NCBI GenBank assembly: GCA_020055845.1
Contig: JAGVIV010000217.1
Coordinates: 1 to 46,029, forward strand
DNA length: 46,029 nucleotides
Reading direction: 5' to 3'
Origin: Betaproteobacteria bacterium
GTDB lineage: Bacteria; Pseudomonadota; Gammaproteobacteria; Burkholderiales; Gallionellaceae
In this document: one piece after another, positions 1 through 46,029 of the stretch
How positions within the stretch are numbered: the stretch's first letter is position 1
How the letters are laid out: each line of letters starts with the position of its first letter
The notes under the pieces: model-generated
Told to the model about the DNA's origin: nothing
What the model saw: only the letters and a program-made list of their open reading frames with translations
Databases searched by the model: none
Program-made: the position numbers and the translations under genes

Positions 1-1
1 C

Positions 2-733
2 GGCGAGCTGTTGCGCGTGGAGGGCGTGAATTGCGAACGCTTGGGGCACCTCGCCCCGTTGAGCATGCCCGGCGGCGACCGCGCCGCGCGCGAACCGTGG
101 CGCATGGCGGCGGCGGTATTGTTCGACCTGCATCGCGGCGAAGAAATCGCGCACCGCTTTCCGGCGCAGCCTGCTACGGTGACCGTACACGAGATGCTGC
201 AAAAAAAATTGAATTGCGCCACGACCACCAGCATGGGACGCCTGTTCGATGCCGCCGCCGGATTGCTCAAAGTCAGCGAAATCCAGTCCCACGAAGGGCA
301 AGCCGCGATGCTGTTGGAAGGTCTGGCCGAAAGCCATGGCAGAGTCGAGTCCCTCCAAGCAGGTTACACACTCACTCCCTCTCCCTTGATGGGAGAGGGC
401 TGGGGAGAGGGTGGTGCAGTGTTAGATTTTCGCCCGCTGCTGGTCGAACTTGCCAACTGCAAAAATTCCGCCTACGGCGCAGCCCTGTTCCATGCCACGC
501 TTGCAGAGGGATTAAGCGCATGGGTACAGCGTGCCGCAACGCAAAGCAATATCAAACAAGTTGCGCTGGGTGGCGGCTGTTTCCTCAACAATGTATTGTC
601 ACAAGTCTTGGCCGATAATTTGTCGGTACACGGCCTGCGTGTGCTCACCGCACAACAGGTGCCGCCCAATGATGGCGGTATTGCCTTGGGACAAGCATGG
701 CTTGCATTGCAAAACATCCGTAGAAGTATTTGA
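2..733 (+). CDS. hypF: HypF, carbamoyltransferase, C-terminal part
   Basis: This is the 3' part of hypF; the reading frame is open from base 2 and the start lies before the window. HypF makes the thiocarbamate on HypE that becomes the CN ligands of the NiFe-hydrogenase active site. The visible part is the Kae1-like C-terminal region, with the typical ending LGGGCFLNNVL...VPPNDGGIALGQAW. An oddity is a roughly 15-residue segment (TPSPLMGEGWGEGG, bases 371-413) that is an in-frame REP-like palindrome, not normal HypF sequence. The next genes are a rhodanese, hypC, hypD and hypE, which fits a hyp operon. The HypF call is secure; whether the insertion leaves it active is unknown. Confidence 0.93.
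   Translation, partial: GELLRVEGVNCERLGHLAPLSMPGGDRAAREPWRMAAAVLFDLHRGEEIAHRFPAQPATVTVHEMLQKKLNCATTTSMGRLFDAAAGLLKVSEIQSHEGQAAMLLEGLAESHGRVESLQAGYTLTPSPLMGEGWGEGGAVLDFRPLLVELANCKNSAYGAALFHATLAEGLSAWVQRAATQSNIKQVALGGGCFLNNVLSQVLADNLSVHGLRVLTAQQVPPNDGGIALGQAWLALQNIRRSI
371..413 (+). repeat. REP-like palindrome inside hypF
   Basis: The core is a perfect 9-bp inverted repeat, CCCTCTCCC (377-385) and GGGAGAGGG (391-399), with a TTGAT loop, followed by CTGGGGAGAGGGTG. The same layout recurs at 2731, 2805, 3229 and 3305. Here it is read in frame within hypF and adds TPSPLMGEGWGEGG. Confidence 0.85.
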
Positions 734-761
734 CATGTATCTATCAACTAAAGGAAAGACT

Positions 762-1151
762 ATGAAAAAATCATTGTTGTCAGTTGTCGCAGTGTTTGCT
801 TTTGTCGGCGTATCGCTGGTGCAGGCTGAGGTGCTTCCAGCATCGGCGGATGTGAAACAGGTCGCGGAATCACAAGCACGGGGCGTGTATCTGCTGGATG
901 TGCGCGAACCGGACGAATTTGCCGAAGTGCATGCCAAAGGTGCCGTGCTTATTCCTTTGGGGCAGTTGTCCTCGCGTTTGAATGAGATTGCACAATACAA
1001 GAACAAACCTGTTGCAGTCATTTGCCGCTCGGGCCGCCGCTCGGCTCAGGGAGTAGAAATATTGCGCAAGGCCGGGTTCACTCAAGTCAGCAACGTGTCA
1101 GGGGGAACTTCCGCTTGGGTGGATGCGGGTCTGCCAGTAATCAGGAAATAA
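762..1151 (+). CDS. Secreted single-domain rhodanese
   Basis: This 129-residue protein starts with a Sec-type signal peptide (KK, then a hydrophobic stretch ending near VQA-E, residues 1-22), so it probably acts in the periplasm. One rhodanese domain follows, with LLDVREPDEF and the active-site loop ICRSGRRSAQG, where the Cys carries the persulfide in this family. I chose the ATG at 762 because AAGGAAAG stands just upstream and the signal peptide begins there; a longer frame upstream overlaps hypF. It lies between hypF and hypC, so it is cotranscribed with hydrogenase maturation. The substrate is unknown; a role in sulfur or cyanide handling is only a guess. Confidence 0.88.
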   Translation: MKKSLLSVVAVFAFVGVSLVQAEVLPASADVKQVAESQARGVYLLDVREPDEFAEVHAKGAVLIPLGQLSSRLNEIAQYKNKPVAVICRSGRRSAQGVEILRKAGFTQVSNVSGGTSAWVDAGLPVIRK

Positions 1152-1154
1152 GCG

Positions 1155-1406
1155 ATGTGCCTCGCCATTCCCGCCCGCATCGAAGAGCTGACGACTCCGG
1201 GCAACGCTATCGTCAATCTGGGCGGTGTGCGCAAAGAGATTTCGCTGGCGCTGGTGGAGGATGCTGCCGTCGGCGAATACGTCATCGTGCATGTCGGCTA
1301 TGCCTTGCAGAAGCTGGATCAGGAGGAGGCGGAGCAGACCTTGGCGCTGTTCGCTGAGATGGGGGCTTTGGATGAGTTGCGCGCCGAGTTGGGAGAGGCG
1401 CAATGA
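1155..1406 (+). CDS. hypC: HypC, hydrogenase maturation chaperone
   Basis: This 83-residue protein begins MCLAIPARIEEL, the HypC/HupF signature. After Met removal the N-terminal Cys binds the Fe centre and the hydrogenase large-subunit precursor, and HypC forms a complex with HypD to carry the Fe(CN)2CO unit. The typical GGVRKEI and YVIVHVGYAL motifs are present. It starts 3 bp after the rhodanese stop, with AGGAAATAAG as ribosome-binding site. The acidic tail is of normal length. Confidence 0.96.
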   Translation: MCLAIPARIEELTTPGNAIVNLGGVRKEISLALVEDAAVGEYVIVHVGYALQKLDQEEAEQTLALFAEMGALDELRAELGEAQ

Positions 1407-1425
1407 AAAATTTTGAAAAACAAAT

Positions 1426-1520
1426 CTCACCACAGAGACACCGAGACACAGAGAAAATCAAACCCACGTTTTGTTTTTCCTCTGTGCCCCCTCTGTGTCT
1501 CTGTGCCTCTGTGGTGAAAG
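1426..1520. repeat. Imperfect inverted repeat of CACAGAG units
   Basis: The left arm (about 1426-1457, CACCACAGAGACACCGAGAC then ACAGAG) and the right arm (about 1475-1520, CCTCTGTG...CTCTGTGGTG) can form a long imperfect hairpin filling the hypC-hypD gap. It is a low-complexity palindromic element of the kind scattered in many bacterial genomes and carries no gene. A role as mRNA structure between hypC and hypD is possible. Confidence 0.75.
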
Positions 1521-1531
1521 GGTTTTAACTC

Positions 1532-2728
1532 ATGAAGTACATCGACGAATTCCGCGACGGTGAACTGGCGAAAAATATTGCCGCCAACATTGCGCGAGAA
1601 GCCGGCCCGCACGGGCAAGCCCGTGTCCCTCACCTCAATCCTCTCCCGCAAGCGGGAGAGGAGGCAATCGAATTGCTACGCGAGATTTCAGCTAACCGCA
1701 CCTATCGTTTGATGGAGTTTTGCGGCGGGCATACACATGCGATTTCGCGTTACGGGCTGGTCGATTTGTTGCCGCCCAATGTGCGCATGATCCACGGCCC
1801 CGGTTGTCCGGTGTGCGTGCTGCCTATCGGGCGCGTGGATCAGGCGATACGCTTGGCGCGTGAGCAGGGCGTGATCTTGTGTACCTATGCCGACACGGTG
1901 CGCGTACCCGCTTCTGACAATCTGTCGCTGATGCGTGCCAAGGCCGGCGGCGCGGATGTGCGCATGATTTACTCGACGCAGGACGCGCTGAAAATCGCGC
2001 GCGACAATCCTGAGCGCGAGGTGGTGTTCCTTGCCATCGGTTTCGAGACCACCACACCGCCGACGGCGGTGGCGATCAAACAGGCTGCCGCCGAGGGGCT
2101 CAAAAATTTCAGCATTCTGTGCGACCACGTGCTCACACCCGCCGCGATGCACGCGATTCTAGCGGTGGAGGGCGGTGTGGCGATTGACGGTTTTGTCGGC
2201 CCTGCGCATGTCTCCACCGTGATCGGCAGCAAACCGTATGAACCATTCGCCGACGACTATCACAAGCCGGTGGTCATCGCTGGGTTTGAACCGCTGGATG
2301 TGATGCAGGCGATTTTGATGCTGGTGCGCCAGATCAACGAAGGGCGCGCTGCTGTCGAAAACGAATTCACCCGCGCCGTCACGCGCGAAGGAAATCTGAA
2401 AGCGCAGGCGCTGGTGGCAGAAGTGTTCGAGCTGCGCGACAGTTTCGAGTGGCGTGGCTTGGGCAGCGTGCCGCACAGTGCGTTAAAACTGCGTGCCAAG
2501 TTCGCCGCCTTCGATGCCGAGTTGAAATTCAAAGTGGATTACGTGGAAGTGCCGGATAACAAAGCCTGCGAATGCGCCGCGATTTTACGAGGCCAGAAAC
2601 GCCCGCAGGAATGCAAGATCTTCGGCACGGTGTGCACGCCGGAGAACCCAGTGGGTTCATGTATGGTTTCTTCCGAAGGTGCGTGCGCAGCGCATTACAG
2701 TTATGGGCGATTCAGGGAGGCGACTTAG
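1532..2728 (+). CDS. hypD: HypD, Fe(CN)2CO assembly protein
   Basis: HypD is the Fe-S scaffold on which, with HypC, the iron receives its CN and CO ligands. The 398-residue product has all HypD hallmarks: FCGGHTHAISRYGL, IHGPGCPVCVLPIGRVD, LCTYADTVRVP, and the Cys-rich end with VCTPENPVGSCMVSSEGACAAHY for the 4Fe-4S cluster. It is about 20 residues longer than usual. The extra part, around residues 27-46 (GPHGQARVPHLNPLPQAGEE), is encoded by two small palindromes at 1610-1660, placed before the first conserved motif. The insert keeps the frame and spares the conserved cysteines, so function is likely retained. Confidence 0.95.
   Translation: MKYIDEFRDGELAKNIAANIAREAGPHGQARVPHLNPLPQAGEEAIELLREISANRTYRLMEFCGGHTHAISRYGLVDLLPPNVRMIHGPGCPVCVLPIGRVDQAIRLAREQGVILCTYADTVRVPASDNLSLMRAKAGGADVRMIYSTQDALKIARDNPEREVVFLAIGFETTTPPTAVAIKQAAAEGLKNFSILCDHVLTPAAMHAILAVEGGVAIDGFVGPAHVSTVIGSKPYEPFADDYHKPVVIAGFEPLDVMQAILMLVRQINEGRAAVENEFTRAVTREGNLKAQALVAEVFELRDSFEWRGLGSVPHSALKLRAKFAAFDAELKFKVDYVEVPDNKACECAAILRGQKRPQECKIFGTVCTPENPVGSCMVSSEGACAAHYSYGRFREAT
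1610..1664 (+). repeat. Double palindrome inserted in frame in hypD
   Basis: Two adjacent hairpins with AA loops occur here: CACGGGC AA GCCCGTG (1610-1625) and CTCTCCCGC AA GCGGGAGAG (1641-1660). The second has the core of the REP-like family seen around the DUF559 gene. Both are translated as part of hypD. Confidence 0.8.
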
Positions 2729-2730
2729 TT

Positions 2731-2770
2731 CCCCTCGCCCGCAAGCGGGAGAGGGGCTAGGGGTGAGGGT
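2731..2770 (+). repeat. REP-like unit R1
   Basis: The stem is CCCCTCGCCCGC AA GCGGGAGAGGGG (2731-2756, one mismatch) followed by CTAGGGGTGAGGGT. It pairs head-to-head with R2 at 2805, forming a doublet upstream of the DUF559 gene. Confidence 0.85.
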
Positions 2771-2804
2771 TTGTGAGATGGAATTAACTTTCATGTACTC
2801 ACCG

Positions 2805-2845
2805 CCCCTCATCCCCAACCCTTCTCCCGCTTGCGGGCGAAGGGA
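2805..2845 (-). repeat. REP-like unit R2, inverted
   Basis: This is the same unit as R1 in the opposite orientation: CCCCTCATCCCCAACCC, then a stem TTCTCCCGC TT GCGGGCGAA. The R1-R2 spacer is about 34 bp and ends in ACTCACC, like the R3-R4 spacer. Confidence 0.85.
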
Positions 2846-2867
2846 GTAGAGAGGATCGGAGAAGTAC

Positions 2868-3263
2868 ATGCTGCATCACCCCGCCAAACTGCCCGATGAC
2901 ATCCGCACCTACGCACGCGAAATGCGCGGCCGGATGACGGATGCGGAAGCGTTGCTGTGGATGTTGTTGCGTAATCGTCGTATCGCAGGAGCAAAATTCA
3001 GGCGGCAGCATCCGGTGGGGCGATACATCCTTGATTTCTACTGTGTCGAAAAACAGTTGGGGGTTGAGCTTGATGGTGGGCAGCATGGCGAGGCGATTGA
3101 TTACGATCAGCGGCGGGATGATTGGCTGCGGGCGCAAGGAATTCAAGTGCTGCGATTCTGGAATAACCAGATGCTGGCAGAGACAGAGGCTGTGATGGAA
3201 GAAATTTATCGGAGGGTTGTTGAGAAAGCCCCTCCCCCGCAGGCGGGGGAGGGGTTGGGGTGA
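2868..3263 (+). CDS. DUF559 (Vsr-like fold) nuclease-like protein
   Basis: The 131-residue protein has the DUF559 pattern: MTDAEALLWMLLRNRR, FRRQHPVGRYILDFYC, LGVELDGGQH, and LRFWNNQM. The D and E/Q residues in the DFYC and ELDGGQH motifs match the PD-(D/E)XK arrangement of this family, so DNA cleavage is plausible; its biological role is not known. GGAGAAG precedes the ATG. The last residues (APPPQAGEGLG) and the stop codon come from REP-like unit R3. The gene splits hypD from hypE and is bracketed by inverted REP doublets, which suggests it arrived as a unit with them. It is not expected to act in hydrogenase maturation. Confidence 0.85.
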   Translation: MLHHPAKLPDDIRTYAREMRGRMTDAEALLWMLLRNRRIAGAKFRRQHPVGRYILDFYCVEKQLGVELDGGQHGEAIDYDQRRDDWLRAQGIQVLRFWNNQMLAETEAVMEEIYRRVVEKAPPPQAGEGLG

Positions 3264-3266
3264 GGG
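3229..3266 (+). repeat. REP-like unit R3
   Basis: This is a perfect 12-bp stem, CCCCTCCCCCGC AG GCGGGGGAGGGG (3229-3254), followed by TTGGGGTGAGGG. It encodes the last residues and stop of the DUF559 gene. Confidence 0.87.
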
Positions 3267-3304
3267 ATGTTGAGTTGAAGCTGAACGATGTGAGGTGCTC
3301 ACCA

Positions 3305-3345
3305 TCCCTCATCCCCAGCCCTTCGCCCGCTTGCGGGAGAAGGGA
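3305..3345 (-). repeat. REP-like unit R4, inverted
   Basis: It has the same sequence as R2 with small changes (CCTCATCCCCAGCCC, then a hairpin TTCGCCCGC TT GCGGGAGAA). With R3 it makes the second inverted doublet, between the DUF559 gene and hypE. Confidence 0.85.
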
Positions 3346-3393
3346 GTTAGACCGTTGCGCGTTTAGCGTTTGCGGAAAAAATGAAAGAGCATT

Positions 3394-4443
3394 ATGAGCA
3401 CAATCAAACCCAACTACACTCGCCCCCTCGACCTCAAAAACGGTCGCGTAGATATGTCGCACGGCTCCGGCGGGCGGGCGATGGCGCAACTCATCAGCGA
3501 GCTGTTTGCTGCCGCCTTCGATAATGAATATCTGGCGCAAGGCAACGACGGAGCTTTGCTGCCGCAGGCGAATGGGCGGCTGGTGATGGCGACCGACAGT
3601 CATGTGGTGTCGCCGCTGTTTTTTGCGGGCGGTGACATCGGTTGTTTGTCGGTGCACGGCACGATCAACGATGTGGCGGTGATGGGTGCGCAGCCGCTGT
3701 ACCTGTCGGCAGGTTTTATCCTCGAAGAAGGTTTTCCGCTGGCCGATTTGAAGCGCATTGTCGAGTCGATGGCGCGGGCTTCGCGCGAGGCGGGCGTGCC
3801 TGTGGTGACGGGCGATACCAAGGTGGTGGAGCAGGGCAAGGGCGACGGCGTGTTCATCACCACTACCGGGGTGGGCGTGGTGCGCGAGGGCGTCAACCTT
3901 TCCGGTGATTTGGCAAAGCCGGGCGACAAGATTTTGCTGTCGGGAACTATCGGCGATCACGGCATGGCGATTTTGTCGCAACGCGAAGGGCTGACTTTCT
4001 CCGCGCCCATCGTGTCGGACACCGCCGCCTTGCATGGCCTCATTGCCGCGATGCTGGGCAGCGGCGCGCAACTGCGCGTACTGCGTGATCCGACACGCGG
4101 TGGGCTGGCGACCACGCTCAACGAAATCGCCAAACAGTCCGGTGTGGGCATGATGCTGCAAGAGTCCTCCATCGCGGTGAACCAGCCGGTCGAAGCCGCG
4201 TGCGAGTTCCTCGGCCTCGATCCGCTGTACGTGGCGAACGAAGGCAAGCTGATCGCGATTTGCGCAGCGGAAGATGCGCCACGTTTGCTGGAGGTGATGC
4301 GCGCGCATCCGCTGGCGCGCGAGGCCACTATCATCGGTGAAGTGCAGGAAGACGCGCACGGCTTCGTGCAGATGACTACCAAGATGGGTGGTCGGAGAGT
4401 TGTAGACTGGTTGGCGGGCGAACAATTACCGAGAATTTGCTGA
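3394..4443 (+). CDS. hypE: HypE, carbamoyl dehydratase
   Basis: HypE receives the carbamoyl group from HypF on its C-terminal Cys and dehydrates it to a thiocyanate, the CN donor. The 349-residue protein shows the PurM-like ATP-binding fold with MSHGSGGRAM near the N-terminus, ATDSHVVSPLFFAGGDIG, and TRGGLATTLNEIA. It ends in EQLPRIC with the required terminal Cys. GAAAGAG lies upstream of the ATG. It follows the DUF559/REP insertion and is followed by a nickel permease. A 475-codon open frame on the other strand is only a shadow of this gene. Confidence 0.96.
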   Translation: MSTIKPNYTRPLDLKNGRVDMSHGSGGRAMAQLISELFAAAFDNEYLAQGNDGALLPQANGRLVMATDSHVVSPLFFAGGDIGCLSVHGTINDVAVMGAQPLYLSAGFILEEGFPLADLKRIVESMARASREAGVPVVTGDTKVVEQGKGDGVFITTTGVGVVREGVNLSGDLAKPGDKILLSGTIGDHGMAILSQREGLTFSAPIVSDTAALHGLIAAMLGSGAQLRVLRDPTRGGLATTLNEIAKQSGVGMMLQESSIAVNQPVEAACEFLGLDPLYVANEGKLIAICAAEDAPRLLEVMRAHPLAREATIIGEVQEDAHGFVQMTTKMGGRRVVDWLAGEQLPRIC

Positions 4444-4568
4444 GAGACTGCCGCCATGTGGAAGGTTTTTTTCTAGACAGACGGAAGTGTCTTTGGGGCT
4501 AATTCCACAAGCTTGCGTTGGCTGGCATAAGCTTTATTGAGCAAGTAGATATTTTTTACGGAGCGTTT

Positions 4569-5384
4569 ATGGAAACCCTGTACGGTGGAGTTTATCCTTT
4601 GTTCTTGCTGGCTTTGGTGTTGGGCATGAAACACGGCATGGATGCGGATCATCTGGCCACTATCGACGGGCTGACGCGTTTTAATGCCGCTGCGGGTCGC
4701 TGCCGCTTGGCGCGTTTATGCGGTTTTCTGTTTTCGCTGGGGCACGGCTGTGTAGTGTGTATCGTGGCGGTTGCCACCGGTTTTCTATTCCAGCAGGGCA
4801 GTGTGCCGGAATGGATGAACGACGTGGGGGCCTGGGTATCGGCATTCTTTCTGCTGGCATTGGGAATGCTCAATCTGTACGCGGTGTTTTCCACCCCTGC
4901 GCACGAAATGGTGAAGATGGTCGGTATCAAAGGGCGTTTCTTGGGGCAACTCAAATATGCCGGACATTCGTTTCCGGTTGCGCTGGTGGGCGCGCTGTTC
5001 GCTTTTTCTTTCGATACCTTGTCCCAGGCGGCTTTCTTTTCCGCCTCCGCCAGCCAATACGGGGGAGCGGGACAGGCATTGTTGCTGGCCGCATGTTTTA
5101 TGTCGGGAATGATGCTCACTGATGCCGCCAACGGCTTGTGGATATCACATCTGCTGCAGCGCGCCGATGCCACCGCGCGAGCCGCTTCGCGCATCATGGG
5201 TGTCACGGTGGCACTGCTCAGCCTATCCGTGGCGGCATTGGGTTTATCGCGCCGTTTCTTTCCCGAAGCTTCATCCTGGCAGGATGGGCGCGAACTGTTC
5301 ATCGGTTCCGCCATCATCGCCATCATCGCTGTGTGTTTTTTGTTCGCGCGTTATGTTCAGCCGCGCGTATCTGTCCCGGCCTGA
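4569..5384 (+). CDS. NiCoT-family nickel/cobalt permease
   Basis: This is an inner-membrane permease of about 271 residues with several hydrophobic segments. It carries the NiCoT signature as MKHGMDADHLATIDGLTR (residues 20-37; HX4DH) and a second motif FSLGHGCVV. Members of the HoxN/NixA family take up Ni2+ or Co2+ with high affinity, and the place after hypE argues for nickel supply to hydrogenase. I start at ATG 4569, preceded by ACGGAG; an upstream TTG at 4518 in the same frame would add 17 residues with no good ribosome-binding site. Nickel is preferred over cobalt on context alone. Confidence 0.9.
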   Translation: METLYGGVYPLFLLALVLGMKHGMDADHLATIDGLTRFNAAAGRCRLARLCGFLFSLGHGCVVCIVAVATGFLFQQGSVPEWMNDVGAWVSAFFLLALGMLNLYAVFSTPAHEMVKMVGIKGRFLGQLKYAGHSFPVALVGALFAFSFDTLSQAAFFSASASQYGGAGQALLLAACFMSGMMLTDAANGLWISHLLQRADATARAASRIMGVTVALLSLSVAALGLSRRFFPEASSWQDGRELFIGSAIIAIIAVCFLFARYVQPRVSVPA

Positions 5385-5392
5385 TTCTCCAT

Positions 5393-5406
5393 ATCAAATA
5401 TTTGAT
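5393..5406. promoter_or_regulatory. 14-bp perfect palindrome
   Basis: ATCAAATATTTGAT lies just after the permease gene in the 184-bp gap before the DHH gene. It could be an operator or part of a weak terminator; no T-run follows. The rest of the gap is AT-rich toward 5568 and probably contains the DHH promoter. Confidence 0.35.
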
Positions 5407-5568
5407 TGTCGCCGAGTGTTTTCGCTCGATGCGACACCGCACATCTCGCCTATTTAAGGAGTGACCACGGCAGCGAGAGTGTTATTAAATATGACATTAA
5501 ATCCTGAGATTACAGTAGAATATATTTAGGGATACAATTAAATAAACTCACTTGCATGGAGAAACACG

Positions 5569-6498
5569 ATGGGAAACAATAAATTTCGTTTGGTAACGCG
5601 AAGCGATTTTGACGGCTTGGTATGCGCCGTTTTGTTGAAGCATTTGGATATGCTTAGCGATATTCAGTTCGTTCACCCCAAAGACATGCAAGACGGCAAG
5701 ATTCAGATCGGTGCGGGTGACATCACCACCAACCTTCCTTACGTTGCCGGCGCGCATCTGGCTTTCGACCATCACTTGTCCGAGACGATTCGCAACACCG
5801 CACACACAAACCATATCATCGATCCGAAAGCGCCTTCCGCTGCACGCGTGGTCTATGATTATTACGGCGGCCTCAAGGCTTTCCCTGCAGCATGGAACGA
5901 CATGATGGCCGCGGTGGACAAGGCCGATGCCGCGCAATTCTCGCGCGAAGAAGTGCTCAATCCCAAAGGCTGGGTGTTGCTCAATTACCTGATGGACTCG
6001 CGCACAGGTTTGGGACGTTTCCGCGAATTCCGCATCTCCAACTATGACCTGATGATGGATCTCATCGATTATTGCAAGAACCACAATATCGACCAGATCA
6101 TGGAATTGCCGGATGTCAAAGAACGCGCCGACTTGTATTTCAGCCATGAAGAAAAATTCCAAGACCAGATCAAACGCTGCTCGACCGTGTATGGCAATCT
6201 GATCGTGCTCGACCTGCGCAAGGAAGAGACTATCTACGCCGGCAATCGCTTCATGATCTACGCGATGTATCCCGACACCAATATCTCCATCCATGTGTTG
6301 TGGGGCGTGAAGCAACAGAACACCGTATTTGCCACCGGCAAGTCCATCATCAACCGCAGCTCGAAGACCAACATCGGCGAACTGATGTTGAAACACGCGG
6401 GTGGAGGACACCAGAATGCAGGTACGTGCCAAGTGGATAACGATAAAGCCGATGCCGTGCTCAAGACTTTGATTACGACTATCAACGCGGATGGTTGA
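5569..6498 (+). CDS. DHH-family phosphoesterase
   Basis: The 309-residue protein has the DHH layout: TRSDFDGLVCAVLL (residues 10-23) for the first metal site, FDHHLSE (about 65-71) for the DHH motif, and a C-terminal DHHA1-type GGGHQNAGTCQ. The family hydrolyses phosphodiester or polyphosphate bonds with Mn2+ (RecJ, NrnA and PPX1-type enzymes). The substrate cannot be read from the sequence; exopolyphosphatase or nanoRNase are the usual guesses. GGAG precedes the ATG. It appears monocistronic, with a strong terminator right after it. Confidence 0.87.
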   Translation: MGNNKFRLVTRSDFDGLVCAVLLKHLDMLSDIQFVHPKDMQDGKIQIGAGDITTNLPYVAGAHLAFDHHLSETIRNTAHTNHIIDPKAPSAARVVYDYYGGLKAFPAAWNDMMAAVDKADAAQFSREEVLNPKGWVLLNYLMDSRTGLGRFREFRISNYDLMMDLIDYCKNHNIDQIMELPDVKERADLYFSHEEKFQDQIKRCSTVYGNLIVLDLRKEETIYAGNRFMIYAMYPDTNISIHVLWGVKQQNTVFATGKSIINRSSKTNIGELMLKHAGGGHQNAGTCQVDNDKADAVLKTLITTINADG

Positions 6499-6540
6499 TT
6501 AAGGCGGGGGCGAGGAAGCTCCCGTTGCAGCTGCCAGAAT

Positions 6541-6574
6541 AAAAAACGCCCCCGGATTTTCCGGGGGCGTTTTT
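6541..6574. terminator. Bidirectional intrinsic terminator
   Basis: A perfect 10-bp stem ACGCCCCCGG / CCGGGGGCGT with an ATTTT loop has an A-run on its left and a T-run on its right. It therefore ends both the DHH gene (plus) and the convergent lipoprotein gene (minus). Confidence 0.93.
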
Positions 6575-6589
6575 GTATGCGCACATGTT

Positions 6590-6799
6590 TTATTGCGTTT
6601 GTTGCTCGACTGCTTTGCGTTGTTCCTCGTCCTGTTTTTGCTGTGTGCCTTCGACAGTTTTGGCTTTGTCGAGGGCATCGCGCTGCGCCTCGAACAGTTT
6701 AGGCGGCGGTGTCTTTTCATCTTTATTCGGGTCATCTTTATTCGGGCTGCAAGCACCGAGTGACAATACGATGCAGAGTGCGAGGATGCTTTGTTTCAT
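6590..6799 (-). CDS. Small lipoprotein
   Basis: The 69-residue protein starts with a lipoprotein signal (MKQSILALCIVLSLGAC; Cys17 would be lipidated). The mature part is charged and Gln-rich, with EAQRDALDKAK and repeated QQ, suggesting a short helix. It lies 9 bp downstream of the CNNM/CorC gene and ends at the shared terminator, so it is probably cotranscribed with it. The function is unknown. Confidence 0.75.
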   Translation of the reverse strand: MKQSILALCIVLSLGACSPNKDDPNKDEKTPPPKLFEAQRDALDKAKTVEGTQQKQDEEQRKAVEQQTQ

Positions 6800-6808
6800 G
6801 GTGCTTCC

Positions 6809-8110
6809 TTAGTCGTTAGGGATGCTGGTGCCTATGGGGCGGGCGAAGACCTCGTCGACGCGATTCCTGTCCATATCCACCACTTCGAAGCGCCATCCGT
6901 TCCAGTCGAAGCTTTCGGCTTTCTTCGGGATGCGTCCGATGGCGGTAATGACGAAGCCACCGACGGTGTGATAGTTGCCGAGGTCTTCTTCGGGCAGGCC
7001 GTTGAGGCCGAGTTTTTCTTTCATCTCGTCGATGGGGAGCAGTCCGTCGAGCAGCCACGAACCGTCTTCGCGCTGTACTGCAAGCGGCAGTTCGTCCACC
7101 GAGCTGGGCACATCGCCCACCACGGAAGCGAGCAGGTCGCTCAGGGTAACCAGTCCTTCGGTCTGGCCGAATTCATTGACGACGATGGCGATGTGTGTCT
7201 TCTGGGTGCGGAAGAATTCCAGCACGCCGATGAGTGATTGCGTGTTGGGCATGAACTGCACGGCATGTGTGGGCAGCTTTCCCAGATCGAGCTGGTTACC
7301 CGCGAGCAAATGTTGCAGCAGTTCGCGGCTTTCGATGTAGCCCAGTACCTGCGATAGCCCGCCTTTGCACACGATAAAACGCGACACGCTGTGGGTTTTG
7401 ATCTTGTCCAGATTGACCTGGCTCGGTGCCTGCAGGTCGAGGAAGATGATGCTGTTGGACGGGGTCATCACACCCGCTACTTTGCGGTCATCCAGGCGGA
7501 ACACATTGCCCAGTAGTTCTCCCGCAGTCTCGTCCAGCCCGCCGTTGCGTCGCCCGGCGGTGATCATGGCGCGGATCTCGTCCGAGGCGACATGCGCGGC
7601 ACTTTCTTTGAACGGGAAGAAAGACAATAGCTTCTCGCTGGTCAGTGACAAGGCCCAGATGAAGGGCTGGGTGAGTCTGGCGAAGGTGGCCATGAGCGGG
7701 GCGAGCAGCGAAGCGATGGCTTCCGGGCGGGCCAGCGCAATGCGCTTGGGAATGATTTCGCCGATTACGATGGTGGCGAACGTGATGCTACCGACGACCA
7801 GAAGCAAAGCCAGCGGATACTGGGCGAAAGCCAGCCAGACGAAATCTTTTTCGATTGCGGCCTCGATGCGTGGAACCCACATGGATTCGCCGAATACGCC
7901 GAGCAGTGTCGCCAGCGCGGTCAGGCCGATCTGTGTGGCTGCCAACAGGCGTGAAGGTTGTCCGCGCAATTCGGCAGCGATGCGCGCACCGTCGTTGCCG
8001 TTTTCCGCCATCTGAATGAGAATGGCGGTGCGGCTTGCGCCTATGCTCATCTCCGACATGGCAAAGAAGCCGCTGAGCAGAATAAGAAAAACGAGAATTC
8101 CAATTTCCAT
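6809..8110 (-). CDS. CNNM/CBS/CorC-domain membrane protein (hemolysin-family)
   Basis: This 433-residue protein has the three-part layout of the UPF0053/HlyC-CorC group. An N-terminal DUF21 (CNNM) membrane domain with about four segments (1-190) starts at FLILLSGFFAMSEMSIGAS. Then come a pair of CBS domains (about 205-325) and a C-terminal CorC_HlyC domain (about 345-425) with LPEEDLGNYHTVGGFV. Related proteins are linked to Mg2+/Co2+ efflux or metal homeostasis; the ion here is not shown by the sequence. The historic label hemolysin is probably misleading. The neighbour lplT reads in the same direction with a short gap, so one transcript is likely. Confidence 0.87.
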   Translation of the reverse strand: MEIGILVFLILLSGFFAMSEMSIGASRTAILIQMAENGNDGARIAAELRGQPSRLLAATQIGLTALATLLGVFGESMWVPRIEAAIEKDFVWLAFAQYPLALLLVVGSITFATIVIGEIIPKRIALARPEAIASLLAPLMATFARLTQPFIWALSLTSEKLLSFFPFKESAAHVASDEIRAMITAGRRNGGLDETAGELLGNVFRLDDRKVAGVMTPSNSIIFLDLQAPSQVNLDKIKTHSVSRFIVCKGGLSQVLGYIESRELLQHLLAGNQLDLGKLPTHAVQFMPNTQSLIGVLEFFRTQKTHIAIVVNEFGQTEGLVTLSDLLASVVGDVPSSVDELPLAVQREDGSWLLDGLLPIDEMKEKLGLNGLPEEDLGNYHTVGGFVITAIGRIPKKAESFDWNGWRFEVVDMDRNRVDEVFARPIGTSIPND

Positions 8111-8144
8111 GTTGCGCTCCTAGAAACGGAAGAGGGACAGGAGC

Positions 8145-9371
8145 TTAAATCTTGCCGTTGTCCTGATCGTGTCCGTGTTTTTTATACATCACGCCCATAA
8201 TCCCCGCCATCAGCAATCCAAACACAACGGTGATGCTGTAGATGGAAAAGTCCATTTTCTCCATGAGCGCGTAGATGCCCAGCATCAGAAAGATGCTGAT
8301 GTTTTCGTTGAAATTTTGTACGGCGATAGAGCTGCCCGCGCCCATGAGCAAATGGCCGCGGTGTTGCAGCAATGCGTTCATCGGAACCACGAAGAATCCG
8401 CCCATCGTGCCGATGCCGATGAGCAGCAGGGTGGCGAGCAGCGGGCTGGTGATGAGCGGCATGGTCAGTACTAGGAGTCCCATGCCGATTCCCACCGGCA
8501 GCACTTTGACAGCGTGCTCCAGCTGCACAAAGCGCGCGGCGAGAACGGCGCCGATGGCGATACCCACGGCGAACCAGGCGGTGAGCTTGGCCGCGCTGCT
8601 GATGTCGTAGTGCAAGGCGACGGCTGCCCATGCGAGCAGAATCAGCCGTAAGCTCGCACCCGCACCCCAGAACAGCGTGGTGACACCGAGCGATACCTGA
8701 CCCAGCGGATCTTTCCACAGCAGCTTGAAGCAGTGGCTGAACTCTTTGATGAGAAATACCGGGTCGCGACTTAAGGGTTTATGGTCAATCGGCATGCAGG
8801 GGATATAGAGATTGAACAGCGCGGCAGTCGAATAAAGGACGAAGACGACAGCGATAGCCAGTTCGGGGGCATTGTTAATGAACGGCACATGCAGATGCTG
8901 TAACAGCGCACCGGTGACGCTCGGGCTAAGCATGATACCGCCGAGTACTGCGCCGAGGATGATGGCAAGAACGGTCAGCCCTTCCATCCAGCTGTTGGCC
9001 AGCACGAGTTTTTCCGGCGGCAGGAATTCGGTGAGAATGCCGTACTTGGCCGGAGAGTAGGCCGCCGCACCGAATCCGGCCAAGCCGTACGCTAGCAAAG
9101 GGTTTACGCCGAGCAGCATGGCAACGCAGCCCAGCATTTTGATGGCATTGCTGATGAACATCACGCGTCCCTTGGGTAGGGAATCGGCGAAGGCTCCGAC
9201 GAAGGGAGCAAGGACGATGAAGGAGACAATGAAAGACTGTTGCAGAATGGGCGTATGCCAAGCGGGCGCACTCATCAACTTGAGCAGGGCAATGGCGGCG
9301 AACAACAGCGCATTGTCGGCCAGCGCGGAAAAGAACTGTGCCGCTAAAATGGTGTAGAAACCACGCTTCAT
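8145..9371 (-). CDS. lplT: LplT, lysophospholipid transporter
   Basis: This is an MFS-type inner-membrane protein of 408 residues with about 12 hydrophobic segments. Typical LplT stretches are FFSALADNALLFAAIALL near the N-terminus and PAKYGILTEFLPPEKLVLANSWMEG. LplT flips 2-acyl-lysophospholipids inward for re-acylation. It is divergent from alr, a pairing common in betaproteobacteria. The ATG at 9371 shares ATGA with the stop of a 38-codon open frame upstream that copies the LplT N-terminus (see 9331-9669). Translation of lplT may therefore be coupled to that frame, or the start region may have been recently duplicated. Confidence 0.9.
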   Translation of the reverse strand: MKRGFYTILAAQFFSALADNALLFAAIALLKLMSAPAWHTPILQQSFIVSFIVLAPFVGAFADSLPKGRVMFISNAIKMLGCVAMLLGVNPLLAYGLAGFGAAAYSPAKYGILTEFLPPEKLVLANSWMEGLTVLAIILGAVLGGIMLSPSVTGALLQHLHVPFINNAPELAIAVVFVLYSTAALFNLYIPCMPIDHKPLSRDPVFLIKEFSHCFKLLWKDPLGQVSLGVTTLFWGAGASLRLILLAWAAVALHYDISSAAKLTAWFAVGIAIGAVLAARFVQLEHAVKVLPVGIGMGLLVLTMPLITSPLLATLLLIGIGTMGGFFVVPMNALLQHRGHLLMGAGSSIAVQNFNENISIFLMLGIYALMEKMDFSIYSITVVFGLLMAGIMGVMYKKHGHDQDNGKI

Positions 9372-9484
9372 ATTTCAGTTCTTTCGGCGGAGGCTAATGC
9401 GCGCAGCGCGTTAAAGACGGGTTTATTGTCTGGCCGGAACCAAAAGAACTGTGCCGCTAAAATGGTGTAGAAACCACGCTTCAT
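9368..9484 (-). CDS. 38-residue leader peptide, proximal copy
   Basis: The frame begins with the LplT N-terminus (MKRGFYTILAAQFF), then leaves it (WFRPDNKPVFNALRAL...) and stops at TGA, which overlaps the lplT ATG as ATGA. The upstream sequence GAAAGAACTGAAAT is the same as that before lplT itself. It may be a translated leader coupling to lplT, or an unselected by-product of the duplication. There is no evidence of function beyond the exact start-stop overlap. Confidence 0.45.
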   Translation of the reverse strand: MKRGFYTILAAQFFWFRPDNKPVFNALRALASAERTEI

Positions 9485-9597
9485 ATTTCAGTTCTTTCGG
9501 CGGAGGCTAATGCGCGAAGCGCGTCAAAGGCAGGTTTGTTGTCTGGTCTGACTCCAAAGAACTGTGCCGCAAGGATTTTATAGAAGCCGCGTTTCAT
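9481..9597 (-). CDS. 38-residue leader peptide, distal copy
   Basis: This is a diverged copy of the proximal leader: it starts MKRGFYKILAAQFF and continues GVRPDNKPAFDALRAL to the same ERTEI end. Its TGA overlaps the ATG of the proximal leader as ATGA. Most differences between the two copies keep the frame and many are silent, which hints that the frame may be under some constraint. A further degenerate tail (NMLHTLASTERT then TGA overlapping this ATG) lies upstream at about 9596-9660. Confidence 0.42.
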   Translation of the reverse strand: MKRGFYKILAAQFFGVRPDNKPAFDALRALASAERTEI

Positions 9598-9728
9598 GTT
9601 CTTTCGGTGGAAGCCAATGTGTGAAGCATGTTAAAGACAGCCTGTTTTGCGAGGGCGTTTTATAACATGAATAGAAGAGGGCTGCTATCATTCGCCCAAT
9701 AATTATCCTGCCCGCAACCGAGTAAGTT

Positions 9729-10790
9729 ATGCCACGTCCCATTCAAGCCCATATCGATCTATCCGCGCTTAAGAATAATCTGCGTGTCGCGCGCCGCCAT
9801 ACTTCCAGCCGCATCATGGCTGTGATCAAGGCCAATGCCTACGGCCACGGTTTGCTGCGTATCGCCGGCGCACTGGAAGATGCTGAGGGTATCGCGCTGC
9901 TGGACATACAAGACGCCATCAAGTTGCGCGATGCGGGCAACCGTCAAACTATCCTGCTGCTGGAAGGATTTTTCGCGGCGGAGGATCTGCCGCTCATCGC
10001 CGAATACGATTTGGCCACCGTCATTCATAGCTCGCGGCAACTTGATTGGCTAGATGCCTATCCGCGCAAGAATGCCTTGCAGGTCTGGCTCAAGATCAAC
10101 AGCGGCATGAACCGTTTAGGCTTTATGCCGCAAGAAATACCCGCCGTGATGGAACGCTTAAAGTCGCACCGTGCCGTGCGCGAAGTCACCCTGATGACGC
10201 ACTTCTCGCATGCCGACGAAGCTGCCGGTGTCTCCTCGCAACTTGAAGCATTCAGTGGCCTAACTTCGGTCTACCGCGCACCGCGTTCGATGGCGAACTC
10301 CGCCGCGCTGCTGCGCTACCCCTCCACCCACGGCGAATGGGTGCGTCCGGGCATCATGCTGTACGGCGCATCACCTTTCGCCGACGTGAGCGCGCAGCAA
10401 CTCGGTCTGCAAGCCGTGATGACACTCAGCAGTGAAATCATCTCCGTGCGCGAAATACGTGCCGGTGAACATATCGGTTACGCCGGACTGTTCCGCGCCG
10501 AGCGCAGCATGCGCATCGGCACCGTCGCCTGCGGCTACGCAGATGGTTATCCACGCCACGCGCCCACCGGCACACCCGTTCTCGTCAACGGTCAGCGCGC
10601 GCAAACATTGGGCCGCGTGTCGATGGACATGCTGGGTGTGGATTTGAGTGATGTAAAAGATGCGCAAATCGGCAGCCGTGTCACGCTGTGGGGCGAGGGT
10701 ATGCCCGTGGAAGAAGTGGCGCGCGCAGCCGGAACCATCAGCTATGAATTGCTGTGTGCGCTGACGGCGCGGGTGCCGGTGAGATATTGA
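9729..10790 (+). CDS. alr: Alanine racemase
   Basis: This is a PLP-dependent racemase converting L- to D-alanine for peptidoglycan. The 353-residue length is normal. The PLP lysine is K34 in MAVIKANAYGHG, and the second catalytic base, Tyr, is in EHIGYAGLFRAE. The motifs VRPGIMLYGASPF and RVSMDMLGVDLS are also typical. The start is ATG 9729, with only a weak ribosome-binding site; the N-terminal MPRPIQAHIDLSAL matches the family. It is divergent from lplT. Confidence 0.95.
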   Translation: MPRPIQAHIDLSALKNNLRVARRHTSSRIMAVIKANAYGHGLLRIAGALEDAEGIALLDIQDAIKLRDAGNRQTILLLEGFFAAEDLPLIAEYDLATVIHSSRQLDWLDAYPRKNALQVWLKINSGMNRLGFMPQEIPAVMERLKSHRAVREVTLMTHFSHADEAAGVSSQLEAFSGLTSVYRAPRSMANSAALLRYPSTHGEWVRPGIMLYGASPFADVSAQQLGLQAVMTLSSEIISVREIRAGEHIGYAGLFRAERSMRIGTVACGYADGYPRHAPTGTPVLVNGQRAQTLGRVSMDMLGVDLSDVKDAQIGSRVTLWGEGMPVEEVARAAGTISYELLCALTARVPVRY

Positions 10791-10826
10791 GTACGGGACG
10801 AATGCAATATCTTTGATACTTGAAAA

Positions 10827-12008
10827 ATGATGTTTTCGTTGTTTTCTAGCCGGTGTCTGCTTTTTATCGGACTTTCTATTATCTTGGTCGGCTGCTCCAG
10901 CCAGCAATCCAAGCCGATGGTGAAGTCTGCCCCGTCGCCTGTTTTACGCAAGCAGCCCCCTAAGATCATCCCTGCACCAATACCCGCACCAATACCCGCA
11001 CCCGTGCCAAAGCCTTTGACCGGCTTGGCTTTGGTCAATAGTTTGTTGCCGCCGTTGCTGGCGGATCGTAGCGGCTGGGGCGCGGATATTTATGCGGCAT
11101 TCGAGGCGCTCAAGATTATTCCCGGCAAAGAGCAGGTGTGCGCGGTTTTGGCGGAGATCGGGCAGGAGTCCTCTTTTCAATCCGAGCCTGTGGTGTTTGG
11201 TTTGCGCAAGATTGTCAGGCGGGAACTGGAGATGCGCAGGGAGAAGTACAGCATCCCGCAGTGGCTCATGGAGAACAGTCTCGCGCTGAAGTCTCCCGAC
11301 GGGCGCAGTTATGACGAGCGTATCGAGGCGTTGCGCACCGAGAATGATGTGAACCGTCTATACGAAGACATGATTTCTGAGATTCCGTTTGGCGGGAAAC
11401 TCCTCGCTGATTCGAATCCGGTACAAACCGGCGGCCCCATGCAAGTAAGTCTGAGTTTCGCCAAAACTTATACCGCCGTTCATCCCTATCCTTTTGGCGG
11501 AGCGAATGCATTGCGCAAAGAGTTGTTCACCCGCAAAGGCGGACTGTATTTCGGCATCGCGTATTTGCTGGATTATCCGGCGAGCTATGGCAGTATGATT
11601 TTTCGCTTCGCAGACTTTAATGCCGGGCGCTATTCCAGTCGCAATGCCGCCTTCCAGAGCGCGCTGCATTGGTTGAGTGGCGTAGCGGTGGAGACGGATG
11701 GTGATCTGTTGCGCTACAAAGACGGGGTCGCGCTTGAGGAGAATAGCCAGTCTATGCAGGCGCTGCTGAGTATCGCGGCGCAACTGAACATGGACAGGAA
11801 CGCCATGATGCGCGACCTGTTGCTGGAGAAATCCTTTGCCTTTGAACAAAGCCCTTTGTACAACAGGGTGTTCACGCTGGCCGCGACGATGCCGCGTGCG
11901 CGCATTCCCGAGATTACGCTGCAGAGCCCGAAAATATCGCGCAAATTAACCACGGCCATGTATGCCAAGCAAGTCGACGCGCGGTATCAGAGCTGTCTCA
12001 AAAAATAG
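10827..12008 (+). CDS. DUF1615 lipoprotein (YaiW-like)
   Basis: This 393-residue lipoprotein has its lipobox at SIILVGC. A Pro-rich spacer with repeated IPAP (about residues 45-65) follows, which would reach through the periplasm. The rest matches DUF1615: VLAEIGQESSF, GGPMQVSLSFA and FRFADFNAGRYSSRNAAFQ. The family includes E. coli YaiW, an outer-membrane lipoprotein linked to peptide uptake by SbmA. The GQESSF and GGPMQVS motifs recall lysozyme-like folds, but enzyme activity is not established. It lies 36 bp after alr on the same strand. Confidence 0.82.
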   Translation: MMFSLFSSRCLLFIGLSIILVGCSSQQSKPMVKSAPSPVLRKQPPKIIPAPIPAPIPAPVPKPLTGLALVNSLLPPLLADRSGWGADIYAAFEALKIIPGKEQVCAVLAEIGQESSFQSEPVVFGLRKIVRRELEMRREKYSIPQWLMENSLALKSPDGRSYDERIEALRTENDVNRLYEDMISEIPFGGKLLADSNPVQTGGPMQVSLSFAKTYTAVHPYPFGGANALRKELFTRKGGLYFGIAYLLDYPASYGSMIFRFADFNAGRYSSRNAAFQSALHWLSGVAVETDGDLLRYKDGVALEENSQSMQALLSIAAQLNMDRNAMMRDLLLEKSFAFEQSPLYNRVFTLAATMPRARIPEITLQSPKISRKLTTAMYAKQVDARYQSCLKK

Positions 12009-12178
12009 CATCGCCACTCGGCTCGCGGCAGACAGGATTGCTCGCCGGTATTTCGGCAAGATGAAAAAGAGTGGATTTTCATGATTATTCCCCGCTTGAT
12101 AAAAGCTCCCGGCGTTTATCGTGTGCGCATATCGGAGCCGGGTTATCAGGACGGAATTTTCAGAGCGGGACAGATTTA

Positions 12179-12745
12179 ATGAAAAATGTACGATGGAGTT
12201 TTACGCTGGCGGCGCTGCTGCTGTTTTGTTCCGGTGCGGCATTCGCGCGCGAATCTGGTGCCTATTTGGCGTTCGGGCTGGGACATTCGGAAGCCAAGAT
12301 TGGCGGGGTAAATTACACCAGCGTGGGGGCGGGCATCATGCTGGGGGCGCGGGTCAACAAGAACTTGGCGCTGGAAATCGAATATGCGGATTTCGGCGAA
12401 ATGGTGGCGGTAGGCGTGACCGTCAATGCAAACAGTCAGGGACTTTCGGGTCTGTTGATGTTGCCGCTGACACAGCATACGTCCGTGTACCTCAAGGCCG
12501 GTGTCGCACGCATGAACTCGCTTCTCAGCGGTACGGGTTTGACCGGATGGAATACCGCCCTGTCGATTTTGCCTTATGGATTGGGCGTGCAATATGAACT
12601 TTCCCCGAAGACAACAATTCGTATCTTTGCGGACGAAGGTTACGGTTATCAGGTGACTGGAACGACGACGACTGTCGGCGCGACGAATGTCAGCTATAGC
12701 GGCGGAATCTCCCGCGTGGGCTTGGCAACGCTATACACTTTCTAG
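12179..12745 (+). CDS. Outer-membrane beta-barrel protein
   Basis: The 188-residue product begins with a signal peptide (KNVRWSFTLAALLLF...AAFA-RE). The mature part has alternating hydrophobic strands and glycines (YLAFGLGH, ALEIEYADFGE, SVYLKAGVARM, ISRVGLATLYTF) and ends in a C-terminal Phe, as expected for Bam-inserted barrels. It resembles small OmpA/OmpW-type 8-strand barrels. I chose ATG 12179 because the signal peptide starts there; the frame is open 36 codons further up. The ligand and role are unknown. Confidence 0.78.
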   Translation: MKNVRWSFTLAALLLFCSGAAFARESGAYLAFGLGHSEAKIGGVNYTSVGAGIMLGARVNKNLALEIEYADFGEMVAVGVTVNANSQGLSGLLMLPLTQHTSVYLKAGVARMNSLLSGTGLTGWNTALSILPYGLGVQYELSPKTTIRIFADEGYGYQVTGTTTTVGATNVSYSGGISRVGLATLYTF

Positions 12746-12815
12746 AAAGCTCAGGCTTTTTATCTGCAGCAAGGCATCTGCTCAAGCCATTGAGTCGACA
12801 GCTGAAATCTCGAAC

Positions 12816-12890
12816 TGGTACCCCGGACAGGAATCGAACCTGTATCTAGCCCTTAGGAGGGGCTTATTATATCCATTTAACTACCGGGGC
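12816..12890 (-). tRNA. tRNA-Arg(CCU)
   Basis: On the minus strand a 75-nt cloverleaf can be folded. The acceptor is GCCCCGG/CCGGGGT, the anticodon stem AGCCC/GGGCT has loop CTCCTAA (anticodon CCT), the T-arm is ACAGG TTCGATT CCTGT, and CCA is encoded. It reads AGG codons. A -10-like TAGAAT lies 10 nt upstream (plus 12901-12906). The mobile-element integrase begins about 100 bp away on the 5' side of this tRNA. Confidence 0.95.
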
Positions 12891-12962
12891 AGCGGCGCGC
12901 ATTCTAACGTAGAATGACGCGGTGAAAATTATGCATATAAAAACAACAGGTTAAAATCTTCC

Positions 12963-12990
12963 CCAAAACTCCGCCAAAACTCCGCCAAAA
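12963..12990. repeat. Short direct repeat beside the integrase end
   Basis: AAAACTCCGCC occurs twice in tandem, followed by a partial third, just beyond the integrase stop. AACAGGTTAAA (about 12948) and TTTAACCTG (about 13000) flank it in inverted order. This could be integrase arm-site DNA at the element's left end, but no matching copy was found at the right. Confidence 0.35.
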
Positions 12991-14121
12991 CTAACCTGCT
13001 TTAACCTGTATCCATTCTGAGCCGCGCACGTCACGATAAAGCGATGTGACAGCAGCATTTTTGTGACCGGCAATGGCTTGTCCAAAGTCCAGCCCGTACT
13101 GCTCGGTATAGAGTCGGATCGCCAAAGAGCGTATCTCATGGAACGTGGGAGGCGTTTTCCCTGCTTCGACTTTTATCTCAGCCAATACCACCGCTTTTTT
13201 AAACATTTGAGCTAATGAGTCACCTGACAGCGGGTCTCCAGGTTTACTAACTCCATGATGTCGGTTTTGATGGACAAGCCAGCGAGTGAGTATGGTGTCT
13301 CGGCATGATTTAATTACGCTGCCGACAGTCCACCCGTTCACTCCGACATAGTTGGGTATACGAATTTTCGTTTTCGTTTTTTGCTGAATGATACATAAGG
13401 CATCTGGCTCCGCCCATCCTGTACTTTTTTTGCCCTGTTTGAATTCAAAGCAGGTGATGTCTTCTCGACGCTGCGCAGTAACCAACGCAAGCTCCATCGC
13501 TCTTGCCAGCCACTTGTTTTTCAACTTTAGTGCGACTGAGTGAATCTTTTGGAAGTCCGTTATAGAAAGGCGTGATCTCTTGACCTTAATGGTTGGGTTG
13601 CGCGTCTTTAGGGGGATATTGTCATCCGCCCATCCTTCTTGAATGGCATCTTTCCAAATATCTATAGCTGCGGATCTCATGACTAATAACGATCCTGGTC
13701 TATCTTCGTAGCTATTCAGAATTTCAACAAAGTCGCGTACCTTGATAGAGGAAAAAATAGTTTCTTTACCCAAGAGTTTTTGCCACATGTTGATGTGACC
13801 TGTTTTATTCCTAATCGTGTTTTGTGCCAAGCCTCGCTTGCCAACCAGTTCAAGGTGACGAGTGATAACTTTTTCTACGGTAACGCCGTCTGATTGAGGA
13901 GTAATGATTGCGGCAAGTGCGGCGCTTCTGATGCTGGTATAGATTGCAGCATTCAATGCCCTCGCATCGTTTACTGCTTCCTCATGAGAAATACCCAAGC
14001 CATGCAACTTGCCGCTCTGAGGGTTGCGGTATGTGTAGTAAGTTTTTTCAGTGCGTTTGTCGTACTTCCTGTACAAATTGTCTGGAAGGTTGAAATTGCC
14101 TTGCTTGCGAGGGCGGCTCAT
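12991..14121 (-). CDS. Tyrosine recombinase (integrase)
   Basis: This 376-residue phage-type integrase has an N-terminal arm/core DNA-binding region (about 1-175). Its C-terminal catalytic domain carries Arg in VTAQRREDI, HEIR in PTFHEIRSLA, GHK, and the nucleophile Tyr in GHKNAAVTSLYRD. It would integrate and excise the accessory element. It lies at the element's left edge, next to tRNA-Arg(CCU). Its ATG overlaps the excisionase stop (ATGA), so the two are translationally coupled. Confidence 0.93.
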   Translation of the reverse strand: MSRPRKQGNFNLPDNLYRKYDKRTEKTYYTYRNPQSGKLHGLGISHEEAVNDARALNAAIYTSIRSAALAAIITPQSDGVTVEKVITRHLELVGKRGLAQNTIRNKTGHINMWQKLLGKETIFSSIKVRDFVEILNSYEDRPGSLLVMRSAAIDIWKDAIQEGWADDNIPLKTRNPTIKVKRSRLSITDFQKIHSVALKLKNKWLARAMELALVTAQRREDITCFEFKQGKKSTGWAEPDALCIIQQKTKTKIRIPNYVGVNGWTVGSVIKSCRDTILTRWLVHQNRHHGVSKPGDPLSGDSLAQMFKKAVVLAEIKVEAGKTPPTFHEIRSLAIRLYTEQYGLDFGQAIAGHKNAAVTSLYRDVRGSEWIQVKAG

Positions 14122-14339
14122 GCTGAACGAAGTATCCGTAGTGCGCGGTCAGACATGTTAGCGACTTCCGTAATTTCTTGCATGGGGATTCTAACCGCAC
14201 GTTCATCTACCATCAGTCTTTGGCCAACACGTTCTGGGGCAGGGCATATCTGTCCTGATTTAGCCCATGCTCTCAAGGTGCGTGCAGATGGGGCCGGTGA
14301 GTAGTTTCGTGCAGCCCATTCGGATATTGTGATTTTCAT
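14118..14339 (-). CDS. Excisionase-like DNA-binding protein
   Basis: The 73-residue protein resembles lambda-type Xis and MerR-like winged helices: KITISEWAARNY at the N-terminus, then SARTLRAWAKSGQI, where the recognition helix is followed by the wing. Such proteins direct integrases toward excision. It overlaps the integrase start (ATGA) and the upstream small gene's stop (TGATG), so int, xis and the small gene form a coupled set. Confidence 0.82.
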   Translation of the reverse strand: MKITISEWAARNYSPAPSARTLRAWAKSGQICPAPERVGQRLMVDERAVRIPMQEITEVANMSDRALRILRSA

Positions 14340-14479
14340 CACGCACCCTGCCGATATACATGTTGACTAAAAATACTTGTTGTGGAGATGGGAATCTCCT
14401 TCCATTTTGTATTTCGTTGCTGCGTCACTAAATGCATTTTGAGAAACTCTGTAGCCAGTTCAAAATTTAGCGTTTCCAT
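14339..14479 (-). CDS. Small hypothetical protein
   Basis: This frame of 46 residues begins METLNFELATEFLKMHL and ends with its TGA overlapping the excisionase ATG. That overlap is the main argument that it is real. A longer in-frame start at 14551 exists but would overlap the next gene more. No family is recognised. Confidence 0.45.
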   Translation of the reverse strand: METLNFELATEFLKMHLVTQQRNTKWKEIPISTTSIFSQHVYRQGA

Positions 14480-14492
14480 GATGATCAACCTG

Positions 14493-15125
14493 TTAGTAAT
14501 AAAATAGCTGACGCGTCTCGTCAAGCTGTTTTGGAACCACAGGGACTCCAATCTGCTGCGCTATGTCTGACCATGGAATATCACGGAAATTATTAAATAC
14601 GATTGTGCCGTCAACAGTTTCTAAGGTGATTACAGGATGCGGATGTCGAGACCAATTCATCGGTGGATGACGTTGGCTTGGAATTTTCCAGTACATGCCT
14701 TGATGCCATACATAGAGGGAGAAGGATCGCTTGCCAATTTCGATGAAGAAAGGCTCACTTTGCAATTTGCTTTGCATCAACCCGAGATTGTGTTGGCTGC
14801 ATGGCATCAGTTGCAGCTTTTGATAAGCAACAGCAACTGTTGGGTCTTTACCAATTTGTTTGAACTCGATTGGCTTGTCCTGAGGAGATGAAATAAAGTA
14901 GCCTGACATTTCCTGCCAAACGGGCACAAGGTATTGGTGATCACCATAAATGTTATTTTTACGATAGAGCAGGTCTGCCTTCTGCCAAGCATCTCTTGAG
15001 TCAGGTATGTACTTTTCAGTTTTCTCAGGCTCGCGCGAGAAGTTAAGCTCAATGTGCCACTGTCTAGGTGATTTATTGATCGAAAAAAATGTCGGTATCA
15101 ACAAATTTTTTATTGTTATTGCCAT
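14493..15125 (-). CDS. Hypothetical protein, 210 residues
   Basis: No family is recognised. The protein is soluble-looking, rich in aromatic residues and prolines, with no signal peptide or membrane segment. AAGGAAGAGC precedes the ATG well. It lies between the integrase set and the membrane protein gene, all on the minus strand, and is probably part of the same mobile element. Confidence 0.6.
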   Translation of the reverse strand: MAITIKNLLIPTFFSINKSPRQWHIELNFSREPEKTEKYIPDSRDAWQKADLLYRKNNIYGDHQYLVPVWQEMSGYFISSPQDKPIEFKQIGKDPTVAVAYQKLQLMPCSQHNLGLMQSKLQSEPFFIEIGKRSFSLYVWHQGMYWKIPSQRHPPMNWSRHPHPVITLETVDGTIVFNNFRDIPWSDIAQQIGVPVVPKQLDETRQLFYY

Positions 15126-15225
15126 GTGCTCTTCCTTATTAGGTAATTTCGTTTAAATTGATGATGCAAGCAACTCGCTTAAATATCCGTTGCACTAATT
15201 AGAGAAGGGAAATTTGTGACAGTCC

Positions 15226-16080
15226 CTAATTCTTTTTGGATGCAAGTAGAGCTCGCCTTATTGCGAGTGCTTTGTCCTGCCCGCAGTGCATGAATTTTCT
15301 AATTCCGGATACAGTCGCAGGGCATTCACCGGAATCTACTGCTGTGCGTAGTTCACCAATTGGGTCGTGCGCGATTTGCAACTCGTTGGCGACATTAGAA
15401 ATGCCGGATTGCCTAGGTAATCGCAGTGCAGTCCTCCAAAGTAACGCACCCATTAATTCTAGAAGAATCGCAAAAAATAGACTTACGACTAGGGTAATAC
15501 TGGTGGCGCTACTGCCGGTTACATATGCGATGCTGGTGACTACTGGATCGTTACTGGCCACTACTGCTGCAGTAGTGGCGGTAGCGGATAAGAGTATCAA
15601 ATCGTCACGGAGTACAGCGGCGCGCTTTGCTTCGGCTAGTTCAGCCCGCAATGCTGGCCGCTGCCTCCAGTCGTGAGAGCTGGCAAGTACATCCGCAACG
15701 ACAGCTATCGGACGCGACTTTATTGTTGCCAACGTCTCATTGGCGACTTTGATCTGACGCTCAATCTCAGTTTTTTGAACTGAATGCTGTGCGCGTACTT
15801 CTCCTGCGCGAATATTTGCATGCGTTAAGAAGGTGAGATGAACAAACACCGTTCCCAGCATGCAGCAAATCCACAAAAACCAAGCAGTCGGATGATTCGA
15901 AAATGCTAGGATAAAATGGGTGCCTGCGCAGATCGCAACATACAGAGCTATCATGAGCATCTGATCCAGAATTGTTCCCCCTCGATCAAGGGCAGAGACA
16001 GCAGCGATGGCCATGGCAGTCGCGGTGACACATGTAGCAAACGCTCTCGTACCCTTTGCAATAGACTGGTTATTTTGCAT
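15226..16080 (-). CDS. Membrane protein with cytoplasmic tail, next to Rep
   Basis: The 284-residue protein has hydrophobic segments near residues 13-32, 40-60 and 66-88, an amphipathic stretch with KTEIERQIKVANETL that may form a coiled coil, and two more segments near 162-180 and 193-215. A soluble C-terminal tail ends in GQDKALAIRRALLASKK. There is no Walker A motif, so it is not a Zot/pI-type ATPase. It overlaps the replication-protein gene by 11 bp and has a strong GGGGAG site. The function is unknown. Confidence 0.65.
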   Translation of the reverse strand: MQNNQSIAKGTRAFATCVTATAMAIAAVSALDRGGTILDQMLMIALYVAICAGTHFILAFSNHPTAWFLWICCMLGTVFVHLTFLTHANIRAGEVRAQHSVQKTEIERQIKVANETLATIKSRPIAVVADVLASSHDWRQRPALRAELAEAKRAAVLRDDLILLSATATTAAVVASNDPVVTSIAYVTGSSATSITLVVSLFFAILLELMGALLWRTALRLPRQSGISNVANELQIAHDPIGELRTAVDSGECPATVSGIRKFMHCGQDKALAIRRALLASKKN

Positions 16081-17206
16081 TCTGCTCCCCTTCGTTACTC
16101 ACGCGCCTGAATGCAGCCATTTTGCGGGGTCTTCCGGCACTTGATTTATCGCGGGGCAGCACTCCCTTGCTGAATACTCTGCAAGCGCTGCCAAGCTTCG
16201 TAGAGCGAAGATATTGCTCCTTTTTGCAAAGGTACTTGATGGCAAGTAGCAAGTTGCTCCGTTTCACTTCGTCGTTATGAGATATAGTCCCGATGCCTAG
16301 TCGCTTGTATTTATTTTTGCTCGCGTTGCAGTTGTAGTACGTACCTCTTCCTTCTGTTAGCTCCTGCCAATACTGAGAAATTTGTAGTGCTATGTAGCCG
16401 TCTTTAAATACCTTTGCTCCATCGTAGAAGAATACCGAGTGAAAATGTATGCCCTTCTCAGGCCCATCTTCGATCTTCAAGATATATCCGACACACGCTG
16501 CAAAAATTCTCTTGTTCCCTCTCCGGTTATTTAGAAAATGCTCTATGTCAGCCTTAGCATTCTCAACGGTAATGGTGTGCGCAATTTGATGTCGATAACC
16601 GAAATCAATCCGTATTACTTCAATTCTTGAAAATCGATCAAAAAGGCCATTAACATAAGTCACAGCGCTTTTATTGTTTCTTATGGAGTTGTACTCGCGT
16701 GCATCTACTAGCCGTTTGAACTCAGGTTTCCGACCTGCGTTTCCAATCCACATCACAACGTCATTAAAAATTTCAAAGTGCAATTTACCGGGGAATAAAG
16801 ACTCAGCTCTGGGGGTGGTGAACCTCACCATTTCTAACCCTAGGGCTGTATAGCATTGACGGAACAATTCAACGTGTGCGCTGTAAGTAAGGTCTGACAT
16901 GACATCGTTCTTAAACCGGTTGAATTGAGTAAAGTATCGAGCAAGAGGACGCTGCTCTAGCACTGCGTTTCCAATCTTAATTTCGTTTCTTCTCGCTTGT
17001 CTTTCAGTCAAGACAAACGCTGGCTGAGCGGTATTAATAGCCTCCATCACAAATTCTTCAAGAAGGTGTAGGCCATTACCGAATTGCATACCTAGCATGG
17101 TGGTTGGTTTACCCTCAACTTCGGTCTCGAATATGTTTGCATCAACATCGATCATTTTGTACGTGTCTAGCGCTGACATATCAGTGCTGTAATCAATTGT
17201 GTCCAT
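16070..17206 (-). CDS. Inovirus-type Gp2 / YagK-YfjJ replication-like protein
   Basis: The 378-residue protein resembles the inovirus Gp2-like (DUF3296) group, thought to be HUH-type rolling-circle initiators. It has RIEVIRIDFGYR as motif 1, GIHFHSVFFYDG as the H-hydrophobic-H metal motif, and SNLLLAIKYLCKKEQY with Tyr and Lys for the nicking site. YagK and YfjJ are cryptic-island proteins of E. coli. It would nick the element's origin, perhaps in the upstream gap at 17207-17812. No phage capsid or assembly genes are nearby, so a satellite or plasmid-like element is more likely than a filamentous phage. Confidence 0.75.
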   Translation of the reverse strand: MDTIDYSTDMSALDTYKMIDVDANIFETEVEGKPTTMLGMQFGNGLHLLEEFVMEAINTAQPAFVLTERQARRNEIKIGNAVLEQRPLARYFTQFNRFKNDVMSDLTYSAHVELFRQCYTALGLEMVRFTTPRAESLFPGKLHFEIFNDVVMWIGNAGRKPEFKRLVDAREYNSIRNNKSAVTYVNGLFDRFSRIEVIRIDFGYRHQIAHTITVENAKADIEHFLNNRRGNKRIFAACVGYILKIEDGPEKGIHFHSVFFYDGAKVFKDGYIALQISQYWQELTEGRGTYYNCNASKNKYKRLGIGTISHNDEVKRSNLLLAIKYLCKKEQYLRSTKLGSACRVFSKGVLPRDKSSAGRPRKMAAFRRVSNEGEQNAK

Positions 17207-17812
17207 TCCTTTTCCTTCAAGTTTTTCCTATTTCAAGATTGATTTAATAGTTAACTAACTGATATTAATAATATATATATCCAATATTCGGCCTCTCTAA
17301 AAAATGATCTATTCTTTACCTTTCAATTGCAGATCGAATGAAAATGCCAGTCTGCAATTAACTTATTTGCATACAAAGTTATGCGCGATTTAATGTCTTA
17401 AAATCAAATAATTAATCCTATAAAATTGTTGTTAATAATTGCGAACTCAGTTCAACAACTGCACTTCCTGAATGAAAATAGATTCCCTCTGCAACCGTCT
17501 TGCGGAGCAGAATATTTGGATTGAATATTTAGGGTCAATTTGAAAAATAGGCGAGGAATAGGCGAAGCCTTATTTAACAAGGGTTGCAGCGCACCATCCT
17601 CGACTGTTCTTCGACAATAATTTTTTGAAGAGGGATCGTTTTTGCCAGTAAGGTGATCATGGCTTAAGCCAAGAGGCTCACTGAAGTTGCTACGATGGCG
17701 GTGCTATTTGAAAGGCGAGGTGGCGTGACTGCTGATTTAACTACAAGGCAGTGTTGCTAAATTAGATGCGCTGCATGTAATGGTACTTTAGGCGATGCCG
17801 ACATTATGTCGC
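17207..17812. other. AT-rich gap upstream of the Rep-like gene; possible origin
   Basis: No convincing gene is seen here. Visible structure includes an inverted repeat AATTGCAGA (17325-17333) / TCTGCAATT (17351-17359) with a 17-nt loop, and a direct repeat AATAGGCGA at 17546 and 17557 (11-bp period, iteron-like). There is also a very AT-rich tract around 17250-17285. This is where a rolling-circle origin for the Gp2-like protein would be expected, but no nick site can be proven. Confidence 0.4.
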
Positions 17813-19279
17813 TTATGTCCGATGAGTAATTACTGATGAATAAAACTCAGGGAATAAATTTACCAATATATTGGGAGCATTGCTTTTGCGGCGGCCTGAG
17901 GATTCGCATCCGCAAAGCCCTTTCAGGTACGTGTTAAATGTACGTTGAGATTCGTAGTCCAGAATTGGATCGAATTTCCCAGCAGCGATTCGGAGTTGCT
18001 CTCTACTGCAAGGTAACTGATGTATCTCAACTACTAGGCCATCTTTAGCTGCACGATCAACGATTGTTGCCAGAAATTTGCGCATGCCTTCGACAAATGC
18101 AGGAGGTGTAGTGCTATTGGACTGCGGATTTTCACGTATGAATGTTTGCAATTCGGCGTGCGTAATTTGAATGTCGTCCTGTGTTATTTCAATAGGACAG
18201 CATTCATTCCCGCTAAATGCACGCCACGCGGCTCTTGAAAACGCAGGATCAGCATAGCCAGTGAGTCTTAGAATGGGTTTGCCAAAACTCAAAACATACC
18301 CCCTTGGAAAATCACTTTGCACCATTTTTTGATGTTCTAAAATTTGTTTGCAATGCCAGTCTTCCAAAATTAATTTTTCAGGGGGCGGGAGAATCTTTGC
18401 AATACCCTTAGTTTCACTATATTTATCAAATGGGTACAAACTTACCCCATCTGGAATAGGAATGCACAACTTGATTTTGTTTTCACTGGCAGCTTCTAGC
18501 AATTTATTTTCCGAGCAATTTGCTTTTTTAGCGGCCTTTGTCAATGAAAGGTACTGCTCATCCTGCGGGTAATTTGGGTTGCTTAAAGGCTTCTGAACTG
18601 CCTGATGACTGGTTAGTGTGATGACTCTGTTTGTACCGTCACCCACTAGGCGTAAAAGTTGTAATGTACCAAAACGTGGATAAAGGCTATGACCATTCTT
18701 CGATAGCGCAATGTGCCTCTGCTCTATTAATCTCTCCCTAATACTCAGTGGAGTATCGCGAGTTATGCTCCCAGCACTAGATAAACGAAGCAATTCTGCT
18801 GCCCCGATGAATTTGTAACTCCCGTTTGCGGCGATTAAGGCAAATCGTTCTGTTTTACGCTCTCCTCTGGAATCCTTTGTTACCGTAAATGTAACCGCAA
18901 CGCCGATCCGACTGTGAAATCGGAATCGGCATGAGCGAGCACTCCATCGAACATTTGAATCTGGACAGCATAAAAAAAACCCTAATCGGCCTTCCTGCAG
19001 CTTTACCACTAATTTTGATTTCCTTGTTATAGAGCGACTTGTTGAATCTATGCTGAAATTTTCTCTGGCAAATGGAAGCATTTTTCGCTGTGCATTTGAT
19101 GGGGCTAAAATAATACGCGCTCTTGCCAGTGGGGCTGTTCTTGGCATGGCTAAACGCATTTTTGCGCCCATGTTTAAAAATGAGAATGAGGCATTTTTTT
19201 TACTCGGTTCAGATGGAATGAGATGAGCTGTTTCTTCCAAGCCTTCTGCGACCGGTACATGCTGATTCTTCGAAACCAT
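17813..19279 (-). CDS. Orphan protein with HTH-like segment, 488 residues
   Basis: No family is recognised. The N-terminal 90 residues are basic and probably disordered (KNASFSFLNMGAKMR...ARIILAPSNAQR). The middle has paired cysteines (FFLCCPDSN...RSCRFRF). Around residues 240-275 there is an excisionase/HTH-like stretch (YLSLTKAAKKANCSENKLLE) of the kind found in prophage proteins. I chose ATG 19279 because CTAGGGAG stands just upstream; a TTG at 19309 is less likely. It is alone, divergent from the methyltransferase operon. A role in regulation or DNA binding is a guess. Confidence 0.6.
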   Translation of the reverse strand: MVSKNQHVPVAEGLEETAHLIPSEPSKKNASFSFLNMGAKMRLAMPRTAPLARARIILAPSNAQRKMLPFARENFSIDSTSRSITRKSKLVVKLQEGRLGFFLCCPDSNVRWSARSCRFRFHSRIGVAVTFTVTKDSRGERKTERFALIAANGSYKFIGAAELLRLSSAGSITRDTPLSIRERLIEQRHIALSKNGHSLYPRFGTLQLLRLVGDGTNRVITLTSHQAVQKPLSNPNYPQDEQYLSLTKAAKKANCSENKLLEAASENKIKLCIPIPDGVSLYPFDKYSETKGIAKILPPPEKLILEDWHCKQILEHQKMVQSDFPRGYVLSFGKPILRLTGYADPAFSRAAWRAFSGNECCPIEITQDDIQITHAELQTFIRENPQSNSTTPPAFVEGMRKFLATIVDRAAKDGLVVEIHQLPCSREQLRIAAGKFDPILDYESQRTFNTYLKGLCGCESSGRRKSNAPNILVNLFPEFYSSVITHRT

Positions 19280-19818
19280 GACGCTCCCTAGCGCTTCAAT
19301 TTTAAGCAAGTTTACAGACAGAACACTTCAAGCCTAACCTACAAGTTATGCGGATTTGATACAAGTTACGAGGATCATTGTAAATACATGTGGTTGCAGT
19401 GCTCCATCTGTGTTTGCTATTTTACCTCTTGGCTATCCAAATTTACCTTCCTCGACGCTTCCCCGCTTCAACGCATCTGCGAAATTAAGGCTTCTGCTCA
19501 GCGTACCTTCCATTTTTGAAGCTATCGCCTCCGTCATATTGTTGACCGCCACGGTAAATTTTAACTGGCCGACCTGGTTTATATGAAGCAGCAACACAGA
19601 GCCTGATCTATATATAAGGACGAGCATTCGATTGGTTGGCATTGCTGCTATTAGCCTGTCTGTATCGCTGATATATGTCCAGCCATCTCATTTTGACAGA
19701 TCTTGAAACACTATGAGTACCTCACGGTCAATCATTTACAATACAGCCCACAGTGCCACGTTAGTCATTGAACTTCGAACGGACACGAGCGGAAATAATC
19801 ACACAGGCAAGATGCTCC
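19280..19818. promoter_or_regulatory. Divergent regulatory gap upstream of the methyltransferase
   Basis: There is no firm gene in this 539-bp gap. A near-direct repeat, ACAAGTTATGCGGAT at 19341 and ACAAGTTACGAGGAT at 19361, has a 20-bp period (two helical turns) and could be an operator pair for either divergent gene. A 69-codon minus frame at 19433-19642 is open but has a poor ribosome-binding site and no known relatives. Confidence 0.4.
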
Positions 19819-22608
19819 ATGAATGCAGTAGAAATCGAAGAAGCCATATCTGATTTAGCCCTTCAACCCTTCGATGCGGCTGAGTTTCCATTCGAGTTCC
19901 TGGCCGCTTTCGGCAATAAGGACACAGCACTCAAGCGCCTGCGTACTGGCAACAACAATGCTTCTGACGTGCCCGGTGGCGTACTCCAGCGTAACTACAT
20001 CCATATTGCCGTGTGCGAAGCTGGCAGCGTGGGTGAATCCCTCAAGGCGTTGCGCGCCAGCCCTGCCACCACAAAAGCCAAGGCCAAGTTCATTCTCGCC
20101 ACGGATGGTCAGACTCTGGAAGCTGAAGAATTAGCCGGAGGCGAAACCATCGCCTGCGCCTACCAAGACTTTCCCAACCATTTCGGGTTCTTTCTGCCGC
20201 TGGCTGGCATTTCCACTATTAAGGAGATCAGGGACAACCCCATCGACGTGCGCGCCACTGCGCGGCTGAACAAGCTATACGTCGAATTGCTAAATGAGAA
20301 CCCCGAATGGGCAAAGGATGAACGCCGCGCTGACATGAATCACTTCATGGCACGGCTGGTGTTTTGTTTTTTTGCCGAAGACACCGATATTTTCAACGGC
20401 ACTGGTTTGTTCACCCAATCTATTGAGCAGATGAGCGAGCGCGATGGCTCGAATACCCATGAAGTAATGCAATCCATCTTCCGTGCCATGAACATCAAGG
20501 ATGCCGAGCGCGCCAATGCCGAGCCCCGTTTGCCAAACTGGGCAAATGGCTTCCCTTATGTGAATGGCGGCCTGTTCTCCGGCAGTACCGAAGTGCCGCG
20601 TTTCACGCGCATGGCGCGCTCCTACCTGATACACGCAGGCAACCTGAACTGGCAACAGATCAACCCCGACATCTTCGGCAGCATGATTCAAGCCGTGGCC
20701 GATGACGAAGAGCGCGGCTCCTTGGGAATGCACTACACCAGCGTGCCCAACATCTTGAAGGTGTTGAACCCCTTATTTCTGGATGACTTGCGCGCCGTTT
20801 TGAACGAGGCAGGCGATAACAAAATCAAGCTGCTGAACTTACGCAAGCGCATGGCGCGTATTCGCGTGTTTGACCCAGCCTGCGGCTCCGGCAATTTCTT
20901 GGTTATTGCCTACAAGCAGATGCGCGAGATCGAGGCAGAAATTAACCGCCGCCGTGGCGAGCGCTTGGGTAGCGAGATTCCGCTAACCAACTTCCGTGGC
21001 ATCGAGCTGCGCGACTTTCCAGCGGAAATTGCTCGCTTGGCGCTCATCATTGCCGAATTCCAATGCGACGTACTGTATCGAGGGCAGAAGGATGCGCTAG
21101 CGGAATTCCTGCCGCTGGATGCTCAGAATTGGATTGTTTGCGGCAATTCGCTCCGGTTGGATTGGTTGAGCATTTGTCCCCCAACGGGTACAGGCGTGAA
21201 GCTGGTGGCTGATGATTTGTTTGGTACGCCGCTAGACCAAGCGCAGATTGATTTTCAGAATGAGGGGGGTGAGACATATATTTGCGGAAATCCGCCATAT
21301 CTAGGTTCAGTTTATCAGACAGATGAACAAAAATCCGATTTGAGAGCGGTGTTTGAGCGATACACCTCTGATTGGAAATCATTGGATTATGTCGCTGGAT
21401 GGTTTCAAAAAGCAGCCCAATACGGAACTCAAACAATGGCGGTGTCGGCATTTGTATCCACCAATTCAATTTGCCAAGGTGAGCAGGTTCCTATTCTCTG
21501 GCCACTGATTTTCAAGACTGGGCATCAAATTTCATTCGCCTATAGGTCGTTCAAGTGGGCTAACTTAGCGAGCAATAAAGCTGGCGTAACTGTCGTAATT
21601 GTTGGAATTTCGGCTGCGCCACATGCGAAGCGCATGCTGTTTGATTCAGATTTTGCGGGTGTCGAGCACGTTAAGCTGACCGACAATATTGGTCCATATC
21701 TTGTGTCTGGGCCAAACATCACAGTTGAAGCAACAAGCGGCGTGCCTGATGAGAGAGGGAAAATGATACGGGGTAACATGGCTAATGATGGCGGGCATCT
21801 AGTGCTTACTGCTTATGCTGCCGAACAGATTGTCGCCAGTTACCCCGATGCCGCTAAGTTCATCAAGATATTCGTTGGTTCGAGGGAATTCATCAACTCA
21901 CTGCCGAAATATTGCATATGGATCGAGGATGATGAACTTGAAGAAGCAAGTCAATTTCCACCAATTTTGGAACGCATCGAAAAAGTAAAAAAGGCAAGAA
22001 TGCAGGGAGGGCAACAAGCAAGAGACAGTGCGAACACTCCGCACCGATTTGTATTTGCGCCGCATCGAGACGGTGCAGCGATTATTGTTCCTCGTGTCTC
22101 CTCCGAAAATCGAGAGTATCTTCCAGTCGGTGTCACGGATGGCGGTATCGTTGTAAGTGAAAGAAACTTCGTGCTCTACAACGCGCCTCTATGGAATATG
22201 GCTCTAATCGCCTCGCGCTTGCACTGGGTCTGGATTGGAACAGTCTGCGTAAGAATGCGCACCGATTTTTCGTACTCTAACACCCTCGGCTGGAACACCT
22301 TTCCCGTGCCGTTGCTCACCGAGCAGAACAAGGCTGACTTGACCGCTTGTGCCGAAAACATTCTGTTGGCGCGAGAATCCCATTTTCCGGCCACCATCGC
22401 CGACCTATACGACCCGGCCACCATGCCGGATAATCTGCGCCATGCCCACGAACGCAACGACGAAGTGCTGGAGCGTATCTACATCGGTCGCCGCTTTAAG
22501 AACGACACAGAGCGGCTGGAAAAACTGTTTGAAAATTATACGAAGATGACGGCGGTAGCGACCAAGGCGAAGCCTGCTATCAGAGCGACAAGGGGAATGA
22601 AAACATAA
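19819..22608 (+). CDS. MmeI-like adenine-specific DNA methyltransferase
   Basis: This 929-residue protein has the MmeI-family layout. The N-terminal region (FPFEFLAAFGNKDTALKRL) is followed by the helical spacer (MARLVFCFFAEDTDIF, about 176-191), the methyltransferase domain and a C-terminal target-recognition region. Motif I is VFDPACGSGNF (about 349) and motif IV is CGNPPY (about 490), typical of N6-adenine enzymes. The D...ExK nuclease residues of true MmeI are not evident, so it probably only methylates. I use ATG 19819, where family similarity begins; a TTG at 19768 is possible. TAATG overlap with the helicase gene shows an operon and suggests a restriction or defence system. Confidence 0.85.
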   Translation: MNAVEIEEAISDLALQPFDAAEFPFEFLAAFGNKDTALKRLRTGNNNASDVPGGVLQRNYIHIAVCEAGSVGESLKALRASPATTKAKAKFILATDGQTLEAEELAGGETIACAYQDFPNHFGFFLPLAGISTIKEIRDNPIDVRATARLNKLYVELLNENPEWAKDERRADMNHFMARLVFCFFAEDTDIFNGTGLFTQSIEQMSERDGSNTHEVMQSIFRAMNIKDAERANAEPRLPNWANGFPYVNGGLFSGSTEVPRFTRMARSYLIHAGNLNWQQINPDIFGSMIQAVADDEERGSLGMHYTSVPNILKVLNPLFLDDLRAVLNEAGDNKIKLLNLRKRMARIRVFDPACGSGNFLVIAYKQMREIEAEINRRRGERLGSEIPLTNFRGIELRDFPAEIARLALIIAEFQCDVLYRGQKDALAEFLPLDAQNWIVCGNSLRLDWLSICPPTGTGVKLVADDLFGTPLDQAQIDFQNEGGETYICGNPPYLGSVYQTDEQKSDLRAVFERYTSDWKSLDYVAGWFQKAAQYGTQTMAVSAFVSTNSICQGEQVPILWPLIFKTGHQISFAYRSFKWANLASNKAGVTVVIVGISAAPHAKRMLFDSDFAGVEHVKLTDNIGPYLVSGPNITVEATSGVPDERGKMIRGNMANDGGHLVLTAYAAEQIVASYPDAAKFIKIFVGSREFINSLPKYCIWIEDDELEEASQFPPILERIEKVKKARMQGGQQARDSANTPHRFVFAPHRDGAAIIVPRVSSENREYLPVGVTDGGIVVSERNFVLYNAPLWNMALIASRLHWVWIGTVCVRMRTDFSYSNTLGWNTFPVPLLTEQNKADLTACAENILLARESHFPATIADLYDPATMPDNLRHAHERNDEVLERIYIGRRFKNDTERLEKLFENYTKMTAVATKAKPAIRATRGMKT

Positions 22609-24734
22609 TGATCGAAAAAACCAGCAACCCGACCAATGCCTACACCGTGCCGTCAGTGTCCATCACCACGGGGCGCACCGGCGCATCCAGCAAAGCCAAT
22701 GCGCTGGGAATGCGCGCCATGCAAGAGCGCGCTTACGCCAAGCGTGGTGAACAATATTTGCTGATTAAATCGCCACCAGCATCGGGCAAATCCCGAGCGC
22801 TGATGTTTATCGCGCTGGACAAGCTCAACAATCAGGGCGTGCAGCAGGCCATCATCGTTGTGCCCGAGCGTTCCATCGGCAGCAGCTTTGCCGATGAACC
22901 TCTGAGCCAGTATGGCTTTTATTGGGATTGGCAGGTCGCCCCGCAATGGAATCTGTGCAACGCTCCTGGTGTAGACGAGCCACGTGTGGCCAAGTCCAAG
23001 GTGGACGCGGTGCGCAAGTTTTTGGAAAGTACCGACAAGTTGCTAGTTTGCACCCATGCCACCTTTCGCTTTGCGGTCGAAGAGCTGGGCGTTCAGGCAT
23101 TCGATAACCGCCTGATTGCCATTGATGAGTTTCATCACGTCTCCAGCAACCCTGGCAACGTGCTGGGCAGTCAGTTGGGTGCATTCATCACACGCGACAA
23201 GGTGCACATGGTTGCAATGACCGGTTCCTACTTCCGAGGCGACAGCGAAGCCGTGTTGGGGCCGGTGGACGAGGCCAAGTTCGAGACGATCACTTACACC
23301 TACTACGAGCAGCTTAACGGCTACCAGTGGCTTAAATCGCTGGACATCGGTTACTTCTTCTACACGGGAGCTTACGTTGATGCCGTCACCAAGGTGTTAG
23401 ACCCGGCATTAAAAACCATCGTCCATATTCCCAATGTGAATGCCCGCGAAAGCCTCAAAGATAAAGAGCGCGAGGTGAATGAAATCATGCAGGGCTTGGG
23501 TGAATGGAAAGGCGTTGACCCGGTTACCAGCTTCCATCTGGTACAGGGCAAAGATGGTCGCACCCTGAAGGTGGCGGACTTAGTGGATGACAGCGATCCG
23601 GTAAAGCGTTCCAAAGTGCTTACCGCTTTGAAAGACCCGTTGCAGAAGAATAACCGCGATCACGTGGATGTCATCATCGCACTGGGTATGGCGAAGGAAG
23701 GTTTTGATTGGATATGGTGCGAACACGCATTGACCATTGGCTATCGCAGCAGCTTGACTGAAATCGTGCAGATCATTGGCCGCGCCACCCGTGATGCAAA
23801 AGGCAAGGAGCGGTCACGCTTCACCAATCTAATCGCCGAACCCGCAGCCGAACAAGCAGCAGTGGCCGATGCGGTAAATGACATGCTCAAGGCTATTTCC
23901 GCCAGCTTGCTGATGGAACAGGTGCTAGCCCCGCGTTATGAGTTCACACCAAGAAACAACGGCCCGAAGGAAGGCTTTGATTACGGCGAGGAAGGTTACA
24001 AGAACGACAAACACAACATCGGGGTTAACACGGACACCGGCGAAATTCATGTGGAAATCAATGGGCTGTCAACACCACAAAGCCCTGAGGCTACGCGCAT
24101 CTGCAAGGAGGACTTGAACGAAGTTGTCACCAGTTTTTTGCAGAACAAAACCGTGCTGGAACGCGGCTTGTTCGACAAAGAAAACACCCTGCCGGAAGAA
24201 CTGACCCAGTTGCACATGGGCAAGATCGTGCGCGAGCGTTACCCAGACTTGAGCGATACTGACCAAGAGGCCATTCGACAACACGCTATCGCTGCAATGA
24301 ACATCACACAGCAGGCCAAGCTGGCCTTGGCACAGGCAGATGCTCTTGGTGGTACTGGCGACGGCACAATACAAGGCAGTACGGCCTTGCTGGATGGAGT
24401 GCGCAAGTTTATCAACGTGCGCGACTTGGACATTGACCTGATCGACCGCATCAACCCCTTCGATGCAGCCTATGCTGTGTTGGCGAAAGCGATGGATGAA
24501 AAATCGCTGCGCCAGGTGCAGGCCAGTATTGCCGCCAAGAAGGTGAGCATCCCTGTAGATGAAGCCCGCGATTTGGCAAAGCGCGCTTTGCAGTTCAAGA
24601 ATGAGCGAGGCCGCCTGCCGGACATCAACGCCGCCGATGCATGGGAAAAGAAAATGGCTGAAGGTGTGGCCGCTTTCGCGCGTTACAAGGCTCAGGACTT
24701 GGCGGCTAAGCAGAGCGAGGAAAGCAATGGCTGA
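22608..24734 (+). CDS. SF2 (DEAD/DEAH-type) helicase of the defence operon
   Basis: The 708-residue helicase has motif I SPPASGKSRAL (about 52-62), motif II IAIDEFHHV (DEFH in place of DEAH), motif III MTGSYF, and motif VI QIIGRATRDA (about 387). ATP-driven translocation on DNA is expected. The C-terminal third has no recognised domain. Its start overlaps the methyltransferase stop and its stop overlaps the GIY-YIG gene start by 8 bp, so the three proteins are probably made in fixed proportion and may work as a complex, like the motor subunit of type I or III restriction enzymes. Confidence 0.87.
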   Translation: MIEKTSNPTNAYTVPSVSITTGRTGASSKANALGMRAMQERAYAKRGEQYLLIKSPPASGKSRALMFIALDKLNNQGVQQAIIVVPERSIGSSFADEPLSQYGFYWDWQVAPQWNLCNAPGVDEPRVAKSKVDAVRKFLESTDKLLVCTHATFRFAVEELGVQAFDNRLIAIDEFHHVSSNPGNVLGSQLGAFITRDKVHMVAMTGSYFRGDSEAVLGPVDEAKFETITYTYYEQLNGYQWLKSLDIGYFFYTGAYVDAVTKVLDPALKTIVHIPNVNARESLKDKEREVNEIMQGLGEWKGVDPVTSFHLVQGKDGRTLKVADLVDDSDPVKRSKVLTALKDPLQKNNRDHVDVIIALGMAKEGFDWIWCEHALTIGYRSSLTEIVQIIGRATRDAKGKERSRFTNLIAEPAAEQAAVADAVNDMLKAISASLLMEQVLAPRYEFTPRNNGPKEGFDYGEEGYKNDKHNIGVNTDTGEIHVEINGLSTPQSPEATRICKEDLNEVVTSFLQNKTVLERGLFDKENTLPEELTQLHMGKIVRERYPDLSDTDQEAIRQHAIAAMNITQQAKLALAQADALGGTGDGTIQGSTALLDGVRKFINVRDLDIDLIDRINPFDAAYAVLAKAMDEKSLRQVQASIAAKKVSIPVDEARDLAKRALQFKNERGRLPDINAADAWEKKMAEGVAAFARYKAQDLAAKQSEESNG

Positions 24735-25908
24735 GATGGATGATGACGAACTGCTGGACGCGCTGGGTGTTGAAGTCACCCCGCTTAAGGTTTCCAGCCG
24801 AACCCCGCAGGAGGAACGCATCATCGCGGGCTTTGAGGACATCCTACGCTTCCATCAAGCGCATGGCCGCGCCCCGCTGCATGGCGAGGGGCGTGACATC
24901 TTTGAACGATTGTATGCCGTGCGCTTGGATCAGCTACGAAAATTACCAGAGGCACACACACAGTTGGCTGAGTTGGATGGCCCAGGTCTGCTGTCTGGTG
25001 TGGCAGCTGTTCATGTCGATGTGGATGACTTAGACGAGGATGCCTTGCTGGCCGAGCTGGGTATTGGCGTTGAACCCGCCGATCAAAACGACATCACCGT
25101 ATTACGTCATGTACGTTCTAGCGTTGAAAAACGTGCGGCAGAGGAAATTGCCGACCGCACATCATGCAAAGATTTTGACAAGTTTCAACCGCTATTTGAA
25201 CGTGTGGAGCGGGAGTTGAAGGCGGGCATTCGCAAAACGCTGCGCTTCGGAGGCGATGCTAGCATTGCCATAGGGAGCTACTTTATCGTCGGCGGGCAGC
25301 TTGCGTATGTGGCCGAAATTGGCGAAATGACCAAGACACAAAGCGGACATGACGATGCACGCTTGCGGTTGATTTACAACAATGGCACGGAAAGCAATTT
25401 GCTAATGCGCTCACTCCAAAAGGCGCTTTTCAAAGATGAGACTGGCCGCCGCCTGACCGACACGGATATGGGGCCGCTATTTGGGGACGCGCCGGAAACA
25501 GACGACATTGCTTCCGGCACAATCTACGTGTTGCGCAGCCTATCCAGCCACCCATTCGTCGCCGAACACCGCGAACTGATCCACAAAATCGGCGTGACAG
25601 GCGGCAAAGTGGAAGCCCGCATTGCAGGCGCAGAAAAGGACGCAACCTATCTGTTGGCCGAAGTGGAAATAGTTGCCGAATACAAGCTCCACAACCTGAA
25701 CCGCACTAAGCTGGAAAACATCTTCCACCGCTTGTTTGGAGCCGCGCAGCTCGACTTAACTATAGAAGACCGTTTCGGCCATCCAGTGAAGCCGAGAGAG
25801 TGGTTTCTGGTGCCGCTCCAAGTGATTGACGAAGCGGTTGAGCGAATTCGTGACGGTTCAATTACCGAAGTGATCTACGACCCGAAGACGGCTCGGTTGG
25901 AAGGTTGA
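24727..25908 (+). CDS. GIY-YIG nuclease protein of the defence operon
   Basis: The 393-residue protein has an acidic N-terminus (MAEMDDDELLDAL), a helical middle with another acidic stretch (DVDDLDEDALLAELG), and a C-terminal GIY-YIG domain of the T5orf172/MUG113 type. That domain has IYVLRSL (about 264), HKIGVTGG (about 285), an Arg in EARIAG and LENIFHRLF with the Glu. It is the likely DNA-cutting subunit for the methyltransferase-helicase pair. The ATG at 24727 overlaps the helicase stop; upstream frame is open but inside the helicase gene. The repeated DDDELLDALG/DEDALLAELG motif may be an interaction element. Confidence 0.83.
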   Translation: MAEMDDDELLDALGVEVTPLKVSSRTPQEERIIAGFEDILRFHQAHGRAPLHGEGRDIFERLYAVRLDQLRKLPEAHTQLAELDGPGLLSGVAAVHVDVDDLDEDALLAELGIGVEPADQNDITVLRHVRSSVEKRAAEEIADRTSCKDFDKFQPLFERVERELKAGIRKTLRFGGDASIAIGSYFIVGGQLAYVAEIGEMTKTQSGHDDARLRLIYNNGTESNLLMRSLQKALFKDETGRRLTDTDMGPLFGDAPETDDIASGTIYVLRSLSSHPFVAEHRELIHKIGVTGGKVEARIAGAEKDATYLLAEVEIVAEYKLHNLNRTKLENIFHRLFGAAQLDLTIEDRFGHPVKPREWFLVPLQVIDEAVERIRDGSITEVIYDPKTARLEG

Positions 25909-25995
25909 GCGCGTGAAGTACAGACCTTTTCAGTACAAGAAAAACACCGATGCCTATATGAACACCGGTGAATTAAATGGCCAATTACTGCAACC

Positions 25996-26301
25996 TCATT
26001 TCTGAGGTAGTGACAGTAAGTTGTCAGTCTTGCGACCATCGGCAATGGTTTGAACATACTTGATTCGACCATTGCTGTGGACATGAACCCAAGCCCCTGT
26101 AAGTTGCGGATTACGGTCAGGGCACCACACAGAGCTATTTCCGTTCTTTTCGATGTAGGCAACCATCTCTTCCCGGGTGGAATTACCGCTTTGAAGCACC
26201 TTTCTGGACTCATCAACCTGATCCCACCAGAGGTGGCTGATGTGCTCATGTCCTGTGCCGCCTGCCATGCGTCGTGCCGTGCATTTGATTGTCGTTGCCA
26301 T
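25996..26301 (-). CDS. DUF3892 protein
   Basis: The 101-residue protein begins ATTIKCTARRMAGGTGHEHI and contains WWDQVDESRK, EEMVAYIEKNG and VHVHSNGRIKYVQT, matching DUF3892. The family is small and uncharacterised and is often found near mobile elements. I start at ATG 26301, preceded by AAAGGG. It is divergent from the XRE gene and shares its operator region, so the XRE protein may also control it. Confidence 0.78.
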   Translation of the reverse strand: MATTIKCTARRMAGGTGHEHISHLWWDQVDESRKVLQSGNSTREEMVAYIEKNGNSSVWCPDRNPQLTGAWVHVHSNGRIKYVQTIADGRKTDNLLSLPQK

Positions 26302-26335
26302 GTTAAAGCCCTTTATGTAAAGCGCCAAATATGAA

Positions 26336-26415
26336 AAGTTCGGTGTAGGCGCACTAATAGTATCTGACTATAAAATCCTATTGTCAAGCAAAATTAATAC
26401 GCCTACACTGAACTT
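26336..26415. promoter_or_regulatory. Divergent promoter with two inverted operator arms
   Basis: The arms AAGTTCGGTGTAGGCG (26336-26351) and CGCCTACACTGAACTT (26400-26415) are inverted repeats with one mismatch in 16. Rightward, TTGTCA (26381-26386) and TACACT (26404-26409) are 17 bp apart, and the right arm covers the -10. Leftward, TTGACA (complement of 26382-26387) faces GATACT at 17 bp, with the left arm near the start of transcription. Each arm can block one promoter. The likely binder is the XRE protein encoded next door. Confidence 0.75.
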
Positions 26416-26435
26416 CTGAGTTTAGGGGGGAAATT

Positions 26436-26756
26436 ATGGCGACCATTATTGGCGAAAAAATACGAGCACAAAGAAAGCTCATGAAGTTGACGTTGGATCA
26501 GCTCGCAGAGAAGACAGGATCAAGCAAGAGCTACATCTGGGAACTAGAAAACCGTCCTGTAGTGAGGCCATCTGCGGAGAAAATATCCCGCATAGCCGAA
26601 GTTTTTGGAGTCACAGTGGAGTTCCTTCTTGATGATGAGAAGCAGGAAATCACCAGTACCGATGCTGATCAAGTTTTTTTTCGTCGTGTTTCACAGCTAG
26701 ATTCAACAAAACGCGCACAGCTCGAAAAATTCTTGAAAGCAATCGACGATGAGTGA
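26436..26756 (+). CDS. XRE-family repressor, partner of ImmA/IrrE
   Basis: The 106-residue protein has an N-terminal Cro/C1 HTH: IRAQRKLMKLTLDQLAEKTG, SKSYIWELENR, and ISRIAEVFGVTVEFLL. A strong AGGGGGG site precedes the ATG. Its gene overlaps the ImmA/IrrE gene by 8 bp. In such pairs (for example ICEBs1 ImmR-ImmA) the protease cleaves the repressor under DNA damage. Here the pair lies beside the defence operon and on its own divergent promoter, so autoregulation is likely. Confidence 0.88.
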   Translation: MATIIGEKIRAQRKLMKLTLDQLAEKTGSSKSYIWELENRPVVRPSAEKISRIAEVFGVTVEFLLDDEKQEITSTDADQVFFRRVSQLDSTKRAQLEKFLKAIDDE

Positions 26757-27636
26757 TCCGACAACACCTGTAGCATGGGGCATTCAACTTTCAAAGCTTT
26801 GGCTTGCTAGTGGTCAAAGTTTCCCTGTCAGGGTGAAGGACATCGCACTTGAGGTTACGAGAACGAAATTTGCCGACCCGGTAGGTTGCGTGATCCCACA
26901 CGGAATTGCCGGGATAGATGGCATGCTCTCGAAGCGCCTGAAGAAAAATGACTGGTGCATCTCTTATGACGAGAAAGTGACCGTGCCAGGGCGAATCAAT
27001 TTCACAACTGCTCACGAACTCGGACACTACCTACTACATCGGCAACAGCGCGACACATTCCAATGCGGCCAAGTACAGATAATAGAGTACGGCAGCCCCG
27101 AGTCTAAGCGCATCGAGTCGCAGGCCAATACTTTTGCGTCTTACTTGCTAATGCCAAGAAATGACTTCGACACCCAAATAGCCGGTCACGAATTGTCATT
27201 TGAGCTGCTAGGCCACTGCGCTGACCGCTACGAAACCTCCCTAACGGCCACAGCATTAAAATGGTTGGAGTTCACAGCGGAAGCCGCTATGTTGGTAGTT
27301 GCCGACCACGATGAGTTCATCTGCTGGTCGTACTGTAGTCGTGCGGCAAGGCGTATCGGTGCATACATTTCACCGGGGCAAGAAGTACCGGCATCGGTAC
27401 AGGAACATATGAGAAGCAATGCGCTAGCTGTTAGTGAACCTCGGCGTGTCGCGGCAGGTGTATGGCACTCTACAGAGGAAGCTGTTGAGTCCGTCATCGT
27501 GTCGGATCAGTTTGAACAGAACATCTTCTTGATTCGGTTTCCACTTGCATTGATGGTAGACCACGCAGAAGAACCCGAGACGGATACGTTCACCGTGTTT
27601 GAGGAAAACGGTCAGGGGCTAAACTGGAAGAAGTAG
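26749..27636 (+). CDS. ImmA/IrrE-family metalloprotease
   Basis: The 295-residue protein carries the zinc motif HELGH at about residues 89-93 in NFTTAHELGHYLLH. A second part, ESQANTFASYLLMPR, provides the third ligand Glu as in COG2856. It is expected to cut its XRE partner and relieve repression. It overlaps the repressor gene. The C-terminal about 120 residues, with VADHDEFICWSYCSRA and RFPLALMVDHAEE, are longer than in minimal ImmA and may sense a signal, as the GAF-like part of IrrE does; that part is inference. Confidence 0.87.
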   Translation: MSDPTTPVAWGIQLSKLWLASGQSFPVRVKDIALEVTRTKFADPVGCVIPHGIAGIDGMLSKRLKKNDWCISYDEKVTVPGRINFTTAHELGHYLLHRQQRDTFQCGQVQIIEYGSPESKRIESQANTFASYLLMPRNDFDTQIAGHELSFELLGHCADRYETSLTATALKWLEFTAEAAMLVVADHDEFICWSYCSRAARRIGAYISPGQEVPASVQEHMRSNALAVSEPRRVAAGVWHSTEEAVESVIVSDQFEQNIFLIRFPLALMVDHAEEPETDTFTVFEENGQGLNWKK

Positions 27637-27772
27637 GAGTTCCTTACCCTGAAAATATACGGCATGTTTACGCAAAGATTAAAGCAAATAATCGGCAAGC
27701 CAGCTGCACGTATTCGTTCTCTCAACTATGTGATGCATTCAGTCTCTTTCCAAGAGCTTGCTCACACTCCAT

Positions 27773-28579
27773 TCAGCGGTTGTTCATAAAGCCATTTACT
27801 TTGTGGTCGAAATTTTGTTGCTCTCTATGATCTTCGAGGTAAAGTAATAGCGCTTTCAAACAGCGCACTAATTCACTATCCTGATCATTTGGAGTGGCTA
27901 AGTCGAGATTGATTTCCTCCCGTTCATGCATTGCCTCAATAAAATTATCAGAAAGTTGATATATCAGGTTGGCCTCTTCAAATATCTCACCTGCATTAAT
28001 TCCGTAATCTAGCTGCTCCTTAAGCTCATCAAAATGATTAACGGCTATTTCCGCAACTGGGCGAATCTTATCGTTATCCAAAACTCTAAAAATTGTTTTA
28101 AATCGAATCATCGCGTGTTCGAGATTATTCTTGGCTTTTTGGATCTGCTCTGGATTAGATTTCGAGTGTTCTTGTACTGCTTCAATAAGACAATTTGAAA
28201 GCGACAACAGTAAATTTTTTAATTGCTCAGCCTTTACCTTTGAACCCGTTAAACCAAATTTACATACTGGCGACAACACCAAGTTCGAGCCATCGGTAAT
28301 CATATCGTCGACACAATCAATTAACTCCTCCCAAGTGAGTGAGTTCTTTCTGGATTCAACTGTCCAGTCGTTGTTCCAATACAGGCCGCTTAAACAAATT
28401 GCCATGCCATTTTTTGCAGAGCCAAAAACTGTTGCATCAATTAATGCCAGTACTTTTTCATTGGAATCTAAATTGTAATTGCTGTAGGCCGCATCAAGTT
28501 TTTTGGCGGGAATTTCGTTAAGAATGTAATAGTCGGATGAGTGGAATTTTCTCAACTCGGCAATCAGAATATTTTCCAT
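27773..28579 (-). CDS. PH-like-domain protein, 268 residues
   Basis: The N-terminal about 90 residues look like a bacterial PH-like domain: SNEKVLALIDATVFGSAKNGMAICLSGLYWNN, a strand pattern common in uncharacterised bacterial proteins. The rest is helical and acidic with no signal peptide. I use ATG 28579 with AAGGTAAG upstream; the TTG at 28600 is less likely. It is the last gene of a minus-strand cluster with an M50-like protease and lipoproteins. The function is unknown. Confidence 0.62.
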   Translation of the reverse strand: MENILIAELRKFHSSDYYILNEIPAKKLDAAYSNYNLDSNEKVLALIDATVFGSAKNGMAICLSGLYWNNDWTVESRKNSLTWEELIDCVDDMITDGSNLVLSPVCKFGLTGSKVKAEQLKNLLLSLSNCLIEAVQEHSKSNPEQIQKAKNNLEHAMIRFKTIFRVLDNDKIRPVAEIAVNHFDELKEQLDYGINAGEIFEEANLIYQLSDNFIEAMHEREEINLDLATPNDQDSELVRCLKALLLYLEDHREQQNFDHKVNGFMNNR

Positions 28580-28600
28580 TTTGTTACTTACCTTTATCAA

Positions 28601-29296
28601 TCAAATAGCCAGCTGCTTCGTTAAGATGGGCAGATAGTGAATGGGACTTATGGGGGAGTGGTAAATGCTGTTAATCGAGGACACCATTCCAGCATTGCCA
28701 TGCTGTAAGTACGAGATCATTAGTGAGTAGCTCAAGATATTTGCAGTTGGCAAGAACATGAAGCAAAACACAAACCCTGCTCTTTGCAAGTCTGTTTGGA
28801 GATGATGAGTTTCGGTCCAAGTGGAGGCGATGTGATATGCAATAGATGCACCCAGGGCAATGTAGATCACATGAGTCCAGTTGGGGCTAATAAACGCAAT
28901 AGAGACTAAAAGTACGACCGAGACAGTAGGAAAAAAATATGGCGATACCATGATGAGCCAGTTCGGCGTACCTTCATAGCTCATGTGTCCGCCAGATCGG
29001 AGCGTTGCCTTAATTGCAGTGACTTTATTGAGCGTAAGCCAAGCGAAGATACAGTGCGTAAATTCGTGTTCAAGAGTGCTTAGCCAACTTATAGATGTTC
29101 GTCGGATTACCGCAAACCAAAGAATGCAATACCCAGTAAAACCAAAAATTAGCGGCCACAAATAGTGACCGCTAATAACTAATGAGTATAGTTGGCGAAA
29201 CAGAAAGACAGTAGCTGAAGGAAGAAATGCAAAAAATCCTATGGCTAATGGCCACTTCGTTAATGCGAGCAATATAGCAATAGTTTTGTTGTTCAT
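28601..29296 (-). CDS. M50-like membrane metalloprotease candidate
   Basis: The 231-residue integral membrane protein has five or six hydrophobic segments. HEFTH (residues 77-81) sits at the end of a membrane segment, then a soluble stretch TLRSGGHMSYEGTPNWLIM and SPYFFPT. This is the pattern of M50B-like site-2 proteases, with HExxH as zinc ligands and catalytic Glu. The classic LDG motif is not seen, so activity is likely but not certain. Neighbours are lipoproteins and a PH-like protein, which points to an envelope function. Confidence 0.7.
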   Translation of the reverse strand: MNNKTIAILLALTKWPLAIGFFAFLPSATVFLFRQLYSLVISGHYLWPLIFGFTGYCILWFAVIRRTSISWLSTLEHEFTHCIFAWLTLNKVTAIKATLRSGGHMSYEGTPNWLIMVSPYFFPTVSVVLLVSIAFISPNWTHVIYIALGASIAYHIASTWTETHHLQTDLQRAGFVFCFMFLPTANILSYSLMISYLQHGNAGMVSSINSIYHSPISPIHYLPILTKQLAI

Positions 29297-29344
29297 TGTA
29301 GGTTGAAATTGCCATTCAAAATGAATGGCATTTACCTCAGAATG

Positions 29345-29575
29345 CTATTCACTTTTGTTGTTAGCAAAAAATAGCACACCCCCAATAATCACCATCCAAA
29401 TTATTCCGGTGACGATGGCTCCGAATTCAGGGAACATTACTACCGGCCATACGATACCTTTCCCTAAATTGAAGGCAAAACTCTTGTATTCACCACTTCC
29501 CCATTGCGATTCATAAATTGCGAACAGTAAACCGATCACAAAATATCCGGCAAAAAGTTTCTGCTTAAATGTCAC
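29345..29575 (-). CDS. Small membrane protein, 76 residues
   Basis: Two hydrophobic segments are visible, KLFAGYFVIGLLFAIY near the N-terminus and IVTGIIWMVIIGGVLFF near the C-terminus, joined by a loop with Gly, Ser and Phe. A hairpin topology in the inner membrane is expected. It lies between the protease and lipoprotein genes on the same strand, and AAGGAGAATA stands upstream. No family is known. Confidence 0.68.
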   Translation of the reverse strand: MTFKQKLFAGYFVIGLLFAIYESQWGSGEYKSFAFNLGKGIVWPVVMFPEFGAIVTGIIWMVIIGGVLFFANNKSE

Positions 29576-29593
29576 TATATTCTCCTTAAAGAT

Positions 29594-29971
29594 TTATAAA
29601 TTAAAACCACATGCAACTGCTGCTTCGTTGTAGACATCAAAAGAAATTCCGCTTTCTGAATCACCGCGCTCTTTTTTGATGACTGCAATTCGTTGATCCG
29701 TGCATGCTTGCACCGCAGGGTCTTTGATTTCGACCATGCCCTCACTGATCGCTTTTTCCGCCGCCGGTGATAGCTTTTGAGGCTTTGGATTTCCTGCTGC
29801 GGGTGGTGAGTCCTGAAGTTGTGCTCGAACATCGGAAAGTGTCGTGGTGTTATCTATTACTAGAGATGATTTCGAGGCAATTGATTGACCTGAATCACTA
29901 TCTGAACAACCTGCAATCGATGAGGCGATGACTAGTAAACTTACGAGTACAAATATTGACGAACGAGACAT
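29594..29971 (-). CDS. Lipoprotein, 125 residues
   Basis: The lipobox is SIAGC with Cys22. The linker is Ser/Asp-rich (SDSDSGQS), and the mature end has two Cys (VQACTDQ and AVACGFNL) that could form a disulfide. The Asp after the lipidated Cys is not directly at +2 (Ser), so outer-membrane sorting is likely. It is part of the cluster at 27773-30238. The function is unknown. Confidence 0.7.
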   Translation of the reverse strand: MSRSSIFVLVSLLVIASSIAGCSDSDSGQSIASKSSLVIDNTTTLSDVRAQLQDSPPAAGNPKPQKLSPAAEKAISEGMVEIKDPAVQACTDQRIAVIKKERGDSESGISFDVYNEAAVACGFNL

Positions 29972-29986
29972 AGGGTTTCCTTAAAG

Positions 29987-30238
29987 TTAATTTCTTATGC
30001 AGGAAGTCGAAGCCTTCAATACGACTTCATTGAATTTTTTTGGAATGAGTTGGTTTCTATCCATTGCATCCAACTCTTCTTTAGTGAAATTTTCTTCAAT
30101 GGCAGTGAAGATGCATGAGCAAGCAGATTTAGAGCCACCTTGCGATGTGCATCCCTTCATAAATTCGCCCTTTTGACTATGATCCGAACACGCGGACAGA
30201 ATTAATGCCGCAGCAATTAAAATCGATTTTTTTATCAT
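29987..30238 (-). CDS. Small Cys-rich lipoprotein, 83 residues
   Basis: A lipoprotein signal runs IKKSILIAAALILSAC (Cys17). Mature cysteines occur at GCTSQ, SACSC and SCIRN, giving up to four for disulfides. The pattern EFMKGCTSQGGSKSACSC is found in small periplasmic proteins of unknown role. I use the ATG at 30238 because GGAG lies 9 nt upstream. It is the first gene of the envelope cluster; its promoter should lie in 30239-30348, shared with the divergent regulator gene. Confidence 0.68.
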   Translation of the reverse strand: MIKKSILIAAALILSACSDHSQKGEFMKGCTSQGGSKSACSCIFTAIEENFTKEELDAMDRNQLIPKKFNEVVLKASTSCIRN

Positions 30239-30348
30239 TTCCATAATCTCCAAAAACTAATTAAATTTGTTTGATTTTACAACCTAATAGTTGTTAAGCA
30301 CAACCAGTTGGTTTCCTTATTGGGCGAAACATTATTCAGACTTTGCCC

Positions 30349-30783
30349 ATGCCTACATATACTGATGAAAAAGTTGCTTTTTCGAACCGTCTCAAGCAGG
30401 CGCTTAAGCGGAGTAAAAAGCGAATTGAGACGCCTGCCGAACTCGCGTTGCATTTTAATTTGCGACATAAGACATCCCCCATCACGCCGCAAGCAGCCCA
30501 AAAGTGGTTGAGCGGAAAATCCCGTCCCACAATCGACAAAATCAGTACGTTGGCTGCTTGGTTAAATGTATCGGAGCAATGGTTGAGATTTGGAATTGCA
30601 GAATCCAAACCTGCTAAAAACGCCAAGTCGTCTGCATCTGGCTTAACTGCCTTAAATGATCTGAAGCCTAAAGAGTCTGAGTTGATGCTTATTCACCGGC
30701 TTCGAAAGCTTCCGGAAACCCGTCGTTTACTCGTACTGGAAATTGTTGAGCAGTTTTCTATTGAAGGAGATATTTGGGAGTAG
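30349..30783 (+). CDS. Phage-repressor-like HTH protein
   Basis: The 144-residue protein has an HTH like that of CI-type repressors: FSNRLKQALKRSKKRIETPAE, ITPQAAQKWLSGKSRPTI, and LAAWLNVSEQWLRFG. The C-terminal half is short (LIHRLRKLPETRRLLVLEIVEQ), without the S24 protease part of full CI. The ATG at 30349 has no clear ribosome-binding site, so expression may be low or leaderless. It is divergent from the envelope cluster and could regulate it. Confidence 0.75.
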   Translation: MPTYTDEKVAFSNRLKQALKRSKKRIETPAELALHFNLRHKTSPITPQAAQKWLSGKSRPTIDKISTLAAWLNVSEQWLRFGIAESKPAKNAKSSASGLTALNDLKPKESELMLIHRLRKLPETRRLLVLEIVEQFSIEGDIWE

Positions 30784-30786
30784 ACA

Positions 30787-30993
30787 CTACGGTTGCTTGC
30801 ATTGCCGCGACAACTGGCAAGTGCTGTGGCAACGTTGGGGTATTAATTTGCCTATACACGTTGCCACGATTGGTGCCTTCGGTCTGCTATCCTTCCACGC
30901 TTCGTAACCCTCCCATGTAAAGTTCTGAACTGGTGGCTCTTCTTTAAGATAGGCGGCGTTTAGTGCGTTGATGCGTGTTTGCTCTGGTGTGAT
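30787..30993 (-). pseudogene. Short frame, perhaps with a mutated or ATC start
   Basis: A 68-codon frame (ITPEQTRINALNAAYLKEEP...FTWEGYEAWKDSRPKAP) follows the DUF6876 gene at 2 bp. It has no ATG, GTG or TTG at its head. The codon 7 nt after a perfect AAGGGAG is ATC, as if ATG had changed. The amino-acid mix is protein-like for the first about 50 residues. It could use ATC as a weak start or be silent. Confidence 0.4.
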
Positions 30994-30994
30994 C

Positions 30995-31357
30995 TCAGTA
31001 CTCCCTTGTTAAAAGCATAATTCCGTCGATCAGATAGAATTCCCACACACCTGGCGGACAGTCAGTGAATTCAATCGTTCTACTCCATAGCTGATTGTCA
31101 TTGCCATCGTCGGCGGTGATTGTTGCTTTGTTTTCTACTTCATTTGAATCCAAGCTGATGTGGATAAACGGTTCTGACTGGTGCAACTGCACGATTTCAG
31201 TGCCGACAATATCCAAAAACCAATAAGCGCCACCTCCGGCATTCTCTGCAAAGAATTTAACCCCGTCCGTGTACTTCATTGTTCCAAGCGCATGTTTGTA
31301 GTAGTTCTCTGTCCCGGTGAATAGAGACAGCCCGTTTTTCAACTCAGTACTGTTCAT
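30995..31357 (-). CDS. DUF6876-type protein
   Basis: The 120-residue protein (NSTELKNGLSLFTGTENYYKH, VKFFAENAGGGAYWFLDIV, CPPGVWEFYLIDGIMLL) matches a small family frequent in plasmids and integrative elements. The function is unknown. I use ATG 31357, preceded by AAGGAGAAAG, rather than the longer frame, which runs into radC. A nested hairpin at 31383-31438 lies in its leader. Confidence 0.77.
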   Translation of the reverse strand: MNSTELKNGLSLFTGTENYYKHALGTMKYTDGVKFFAENAGGGAYWFLDIVGTEIVQLHQSEPFIHISLDSNEVENKATITADDGNDNQLWSRTIEFTDCPPGVWEFYLIDGIMLLTREY

Positions 31358-31382
31358 GTCTTTCTCCTTAGTGTTGTGTGAA

Positions 31383-31438
31383 TTGCTCACGCAAGCGAAT
31401 GCCTGCCGATGAGCTGGCATTGATAGCTTGGTGAGCAA
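31383..31438 (-). promoter_or_regulatory. Nested hairpin in the DUF6876 leader
   Basis: The outer arms TTGCTCAC (31383-31390) / GTGAGCAA (31431-31438) enclose inner arms AATGCC (31398-31403) / GGCATT (31416-31421). All are perfect. No T-run follows on the transcribed strand, so it is more likely an mRNA structure than a terminator. It lies between radC and the DUF6876 start. Confidence 0.6.
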
Positions 31439-31448
31439 TAGGTGGTGA

Positions 31449-32018
31449 CTACAGAAGTCCTCGTTCTGCGAAGCTGAGTACGTTTGACTCTGCCACAATG
31501 AAGTGGTCGAGCACTCGAACATCAACCAAGCTGAGAGCTTGTTTTAGAGCAGTGGTGAGGAGCTGGTCTGACTGACTGGGTTCGGCAACGCCTGAAGGGT
31601 GGTTATGGGCAAATATGACGGCTGCTGCGTTCTCCCTCAATGCTGCCTTAACCACTTCACGAGGATAGACCGAGGTTTGCGTTAGCGTGCCTCGGAATAA
31701 CTCATCGACTACGATTACCTGATGCTGAGCGTCGAGGAAAACTGCTACGAACGACTCATGCTCGCGTCCTGCAAAATGCATCTTCAGATAATCCCGCACG
31801 TTAGCCGGAGAGTTCAGCATATCGCCATGCTTGATTTCTTCTCCCAGCCATCGTTTGACCAACTCCCTTGCAACAAAACATTTTTCAGGCTGCTTATCTC
31901 CCCCATGTGCAGGAGAAAACATCGCCGCTAGAGATCCGCGATAATGCTTCTGTGTTTGTCGTACACCGATAAGCTTGCTAAGCAAGTCGGCATCCGACAA
32001 TGTTGAATAGATGTTCAT
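31449..32018 (-). CDS. radC: RadC-like JAB-domain protein
   Basis: The 189-residue protein has the JAMM zinc motif in [17 protein letters not shown] near residues 140-156, preceded by [21 protein letters not shown], as in RadC. The helix-hairpin-helix N-terminal domain of chromosomal RadC is short here, which is usual for copies on plasmids and islands. The role is not settled despite the name 'DNA repair protein'. A very strong GGAAGGAGG site precedes it, 15 bp after the clamp gene. Confidence 0.88.
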
Positions 32019-32033
32019 GGCTTTCCTCCTTCC

Positions 32034-32684
32034 TTAGGCAACCAATCGAACGATCTCAGGTTCACTCACCGGCTCTTGAACCCATGCTGGCGAAGATTTA
32101 CTTGGCTCTACTTTGAGCGGCATCGTGACTACCAAGAACCCCTCATCAATGACAGACATGCCGGAACTGTTCCCATTATGGGCAATGCCAGTAAATAACT
32201 TGTAGCCCAGAATCGAACACGCTTTATCAATGCGGTTGACGAACTTCGGATCAAATTGGGCAATAGTGCCATCCACTTCAGCGGGAACTACACGGCGGTA
32301 TTCGGGATATTTCCCGTCCAGTTCTTTAGCCGTCGTAGTGAGCTCACCAAACGTCAGGGTAATGTCACGGGCAATAAACGCACCTTTATCAGCCCCACTT
32401 TTCTTGTACGACTGCGTGCCTTCTTTGAATTCCAGCACCACATGCTGCGGCCCCTTGGCTTTGGTTTTAACTGCCGCCACTAAGCTGCCGGGAATAATAA
32501 TGGTGGCATTTGGATAGCAGCCCTCCAATTTAGCAACGGCAAGTTGATGGCCATCGCAGCCGACAAGTCTGGCACCAAAGGCACCCGTTTCGAGATACAG
32601 GCCGTTTAAGTAATAGCGAATATCTTCAACGCCCCGAAATAGTGAAGCAGCGGCGAAGATGTCTGTGTTGATTGTTATGTTCAT
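32034..32684 (-). CDS. Shortened beta-clamp-like protein
   Basis: The 216-residue protein looks like the second and third domains of DNA polymerase III beta. It has EDIRYYLNGLYLE, VGCDGHQLAVAKLE and YPEYRRVVPAE, which correspond to RYxLNG, ATDGHRLA and FPDYRRVIP in DnaN. A full clamp has three domains and about 366 residues. This one would need a different ring stoichiometry (for example three copies of two domains) or may bind polymerase partners without a ring. The context is RadC, YqaJ and a ligase, so it belongs to element replication or repair. The ATG 32684 follows AAGGAG inside a 6-bp inverted repeat (GTTTGT/ACAAAC). Confidence 0.75.
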   Translation of the reverse strand: MNITINTDIFAAASLFRGVEDIRYYLNGLYLETGAFGARLVGCDGHQLAVAKLEGCYPNATIIIPGSLVAAVKTKAKGPQHVVLEFKEGTQSYKKSGADKGAFIARDITLTFGELTTTAKELDGKYPEYRRVVPAEVDGTIAQFDPKFVNRIDKACSILGYKLFTGIAHNGNSSGMSVIDEGFLVVTMPLKVEPSKSSPAWVQEPVSEPEIVRLVA

Positions 32685-32765
32685 GTTTGTCTCCTTAAAA
32701 ATGATTGGCGAACAAACTCATGCAGCAGCGAAATGCCACGGCAAAAATTCATTCGATTGGACTGA

Positions 32766-33656
32766 TTAACTTGCTTTGCTATTCAGCTTGTCCTGCAAGC
32801 TCGGTTTGCCCGTGCTCTTGGCCTTGCTTGCTGTACTGCCACCCTCATCGCCACTTTCCTGAAAAAACTCCTCCAACACATCTGGAATTTCATCCTCCGT
32901 TTCTTCAAATGCACCATTCATAAATCCTTCTCGTGCTGCTTGCTCCAGCGCCTCCTGGTCAAAGCCAACTGACTTCCTGGTTTCGTGCAGTGCTCGTGCA
33001 TTGGCAATGGCGTCTTCCAGCTTCATTCCATCCCGCGTTGTGATGTCCACGTAGTAAACCGCCGCACGATGGCTCAATGTGGTGGACTTGCCGCGTAGCC
33101 GCATGGTCAAAGGAAGGCAAGACAGCAAGGTTCCAGAAACGGCTTTGAAATAACTCAGCCGTGCCGCCAGTGTGCGGATTGAGTTGAATCCTGTTGTCCT
33201 GAAGATGAAACTGCCAAATGCATCTTCTTGTTCAGCGATCAGCACGTTGAGCCTGCAGTAGGGTTTACATCCGGCTTTGCCGCCCCAGTCACAGCTACTG
33301 GGAGAAGGGCAGGGGAGCGACTGCATTCCCTCAGCACTGATCCGTTTACAAGTTTCCCCATCGCCGATACAGACGGGTCTTCCTGTTGCACGATCAAACA
33401 AGCTGTACTCAGCTCGCAGGTTCAAATCAGGATCGTTAAAAATCAGTTGAATGGGGATGGAGCGAATCTTGCCGTCTGTTGCGGTGCGGATGGCTTTATC
33501 GAGTGGATGCAACACCCAGCCATCTTTGTTTTGTACGAGAGAGGTAATGGTGAACTGGTCATCTTTTTCAGGGAGACGTTTGCCATTCTTTTCTACAATT
33601 TTTCCGATACTGATACGCCCTACAACAGGCGGCGTAATTGCTAAGCCCTTAATCAT
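32766..33656 (-). CDS. Metal-binding / gp3-like protein of integrative elements
   Basis: The 296-residue protein has a Cys-rich block (CIGDGETCKRI, LPCPSPSSCDW, GCKPYCRLNV; about six Cys at residues 98-134) that should bind zinc or an Fe-S cluster. The flanks resemble the group annotated 'hydrolase or metal-binding protein' and phage gp3-like recombination directionality factors. The C-terminus is acidic and low-complexity. It sits between YqaJ and the clamp, a placement often seen in plasmids and ICEs. A role in recombination is probable; the exact reaction is unknown. Confidence 0.7.
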   Translation of the reverse strand: MIKGLAITPPVVGRISIGKIVEKNGKRLPEKDDQFTITSLVQNKDGWVLHPLDKAIRTATDGKIRSIPIQLIFNDPDLNLRAEYSLFDRATGRPVCIGDGETCKRISAEGMQSLPCPSPSSCDWGGKAGCKPYCRLNVLIAEQEDAFGSFIFRTTGFNSIRTLAARLSYFKAVSGTLLSCLPLTMRLRGKSTTLSHRAAVYYVDITTRDGMKLEDAIANARALHETRKSVGFDQEALEQAAREGFMNGAFEETEDEIPDVLEEFFQESGDEGGSTASKAKSTGKPSLQDKLNSKAS

Positions 33657-33670
33657 GGTGAACTCCTAAA

Positions 33671-33704
33671 TAGAAAAGCCCACCCCGATTCCGCAGGGTG
33701 GGCT
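33671..33704 (-). terminator. Terminator-like hairpin just before a ribosome-binding site
   Basis: On the minus strand AGCCCACCC pairs perfectly with GGGTGGGCT (plus 33677-33685 and 33696-33704), then TTTTCTATTT leads directly to AGGAG and the ATG at 33656. It may end yqaJ transcription or act as an attenuator for the next gene. Confidence 0.78.
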
Positions 33705-33737
33705 GATAAATGGTTTCCCCCGGAACAGGGTGTTGAT

Positions 33738-34736
33738 TCAGACTGAAATCAAAAAACGTCGACTGCCAGACTTCGGCAATGGATAGCGTTTCAGTAGTTG
33801 GGGCTGGTCAATGAGTAACTTGGGCACATCCAAAACAACACTGTCCTTGCTGCGCTTCCAGCTCACTTCGCCGTTCTCGAATGTAGCTTTGCTGGCATTG
33901 CCCATGCGTTGTTGAATTTTTTGCTTTAACTGTGCTTCAGATTTTTCCTGCTCATACAGAACTTCTCTAACAGCGAGCAAATCTGCAAAGGCCGCAACCA
34001 TGTCAGCGTCATCAGACAAGTCCAATGTATTGCCATCGTCACTTGGGAATAGAGCCTGCAAAGCAGTAGCGGCAGAATCAGAACCGTCAGCGGGAGGAGG
34101 TGTGTCCGTTTCAACGTAATGCCAGAACTTTCCTTCCAACTCAATCAGCCTAGAAATTAAAGCGTCATCCCGTTCAATCCGAAAAGTCTGAAACTCATTT
34201 CCGCATACCAGCACTGCCACATCGGCAGCTTGTTTGCCCGTGACTGCGAGTTGGTGATGTACTTGTAGCTGTACATATTCCGGCACCCCCTCTCGCCACA
34301 GCTTCGCCCCGTTCATGCCTGCCGTCTTACATTCGAGGATTTGTACCTCAGGCACACCAATGACTTCCCGATCAATATTCGCCAGCATCCATGCATGCTC
34401 AGGATGTTGAAGCACTGCATTGATCTTCCTGATACGGTTCCCCGATTTCTTGGTGTAATGCGCTGCTACAAACGCCTCCAGCAATGTGCCCCAGAACATC
34501 GGGCTGCTGTCGTCATTCGGATCAATCTGGGGCAAGGCACCGCCACGGCCAGTTTTTACCATCCATAATTCCAGCTGAGACTGATAGGGATTAAGCCCGA
34601 CGGATGCAGCTGCATCGCTGCTGCCAATGCCGGTCTTTCTGACCTCTAGCCAATCATCCCTGCTCAGTTCATTTGTTTTGACCAGCTTTAGTGCCGGACG
34701 AGGTTTGCTGCTTGCTACTGACACAGCTGCTTTCAT
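33738..34736 (-). CDS. YqaJ-family phage-type exonuclease
   Basis: The 332-residue protein has the lambda-exonuclease/YqaJ motifs: WLEVRKTGIGSSDAAASVG at the N-terminus, GTLLEAFVAAHY, ANIDREV with the Asp, VQILECKTAG with ExK, and QLQVHHQLAVTG. It should digest one strand of duplex ends for annealing-type recombination. GGAGGT precedes two adjacent ATGs, and the second (34736) has the better spacing. No Bet or RecT annealing protein is evident; the neighbouring DUF932 protein is a candidate partner by position only. Confidence 0.87.
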   Translation of the reverse strand: MKAAVSVASSKPRPALKLVKTNELSRDDWLEVRKTGIGSSDAAASVGLNPYQSQLELWMVKTGRGGALPQIDPNDDSSPMFWGTLLEAFVAAHYTKKSGNRIRKINAVLQHPEHAWMLANIDREVIGVPEVQILECKTAGMNGAKLWREGVPEYVQLQVHHQLAVTGKQAADVAVLVCGNEFQTFRIERDDALISRLIELEGKFWHYVETDTPPPADGSDSAATALQALFPSDDGNTLDLSDDADMVAAFADLLAVREVLYEQEKSEAQLKQKIQQRMGNASKATFENGEVSWKRSKDSVVLDVPKLLIDQPQLLKRYPLPKSGSRRFLISV

Positions 34737-34754
34737 CATTACCTCCGTTGAAAT

Positions 34755-34788
34755 GAAAACGCCCCGAGAGAAATTCTCCCGAGGCGTT
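34755..34788 (-). terminator. Terminator-like hairpin upstream of the YqaJ gene
   Basis: On the minus strand AACGCCTCGGGAG pairs with CTCTCGGGGCGTT with two G-U wobbles, which fits RNA made from this strand. TTTTC follows, then ATTTCAACGGAGGT and the start. It lies between the DUF932 stop and the YqaJ start. Confidence 0.78.
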
Positions 34789-34873
34789 ATCTGTTGTGGT
34801 CAAAGACCAGTGCGCTGAGTTGTCAGATTTATTGTCCCCATCCCCTCAGCCAAAGAGACTTGTTGTTGTGTTG

Positions 34874-35845
34874 CTATGCTGCCAATGCCATCGCTTCTTC
34901 ATATGCCCGTTGCTTGATCTGCGCGCCCTGACCGAACCATGCACTGTCGAGTCGATTATCTTGCGATCGCGCACGACGATGAACATCAACAAACTCGGTG
35001 ACACCGTTGACCAATCCCCAGGCAGTACCCGCAGCAGACTTCAACTTGCTGCCACGGCCTTCACCGGAGTACAGGCCGTAGACCGTCTGGATCGCTTTCT
35101 GGTTGGGTTGCCCGTTGAGTGGCAGTGCGGGGTCGCCCAGCACATTGACGAGGTAGGACATGGCCTCAAACTTGTTTACTGGGCGATTAGACATGGCTTT
35201 GATGTTCGTCATAAATAGATCCCATGCACTCATGCCAAGCCCAAGCTCCTGTTTTACAGCGGCAGGGTCAAAGAGTGTGGAGTGAGGTACGCGGACAGCG
35301 CCCTTTCTTTCCCCGACAGCGCATTGGAGCGTGTTGTTGCACACGACGCGGACAGAGGTGAACTGAGCTGTAGTGGCAAGGCTTCCATCGCAGCTGGTAG
35401 CAAGCAACAGATAGGCATTAACCTTGTCGCCACCGGCCAGTATTGTTTCCTGTCCGGTCTTGGCTAATGCCCAGAGCTTTTTACCGCCCTTGAGTACCCC
35501 AGCTGTTTCCAACTCGAAGCCACCCACTGAAACGAGGTCACGATAGAATCCGAGCACATCTTTTGGTTGGACTACTTTGTAACGCTTGGATACAACAGAA
35601 AGTGCTTCGTTATTATCCGAGCGATACAACACGGTTGCATCGGGGTTGCTACGCAGATTGAGCAGATTGCCATCGCCATTGGCTGCGTTGAAAAGCACAT
35701 CGGTTTGCTTGATCTCAAAATCCATACCGGCTGATTTTTGCCAGACCTCGATAGGTTGGTTTTTTGGGAGTTGGTTGCCTAAGCCGTGCCAAGGGGTTTC
35801 ACCGACATAGGCCATGTCGTTTGCTGTGGCGAGATCGTGTGCCAT
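34874..35845 (-). CDS. DUF932 (phage/plasmid-like) protein
   Basis: The 323-residue protein begins AHDLATANDMAYVGETPWHGLG, the start of the DUF932/TIGR03299 family found in phages, plasmids and ICEs. Typical stretches are NNEALSVVSKRYKVVQP, VVCNNTLQCA and a C-terminal RARSQDNRLDSAWFGQG. The function is not established. I chose ATG 35845 (AAAAGGAAAT upstream); the open frame runs further up but lacks family similarity. It lies upstream of the YqaJ gene with a hairpin in between. Confidence 0.85.
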   Translation of the reverse strand: MAHDLATANDMAYVGETPWHGLGNQLPKNQPIEVWQKSAGMDFEIKQTDVLFNAANGDGNLLNLRSNPDATVLYRSDNNEALSVVSKRYKVVQPKDVLGFYRDLVSVGGFELETAGVLKGGKKLWALAKTGQETILAGGDKVNAYLLLATSCDGSLATTAQFTSVRVVCNNTLQCAVGERKGAVRVPHSTLFDPAAVKQELGLGMSAWDLFMTNIKAMSNRPVNKFEAMSYLVNVLGDPALPLNGQPNQKAIQTVYGLYSGEGRGSKLKSAAGTAWGLVNGVTEFVDVHRRARSQDNRLDSAWFGQGAQIKQRAYEEAMALAA

Positions 35846-35870
35846 GATGATTTCCTTTTCTAAAATGTAT

Positions 35871-35906
35871 GAATTAAATAAAGCCCTGCACGGATCGCGT
35901 GAGGGC
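35871..35906 (-). promoter_or_regulatory. Hairpin in the DUF932 leader
   Basis: On the minus strand GCCCTCACG pairs with CGTGCAGGGC (one bulge), loop CGATC, followed by T-rich TTTATTTAATTC. It is like the hairpins before the YqaJ and metal-binding genes, but 25 nt farther from the ribosome-binding site. Confidence 0.6.
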
Positions 35907-35973
35907 GTTGCGGATGATTTTAAGCAGTGATGAAGTGAAGCTTTGCGACTAAACAGATACGGCAATTTGCCAA

Positions 35974-36354
35974 TCAGTTATCGGACTTACCGAAGGTGTG
36001 ATCGCAATCTAAACAGTGGTAATTGCTCATGATGGTGTTATCTACGACTTCCCCTAACTTGGCTCCGGCTGCACACCCGGCACTGCCACCCACCACAGCG
36101 CCGAACAATGCTCCGATTAACCCGCCCACAGCGACACCAAGTGGTCCTGCGACCATTCCTGCCGTAGCACCGATTTCAGCGCCACTCATAGCGCCGATAT
36201 AGCCCGCTGCCCCTCCTGCAACTGTACCAATGGCACCACCAGTCTTTTTGGCATAGTTTAGTGACTCAATACGAGTCGAGTCGCATCTTGGGCAGATGAG
36301 TGGGGTTGATGAATCTTTGTGTTGCCCTTTTATAGTTACGTTTTCTTGTTGCAT
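35974..36354 (-). CDS. Glycine-zipper protein framed by CxxC pairs
   Basis: The 126-residue protein has CPRC near residue 21 and CLDC near the C-terminus. Between them is a long Gly/Ala-rich stretch (GGAIGTVAGGAAGYIGAMSG and on) with GxxxG repeats typical of membrane glycine zippers. The two CxxC pairs could form one zinc ribbon with the membrane hairpin inserted in its loop. ATG 36354 overlaps the end of the upstream gene. The function is unknown. Confidence 0.7.
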   Translation of the reverse strand: MQQENVTIKGQHKDSSTPLICPRCDSTRIESLNYAKKTGGAIGTVAGGAAGYIGAMSGAEIGATAGMVAGPLGVAVGGLIGALFGAVVGGSAGCAAGAKLGEVVDNTIMSNYHCLDCDHTFGKSDN

Positions 36355-36812
36355 GGTGTTTCCTTTTTGAATTGAATTTGGTTTTGGATTGCGGCATGAA
36401 CGGAGCGCACTTCCTCTTCCGATATGCCCTGTGTGAAGAATGCGGCAACTTCCTTTGCAAGCCATGAATCAGCTTCTGCCTGCGAAGGTGCATTGCCGTG
36501 TTGAAGGATGAACTCCCCGAACCACTTGCCGAACGGACTGCTGACTTCATAATCGAACACGCCAGGGTAGAGGTCGTCATTCGCCGATGCGGCTGCATTG
36601 CACAGTCGTATGGTCAGGGGCACGTAGCTCACCAGTGCATCCACCAGCTCAACGCAGCCTTTCCCCCATGTTTCGATCAGCACGTCATAGTTAGCAGGAA
36701 CGGCAGGGGCAGGACGAGCATCGTGCAGCCCTTCCATGAAGAAGGCAGCGGTGATGAGCATCTGAGGCACATCACAATCCCTGCCGGAATTTCCCGATGA
36801 GTGATCAGACAT
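36336..36812 (-). CDS. Hypothetical protein, 158 residues
   Basis: No family is recognised. The protein is soluble and mostly helical, with WGKGCVELVDALVSYVPLTI and FGKWFGEFILQHG. Its start overlaps the WGR-ligase stop and its end overlaps the glycine-zipper gene start, so it is translated from the same mRNA. I prefer the ATG at 36812, which has GGGAAG 6 nt upstream; the ATG at 36818 has no spacing. Confidence 0.65.
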   Translation of the reverse strand: MSDHSSGNSGRDCDVPQMLITAAFFMEGLHDARPAPAVPANYDVLIETWGKGCVELVDALVSYVPLTIRLCNAAASANDDLYPGVFDYEVSSPFGKWFGEFILQHGNAPSQAEADSWLAKEVAAFFTQGISEEEVRSVHAAIQNQIQFKKETPCNKKT

Positions 36813-37902
36813 CGTCATCTTCCCGACCTTCCGGCTTGTACTTCAACTGACCGATGATGCATGCGGCTATATCCAAGTCCATGCGCTTGCCGTGATACAC
36901 CGGCTGGAAAAGACTGCCGCCCTTGTAGGCGTACAGATACTCCACTTCCACGATCTCACCCATTGCAGGAACATCATGGTTGGCTGGTATGGTTACGTTG
37001 CCGACCGGAATAAGCGGGGCGGAGTCGCCTTGATCGAACAAACCGATCTGCACGCTACGCTTGCCCACATTGATAGCCATCACACAACAACTGGCCGAAT
37101 CGGTGAACTTGAATTTGAGCCAGTCGCCTCCGCTGTTGGGACGGCCTGCTGTGACGAGGCTATTGATGCGTTTGAAGACGATCCCTTCGCGGTGTGCTGC
37201 CTTGACCTTGTTCCACAGGCTACGCTTTTCTTTCTGGGACACCGCAACGGGAACAGTCTTGATGTGACTGCATCCGGCTAGAACTGCTTCGGCAAGGTGC
37301 ATGCGTTGAATCCACGGTAGGGCGCAAATGGATTTGCCTTGGTGGACATGAAGATCGAACACGAAAAGGATGTCGCCGATGATTTCGCCGTCTACTCGAA
37401 TTGCGCCGCTATTGACTGAAATGGTTTGCAACTCATCCGCAAGAGCTTGGGGTAGGGGAACGTTAAGCCCTTTTCGGTTGATTCCGATGACACCATGATT
37501 ATCGGCATGGGCGGCACGTCGTTCGCCGTCCATCTTCTCCTGTGCAGTCCAAGCGTTATCTTCAATCTGCCGCATGGCTTCGGCTTCAGTGATGGGATTG
37601 AGCAGTTGCGGCATAAAGCCGGTTTTGAGACCGGCTGCGTCTGTGCATTGGTAGGGTGTGCCTGATACGGATGGGGTATAGCCTTTGGAGGTCTTCGATT
37701 GGAGGAGTTTGTTGTAAATCTTTCTGGCTGAATCCAAGTCAACTGGCGCGGATGTCTTGGTGCCGCTGGTCAGTGTTCCTCCACGGCGACCATAGCGGAA
37801 GTTGACGACATTACCACCGGGAACTGCAACGATCTCGGCGTGGTACTCCTTGTTGCTGCTACCCTCGGCGTAATACAGGTGGGTACTGGCGACTGCGTTC
37901 AT
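36805..37902 (-). CDS. WGR domain fused to an ATP-dependent DNA ligase-like domain
   Basis: The 365-residue protein has an N-terminal WGR domain (about 1-75: YYAEGSSNKEYHAEI...VVNFRYGRRGGTL) as in PARPs and some bacterial DNA-end proteins. A nucleotidyltransferase follows with motif I QEKMDGERR (KxDG, the AMP-accepting Lys), motif III VDGEIIGD, motif IV EGIVFKR and motif V DWLKFKF. The C-terminal part (GEIVEVEYLYAYKGG) resembles the ligase OB domain. WGR may bring the ligase to DNA ends or nicks. It heads the minus-strand module. Ligase function is inferred from motifs only. Confidence 0.8.
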   Translation of the reverse strand: MNAVASTHLYYAEGSSNKEYHAEIVAVPGGNVVNFRYGRRGGTLTSGTKTSAPVDLDSARKIYNKLLQSKTSKGYTPSVSGTPYQCTDAAGLKTGFMPQLLNPITEAEAMRQIEDNAWTAQEKMDGERRAAHADNHGVIGINRKGLNVPLPQALADELQTISVNSGAIRVDGEIIGDILFVFDLHVHQGKSICALPWIQRMHLAEAVLAGCSHIKTVPVAVSQKEKRSLWNKVKAAHREGIVFKRINSLVTAGRPNSGGDWLKFKFTDSASCCVMAINVGKRSVQIGLFDQGDSAPLIPVGNVTIPANHDVPAMGEIVEVEYLYAYKGGSLFQPVYHGKRMDLDIAACIIGQLKYKPEGREDDDV

Positions 37903-37916
37903 AATTTTTCTCCGGA

Positions 37917-37956
37917 ATAAAAAAGTCCACGACCGCCTGTGACGGAACGTGGACTT
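37917..37956 (-). terminator. Hairpin with U-run in the WGR-ligase leader
   Basis: On the minus strand AAGTCCACG (37948-37956) pairs perfectly with CGTGGACTT (37923-37931), with an inner CCG/CGG, then TTTTTTATT. GGAGAAAAATT and ATG 37902 follow within 20 nt. As no gene ends just upstream, this looks like an attenuator rather than a simple terminator. Confidence 0.72.
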
Positions 37957-37980
37957 GGGTTTGAAGTGTTGGGTTAGTCG

Positions 37981-38001
37981 ATTATCTGGATGGCAGATAA
38001 T
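37981..38001. promoter_or_regulatory. Palindrome ATTATCTG-N5-CAGATAAT
   Basis: This is a perfect 8-bp inverted repeat with a GATGG spacer, followed on the plus strand by TTTTATAAAA. It lies in the promoter region of the WGR-ligase gene and could be an operator, or a weak terminator for plus-strand transcripts. Confidence 0.5.
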
Positions 38002-38164
38002 TTTTATAAAAATGAGACGTGAATGGGCGGATTAAGCGCATACATTGCCCTGTCTCATATAGGTTATATGTTGCCAAGAATTTCTAGGATCGACTTTTTT
38101 CGACATAAAAGCAGGGCAGACCTGCTCCCTATTTCAATGTTTAGCATTCAAGTAAAATGGTGCA

Positions 38165-38344
38165 ATGGAAAATTACTATGCCAAGCAATTCAAAGTCGGC
38201 ACTGAAGTTAAAGTGCATGCTTTTAAGTCGATGCAGGAGCGTGATGCTTGGGTGCAGACGCATTATGATGAACTGGGAGCAAGACAATGTTCTGCGGTAG
38301 AAGCAAAGCAAATCGCTAATGCTGATAACTTCATCAAGCATTGA
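38165..38344 (+). CDS. Small hypothetical protein, 59 residues
   Basis: The frame begins MENYYAKQFKVGTEVKVHAF and ends NADNFIKH. It is mixed in charge with no membrane segment. Its TGA is immediately followed by the next gene's ATG, which supports that it is real. The ribosome-binding site is weak. It has no known family; its start MENYYAKQF resembles small ICE-borne proteins, but this is only an impression. Confidence 0.5.
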   Translation: MENYYAKQFKVGTEVKVHAFKSMQERDAWVQTHYDELGARQCSAVEAKQIANADNFIKH

Positions 38345-38740
38345 ATGACAACATTGGATAGATCAAAAATTTCAGTGATCAATTCCCCCTCGCTTGATGC
38401 TGAGCGTGGGACATGCGTTGCTTTGATTTATGCCCTCGTGGCTGAGCGCCTATCGGCTTTCTACGAACACCATCAATGGTTGACTGTCGCCCAAGGGGCA
38501 AGTCTCTGCTCTGAATGGTTGACTAGAAATAAGCGCAGCCTGCCAAATGACGTGCGCAAGCACTTATCCGCGTTGAGCGACCAGTTGGCCAAGCAGATCG
38601 CAGAATCTATTTCACGAGAAGCGGGACTTTTTATAGCGCATGAAATGATGGAATCGCTTGATCCAAACTATCAGTCTGAAATAAGTCAATCAATCATGGA
38701 GGAGTGCGAGCAAATGCTTGATAACAACTCTTTCTGTTAG
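38345..38740 (+). CDS. Hypothetical protein, 131 residues
   Basis: This helical soluble protein (LIYALVAERLSAFYEHHQWL, LSALSDQLAKQIAESIS) ends in a Cys. It directly abuts the small gene before it, so the two form a pair, divergent from the WGR-ligase module. No family is recognised. It is the last gene with accessory-region character; after it the core-like genes start. Confidence 0.55.
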   Translation: MTTLDRSKISVINSPSLDAERGTCVALIYALVAERLSAFYEHHQWLTVAQGASLCSEWLTRNKRSLPNDVRKHLSALSDQLAKQIAESISREAGLFIAHEMMESLDPNYQSEISQSIMEECEQMLDNNSFC

Positions 38741-39095
38741 TGCGTTCACTTTTTCCGGTGGCGAACGGCGGCTTTCCGGCAAGCAATTAGATAACTTGTA
38801 GTTCGGCTTTGTGCCATGAAGCGACGGACGGGGATGAGATTGACATGCTCCAAACCGGTCACTCGAGATTAACATATCAGATCACCAGTTAGTGGCTGGT
38901 GGTGAATTCATACAATGTGGAAATTTTGCAGAGTTGTAGATATCTATGCCATTTGCAGTCCGACCAGAACAACTACACGACTTTGATTAGACGACGGCTC
39001 CTTTCAAATTATTATCTTGCTAATTCTGTGCTAATTCTTGATTGCTATCTTCACAACCACGCGAATATCCGCGCTATTTGTAAGGAGCGATCATC
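38741..39095. other. Gap, probable right edge of the accessory region
   Basis: No gene is seen in 355 bp. It is AT-rich toward 39000-39080 and probably carries the PepSY promoter; AAGGAGCG stands before ATG 39096. No copy of tRNA-Arg(CCU) sequence or of the integrase-side repeat could be seen here, so no attachment site can be named. Confidence 0.4.
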
Positions 39096-39428
39096 ATGAA
39101 ACAAAAATACAATTTTTTGGCATTTGCCATTTTTTCAGTGGCTGCCATCGCAACCGCATACGCCGCAACTTCCTCAGAAAATGACGCGCTTGCAATTGCA
39201 TCGGCAAATGTCAGTCTGACTCAAGCCGTGACAACTGCCGAACAGCATGTCGGTGGAAAGGCGGCGCGCGCAGAATATGAGCATCACAAAGGGCAGTGGG
39301 TGTTTGATGTAGAGGTAGTGAAAGGCAAGCAGGTCATGGATGTGAAGGTTGATCCAATTAGCGGAAAAATCCTTTCCGCTGTTAAGGACGACACAGATCA
39401 TGATGATGCGCATGACAAAGAAGATTGA
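39096..39428 (+). CDS. Periplasmic PepSY-domain protein
   Basis: The 110-residue protein starts with a signal peptide (KQKYNFLAFAIFSVAAIATAYA-A). One PepSY domain follows (VSLTQAVTTAEQHVGGKAARAEYEHHKGQWVFDVEVV with VKVDPISGKIL). A His/Asp-rich tail (DDTDHDDAHDKED) could bind metal ions. PepSY proteins often accompany two-component systems or membrane proteins. It comes just before the two COG4705 genes and is likely cotranscribed. Confidence 0.85.
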   Translation: MKQKYNFLAFAIFSVAAIATAYAATSSENDALAIASANVSLTQAVTTAEQHVGGKAARAEYEHHKGQWVFDVEVVKGKQVMDVKVDPISGKILSAVKDDTDHDDAHDKED

Positions 39429-39508
39429 TCGAAATTAACACCCAGCGACTATGCCGTTTGGGTGGCTTTTTGATCAACGGCTCACTATCAATATCGGGAG
39501 AACGCCAA

Positions 39509-40285
39509 ATGAAAACCCTAACGCGCGACGGCGCAATACAGATGCTGAATAAGGTTCCTGATGTCACCCTCTATTTCTGGATCATCAAGATTATGTGCAC
39601 CACTGTCGGCGAAACCGCTGCAGATTTTTTGAACGTTGATTTACAGTTCGGATTGGCTGCTACTTCCGCCGTGACTAGTGTCCTGCTGGCTGTTTTTATG
39701 GTCATGCAACTGCGCAGTAAAAAATATGTGCCGTGGTTATATTGGGTTGTGGTGGTGCTGATCAGCACTGTCGGAACGCTGATAACGGACAATCTCGTGG
39801 ATAATTTCGGTGTTGCGCTGGAAACTACGACCATCGCATTTAGCCTTGCACTCGTGGCAACCTTTGCAGCGTGGTACATCAGCGAAAAAACCTTATCTAT
39901 TCACTCCATATTTACAAGAAAGCGAGAGCTATTTTACTGGGCGGCAATATTGTTCACGTTTGCGCTCGGTACGGCAGCTGGCGACCTAGTGGCAGAAGGA
40001 TTGAGTCTGGGTTACGCGAAATCTGCCTTGATGTTTGCGGGCATGATAGGAATCGTAATGACGGCCTACTACGGCTTCAAGGCAAATGCCATTGCAGCAT
40101 TCTGGGTGGCTTATATTTTGACCAGACCGCTGGGCGCATCGTTAGGCGATTATTTAATGCAGCCAAATGCGAATGGCGGTATTGGTTTGGGAGCTGCCTT
40201 CACGAATGCAGTCTTTTTTATAGGCATCATAGGCTTGGTAATTTATTTGACTGTCACACGTCAAAAAATAGGGGAACAAACATGA
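39509..40285 (+). CDS. COG4705-type membrane protein, copy 1
   Basis: The 258-residue inner-membrane protein has about eight hydrophobic segments. It shows internal repeats with the pattern VPDVTLYFWIIKI, TVGETAADFL, and TRPLGASLGDYL, characteristic of the uncharacterised COG4705 family. The repeated G-D and E-T-A-D pairs within membrane segments suggest an ion path, but transport is unproven. I use ATG 39509, where similarity to copy 2 begins. It overlaps copy 2 by ATGA. Confidence 0.82.
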   Translation: MKTLTRDGAIQMLNKVPDVTLYFWIIKIMCTTVGETAADFLNVDLQFGLAATSAVTSVLLAVFMVMQLRSKKYVPWLYWVVVVLISTVGTLITDNLVDNFGVALETTTIAFSLALVATFAAWYISEKTLSIHSIFTRKRELFYWAAILFTFALGTAAGDLVAEGLSLGYAKSALMFAGMIGIVMTAYYGFKANAIAAFWVAYILTRPLGASLGDYLMQPNANGGIGLGAAFTNAVFFIGIIGLVIYLTVTRQKIGEQT

Positions 40286-41040
40286 ACGACACAACCAAAA
40301 ATGCGTTGAGCAAAGTACCAGAGGTAACCTTACTCTTCTGGATCATCAAAATCGCTGCAACAACGTTGGGCGAAACGGGGGGCGATGCAGTATCCATGTC
40401 GATGCACCTGGGTTATCTTATTGGTACGGTTATTTTCGCAGCAATTTTTCTTGTGGCCGTGGCTATCCAGATCAAGGCAAAGGGGTTTCATCCATTGCTG
40501 TATTGGACGACCATCATTGCAACTACCACGGTGGGCACTACTTTGGCGGATTATGCAGACCGTTCGCTTGGTATCGGCTATGCAGGTGGTTCATCACTCT
40601 TGCTAATTCTACTGATGGCGTCTCTGGCTATCTGGTACCGAAGCTTAGGCTCGGTATCAGTCGTGAGTATAAGTTCTACCAAGGCCGAAGTATTCTATTG
40701 GGTCACAATCATGTTTTCTCAGACACTAGGCACTGCACTGGGCGACTGGACGGCTGATACGGCAGGTCTTGGTTATGAGGGGGGAGCTATAGTATTTGGC
40801 GCGCTGCTGTTACTCGTTGCTGCGGCTTATTTCTGGACTAAGCTATCTCGTATCATACTGTTTTGGACTGCATTCATACTCACCCGCCCACTGGGTGCTG
40901 TTGTAGGCGATTTTCTGGACAAACCAATTGATGCCGGTGGGCTGGCATTAAGTCGCTACACTGCGTCGGCATTACTCCTAGTATTTATTGTGGCCTGCAT
41001 CTTGATCTTCGAACATCGGGCAGCCAAAAAAACTCATTGA
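40282..41040 (+). CDS. COG4705-type membrane protein, copy 2
   Basis: This is a 252-residue paralogue of the gene before it: VPEVTLLFWIIKI, TLGETGGDAV and TRPLGAVVGDFLDKP align with copy 1. The ATGA overlap shows coupled translation, so the two may form a heterodimer. A 15-bp perfect hairpin follows at 41096. The function is unknown; PepSY and a two-component system nearby suggest an envelope or metal response. Confidence 0.82.
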   Translation: MNDTTKNALSKVPEVTLLFWIIKIAATTLGETGGDAVSMSMHLGYLIGTVIFAAIFLVAVAIQIKAKGFHPLLYWTTIIATTTVGTTLADYADRSLGIGYAGGSSLLLILLMASLAIWYRSLGSVSVVSISSTKAEVFYWVTIMFSQTLGTALGDWTADTAGLGYEGGAIVFGALLLLVAAAYFWTKLSRIILFWTAFILTRPLGAVVGDFLDKPIDAGGLALSRYTASALLLVFIVACILIFEHRAAKKTH

Positions 41041-41095
41041 TGTATTACGAAACCATGAGACTAATTGGGTGCGGAAGCAATATGAAACACGCTAC

Positions 41096-41134
41096 TTCTT
41101 CTGCTGGACGCAGGTAATTCGTCCAGCAGAAGAA
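41096..41134. terminator. 15-bp perfect hairpin after the COG4705 pair
   Basis: TTCTTCTGCTGGACG (41096-41110) and CGTCCAGCAGAAGAA (41120-41134) form a perfect stem with loop CAGGTAATT. No T-run follows, so it may end transcription with help, stabilise the mRNA 3' end, or be a binding site. Confidence 0.65.
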
Positions 41135-41281
41135 TGCCGCTAGTGCGTAGATTCGCTTGTTGTATACGGGCATACGCCATGATTATTGCGTTAAGCTCAA
41201 TTGAGTATTCATTGAACTAAGTTTGTACAATCACTCTAAAACTGGCGCTTACATTCTTCGTCAGGATAAGGAATAGATCAT

Positions 41282-43666
41282 ATGACTCCAGTAATTTTCA
41301 CCCGCTTATTAACGCCTAATTCTTTTTCCACCAAGACCGTATTCATTGCCAGTAGTTTATTTATGGCAGGTGTATTTGCTGCCGACTTGTTTTTACCTGC
41401 CGACATTCGTCTGCATGTGCTTTATATTTTTCCTTTGGCTTTCATAGCTCTGCATTGTGAGCAAGCGAGCATGGTTGCTGGGGGATTGGTTCTTTCATTT
41501 GCATTCCAGTTGCTGACATTTTTCATGGATGACATGTCGCTTGGGACGCTGGCTACTGATATCGTCATCGCTTTCGCGGCATCCGCATTGACTATTGTAT
41601 TGTCCCGTATTGCGCGACAACGAGAGAAAGCGCTGCGCAGCAGCCACGACACACTGCGCAGTATTTTGGACACCTCTCTGGACGGCTTTTGGCACGCCGA
41701 TACTCAAGGCAATTTGTTTGATGTCAACCCGGCCTACTGTAAACATTCTGGATACACGCGTGAGGAGTTGCTTGGGTTAAAAATTACCGATCTGGAAGTT
41801 GCGGGGAATGCGGCCAATATCTCAGGTCTCATGCAATACATCAACGAGCGTGACAATGGTCTGTTTGAATTCACGCATCGCCGCAAGGATGGATCAATTT
41901 GGCATGTCGAAGCAAGCATCACTTACCATAATGAGAGCCGACAGTTCTATGTGTTTTTGCGCGACATTACCGGGCGCAAGCAAGCTGAAGAGGAGCGTCG
42001 CATCGCCGCTATCGCTTTCGACTCACATGCAGGAATGATAATAACTGACGCATCGGGAAATATTTTGATGGTTAACCGTTCATTCACGCAGATTACCGGC
42101 TACAGCGCCACAGAAGCGATAGGAAAGACACCGGCGCTACTTAAGTCGGGTCGCCAGGATAGAGAATTCTATCAGCGCATGTGGAACACCTTGAGCGAAC
42201 GAGGCCATTGGCAAGGGGAGATGTGGAATAAATGCAAGAACGGCAGCATTTATGCCGAGCTTCTGACAATCACTGCCGTTACCGCACCTGACGGCAGTAT
42301 TACCCATTATGTGGGCACTTTTTCCGACATTACCCAGAGCAAAGCGACAGAAGCCGAGATACACCGCTTGGCTTATTACGATCCGCTCACACAACTTCCT
42401 AATCGTCGCTTATTGCAAGACCGCCTGAGCCAGGCATTGATTGCCACTGCCCGGAGCGGACTTTATGGCTCGCTACTGTTCATCGATCTGGACCACTTCA
42501 AAACACTTAACGACACGCGAGGCCACGATGCCGGTGATCTGTTGCTGCAACATGTCGCGCAGCGCCTTGTCACTTGCGTGCGCGAGGGTGATACCGTGGC
42601 ACGTCTGGGGGGAGACGAGTTCGTGGTGATGCTTGAAGGTCTAAACAAAAACCCTTTAGAAGCAGCTACGCTGGCCGAAACAGTGGGTGAAAAAATACTC
42701 GCTGCGCTTAATCAGCCGTACATGCTCGCCGACTATGAACACAGCAGCACACCCAGCATCGGAGCCACGCTGTTCGGCGGCGAACCAATCACTTCTGAAG
42801 AGTTGCTGAAGCAGGCCGATCTAGCCATGTACCAGTCCAAAACAGCGGGACGCAACACCTTGAGTTTTTTTGATCCCGTGATGCAGTCTTCCGTATCCGA
42901 ACGTGCCGCCCTTGAGTTCGACCTGCGTTCCGCAGTGTCACATCAACAATTCGTTCTTTACTACCAGCCGCAAGTGATCGGCAATGGGCGGCTGACGGGC
43001 GCAGAGGCTTTGGTGCGCTGGCAGCATCCCATGCGCGGAATGGTATCACCTGCCGATTTTATTCCGCTGGCCGAGGAAACAGGGTTGATCCTACCTTTGG
43101 GGCTATGGGTACTGGAAACCGCCTGCACACAACTGGCAAAATGGGCTCACAAGAAAAACATGGAACATCTTACTCTGGCGGTGAATGTTAGTGCCAGCCA
43201 GATACAGCAAGCCGATTTTGTGGATCAGATCATTGCGGTAATCAGCCGCACCGGTGCCAATCCGAACAGGCTCAAGCTGGAATTGACGGAGAGTATGCTA
43301 GTGTCAGATGTCGAAGATATTATTGCCAAAATGTCCATCTTAAAAGCGAGGGGCGTAGGTTTCTCGCTGGATGATTTTGGCACAGGTTATTCGTCGCTCT
43401 CATACTTGAAGCGATTGCCGCTGGATCAGCTAAAAATAGATCAAAGTTTTGTTAGGGACATTCTCGTTGATTCCAATGATGCCGCGATAGCGAAAATGGT
43501 CATAACCCTATCTGAAAGTCTAGGACTGACCGTCATTGCGGAGGGTGTTGAAATCGAGTCGCAAAGAGAATTTCTCGCACGTCACGGCTGCCACGCTTAT
43601 CAAGGATATTTTTTCAGCAGACCATTGCCTATCGATGGTTTTGACGAGTTTGCTCAACGGGTTTGA
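41282..43666 (+). CDS. PAS-GGDEF-EAL cyclic-di-GMP enzyme
   Basis: The 794-residue protein begins with about four membrane segments (residues 18-112). Two PAS domains follow (about 120-235, 240-355), then GGDEF (about 365-530; RLGGDEFVVML at 440-450, with inhibitory-site RxxD as REGD five residues before GGDEF) and EAL (about 545-790; AEALVRW, LELTES, DDFGTGYSSLSYLKRLP). Both catalytic signatures are intact, so it can in principle make and degrade cyclic di-GMP; which dominates is not visible. The signal sensed by the membrane and PAS parts is unknown. Confidence 0.92.
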   Translation: MTPVIFTRLLTPNSFSTKTVFIASSLFMAGVFAADLFLPADIRLHVLYIFPLAFIALHCEQASMVAGGLVLSFAFQLLTFFMDDMSLGTLATDIVIAFAASALTIVLSRIARQREKALRSSHDTLRSILDTSLDGFWHADTQGNLFDVNPAYCKHSGYTREELLGLKITDLEVAGNAANISGLMQYINERDNGLFEFTHRRKDGSIWHVEASITYHNESRQFYVFLRDITGRKQAEEERRIAAIAFDSHAGMIITDASGNILMVNRSFTQITGYSATEAIGKTPALLKSGRQDREFYQRMWNTLSERGHWQGEMWNKCKNGSIYAELLTITAVTAPDGSITHYVGTFSDITQSKATEAEIHRLAYYDPLTQLPNRRLLQDRLSQALIATARSGLYGSLLFIDLDHFKTLNDTRGHDAGDLLLQHVAQRLVTCVREGDTVARLGGDEFVVMLEGLNKNPLEAATLAETVGEKILAALNQPYMLADYEHSSTPSIGATLFGGEPITSEELLKQADLAMYQSKTAGRNTLSFFDPVMQSSVSERAALEFDLRSAVSHQQFVLYYQPQVIGNGRLTGAEALVRWQHPMRGMVSPADFIPLAEETGLILPLGLWVLETACTQLAKWAHKKNMEHLTLAVNVSASQIQQADFVDQIIAVISRTGANPNRLKLELTESMLVSDVEDIIAKMSILKARGVGFSLDDFGTGYSSLSYLKRLPLDQLKIDQSFVRDILVDSNDAAIAKMVITLSESLGLTVIAEGVEIESQREFLARHGCHAYQGYFFSRPLPIDGFDEFAQRV

Positions 43667-43779
43667 TCGGGTAGTTATCATTCTCTTTTCCATCCTTGGT
43701 GTGCTGATCGCTATTGTAAAGATTCGAGTGGATGGTTAATTTCAACCTCCAATCCGATCAAATAAATAAAGGTGAAATA

Positions 43780-44442
43780 ATGAGAATATTGCTTGTCGAA
43801 GATGACCCAATGATCGGCGCAGCAGTATCCCTCGCGCTCAAAGATGCCGCCTATAGCGTGGACTGGGTCAATGACGGTGTAACCGCCAGCAGTGTGCTGG
43901 AACAGGGTGAACACCAGTGCGTATTGCTTGATCTGGGTTTGCCAAAACGGGATGGATTGGAAGTGTTGCGCCGCCTGCGCCTTGGCGGTAACACTATGCC
44001 GGTGATCGTCATTACCGCGCGCGATGGCGTTGATGATCGTGTTAAAGGGTTGGACTTCGGTGCCGATGATTATCTGGTGAAACCTTTTGATGTCAACGAA
44101 TTGTTGGCGCGAATTCGTGCAGTCATACGACGCAAAGGTGGACAAGCGGCACCGCTACTCAGTAACGGCAAAGTGAGCCTTGATCAGGCAACCAGAGAAG
44201 CTTGCTGTGGCGATACGGTGGCGCTTTTGAGTGCACGAGAGTTTGCGCTGTTACATGCACTGCTGCTGCGTCCAGGCGTGATACTTACCCGTTTTGAGCT
44301 GGAAGAACGTATTTATGGCTGGAACGAAGAAGTGGAAAGCAATGCAGTTGATTTTTTGATTCACGGTGTGCGCAAGAAGCTTGGGCCAAATGCCATCAAA
44401 AATGTGCGCGGTGCTGGCTGGATGGTGGAAAATTCATTATGA
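43780..44442 (+). CDS. OmpR/PhoP-type response regulator
   Basis: The 220-residue protein has a receiver (EDD at 7-9, phospho-acceptor D51 in VLLDLGLP, K in DYLVKPF) and a winged-helix DNA-binding domain with SAREFALLHALLLRPGVILT and VDFLIHGVRKKLG. It is closest in style to the QseB/TctD/PmrA group. ATG 43780 follows AAAGGTGA. It overlaps the histidine kinase gene by ATGA. The targets are not visible but may include the PepSY/COG4705 genes upstream. Confidence 0.92.
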   Translation: MRILLVEDDPMIGAAVSLALKDAAYSVDWVNDGVTASSVLEQGEHQCVLLDLGLPKRDGLEVLRRLRLGGNTMPVIVITARDGVDDRVKGLDFGADDYLVKPFDVNELLARIRAVIRRKGGQAAPLLSNGKVSLDQATREACCGDTVALLSAREFALLHALLLRPGVILTRFELEERIYGWNEEVESNAVDFLIHGVRKKLGPNAIKNVRGAGWMVENSL

Positions 44443-45737
44443 AGCGTTCTTTACAGTGGCATCTTTCGTTGGTGTTGGGAAGTGCCGTTTTGCTTGCAGG
44501 ATTAGTGGCTGCTGCGACGTCTTTTGGTCTCGCGTATTTCGAGGCGAAGGAGTTTCAGGACGATATGCTGCGACAGATTGCCTTGCTGTCACTCAGCGAA
44601 AGCGCAAATGCCGCTACATCAACTTCGCAACAGTCGGGACTGAATAATGATGCAATTACTGATCCGGAGTCCCGCGTCACGATTTTTCATCTGCCCAGTG
44701 ATACTGCTCCCATCTGGCTCAAACGCGATTTGTCTCCCGGCCTGCACACACTGAAGACCGATGTGGAGCAGATACGTGTCTTTGTGCGTGGCGATCAGGT
44801 GCGCACGATCGTAGTGCAGCCCACAGAAGTGAGAGATGAGCTGGCGATCAATAGCGCATTGCGCACCCTGATCCCTTTACTACTGTTACTGCCCCTGCTG
44901 ATGTGGCTGATTGTGCGCATTGTGCGCAGTCAACTCGCGCCAATCAGCAGTCTGTCCAAAAGTCTGGACGAGCAGTCTGCGCACCACCTCGGTCCACTGC
45001 AAAGCGATGGTCTTCCACAGGAAATTACCCCCTTTGTTTATGCTATCAACCGATTACTGGAACGGGTCAATCTTCTGATGGGTCAACAAAGGCGTTTCAT
45101 TGCTGATGCTGCACATGAACTGCGTAGCCCTCTCACTGCCCTGTCAATTCAAGCACAGAACCTGACACACGCTGACTCATTGGATGCCATGCGTGAGCGA
45201 GTGGCCCCGTTACAGAATGGCATCGAGCGTGCTCGACAGCTGACTGAACAACTATTGAGCCTCGCCAGAACACAAGCCGGAACAGAAGGAGATTCGGCGG
45301 TTAACGTCTCGGTAATGGCGCGAGAACTGATCGCCGAATATTTGCCGCTGGCTGAAGCCAAGCGCATTGATCTGGGGCTGGATGAAATCGCGCCGCTTTT
45401 TCTGCGAGCTGAGGCTGATGCGCTGCGACTAATACTCAAAAACGCGCTGGAAAATGCTCTTAAGTACACGCAGGAAGGGGGGGAAGTGACGCTTCGGCTC
45501 TTGCCTGGCGACAGGGACGCTCTCATTGAAGTCGTCGATAACGGGCAGGGAATTCCGGTCTCGGAACGCGAGCGGGTTTTTGATTCGTTTTACCGGATAC
45601 CCGGGGTATCTGGCGAAGGTAGTGGACTTGGACTGGCGATTGCAAGGGAAGCAGCAAACCGTTTGGGCGGCACAGTGAGCGTAAATGAGCGATCAGAAGT
45701 ACGCGGCCTTGTGTTTCGTTACCGACAAAGCTTGTGA
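44439..45737 (+). CDS. Sensor histidine kinase
   Basis: The 432-residue kinase has a membrane segment near residues 10-32, a short periplasmic domain (about 33-145), and a second segment (LIPLLLLLPLLMWLIV). A HAMP-like linker, HisKA with H226 in DAAHELRSPLTAL, and HATPase_c with NALENALKY, DNGQGIP and GSGLGLAIAREA follow. It belongs with the preceding regulator (QseC/TctE-like). The periplasmic part carries no recognised ligand motif. Confidence 0.92.
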   Translation: MKRSLQWHLSLVLGSAVLLAGLVAAATSFGLAYFEAKEFQDDMLRQIALLSLSESANAATSTSQQSGLNNDAITDPESRVTIFHLPSDTAPIWLKRDLSPGLHTLKTDVEQIRVFVRGDQVRTIVVQPTEVRDELAINSALRTLIPLLLLLPLLMWLIVRIVRSQLAPISSLSKSLDEQSAHHLGPLQSDGLPQEITPFVYAINRLLERVNLLMGQQRRFIADAAHELRSPLTALSIQAQNLTHADSLDAMRERVAPLQNGIERARQLTEQLLSLARTQAGTEGDSAVNVSVMARELIAEYLPLAEAKRIDLGLDEIAPLFLRAEADALRLILKNALENALKYTQEGGEVTLRLLPGDRDALIEVVDNGQGIPVSERERVFDSFYRIPGVSGEGSGLGLAIAREAANRLGGTVSVNERSEVRGLVFRYRQSL

Positions 45738-45800
45738 GTAGTGCTCTGACAGACGCAACAGCGGTGTGCGATTATTCAAATTACCAGTAAGGATGGGCTT

Positions 45801-46029
45801 ATGTCGTGGAAAGTATTTGCGCTGGGCTCCGCTTTTTTTGCGGGCCTAACAGCAATTTTTGGCAAGCTTGGCGTCGAAGGTCTTAACTCAAATCTGGCGA
45901 CGTTAATTCGGACGGCGATCATTTTTGCAATGACTGTTGCTATCGTGGCTTTTCGCGGTGAATGGCAATTACCCAGAACATGGGAAGCAAACATACTTGC
46001 AACAGTTGTCATGCGCACCACCATAACTC
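45801..46029 (+). CDS. EamA/DMT-type permease, N-terminal part
   Basis: The frame starts MSWKVFALGSAFFAGLTAIFG and continues with GVEGLNSNLATLIRT and a second membrane segment. This is the normal start of small drug/metabolite-type transporters with an EamA domain. AAGGATG precedes the ATG. The gene is cut by the window end at about residue 76. The last 25 residues (ANILATVVMRTTIT) depart from the usual EamA pattern, so an error or junction near the end is possible. Confidence 0.7.
   Translation, partial: MSWKVFALGSAFFAGLTAIFGKLGVEGLNSNLATLIRTAIIFAMTVAIVAFRGEWQLPRTWEANILATVVMRTTIT

Follow-up and report, generated by a model that had tools for sequence, protein, structure and literature searches.

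In the restriction enzyme MmeI (type IIL), a single polypeptide contains both a methyltransferase and an active PD-(D/E)XK nuclease, with D70, E80, and K82 as catalytic residues (PMC4833311). Homologues of MmeI that lack the endonuclease motif and are flanked by yeeB and yeeC have also been described, and a type I-like mode of action was suggested for them (PMC7261158). A survey of the resulting dnmA(yeeA)-yeeB-yeeC cluster covered its synteny and its phage phenotypes (PMC9973331). Deletion of dnmA, yeeB, or yeeC in Bacillus subtilis caused no change with three phages, dnmA deletion left plasmid uptake unchanged, and the cluster was called a relic (PMC9973331, PMC7261158). Deletions of dnmA and yeeB in Vibrio crassostreae led to higher sensitivity to some phages (Piel et al., reported in PMC9973331).

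We analyzed a 46,029-nucleotide stretch of a Gallionellaceae contig (the window, meaning that whole stretch) that carries three consecutive genes on the + strand, to which all coordinates of the trio refer. The first gene (19819-22608; 929 amino acids from its ATG) encodes an MmeI-type, DnmA/YeeA-like N6-adenine methyltransferase, based on Pfam, a PDB match to MmeI (5hr4, 6.3e-139), and PADLOC (PDLC03598, 5.7e-285). It is followed by genes for a YeeB-like SF2 helicase/translocase (22608-24734; 708 amino acids; Pfam DEAD, 9.8e-7) and a YeeC-like GIY-YIG (T5orf172) protein (24727-25908; 393 amino acids; Pfam MUG113, 3e-12, and T5orf172, 3.5e-11). Adjacent genes overlap by 1 nt (TAATG, with the helicase ATG at 22608) and by 8 nt. 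The methyltransferase frame extends upstream to a TTG at 19768, but homologues begin at the ATG at 19819 (MNAVEIEEA...); YeeC was likewise started at 24727, where its homologues also begin, and not at the ATG at 24559. The coordinates and overlapping gene order given in the initial annotation fit these reading frames and the DNA around the starts, and Pfam searches with each protein returned the MmeI-type, DEAD, and GIY-YIG/T5orf172 assignments.

We conclude that the trio is a copy of the known, poorly understood dnmA(yeeA)-yeeB-yeeC cluster and not a new system. As in the B. subtilis cluster, three protein families occur in the same order and on the same strand: a methyltransferase without the D-x9-E-x-K nuclease motif, an SF2 helicase directly downstream, and then a protein with a C-terminal T5orf172/GIY-YIG domain. 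As a difference from the window, parts of the C-terminal region are reportedly missing from YeeB and YeeC of B. subtilis, and the two proteins are reported to show no phage phenotype (PMC9973331). The B. subtilis proteins were compared by description only; by sequence, two Bacillota copies (L155 and L156) have YeeB 45-46% and YeeC 30-31% identical to those of the window, and a Vibrio alfacsensis copy has YeeB 47% and YeeC 35% identical. The V. crassostreae homologues, also compared by description, form the same gene set (PMC9973331). The proposal in the initial annotation that this arrangement is unlike known systems therefore had to be abandoned, since the cluster is published under the dnmA-yeeB-yeeC name (PMC7261158, PMC9973331). 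The annotation had also envisaged that a defence finder might name the system; this proved true of the methyltransferase, which PADLOC 2.0.0 calls a type IIG restriction enzyme at the score given above, but not of its partners, for which there was no close model. Within the window, YeeB gave only weak PbeA matches (4.1e-5) and YeeC had no PADLOC 2.0.0 match; in a Staphylococcus copy, segments of the proteins matched PbeA (1.3e-11) and PDC-S57 (1.4e-6).

The methyltransferase shares the five-domain architecture of MmeI, including its methyltransferase and target-recognition domain (TRD), and Pfam detected all five domains (methyltransferase, 1.9e-117; TRD, 2.4e-77; N-terminal, 1.1e-33; spacer, 3.7e-25; C-terminal, 2.9e-18). 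The gamma-class N6-adenine methyltransferase domain (20800-21642; PF20473; alignment to MmeI) contains DPACGSGNF and NPPY motifs, and m6A activity on a nonpalindromic site is predicted. The hypervariable TRD (PF20466) occupies 21709-22314. Unlike that of MmeI, the N-terminal domain (MmeI_N, 19819-20295; PF20464), which belongs to the PD-(D/E)XK family by homology, lacks the catalytic residues, as the initial annotation had suspected. In the alignment, GVLQRNYIHIAVCEAGS of the window stands opposite IDLFWKGVLLVEQKS of nuclease-competent enzymes, which shows that the nuclease site is missing; the stretch GVLQRNYIHIAVCEAG (19978-20025) takes the place of their D-x9-E-x-K (catalytic residues from PMC4833311). 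The active N-terminal nuclease by which type IIL is defined is thus not found in this enzyme. The D-x9-E-x-K pattern is likewise missing from all 18 YeeBC-linked enzymes of an even genome sample and from 71 of 72 enzymes of loci L001 to L080; the regular-expression match in L067 was judged from the aligned stretch to be due to chance. Purifying selection acts on the dead nuclease domain, whose dN/dS of 0.12 compares with 0.24 for the TRD and 0.085 for the catalytic domain.

YeeB retains the residues of a motor. The GKS of its Walker A motif (22770-22793) and the DEFH (23124-23135) and QIIGRxTRD (23769-23795) motifs are invariant in 50 sequences. A fold search with its predicted model (pLDDT, 74) returned general SF2 matches, LlaBIII among them; in Pfam, a ResIII match (0.00023) fell just below the cut-off, and there was no RE_endonuc match. 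Pfam and the predicted model place the GIY-YIG nuclease domain of YeeC at 25510-25854, and residues Y267, K287-I288-G289, R298, and E330 are invariant in 56 sequences; no GIY-YIG structure appeared among the 50 PDB matches listed for this model (pTM, 0.39). Cutting and movement would therefore apparently be supplied by separate proteins beside a nuclease-less methyltransferase, the division of labor initially proposed. The acidic repeats noted in the nuclease also proved to be real and conserved. The first motif (DDDELLDALGV, 24739-24771; a short helix at low confidence in the model) is net acidic in 51/51 YeeC rows covering it, with 5 of the 56 rows beginning too late to be counted, and the second (LDEDALLAELGI, 25030-25065; also covered by the model) is so in 56/56. 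These motifs could serve in docking.

Two weak similarities were observed elsewhere in these proteins. The end of YeeB and the start of YeeC have a common F-x(5)-GR-x-P stretch (hhalign P, 0.0047; probability, 7.5%). The central domain of YeeC is weakly KOW/SH3-like, with eIF5A as the best PDB row (E, 5.2e-3; rmsd, 15) and an EF-P domain matching at an E of 0.1 (rmsd, 2.2 over 47 columns).

To our knowledge, MmeI needs no helicase. Like type I (HsdRMS) systems, the trio would have a motor and nuclease that depend on a methyltransferase-specificity module with an exchangeable recognition domain, and accessory genes such as RhuM occur near both. It differs from type I in having no HsdS, in dividing motor and nuclease between two proteins, and in using a GIY-YIG rather than a PD-(D/E)XK nuclease; Pfam found neither HSDR_N nor Methylase_S in the three proteins. 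With type III and type ISP enzymes (EcoP15I and LlaBIII), the trio would share one-strand methylation of a nonpalindromic site and an ATP-dependent motor. Motor and nuclease are fused in those enzymes, either in Res or in one chain, whereas the nuclease of the trio is a separate GIY-YIG protein and not part of a Res partnered with Mod. DISARM is characterized by DrmA, DrmB, and DrmC beside a methyltransferase, and BREX by PglZ, BrxC, and PglX. Among ten proteins of 12991-27633 scanned with PADLOC, we found only a DrmMI resemblance of the methyltransferase, no PglZ or BrxC, and a weak PglX resemblance far below NCBIfam cut-offs.

The three genes behave as one unit across genomes, as the initial annotation had supposed from their overlaps. 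When 398 evenly sampled genomes from the phylum were searched, YeeB matches occurred in 23, and in 22 of these the match lay on the same contig and strand as an MmeI-type methyltransferase and downstream of it (0.9-8.9 kb between matches). The 23rd match is partial and begins at base 137 of its contig, the locus being cut by the contig end. With this coupling, association by chance is excluded. Testable enzymes were taken from the strongest MmeI-type matches, leaving out 4 of 30 loci with an ORF of <800 amino acids or a split gene (L109, L116, and L121, which have YeeBC, and L118, which does not). YeeB and YeeC lie downstream of 18/18 testable nuclease-less enzymes versus 0/8 with a nuclease site (Fisher, 6.4e-7); loss of the site and possession of YeeBC thus coincide in 26/26 enzymes. 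For L096 and L103, the two partners are encoded on the strand of the methyltransferase, at a distance of 8.3-8.9 kb from the match to its methyltransferase domain. The genome of one of the eight nuclease-competent enzymes (L115, genome G150) also contains YeeBC, at a locus about 177 kb away whose methyltransferase is a different, split one. In the tree, the 28 YeeBC-linked enzymes form one clade (98/92), sister to competent MmeI, and since the nuclease motif is present in the outgroup, loss of the site is probably derived.

Departures from the complete trio were also seen. L049 has the methyltransferase and YeeB and no YeeC. In L061, the methyltransferase is broken and YeeB continues in frame into a YeeC end without GIY and YIG, and we therefore rejected this fusion as evidence of a complex; no natural functional fusion among the three proteins was seen in the matches from the 398 genomes, where they occupy separate open frames. 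Relatives of YeeB and YeeC occur in 23 and 25 of the 398 genomes, respectively (∼6%), and in at least 91 of 5,426 complete Escherichia coli genomes. YeeB relatives were also found in 264 of 72,556 plasmid records, 146 of which cover ≥80% of the query. Defence-type cargo often lies between the methyltransferase and helicase genes, with Fic, PIN, and Schlafen-type proteins represented in related operons; this is based on a scan of 45 frames out of 53 candidates lying in the gaps, the other eight being mostly short and one being the second half of the L121 methyltransferase. HsdM_N matched 5 of 52 proteins scanned near RhuM genes (20 loci; 124 frames in total), which is only suggestive of RhuM being cargo common to type I loci.

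The TRD is exchanged between loci. Its median pairwise identity is 0.43 (73 sequences), and TRD identity does not follow YeeB identity (rho, 0.01; 68 rows); even among 115 pairs with YeeB >90% identical, the median TRD identity is 0.45. Six E. coli loci carry four TRD alleles (0.37-0.51 identical) with YeeB and YeeC each 96-99% identical, so this species has at least four TRD alleles beside a near-identical motor and cutter. Based on this free exchange beside a nearly unchanged motor and cutter, the target of YeeB-YeeC is very likely dictated by the methyltransferase, as it is in type I restriction; if the cutter had a fixed specificity of its own, each TRD exchange would expose the host to attack. 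The N-terminal domain and YeeB are correlated (partial r, 0.85), but such a correlation can also arise when a methyltransferase-TRD cassette is exchanged and the start of the gene is left in place, and it is thus no proof of docking.

The dnmA-yeeB-yeeC cluster is probably an anti-invader system, and restriction is the activity that its domains suggest. We consider it likely that the trio is a restriction-modification locus of this kind on an integrative island, with the methyltransferase as specificity and assembly subunit, YeeB as motor, and YeeC as cutter. By analogy with DnmA, which targets GACGAG, a site with adenines in just one of its strands, the methyltransferase would recognize a nonpalindromic site via its TRD and methylate one adenine. 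Its dead N-terminal domain and spacer may hold YeeB and YeeC. On unmodified DNA, YeeB would be loaded and move along the DNA, and YeeC, its GIY-YIG residues being intact, would cut. Since just one strand is marked, replication would leave one daughter of each site without modification, and cutting therefore probably requires two opposed sites that communicate through YeeB. Type III and type ISP enzymes follow this two-site logic. More tentatively, the trio may represent a separate evolutionary class of ATP-dependent restriction, in which a type IIL fusion lost its nuclease once, the dead domain became a docking hub for the motor and GIY-YIG cutter, partly via the YeeC acidic motifs, the one-chain, TRD-bearing protein serves as a portable specificity subunit whose TRD is exchanged as freely as HsdS, and two opposed sites are needed. 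In the excerpts of the literature examined, we found no description of such a hub or of a two-site rule for this cluster.

Other explanations account for parts of these data. The PADLOC label and the retained N-terminal nuclease-family domain would suit a stand-alone type IIG/IIL enzyme that cuts by a cryptic active site beside unrelated helicase and GIY-YIG genes; this is extremely unlikely given the absence of D-x9-E-x-K from the 18 YeeBC-linked and 71 of 72 further enzymes, the 22/23 coupling, and the reported lack of endonuclease activity in DnmA (PMC7261158). If the trio were instead a relic, as proposed for B. subtilis, the methyltransferase would effectively be an orphan epigenetic enzyme with YeeB-YeeC as idle passengers. 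The B. subtilis deletion results and the effect of m6A on promoters (PMC9973331, PMC7261158) point in this direction, as do degenerate copies such as L061, the split methyltransferase of L121, and plasmid records with partial YeeB. The relic explanation nevertheless seems unlikely, being at odds with the V. crassostreae phage phenotype (PMC9973331), the coupling, the selection on the dead domain, and the invariant motor and nuclease residues. It is also improbable that YeeB-YeeC and the methyltransferase form an abortive or replication-blocking effector rather than cutting at a distance. The DnmA motif is not depleted in sampled phage genomes, hence the published suggestion of a mechanism unlike classical restriction (PMC9973331), and related operons carry the Fic, PIN, and Schlafen-type cargo, both in keeping with such an effector, but the GIY-YIG residues are strictly conserved in 56 sequences. 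No PglZ/BrxC-type protein is encoded in the operon or among the ten PADLOC-scanned proteins. BREX is thought to act as an effector of this type.

Downstream of the trio lies a capH/capP-like pair (26436-27636; PADLOC capP, 6.5e-56, and capH, 2.6e-25). CapH and CapP control adjacent immune operons (PMC13373217; the RptR paper PMC12255303 touches on them briefly), and in one relative (G410) YeeB and a distant CapP-like match (28%) are ∼15 kb apart, as might be expected of a five-gene, DNA damage-induced defence operon with the trio under control of the pair. We regard such an operon as very unlikely. A capH homologue was found in 0 of 80 helicase-selected loci (≤10-kb flank) and weak CapP-like matches in only 4 (L018, L037, L071, and L078), a DUF3892 gene on the opposite strand separates the pair from the trio, and an operator-like inverted repeat is confined to the vicinity of capH and absent upstream of the methyltransferase. 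Based on this lack of conservation and of a shared operator, we ruled out capH-capP as part of the system; the pair is not a conserved partner of the trio.

What is new here for the dnmA-yeeB-yeeC cluster is the coincidence of nuclease loss with YeeBC, the single clade, the selection on the dead domain, the TRD exchange, the acidic motifs, and the cargo. PADLOC 2.0.0 names the methyltransferase a restriction enzyme though its nuclease site is gone, and the partners receive weak matches only. The wide occurrence of relatives in the 398-genome sample, on plasmids, and in E. coli contrasts with the description of the B. subtilis cluster as a relic in the only in-depth study of the three genes that we found (PMC9973331). 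With E. coli TRD alleles at hand, these data turn the old question of yeeB and yeeC function into simple tests. If the dead domain is indeed a hub, it would clearly exemplify how a restriction nuclease domain can be retired from catalysis and reused for assembly.

The three genes of the trio lie on the plus strand in overlapping reading frames, as the initial annotation had proposed, and encode an MmeI-type methyltransferase (19819-22608, ATG start), an SF2 helicase (22608-24734), and a GIY-YIG protein (24727-25908). Pfam detects all five MmeI domains in the methyltransferase. This protein aligns to the crystal structure of MmeI (5hr4) at 6.3e-139 and is the only one of the trio with a close PADLOC 2.0.0 model. 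Pfam scores for the helicase are weak (DEAD, 9.8e-7), and its GKS, DEFH, and QIIGRxTRD motifs are invariant across 50 sequences. The third protein carries a T5orf172/MUG113 domain (Pfam), with Y267, K287-I288-G289, R298, and E330 invariant across 56 sequences.

The trio is a member of the already known dnmA-yeeB-yeeC cluster (PMC7261158, PMC9973331), and the novelty initially claimed for the arrangement does not stand. The relevant passages of PMC7261158 state that Bacillus subtilis DnmA (YeeA) methylates the nonpalindromic sequence GACGAG and, citing Morgan et al. 2009, group DnmA with MmeI homologues that lack the endonuclease motif and have yeeB and yeeC alongside, and propose a type I-like system for the three genes. 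Passages of PMC9973331 describe conserved synteny, cite a 2011 survey that placed YeeB and YeeC homologues among putative antiphage genes, and call the B. subtilis cluster, whose deletions left three phages unaffected, a relic; they also report that deletions of dnmA and yeeB in V. crassostreae led to higher phage sensitivity. Judged by title and the start of the abstract, the matches listed from later literature, with subscription journals mostly outside, included no study that treats this helicase and nuclease as a working system.

MmeI requires D70, E80, and K82 (PMC4833311). In the aligned stretch, the window enzyme has GVLQRNYIHIAVCEAGS where competent enzymes have IDLFWKGVLLVEQKS, bearing out the suspected absence of the nuclease residues, although the domain itself is still recognizable. 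We took MmeI_Mtase matches from 398 genomes spread across the phylum and fetched the loci of the 30 strongest MmeI-type matches besides the window's own, plus 10 weaker ones; 26 of the 30 strongest loci passed a required frame of at least 800 amino acids, 18 without the nuclease motif and 8 with it. When YeeB and YeeC profiles were searched against the same genomes, both partners accompanied 18/18 nuclease-less and 0/8 motif-bearing enzymes (Fisher, 6.4e-7), lying beyond a longer insert in L096 and L103. One of the eight motif-bearing enzymes occurs in a genome (G150) that also has a YeeBC locus ∼177 kb away, adjoining a different, split methyltransferase. All 10 weaker enzymes have the motif, and none has the partner genes.

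Seen from the partners, YeeB follows an MmeI-type methyltransferase on the same contig and strand in 22 of the 23 genomes with YeeB, and the 23rd (G195) has a partial match from base 137 of its contig. Three of 25 YeeC matches fall outside the methyltransferase-YeeB context: those in G168 and G195 start at contig bases 425 and 1167, and that in G131 is a broken remnant. Among 80 loci chosen by helicase, 77 have an upstream methyltransferase, and the other three (L005, L013, and L080) have just 0.3 to 1.5 kb of contig upstream. YeeC was also matched in 77 of the 80; the sequence ends too early in L035 and L048, leaving L049 as the true exception. The link of nuclease loss to the partner genes is all-or-none and is among the strongest additions to knowledge made here. 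Where YeeC would follow YeeB, L049 has a 643-aa frame (12186-14114) with no Pfam or PADLOC match, perhaps a replaced effector. The locus L061 is degenerate (9974-12262), with YeeB joined in frame to a YeeC end without GIY and YIG, and its methyltransferase is broken as well.

In a tree of the catalytic core (46 rows, nuclease-domain and TRD columns omitted), 28 enzymes are YeeBC-linked, Staphylococcus, Niallia, and Vibrio plasmid copies among them, and these 28 form one clade (support, 98/92; kept in 97% of 200 bootstrap trees) that is sister to nuclease-competent MmeI enzymes. Because the outgroup enzymes bear the nuclease motif, a single loss of the site is the simplest history in this sample, which is mostly from one phylum.

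The dead domain shows no decay in its substitution pattern. Across 313 pairs from 44 sequences with backbone dS of 0.05 to 1.0, its median dN/dS was 0.12. The spacer stood at 0.17 and the C-terminal domain at 0.075; the values for the methyltransferase domain (0.085; median dS, 1.18) and the TRD (0.24, from 102 pairs; median dS, 2.03) are affected by saturation. The value of 0.12 implies that the domain retains some function, which we infer to be docking of YeeB or YeeC. The acidic repeats noticed initially in the nuclease are real and conserved: YeeC has two acidic, leucine-rich motifs, the first net acidic in 51/51 rows covering that stretch and the second in 56/56, with mean net acidic fractions of 0.34 and 0.33 versus 0.05 for whole YeeC (56 rows). 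Counterparts such as LDDIFSDDLFDDL occur in Bacillota and Vibrio copies, whose YeeC is 30 to 35% identical to that of the window. Modeled with low confidence as short helices, the two motifs of the window YeeC would suit a putative docking role.

One end of the surrounding island is marked by tRNA-Arg(CCT) (12816-12890, minus strand) and an adjoining lambda-type integrase (12991-14121, minus strand), and island G+C is below that of the left flank. A search of the window for exact repeats of at least 14 bases recovered no repeat of the tRNA end, so the other island end lies outside the window or has diverged. YeeB was not found in six of seven same-genus genomes searched (the seventh, G402, has a fragment), which suits a recent arrival of the trio. 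In another same-genus genome (G401, contig C3, 84623-91663), two tRNA-Arg match parts lie ∼7 kb apart, perhaps reflecting another element at the same site. A weak YagK/YfjJ match, slightly below the Pfam cutoff, occurs in the window island at 16070-17206; the E. coli trio adjoins BRO-N and inovirus Gp2/YagK genes in L133 and L163, and intF too in L133.

Downstream of the trio are a DUF3892 gene (25996-26328, minus strand, divergent to capH), a capH/capP-like pair (26436-27636; HTH gene capH, 2.6e-25, and M78 peptidase gene capP, 6.5e-56, by PADLOC), which can also be described as ImmR/ImmA-like, and a recombination module (31452-38031) encoding RadC, a beta-clamp-like protein, a Gp3-like directionality factor (RDF-like), YqaJ, DUF932, and a WGR and DNA-ligase-domain protein. 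Since genes past the pair are on the other strand, its regulatory target may be the island and not the trio. An operator-like inverted repeat (GTGTAGGCG at 26343 and CGCCTACAC at 26400) lies between DUF3892 and capH (26338-26415), with no copy before the methyltransferase.

The gap between methyltransferase and helicase is a slot for defense-type cargo, DUF1016/YhcG among them (L001 to L080 and L093 to L122). It measures <150 bp in 52/96 loci and at least 700 bp in 39/96 (38 without L121, whose methyltransferase is split), and the longest gaps, of up to ∼7 kb, are those of G013 and G068. In the window, the slot is empty. Domains in 45 scanned gap proteins, several being possible in one protein, were DUF1016 (14), HATPase_c_4 (6), Schlafen AlbA_2 (5), RhuM (4), PDDEXK_4 (3), Fic (2), GmrSD_N (2), AlkZ-like (2), PIN (1), and AAA_15 (1). 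HsdM_N was detected in 5 of 52 scanned neighbors from 20 RhuM loci; RhuM is thus found near type I genes too, which suggests a further likeness of the trio loci to type I loci.

Target recognition has been exchanged separately from the motor and cutter genes. TRD identity bears no relation to YeeB identity (rho, 0.01; 68 rows), while dead-domain identity tracks YeeB (0.86) and YeeC (0.82); this correlation may reflect no more than exchanged cassettes that leave the beginning of the gene untouched, and we do not take it as proof of contact. For 115 pairs with YeeB >90% identical, median TRD identity was 0.45. Eleven E. coli loci were viewed and six compared; these six carry four TRD alleles (0.37 to 0.51 identical), and their YeeB and YeeC proteins are 96 to 99% identical in each case. 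L133 and L160 share one common allele, with YeeB genes 97% identical. With specificity exchanged so freely while motor and cutter stay the same, a fixed specificity of the cutter's own is unlikely. The single clade, the selection on the dead domain, and this exchange are the other strongest additions. As HsdR follows HsdS and HsdM in type I systems, the cutter would be expected to follow the methyltransferase, and, as judged from sequence, restriction by the window trio is likely.
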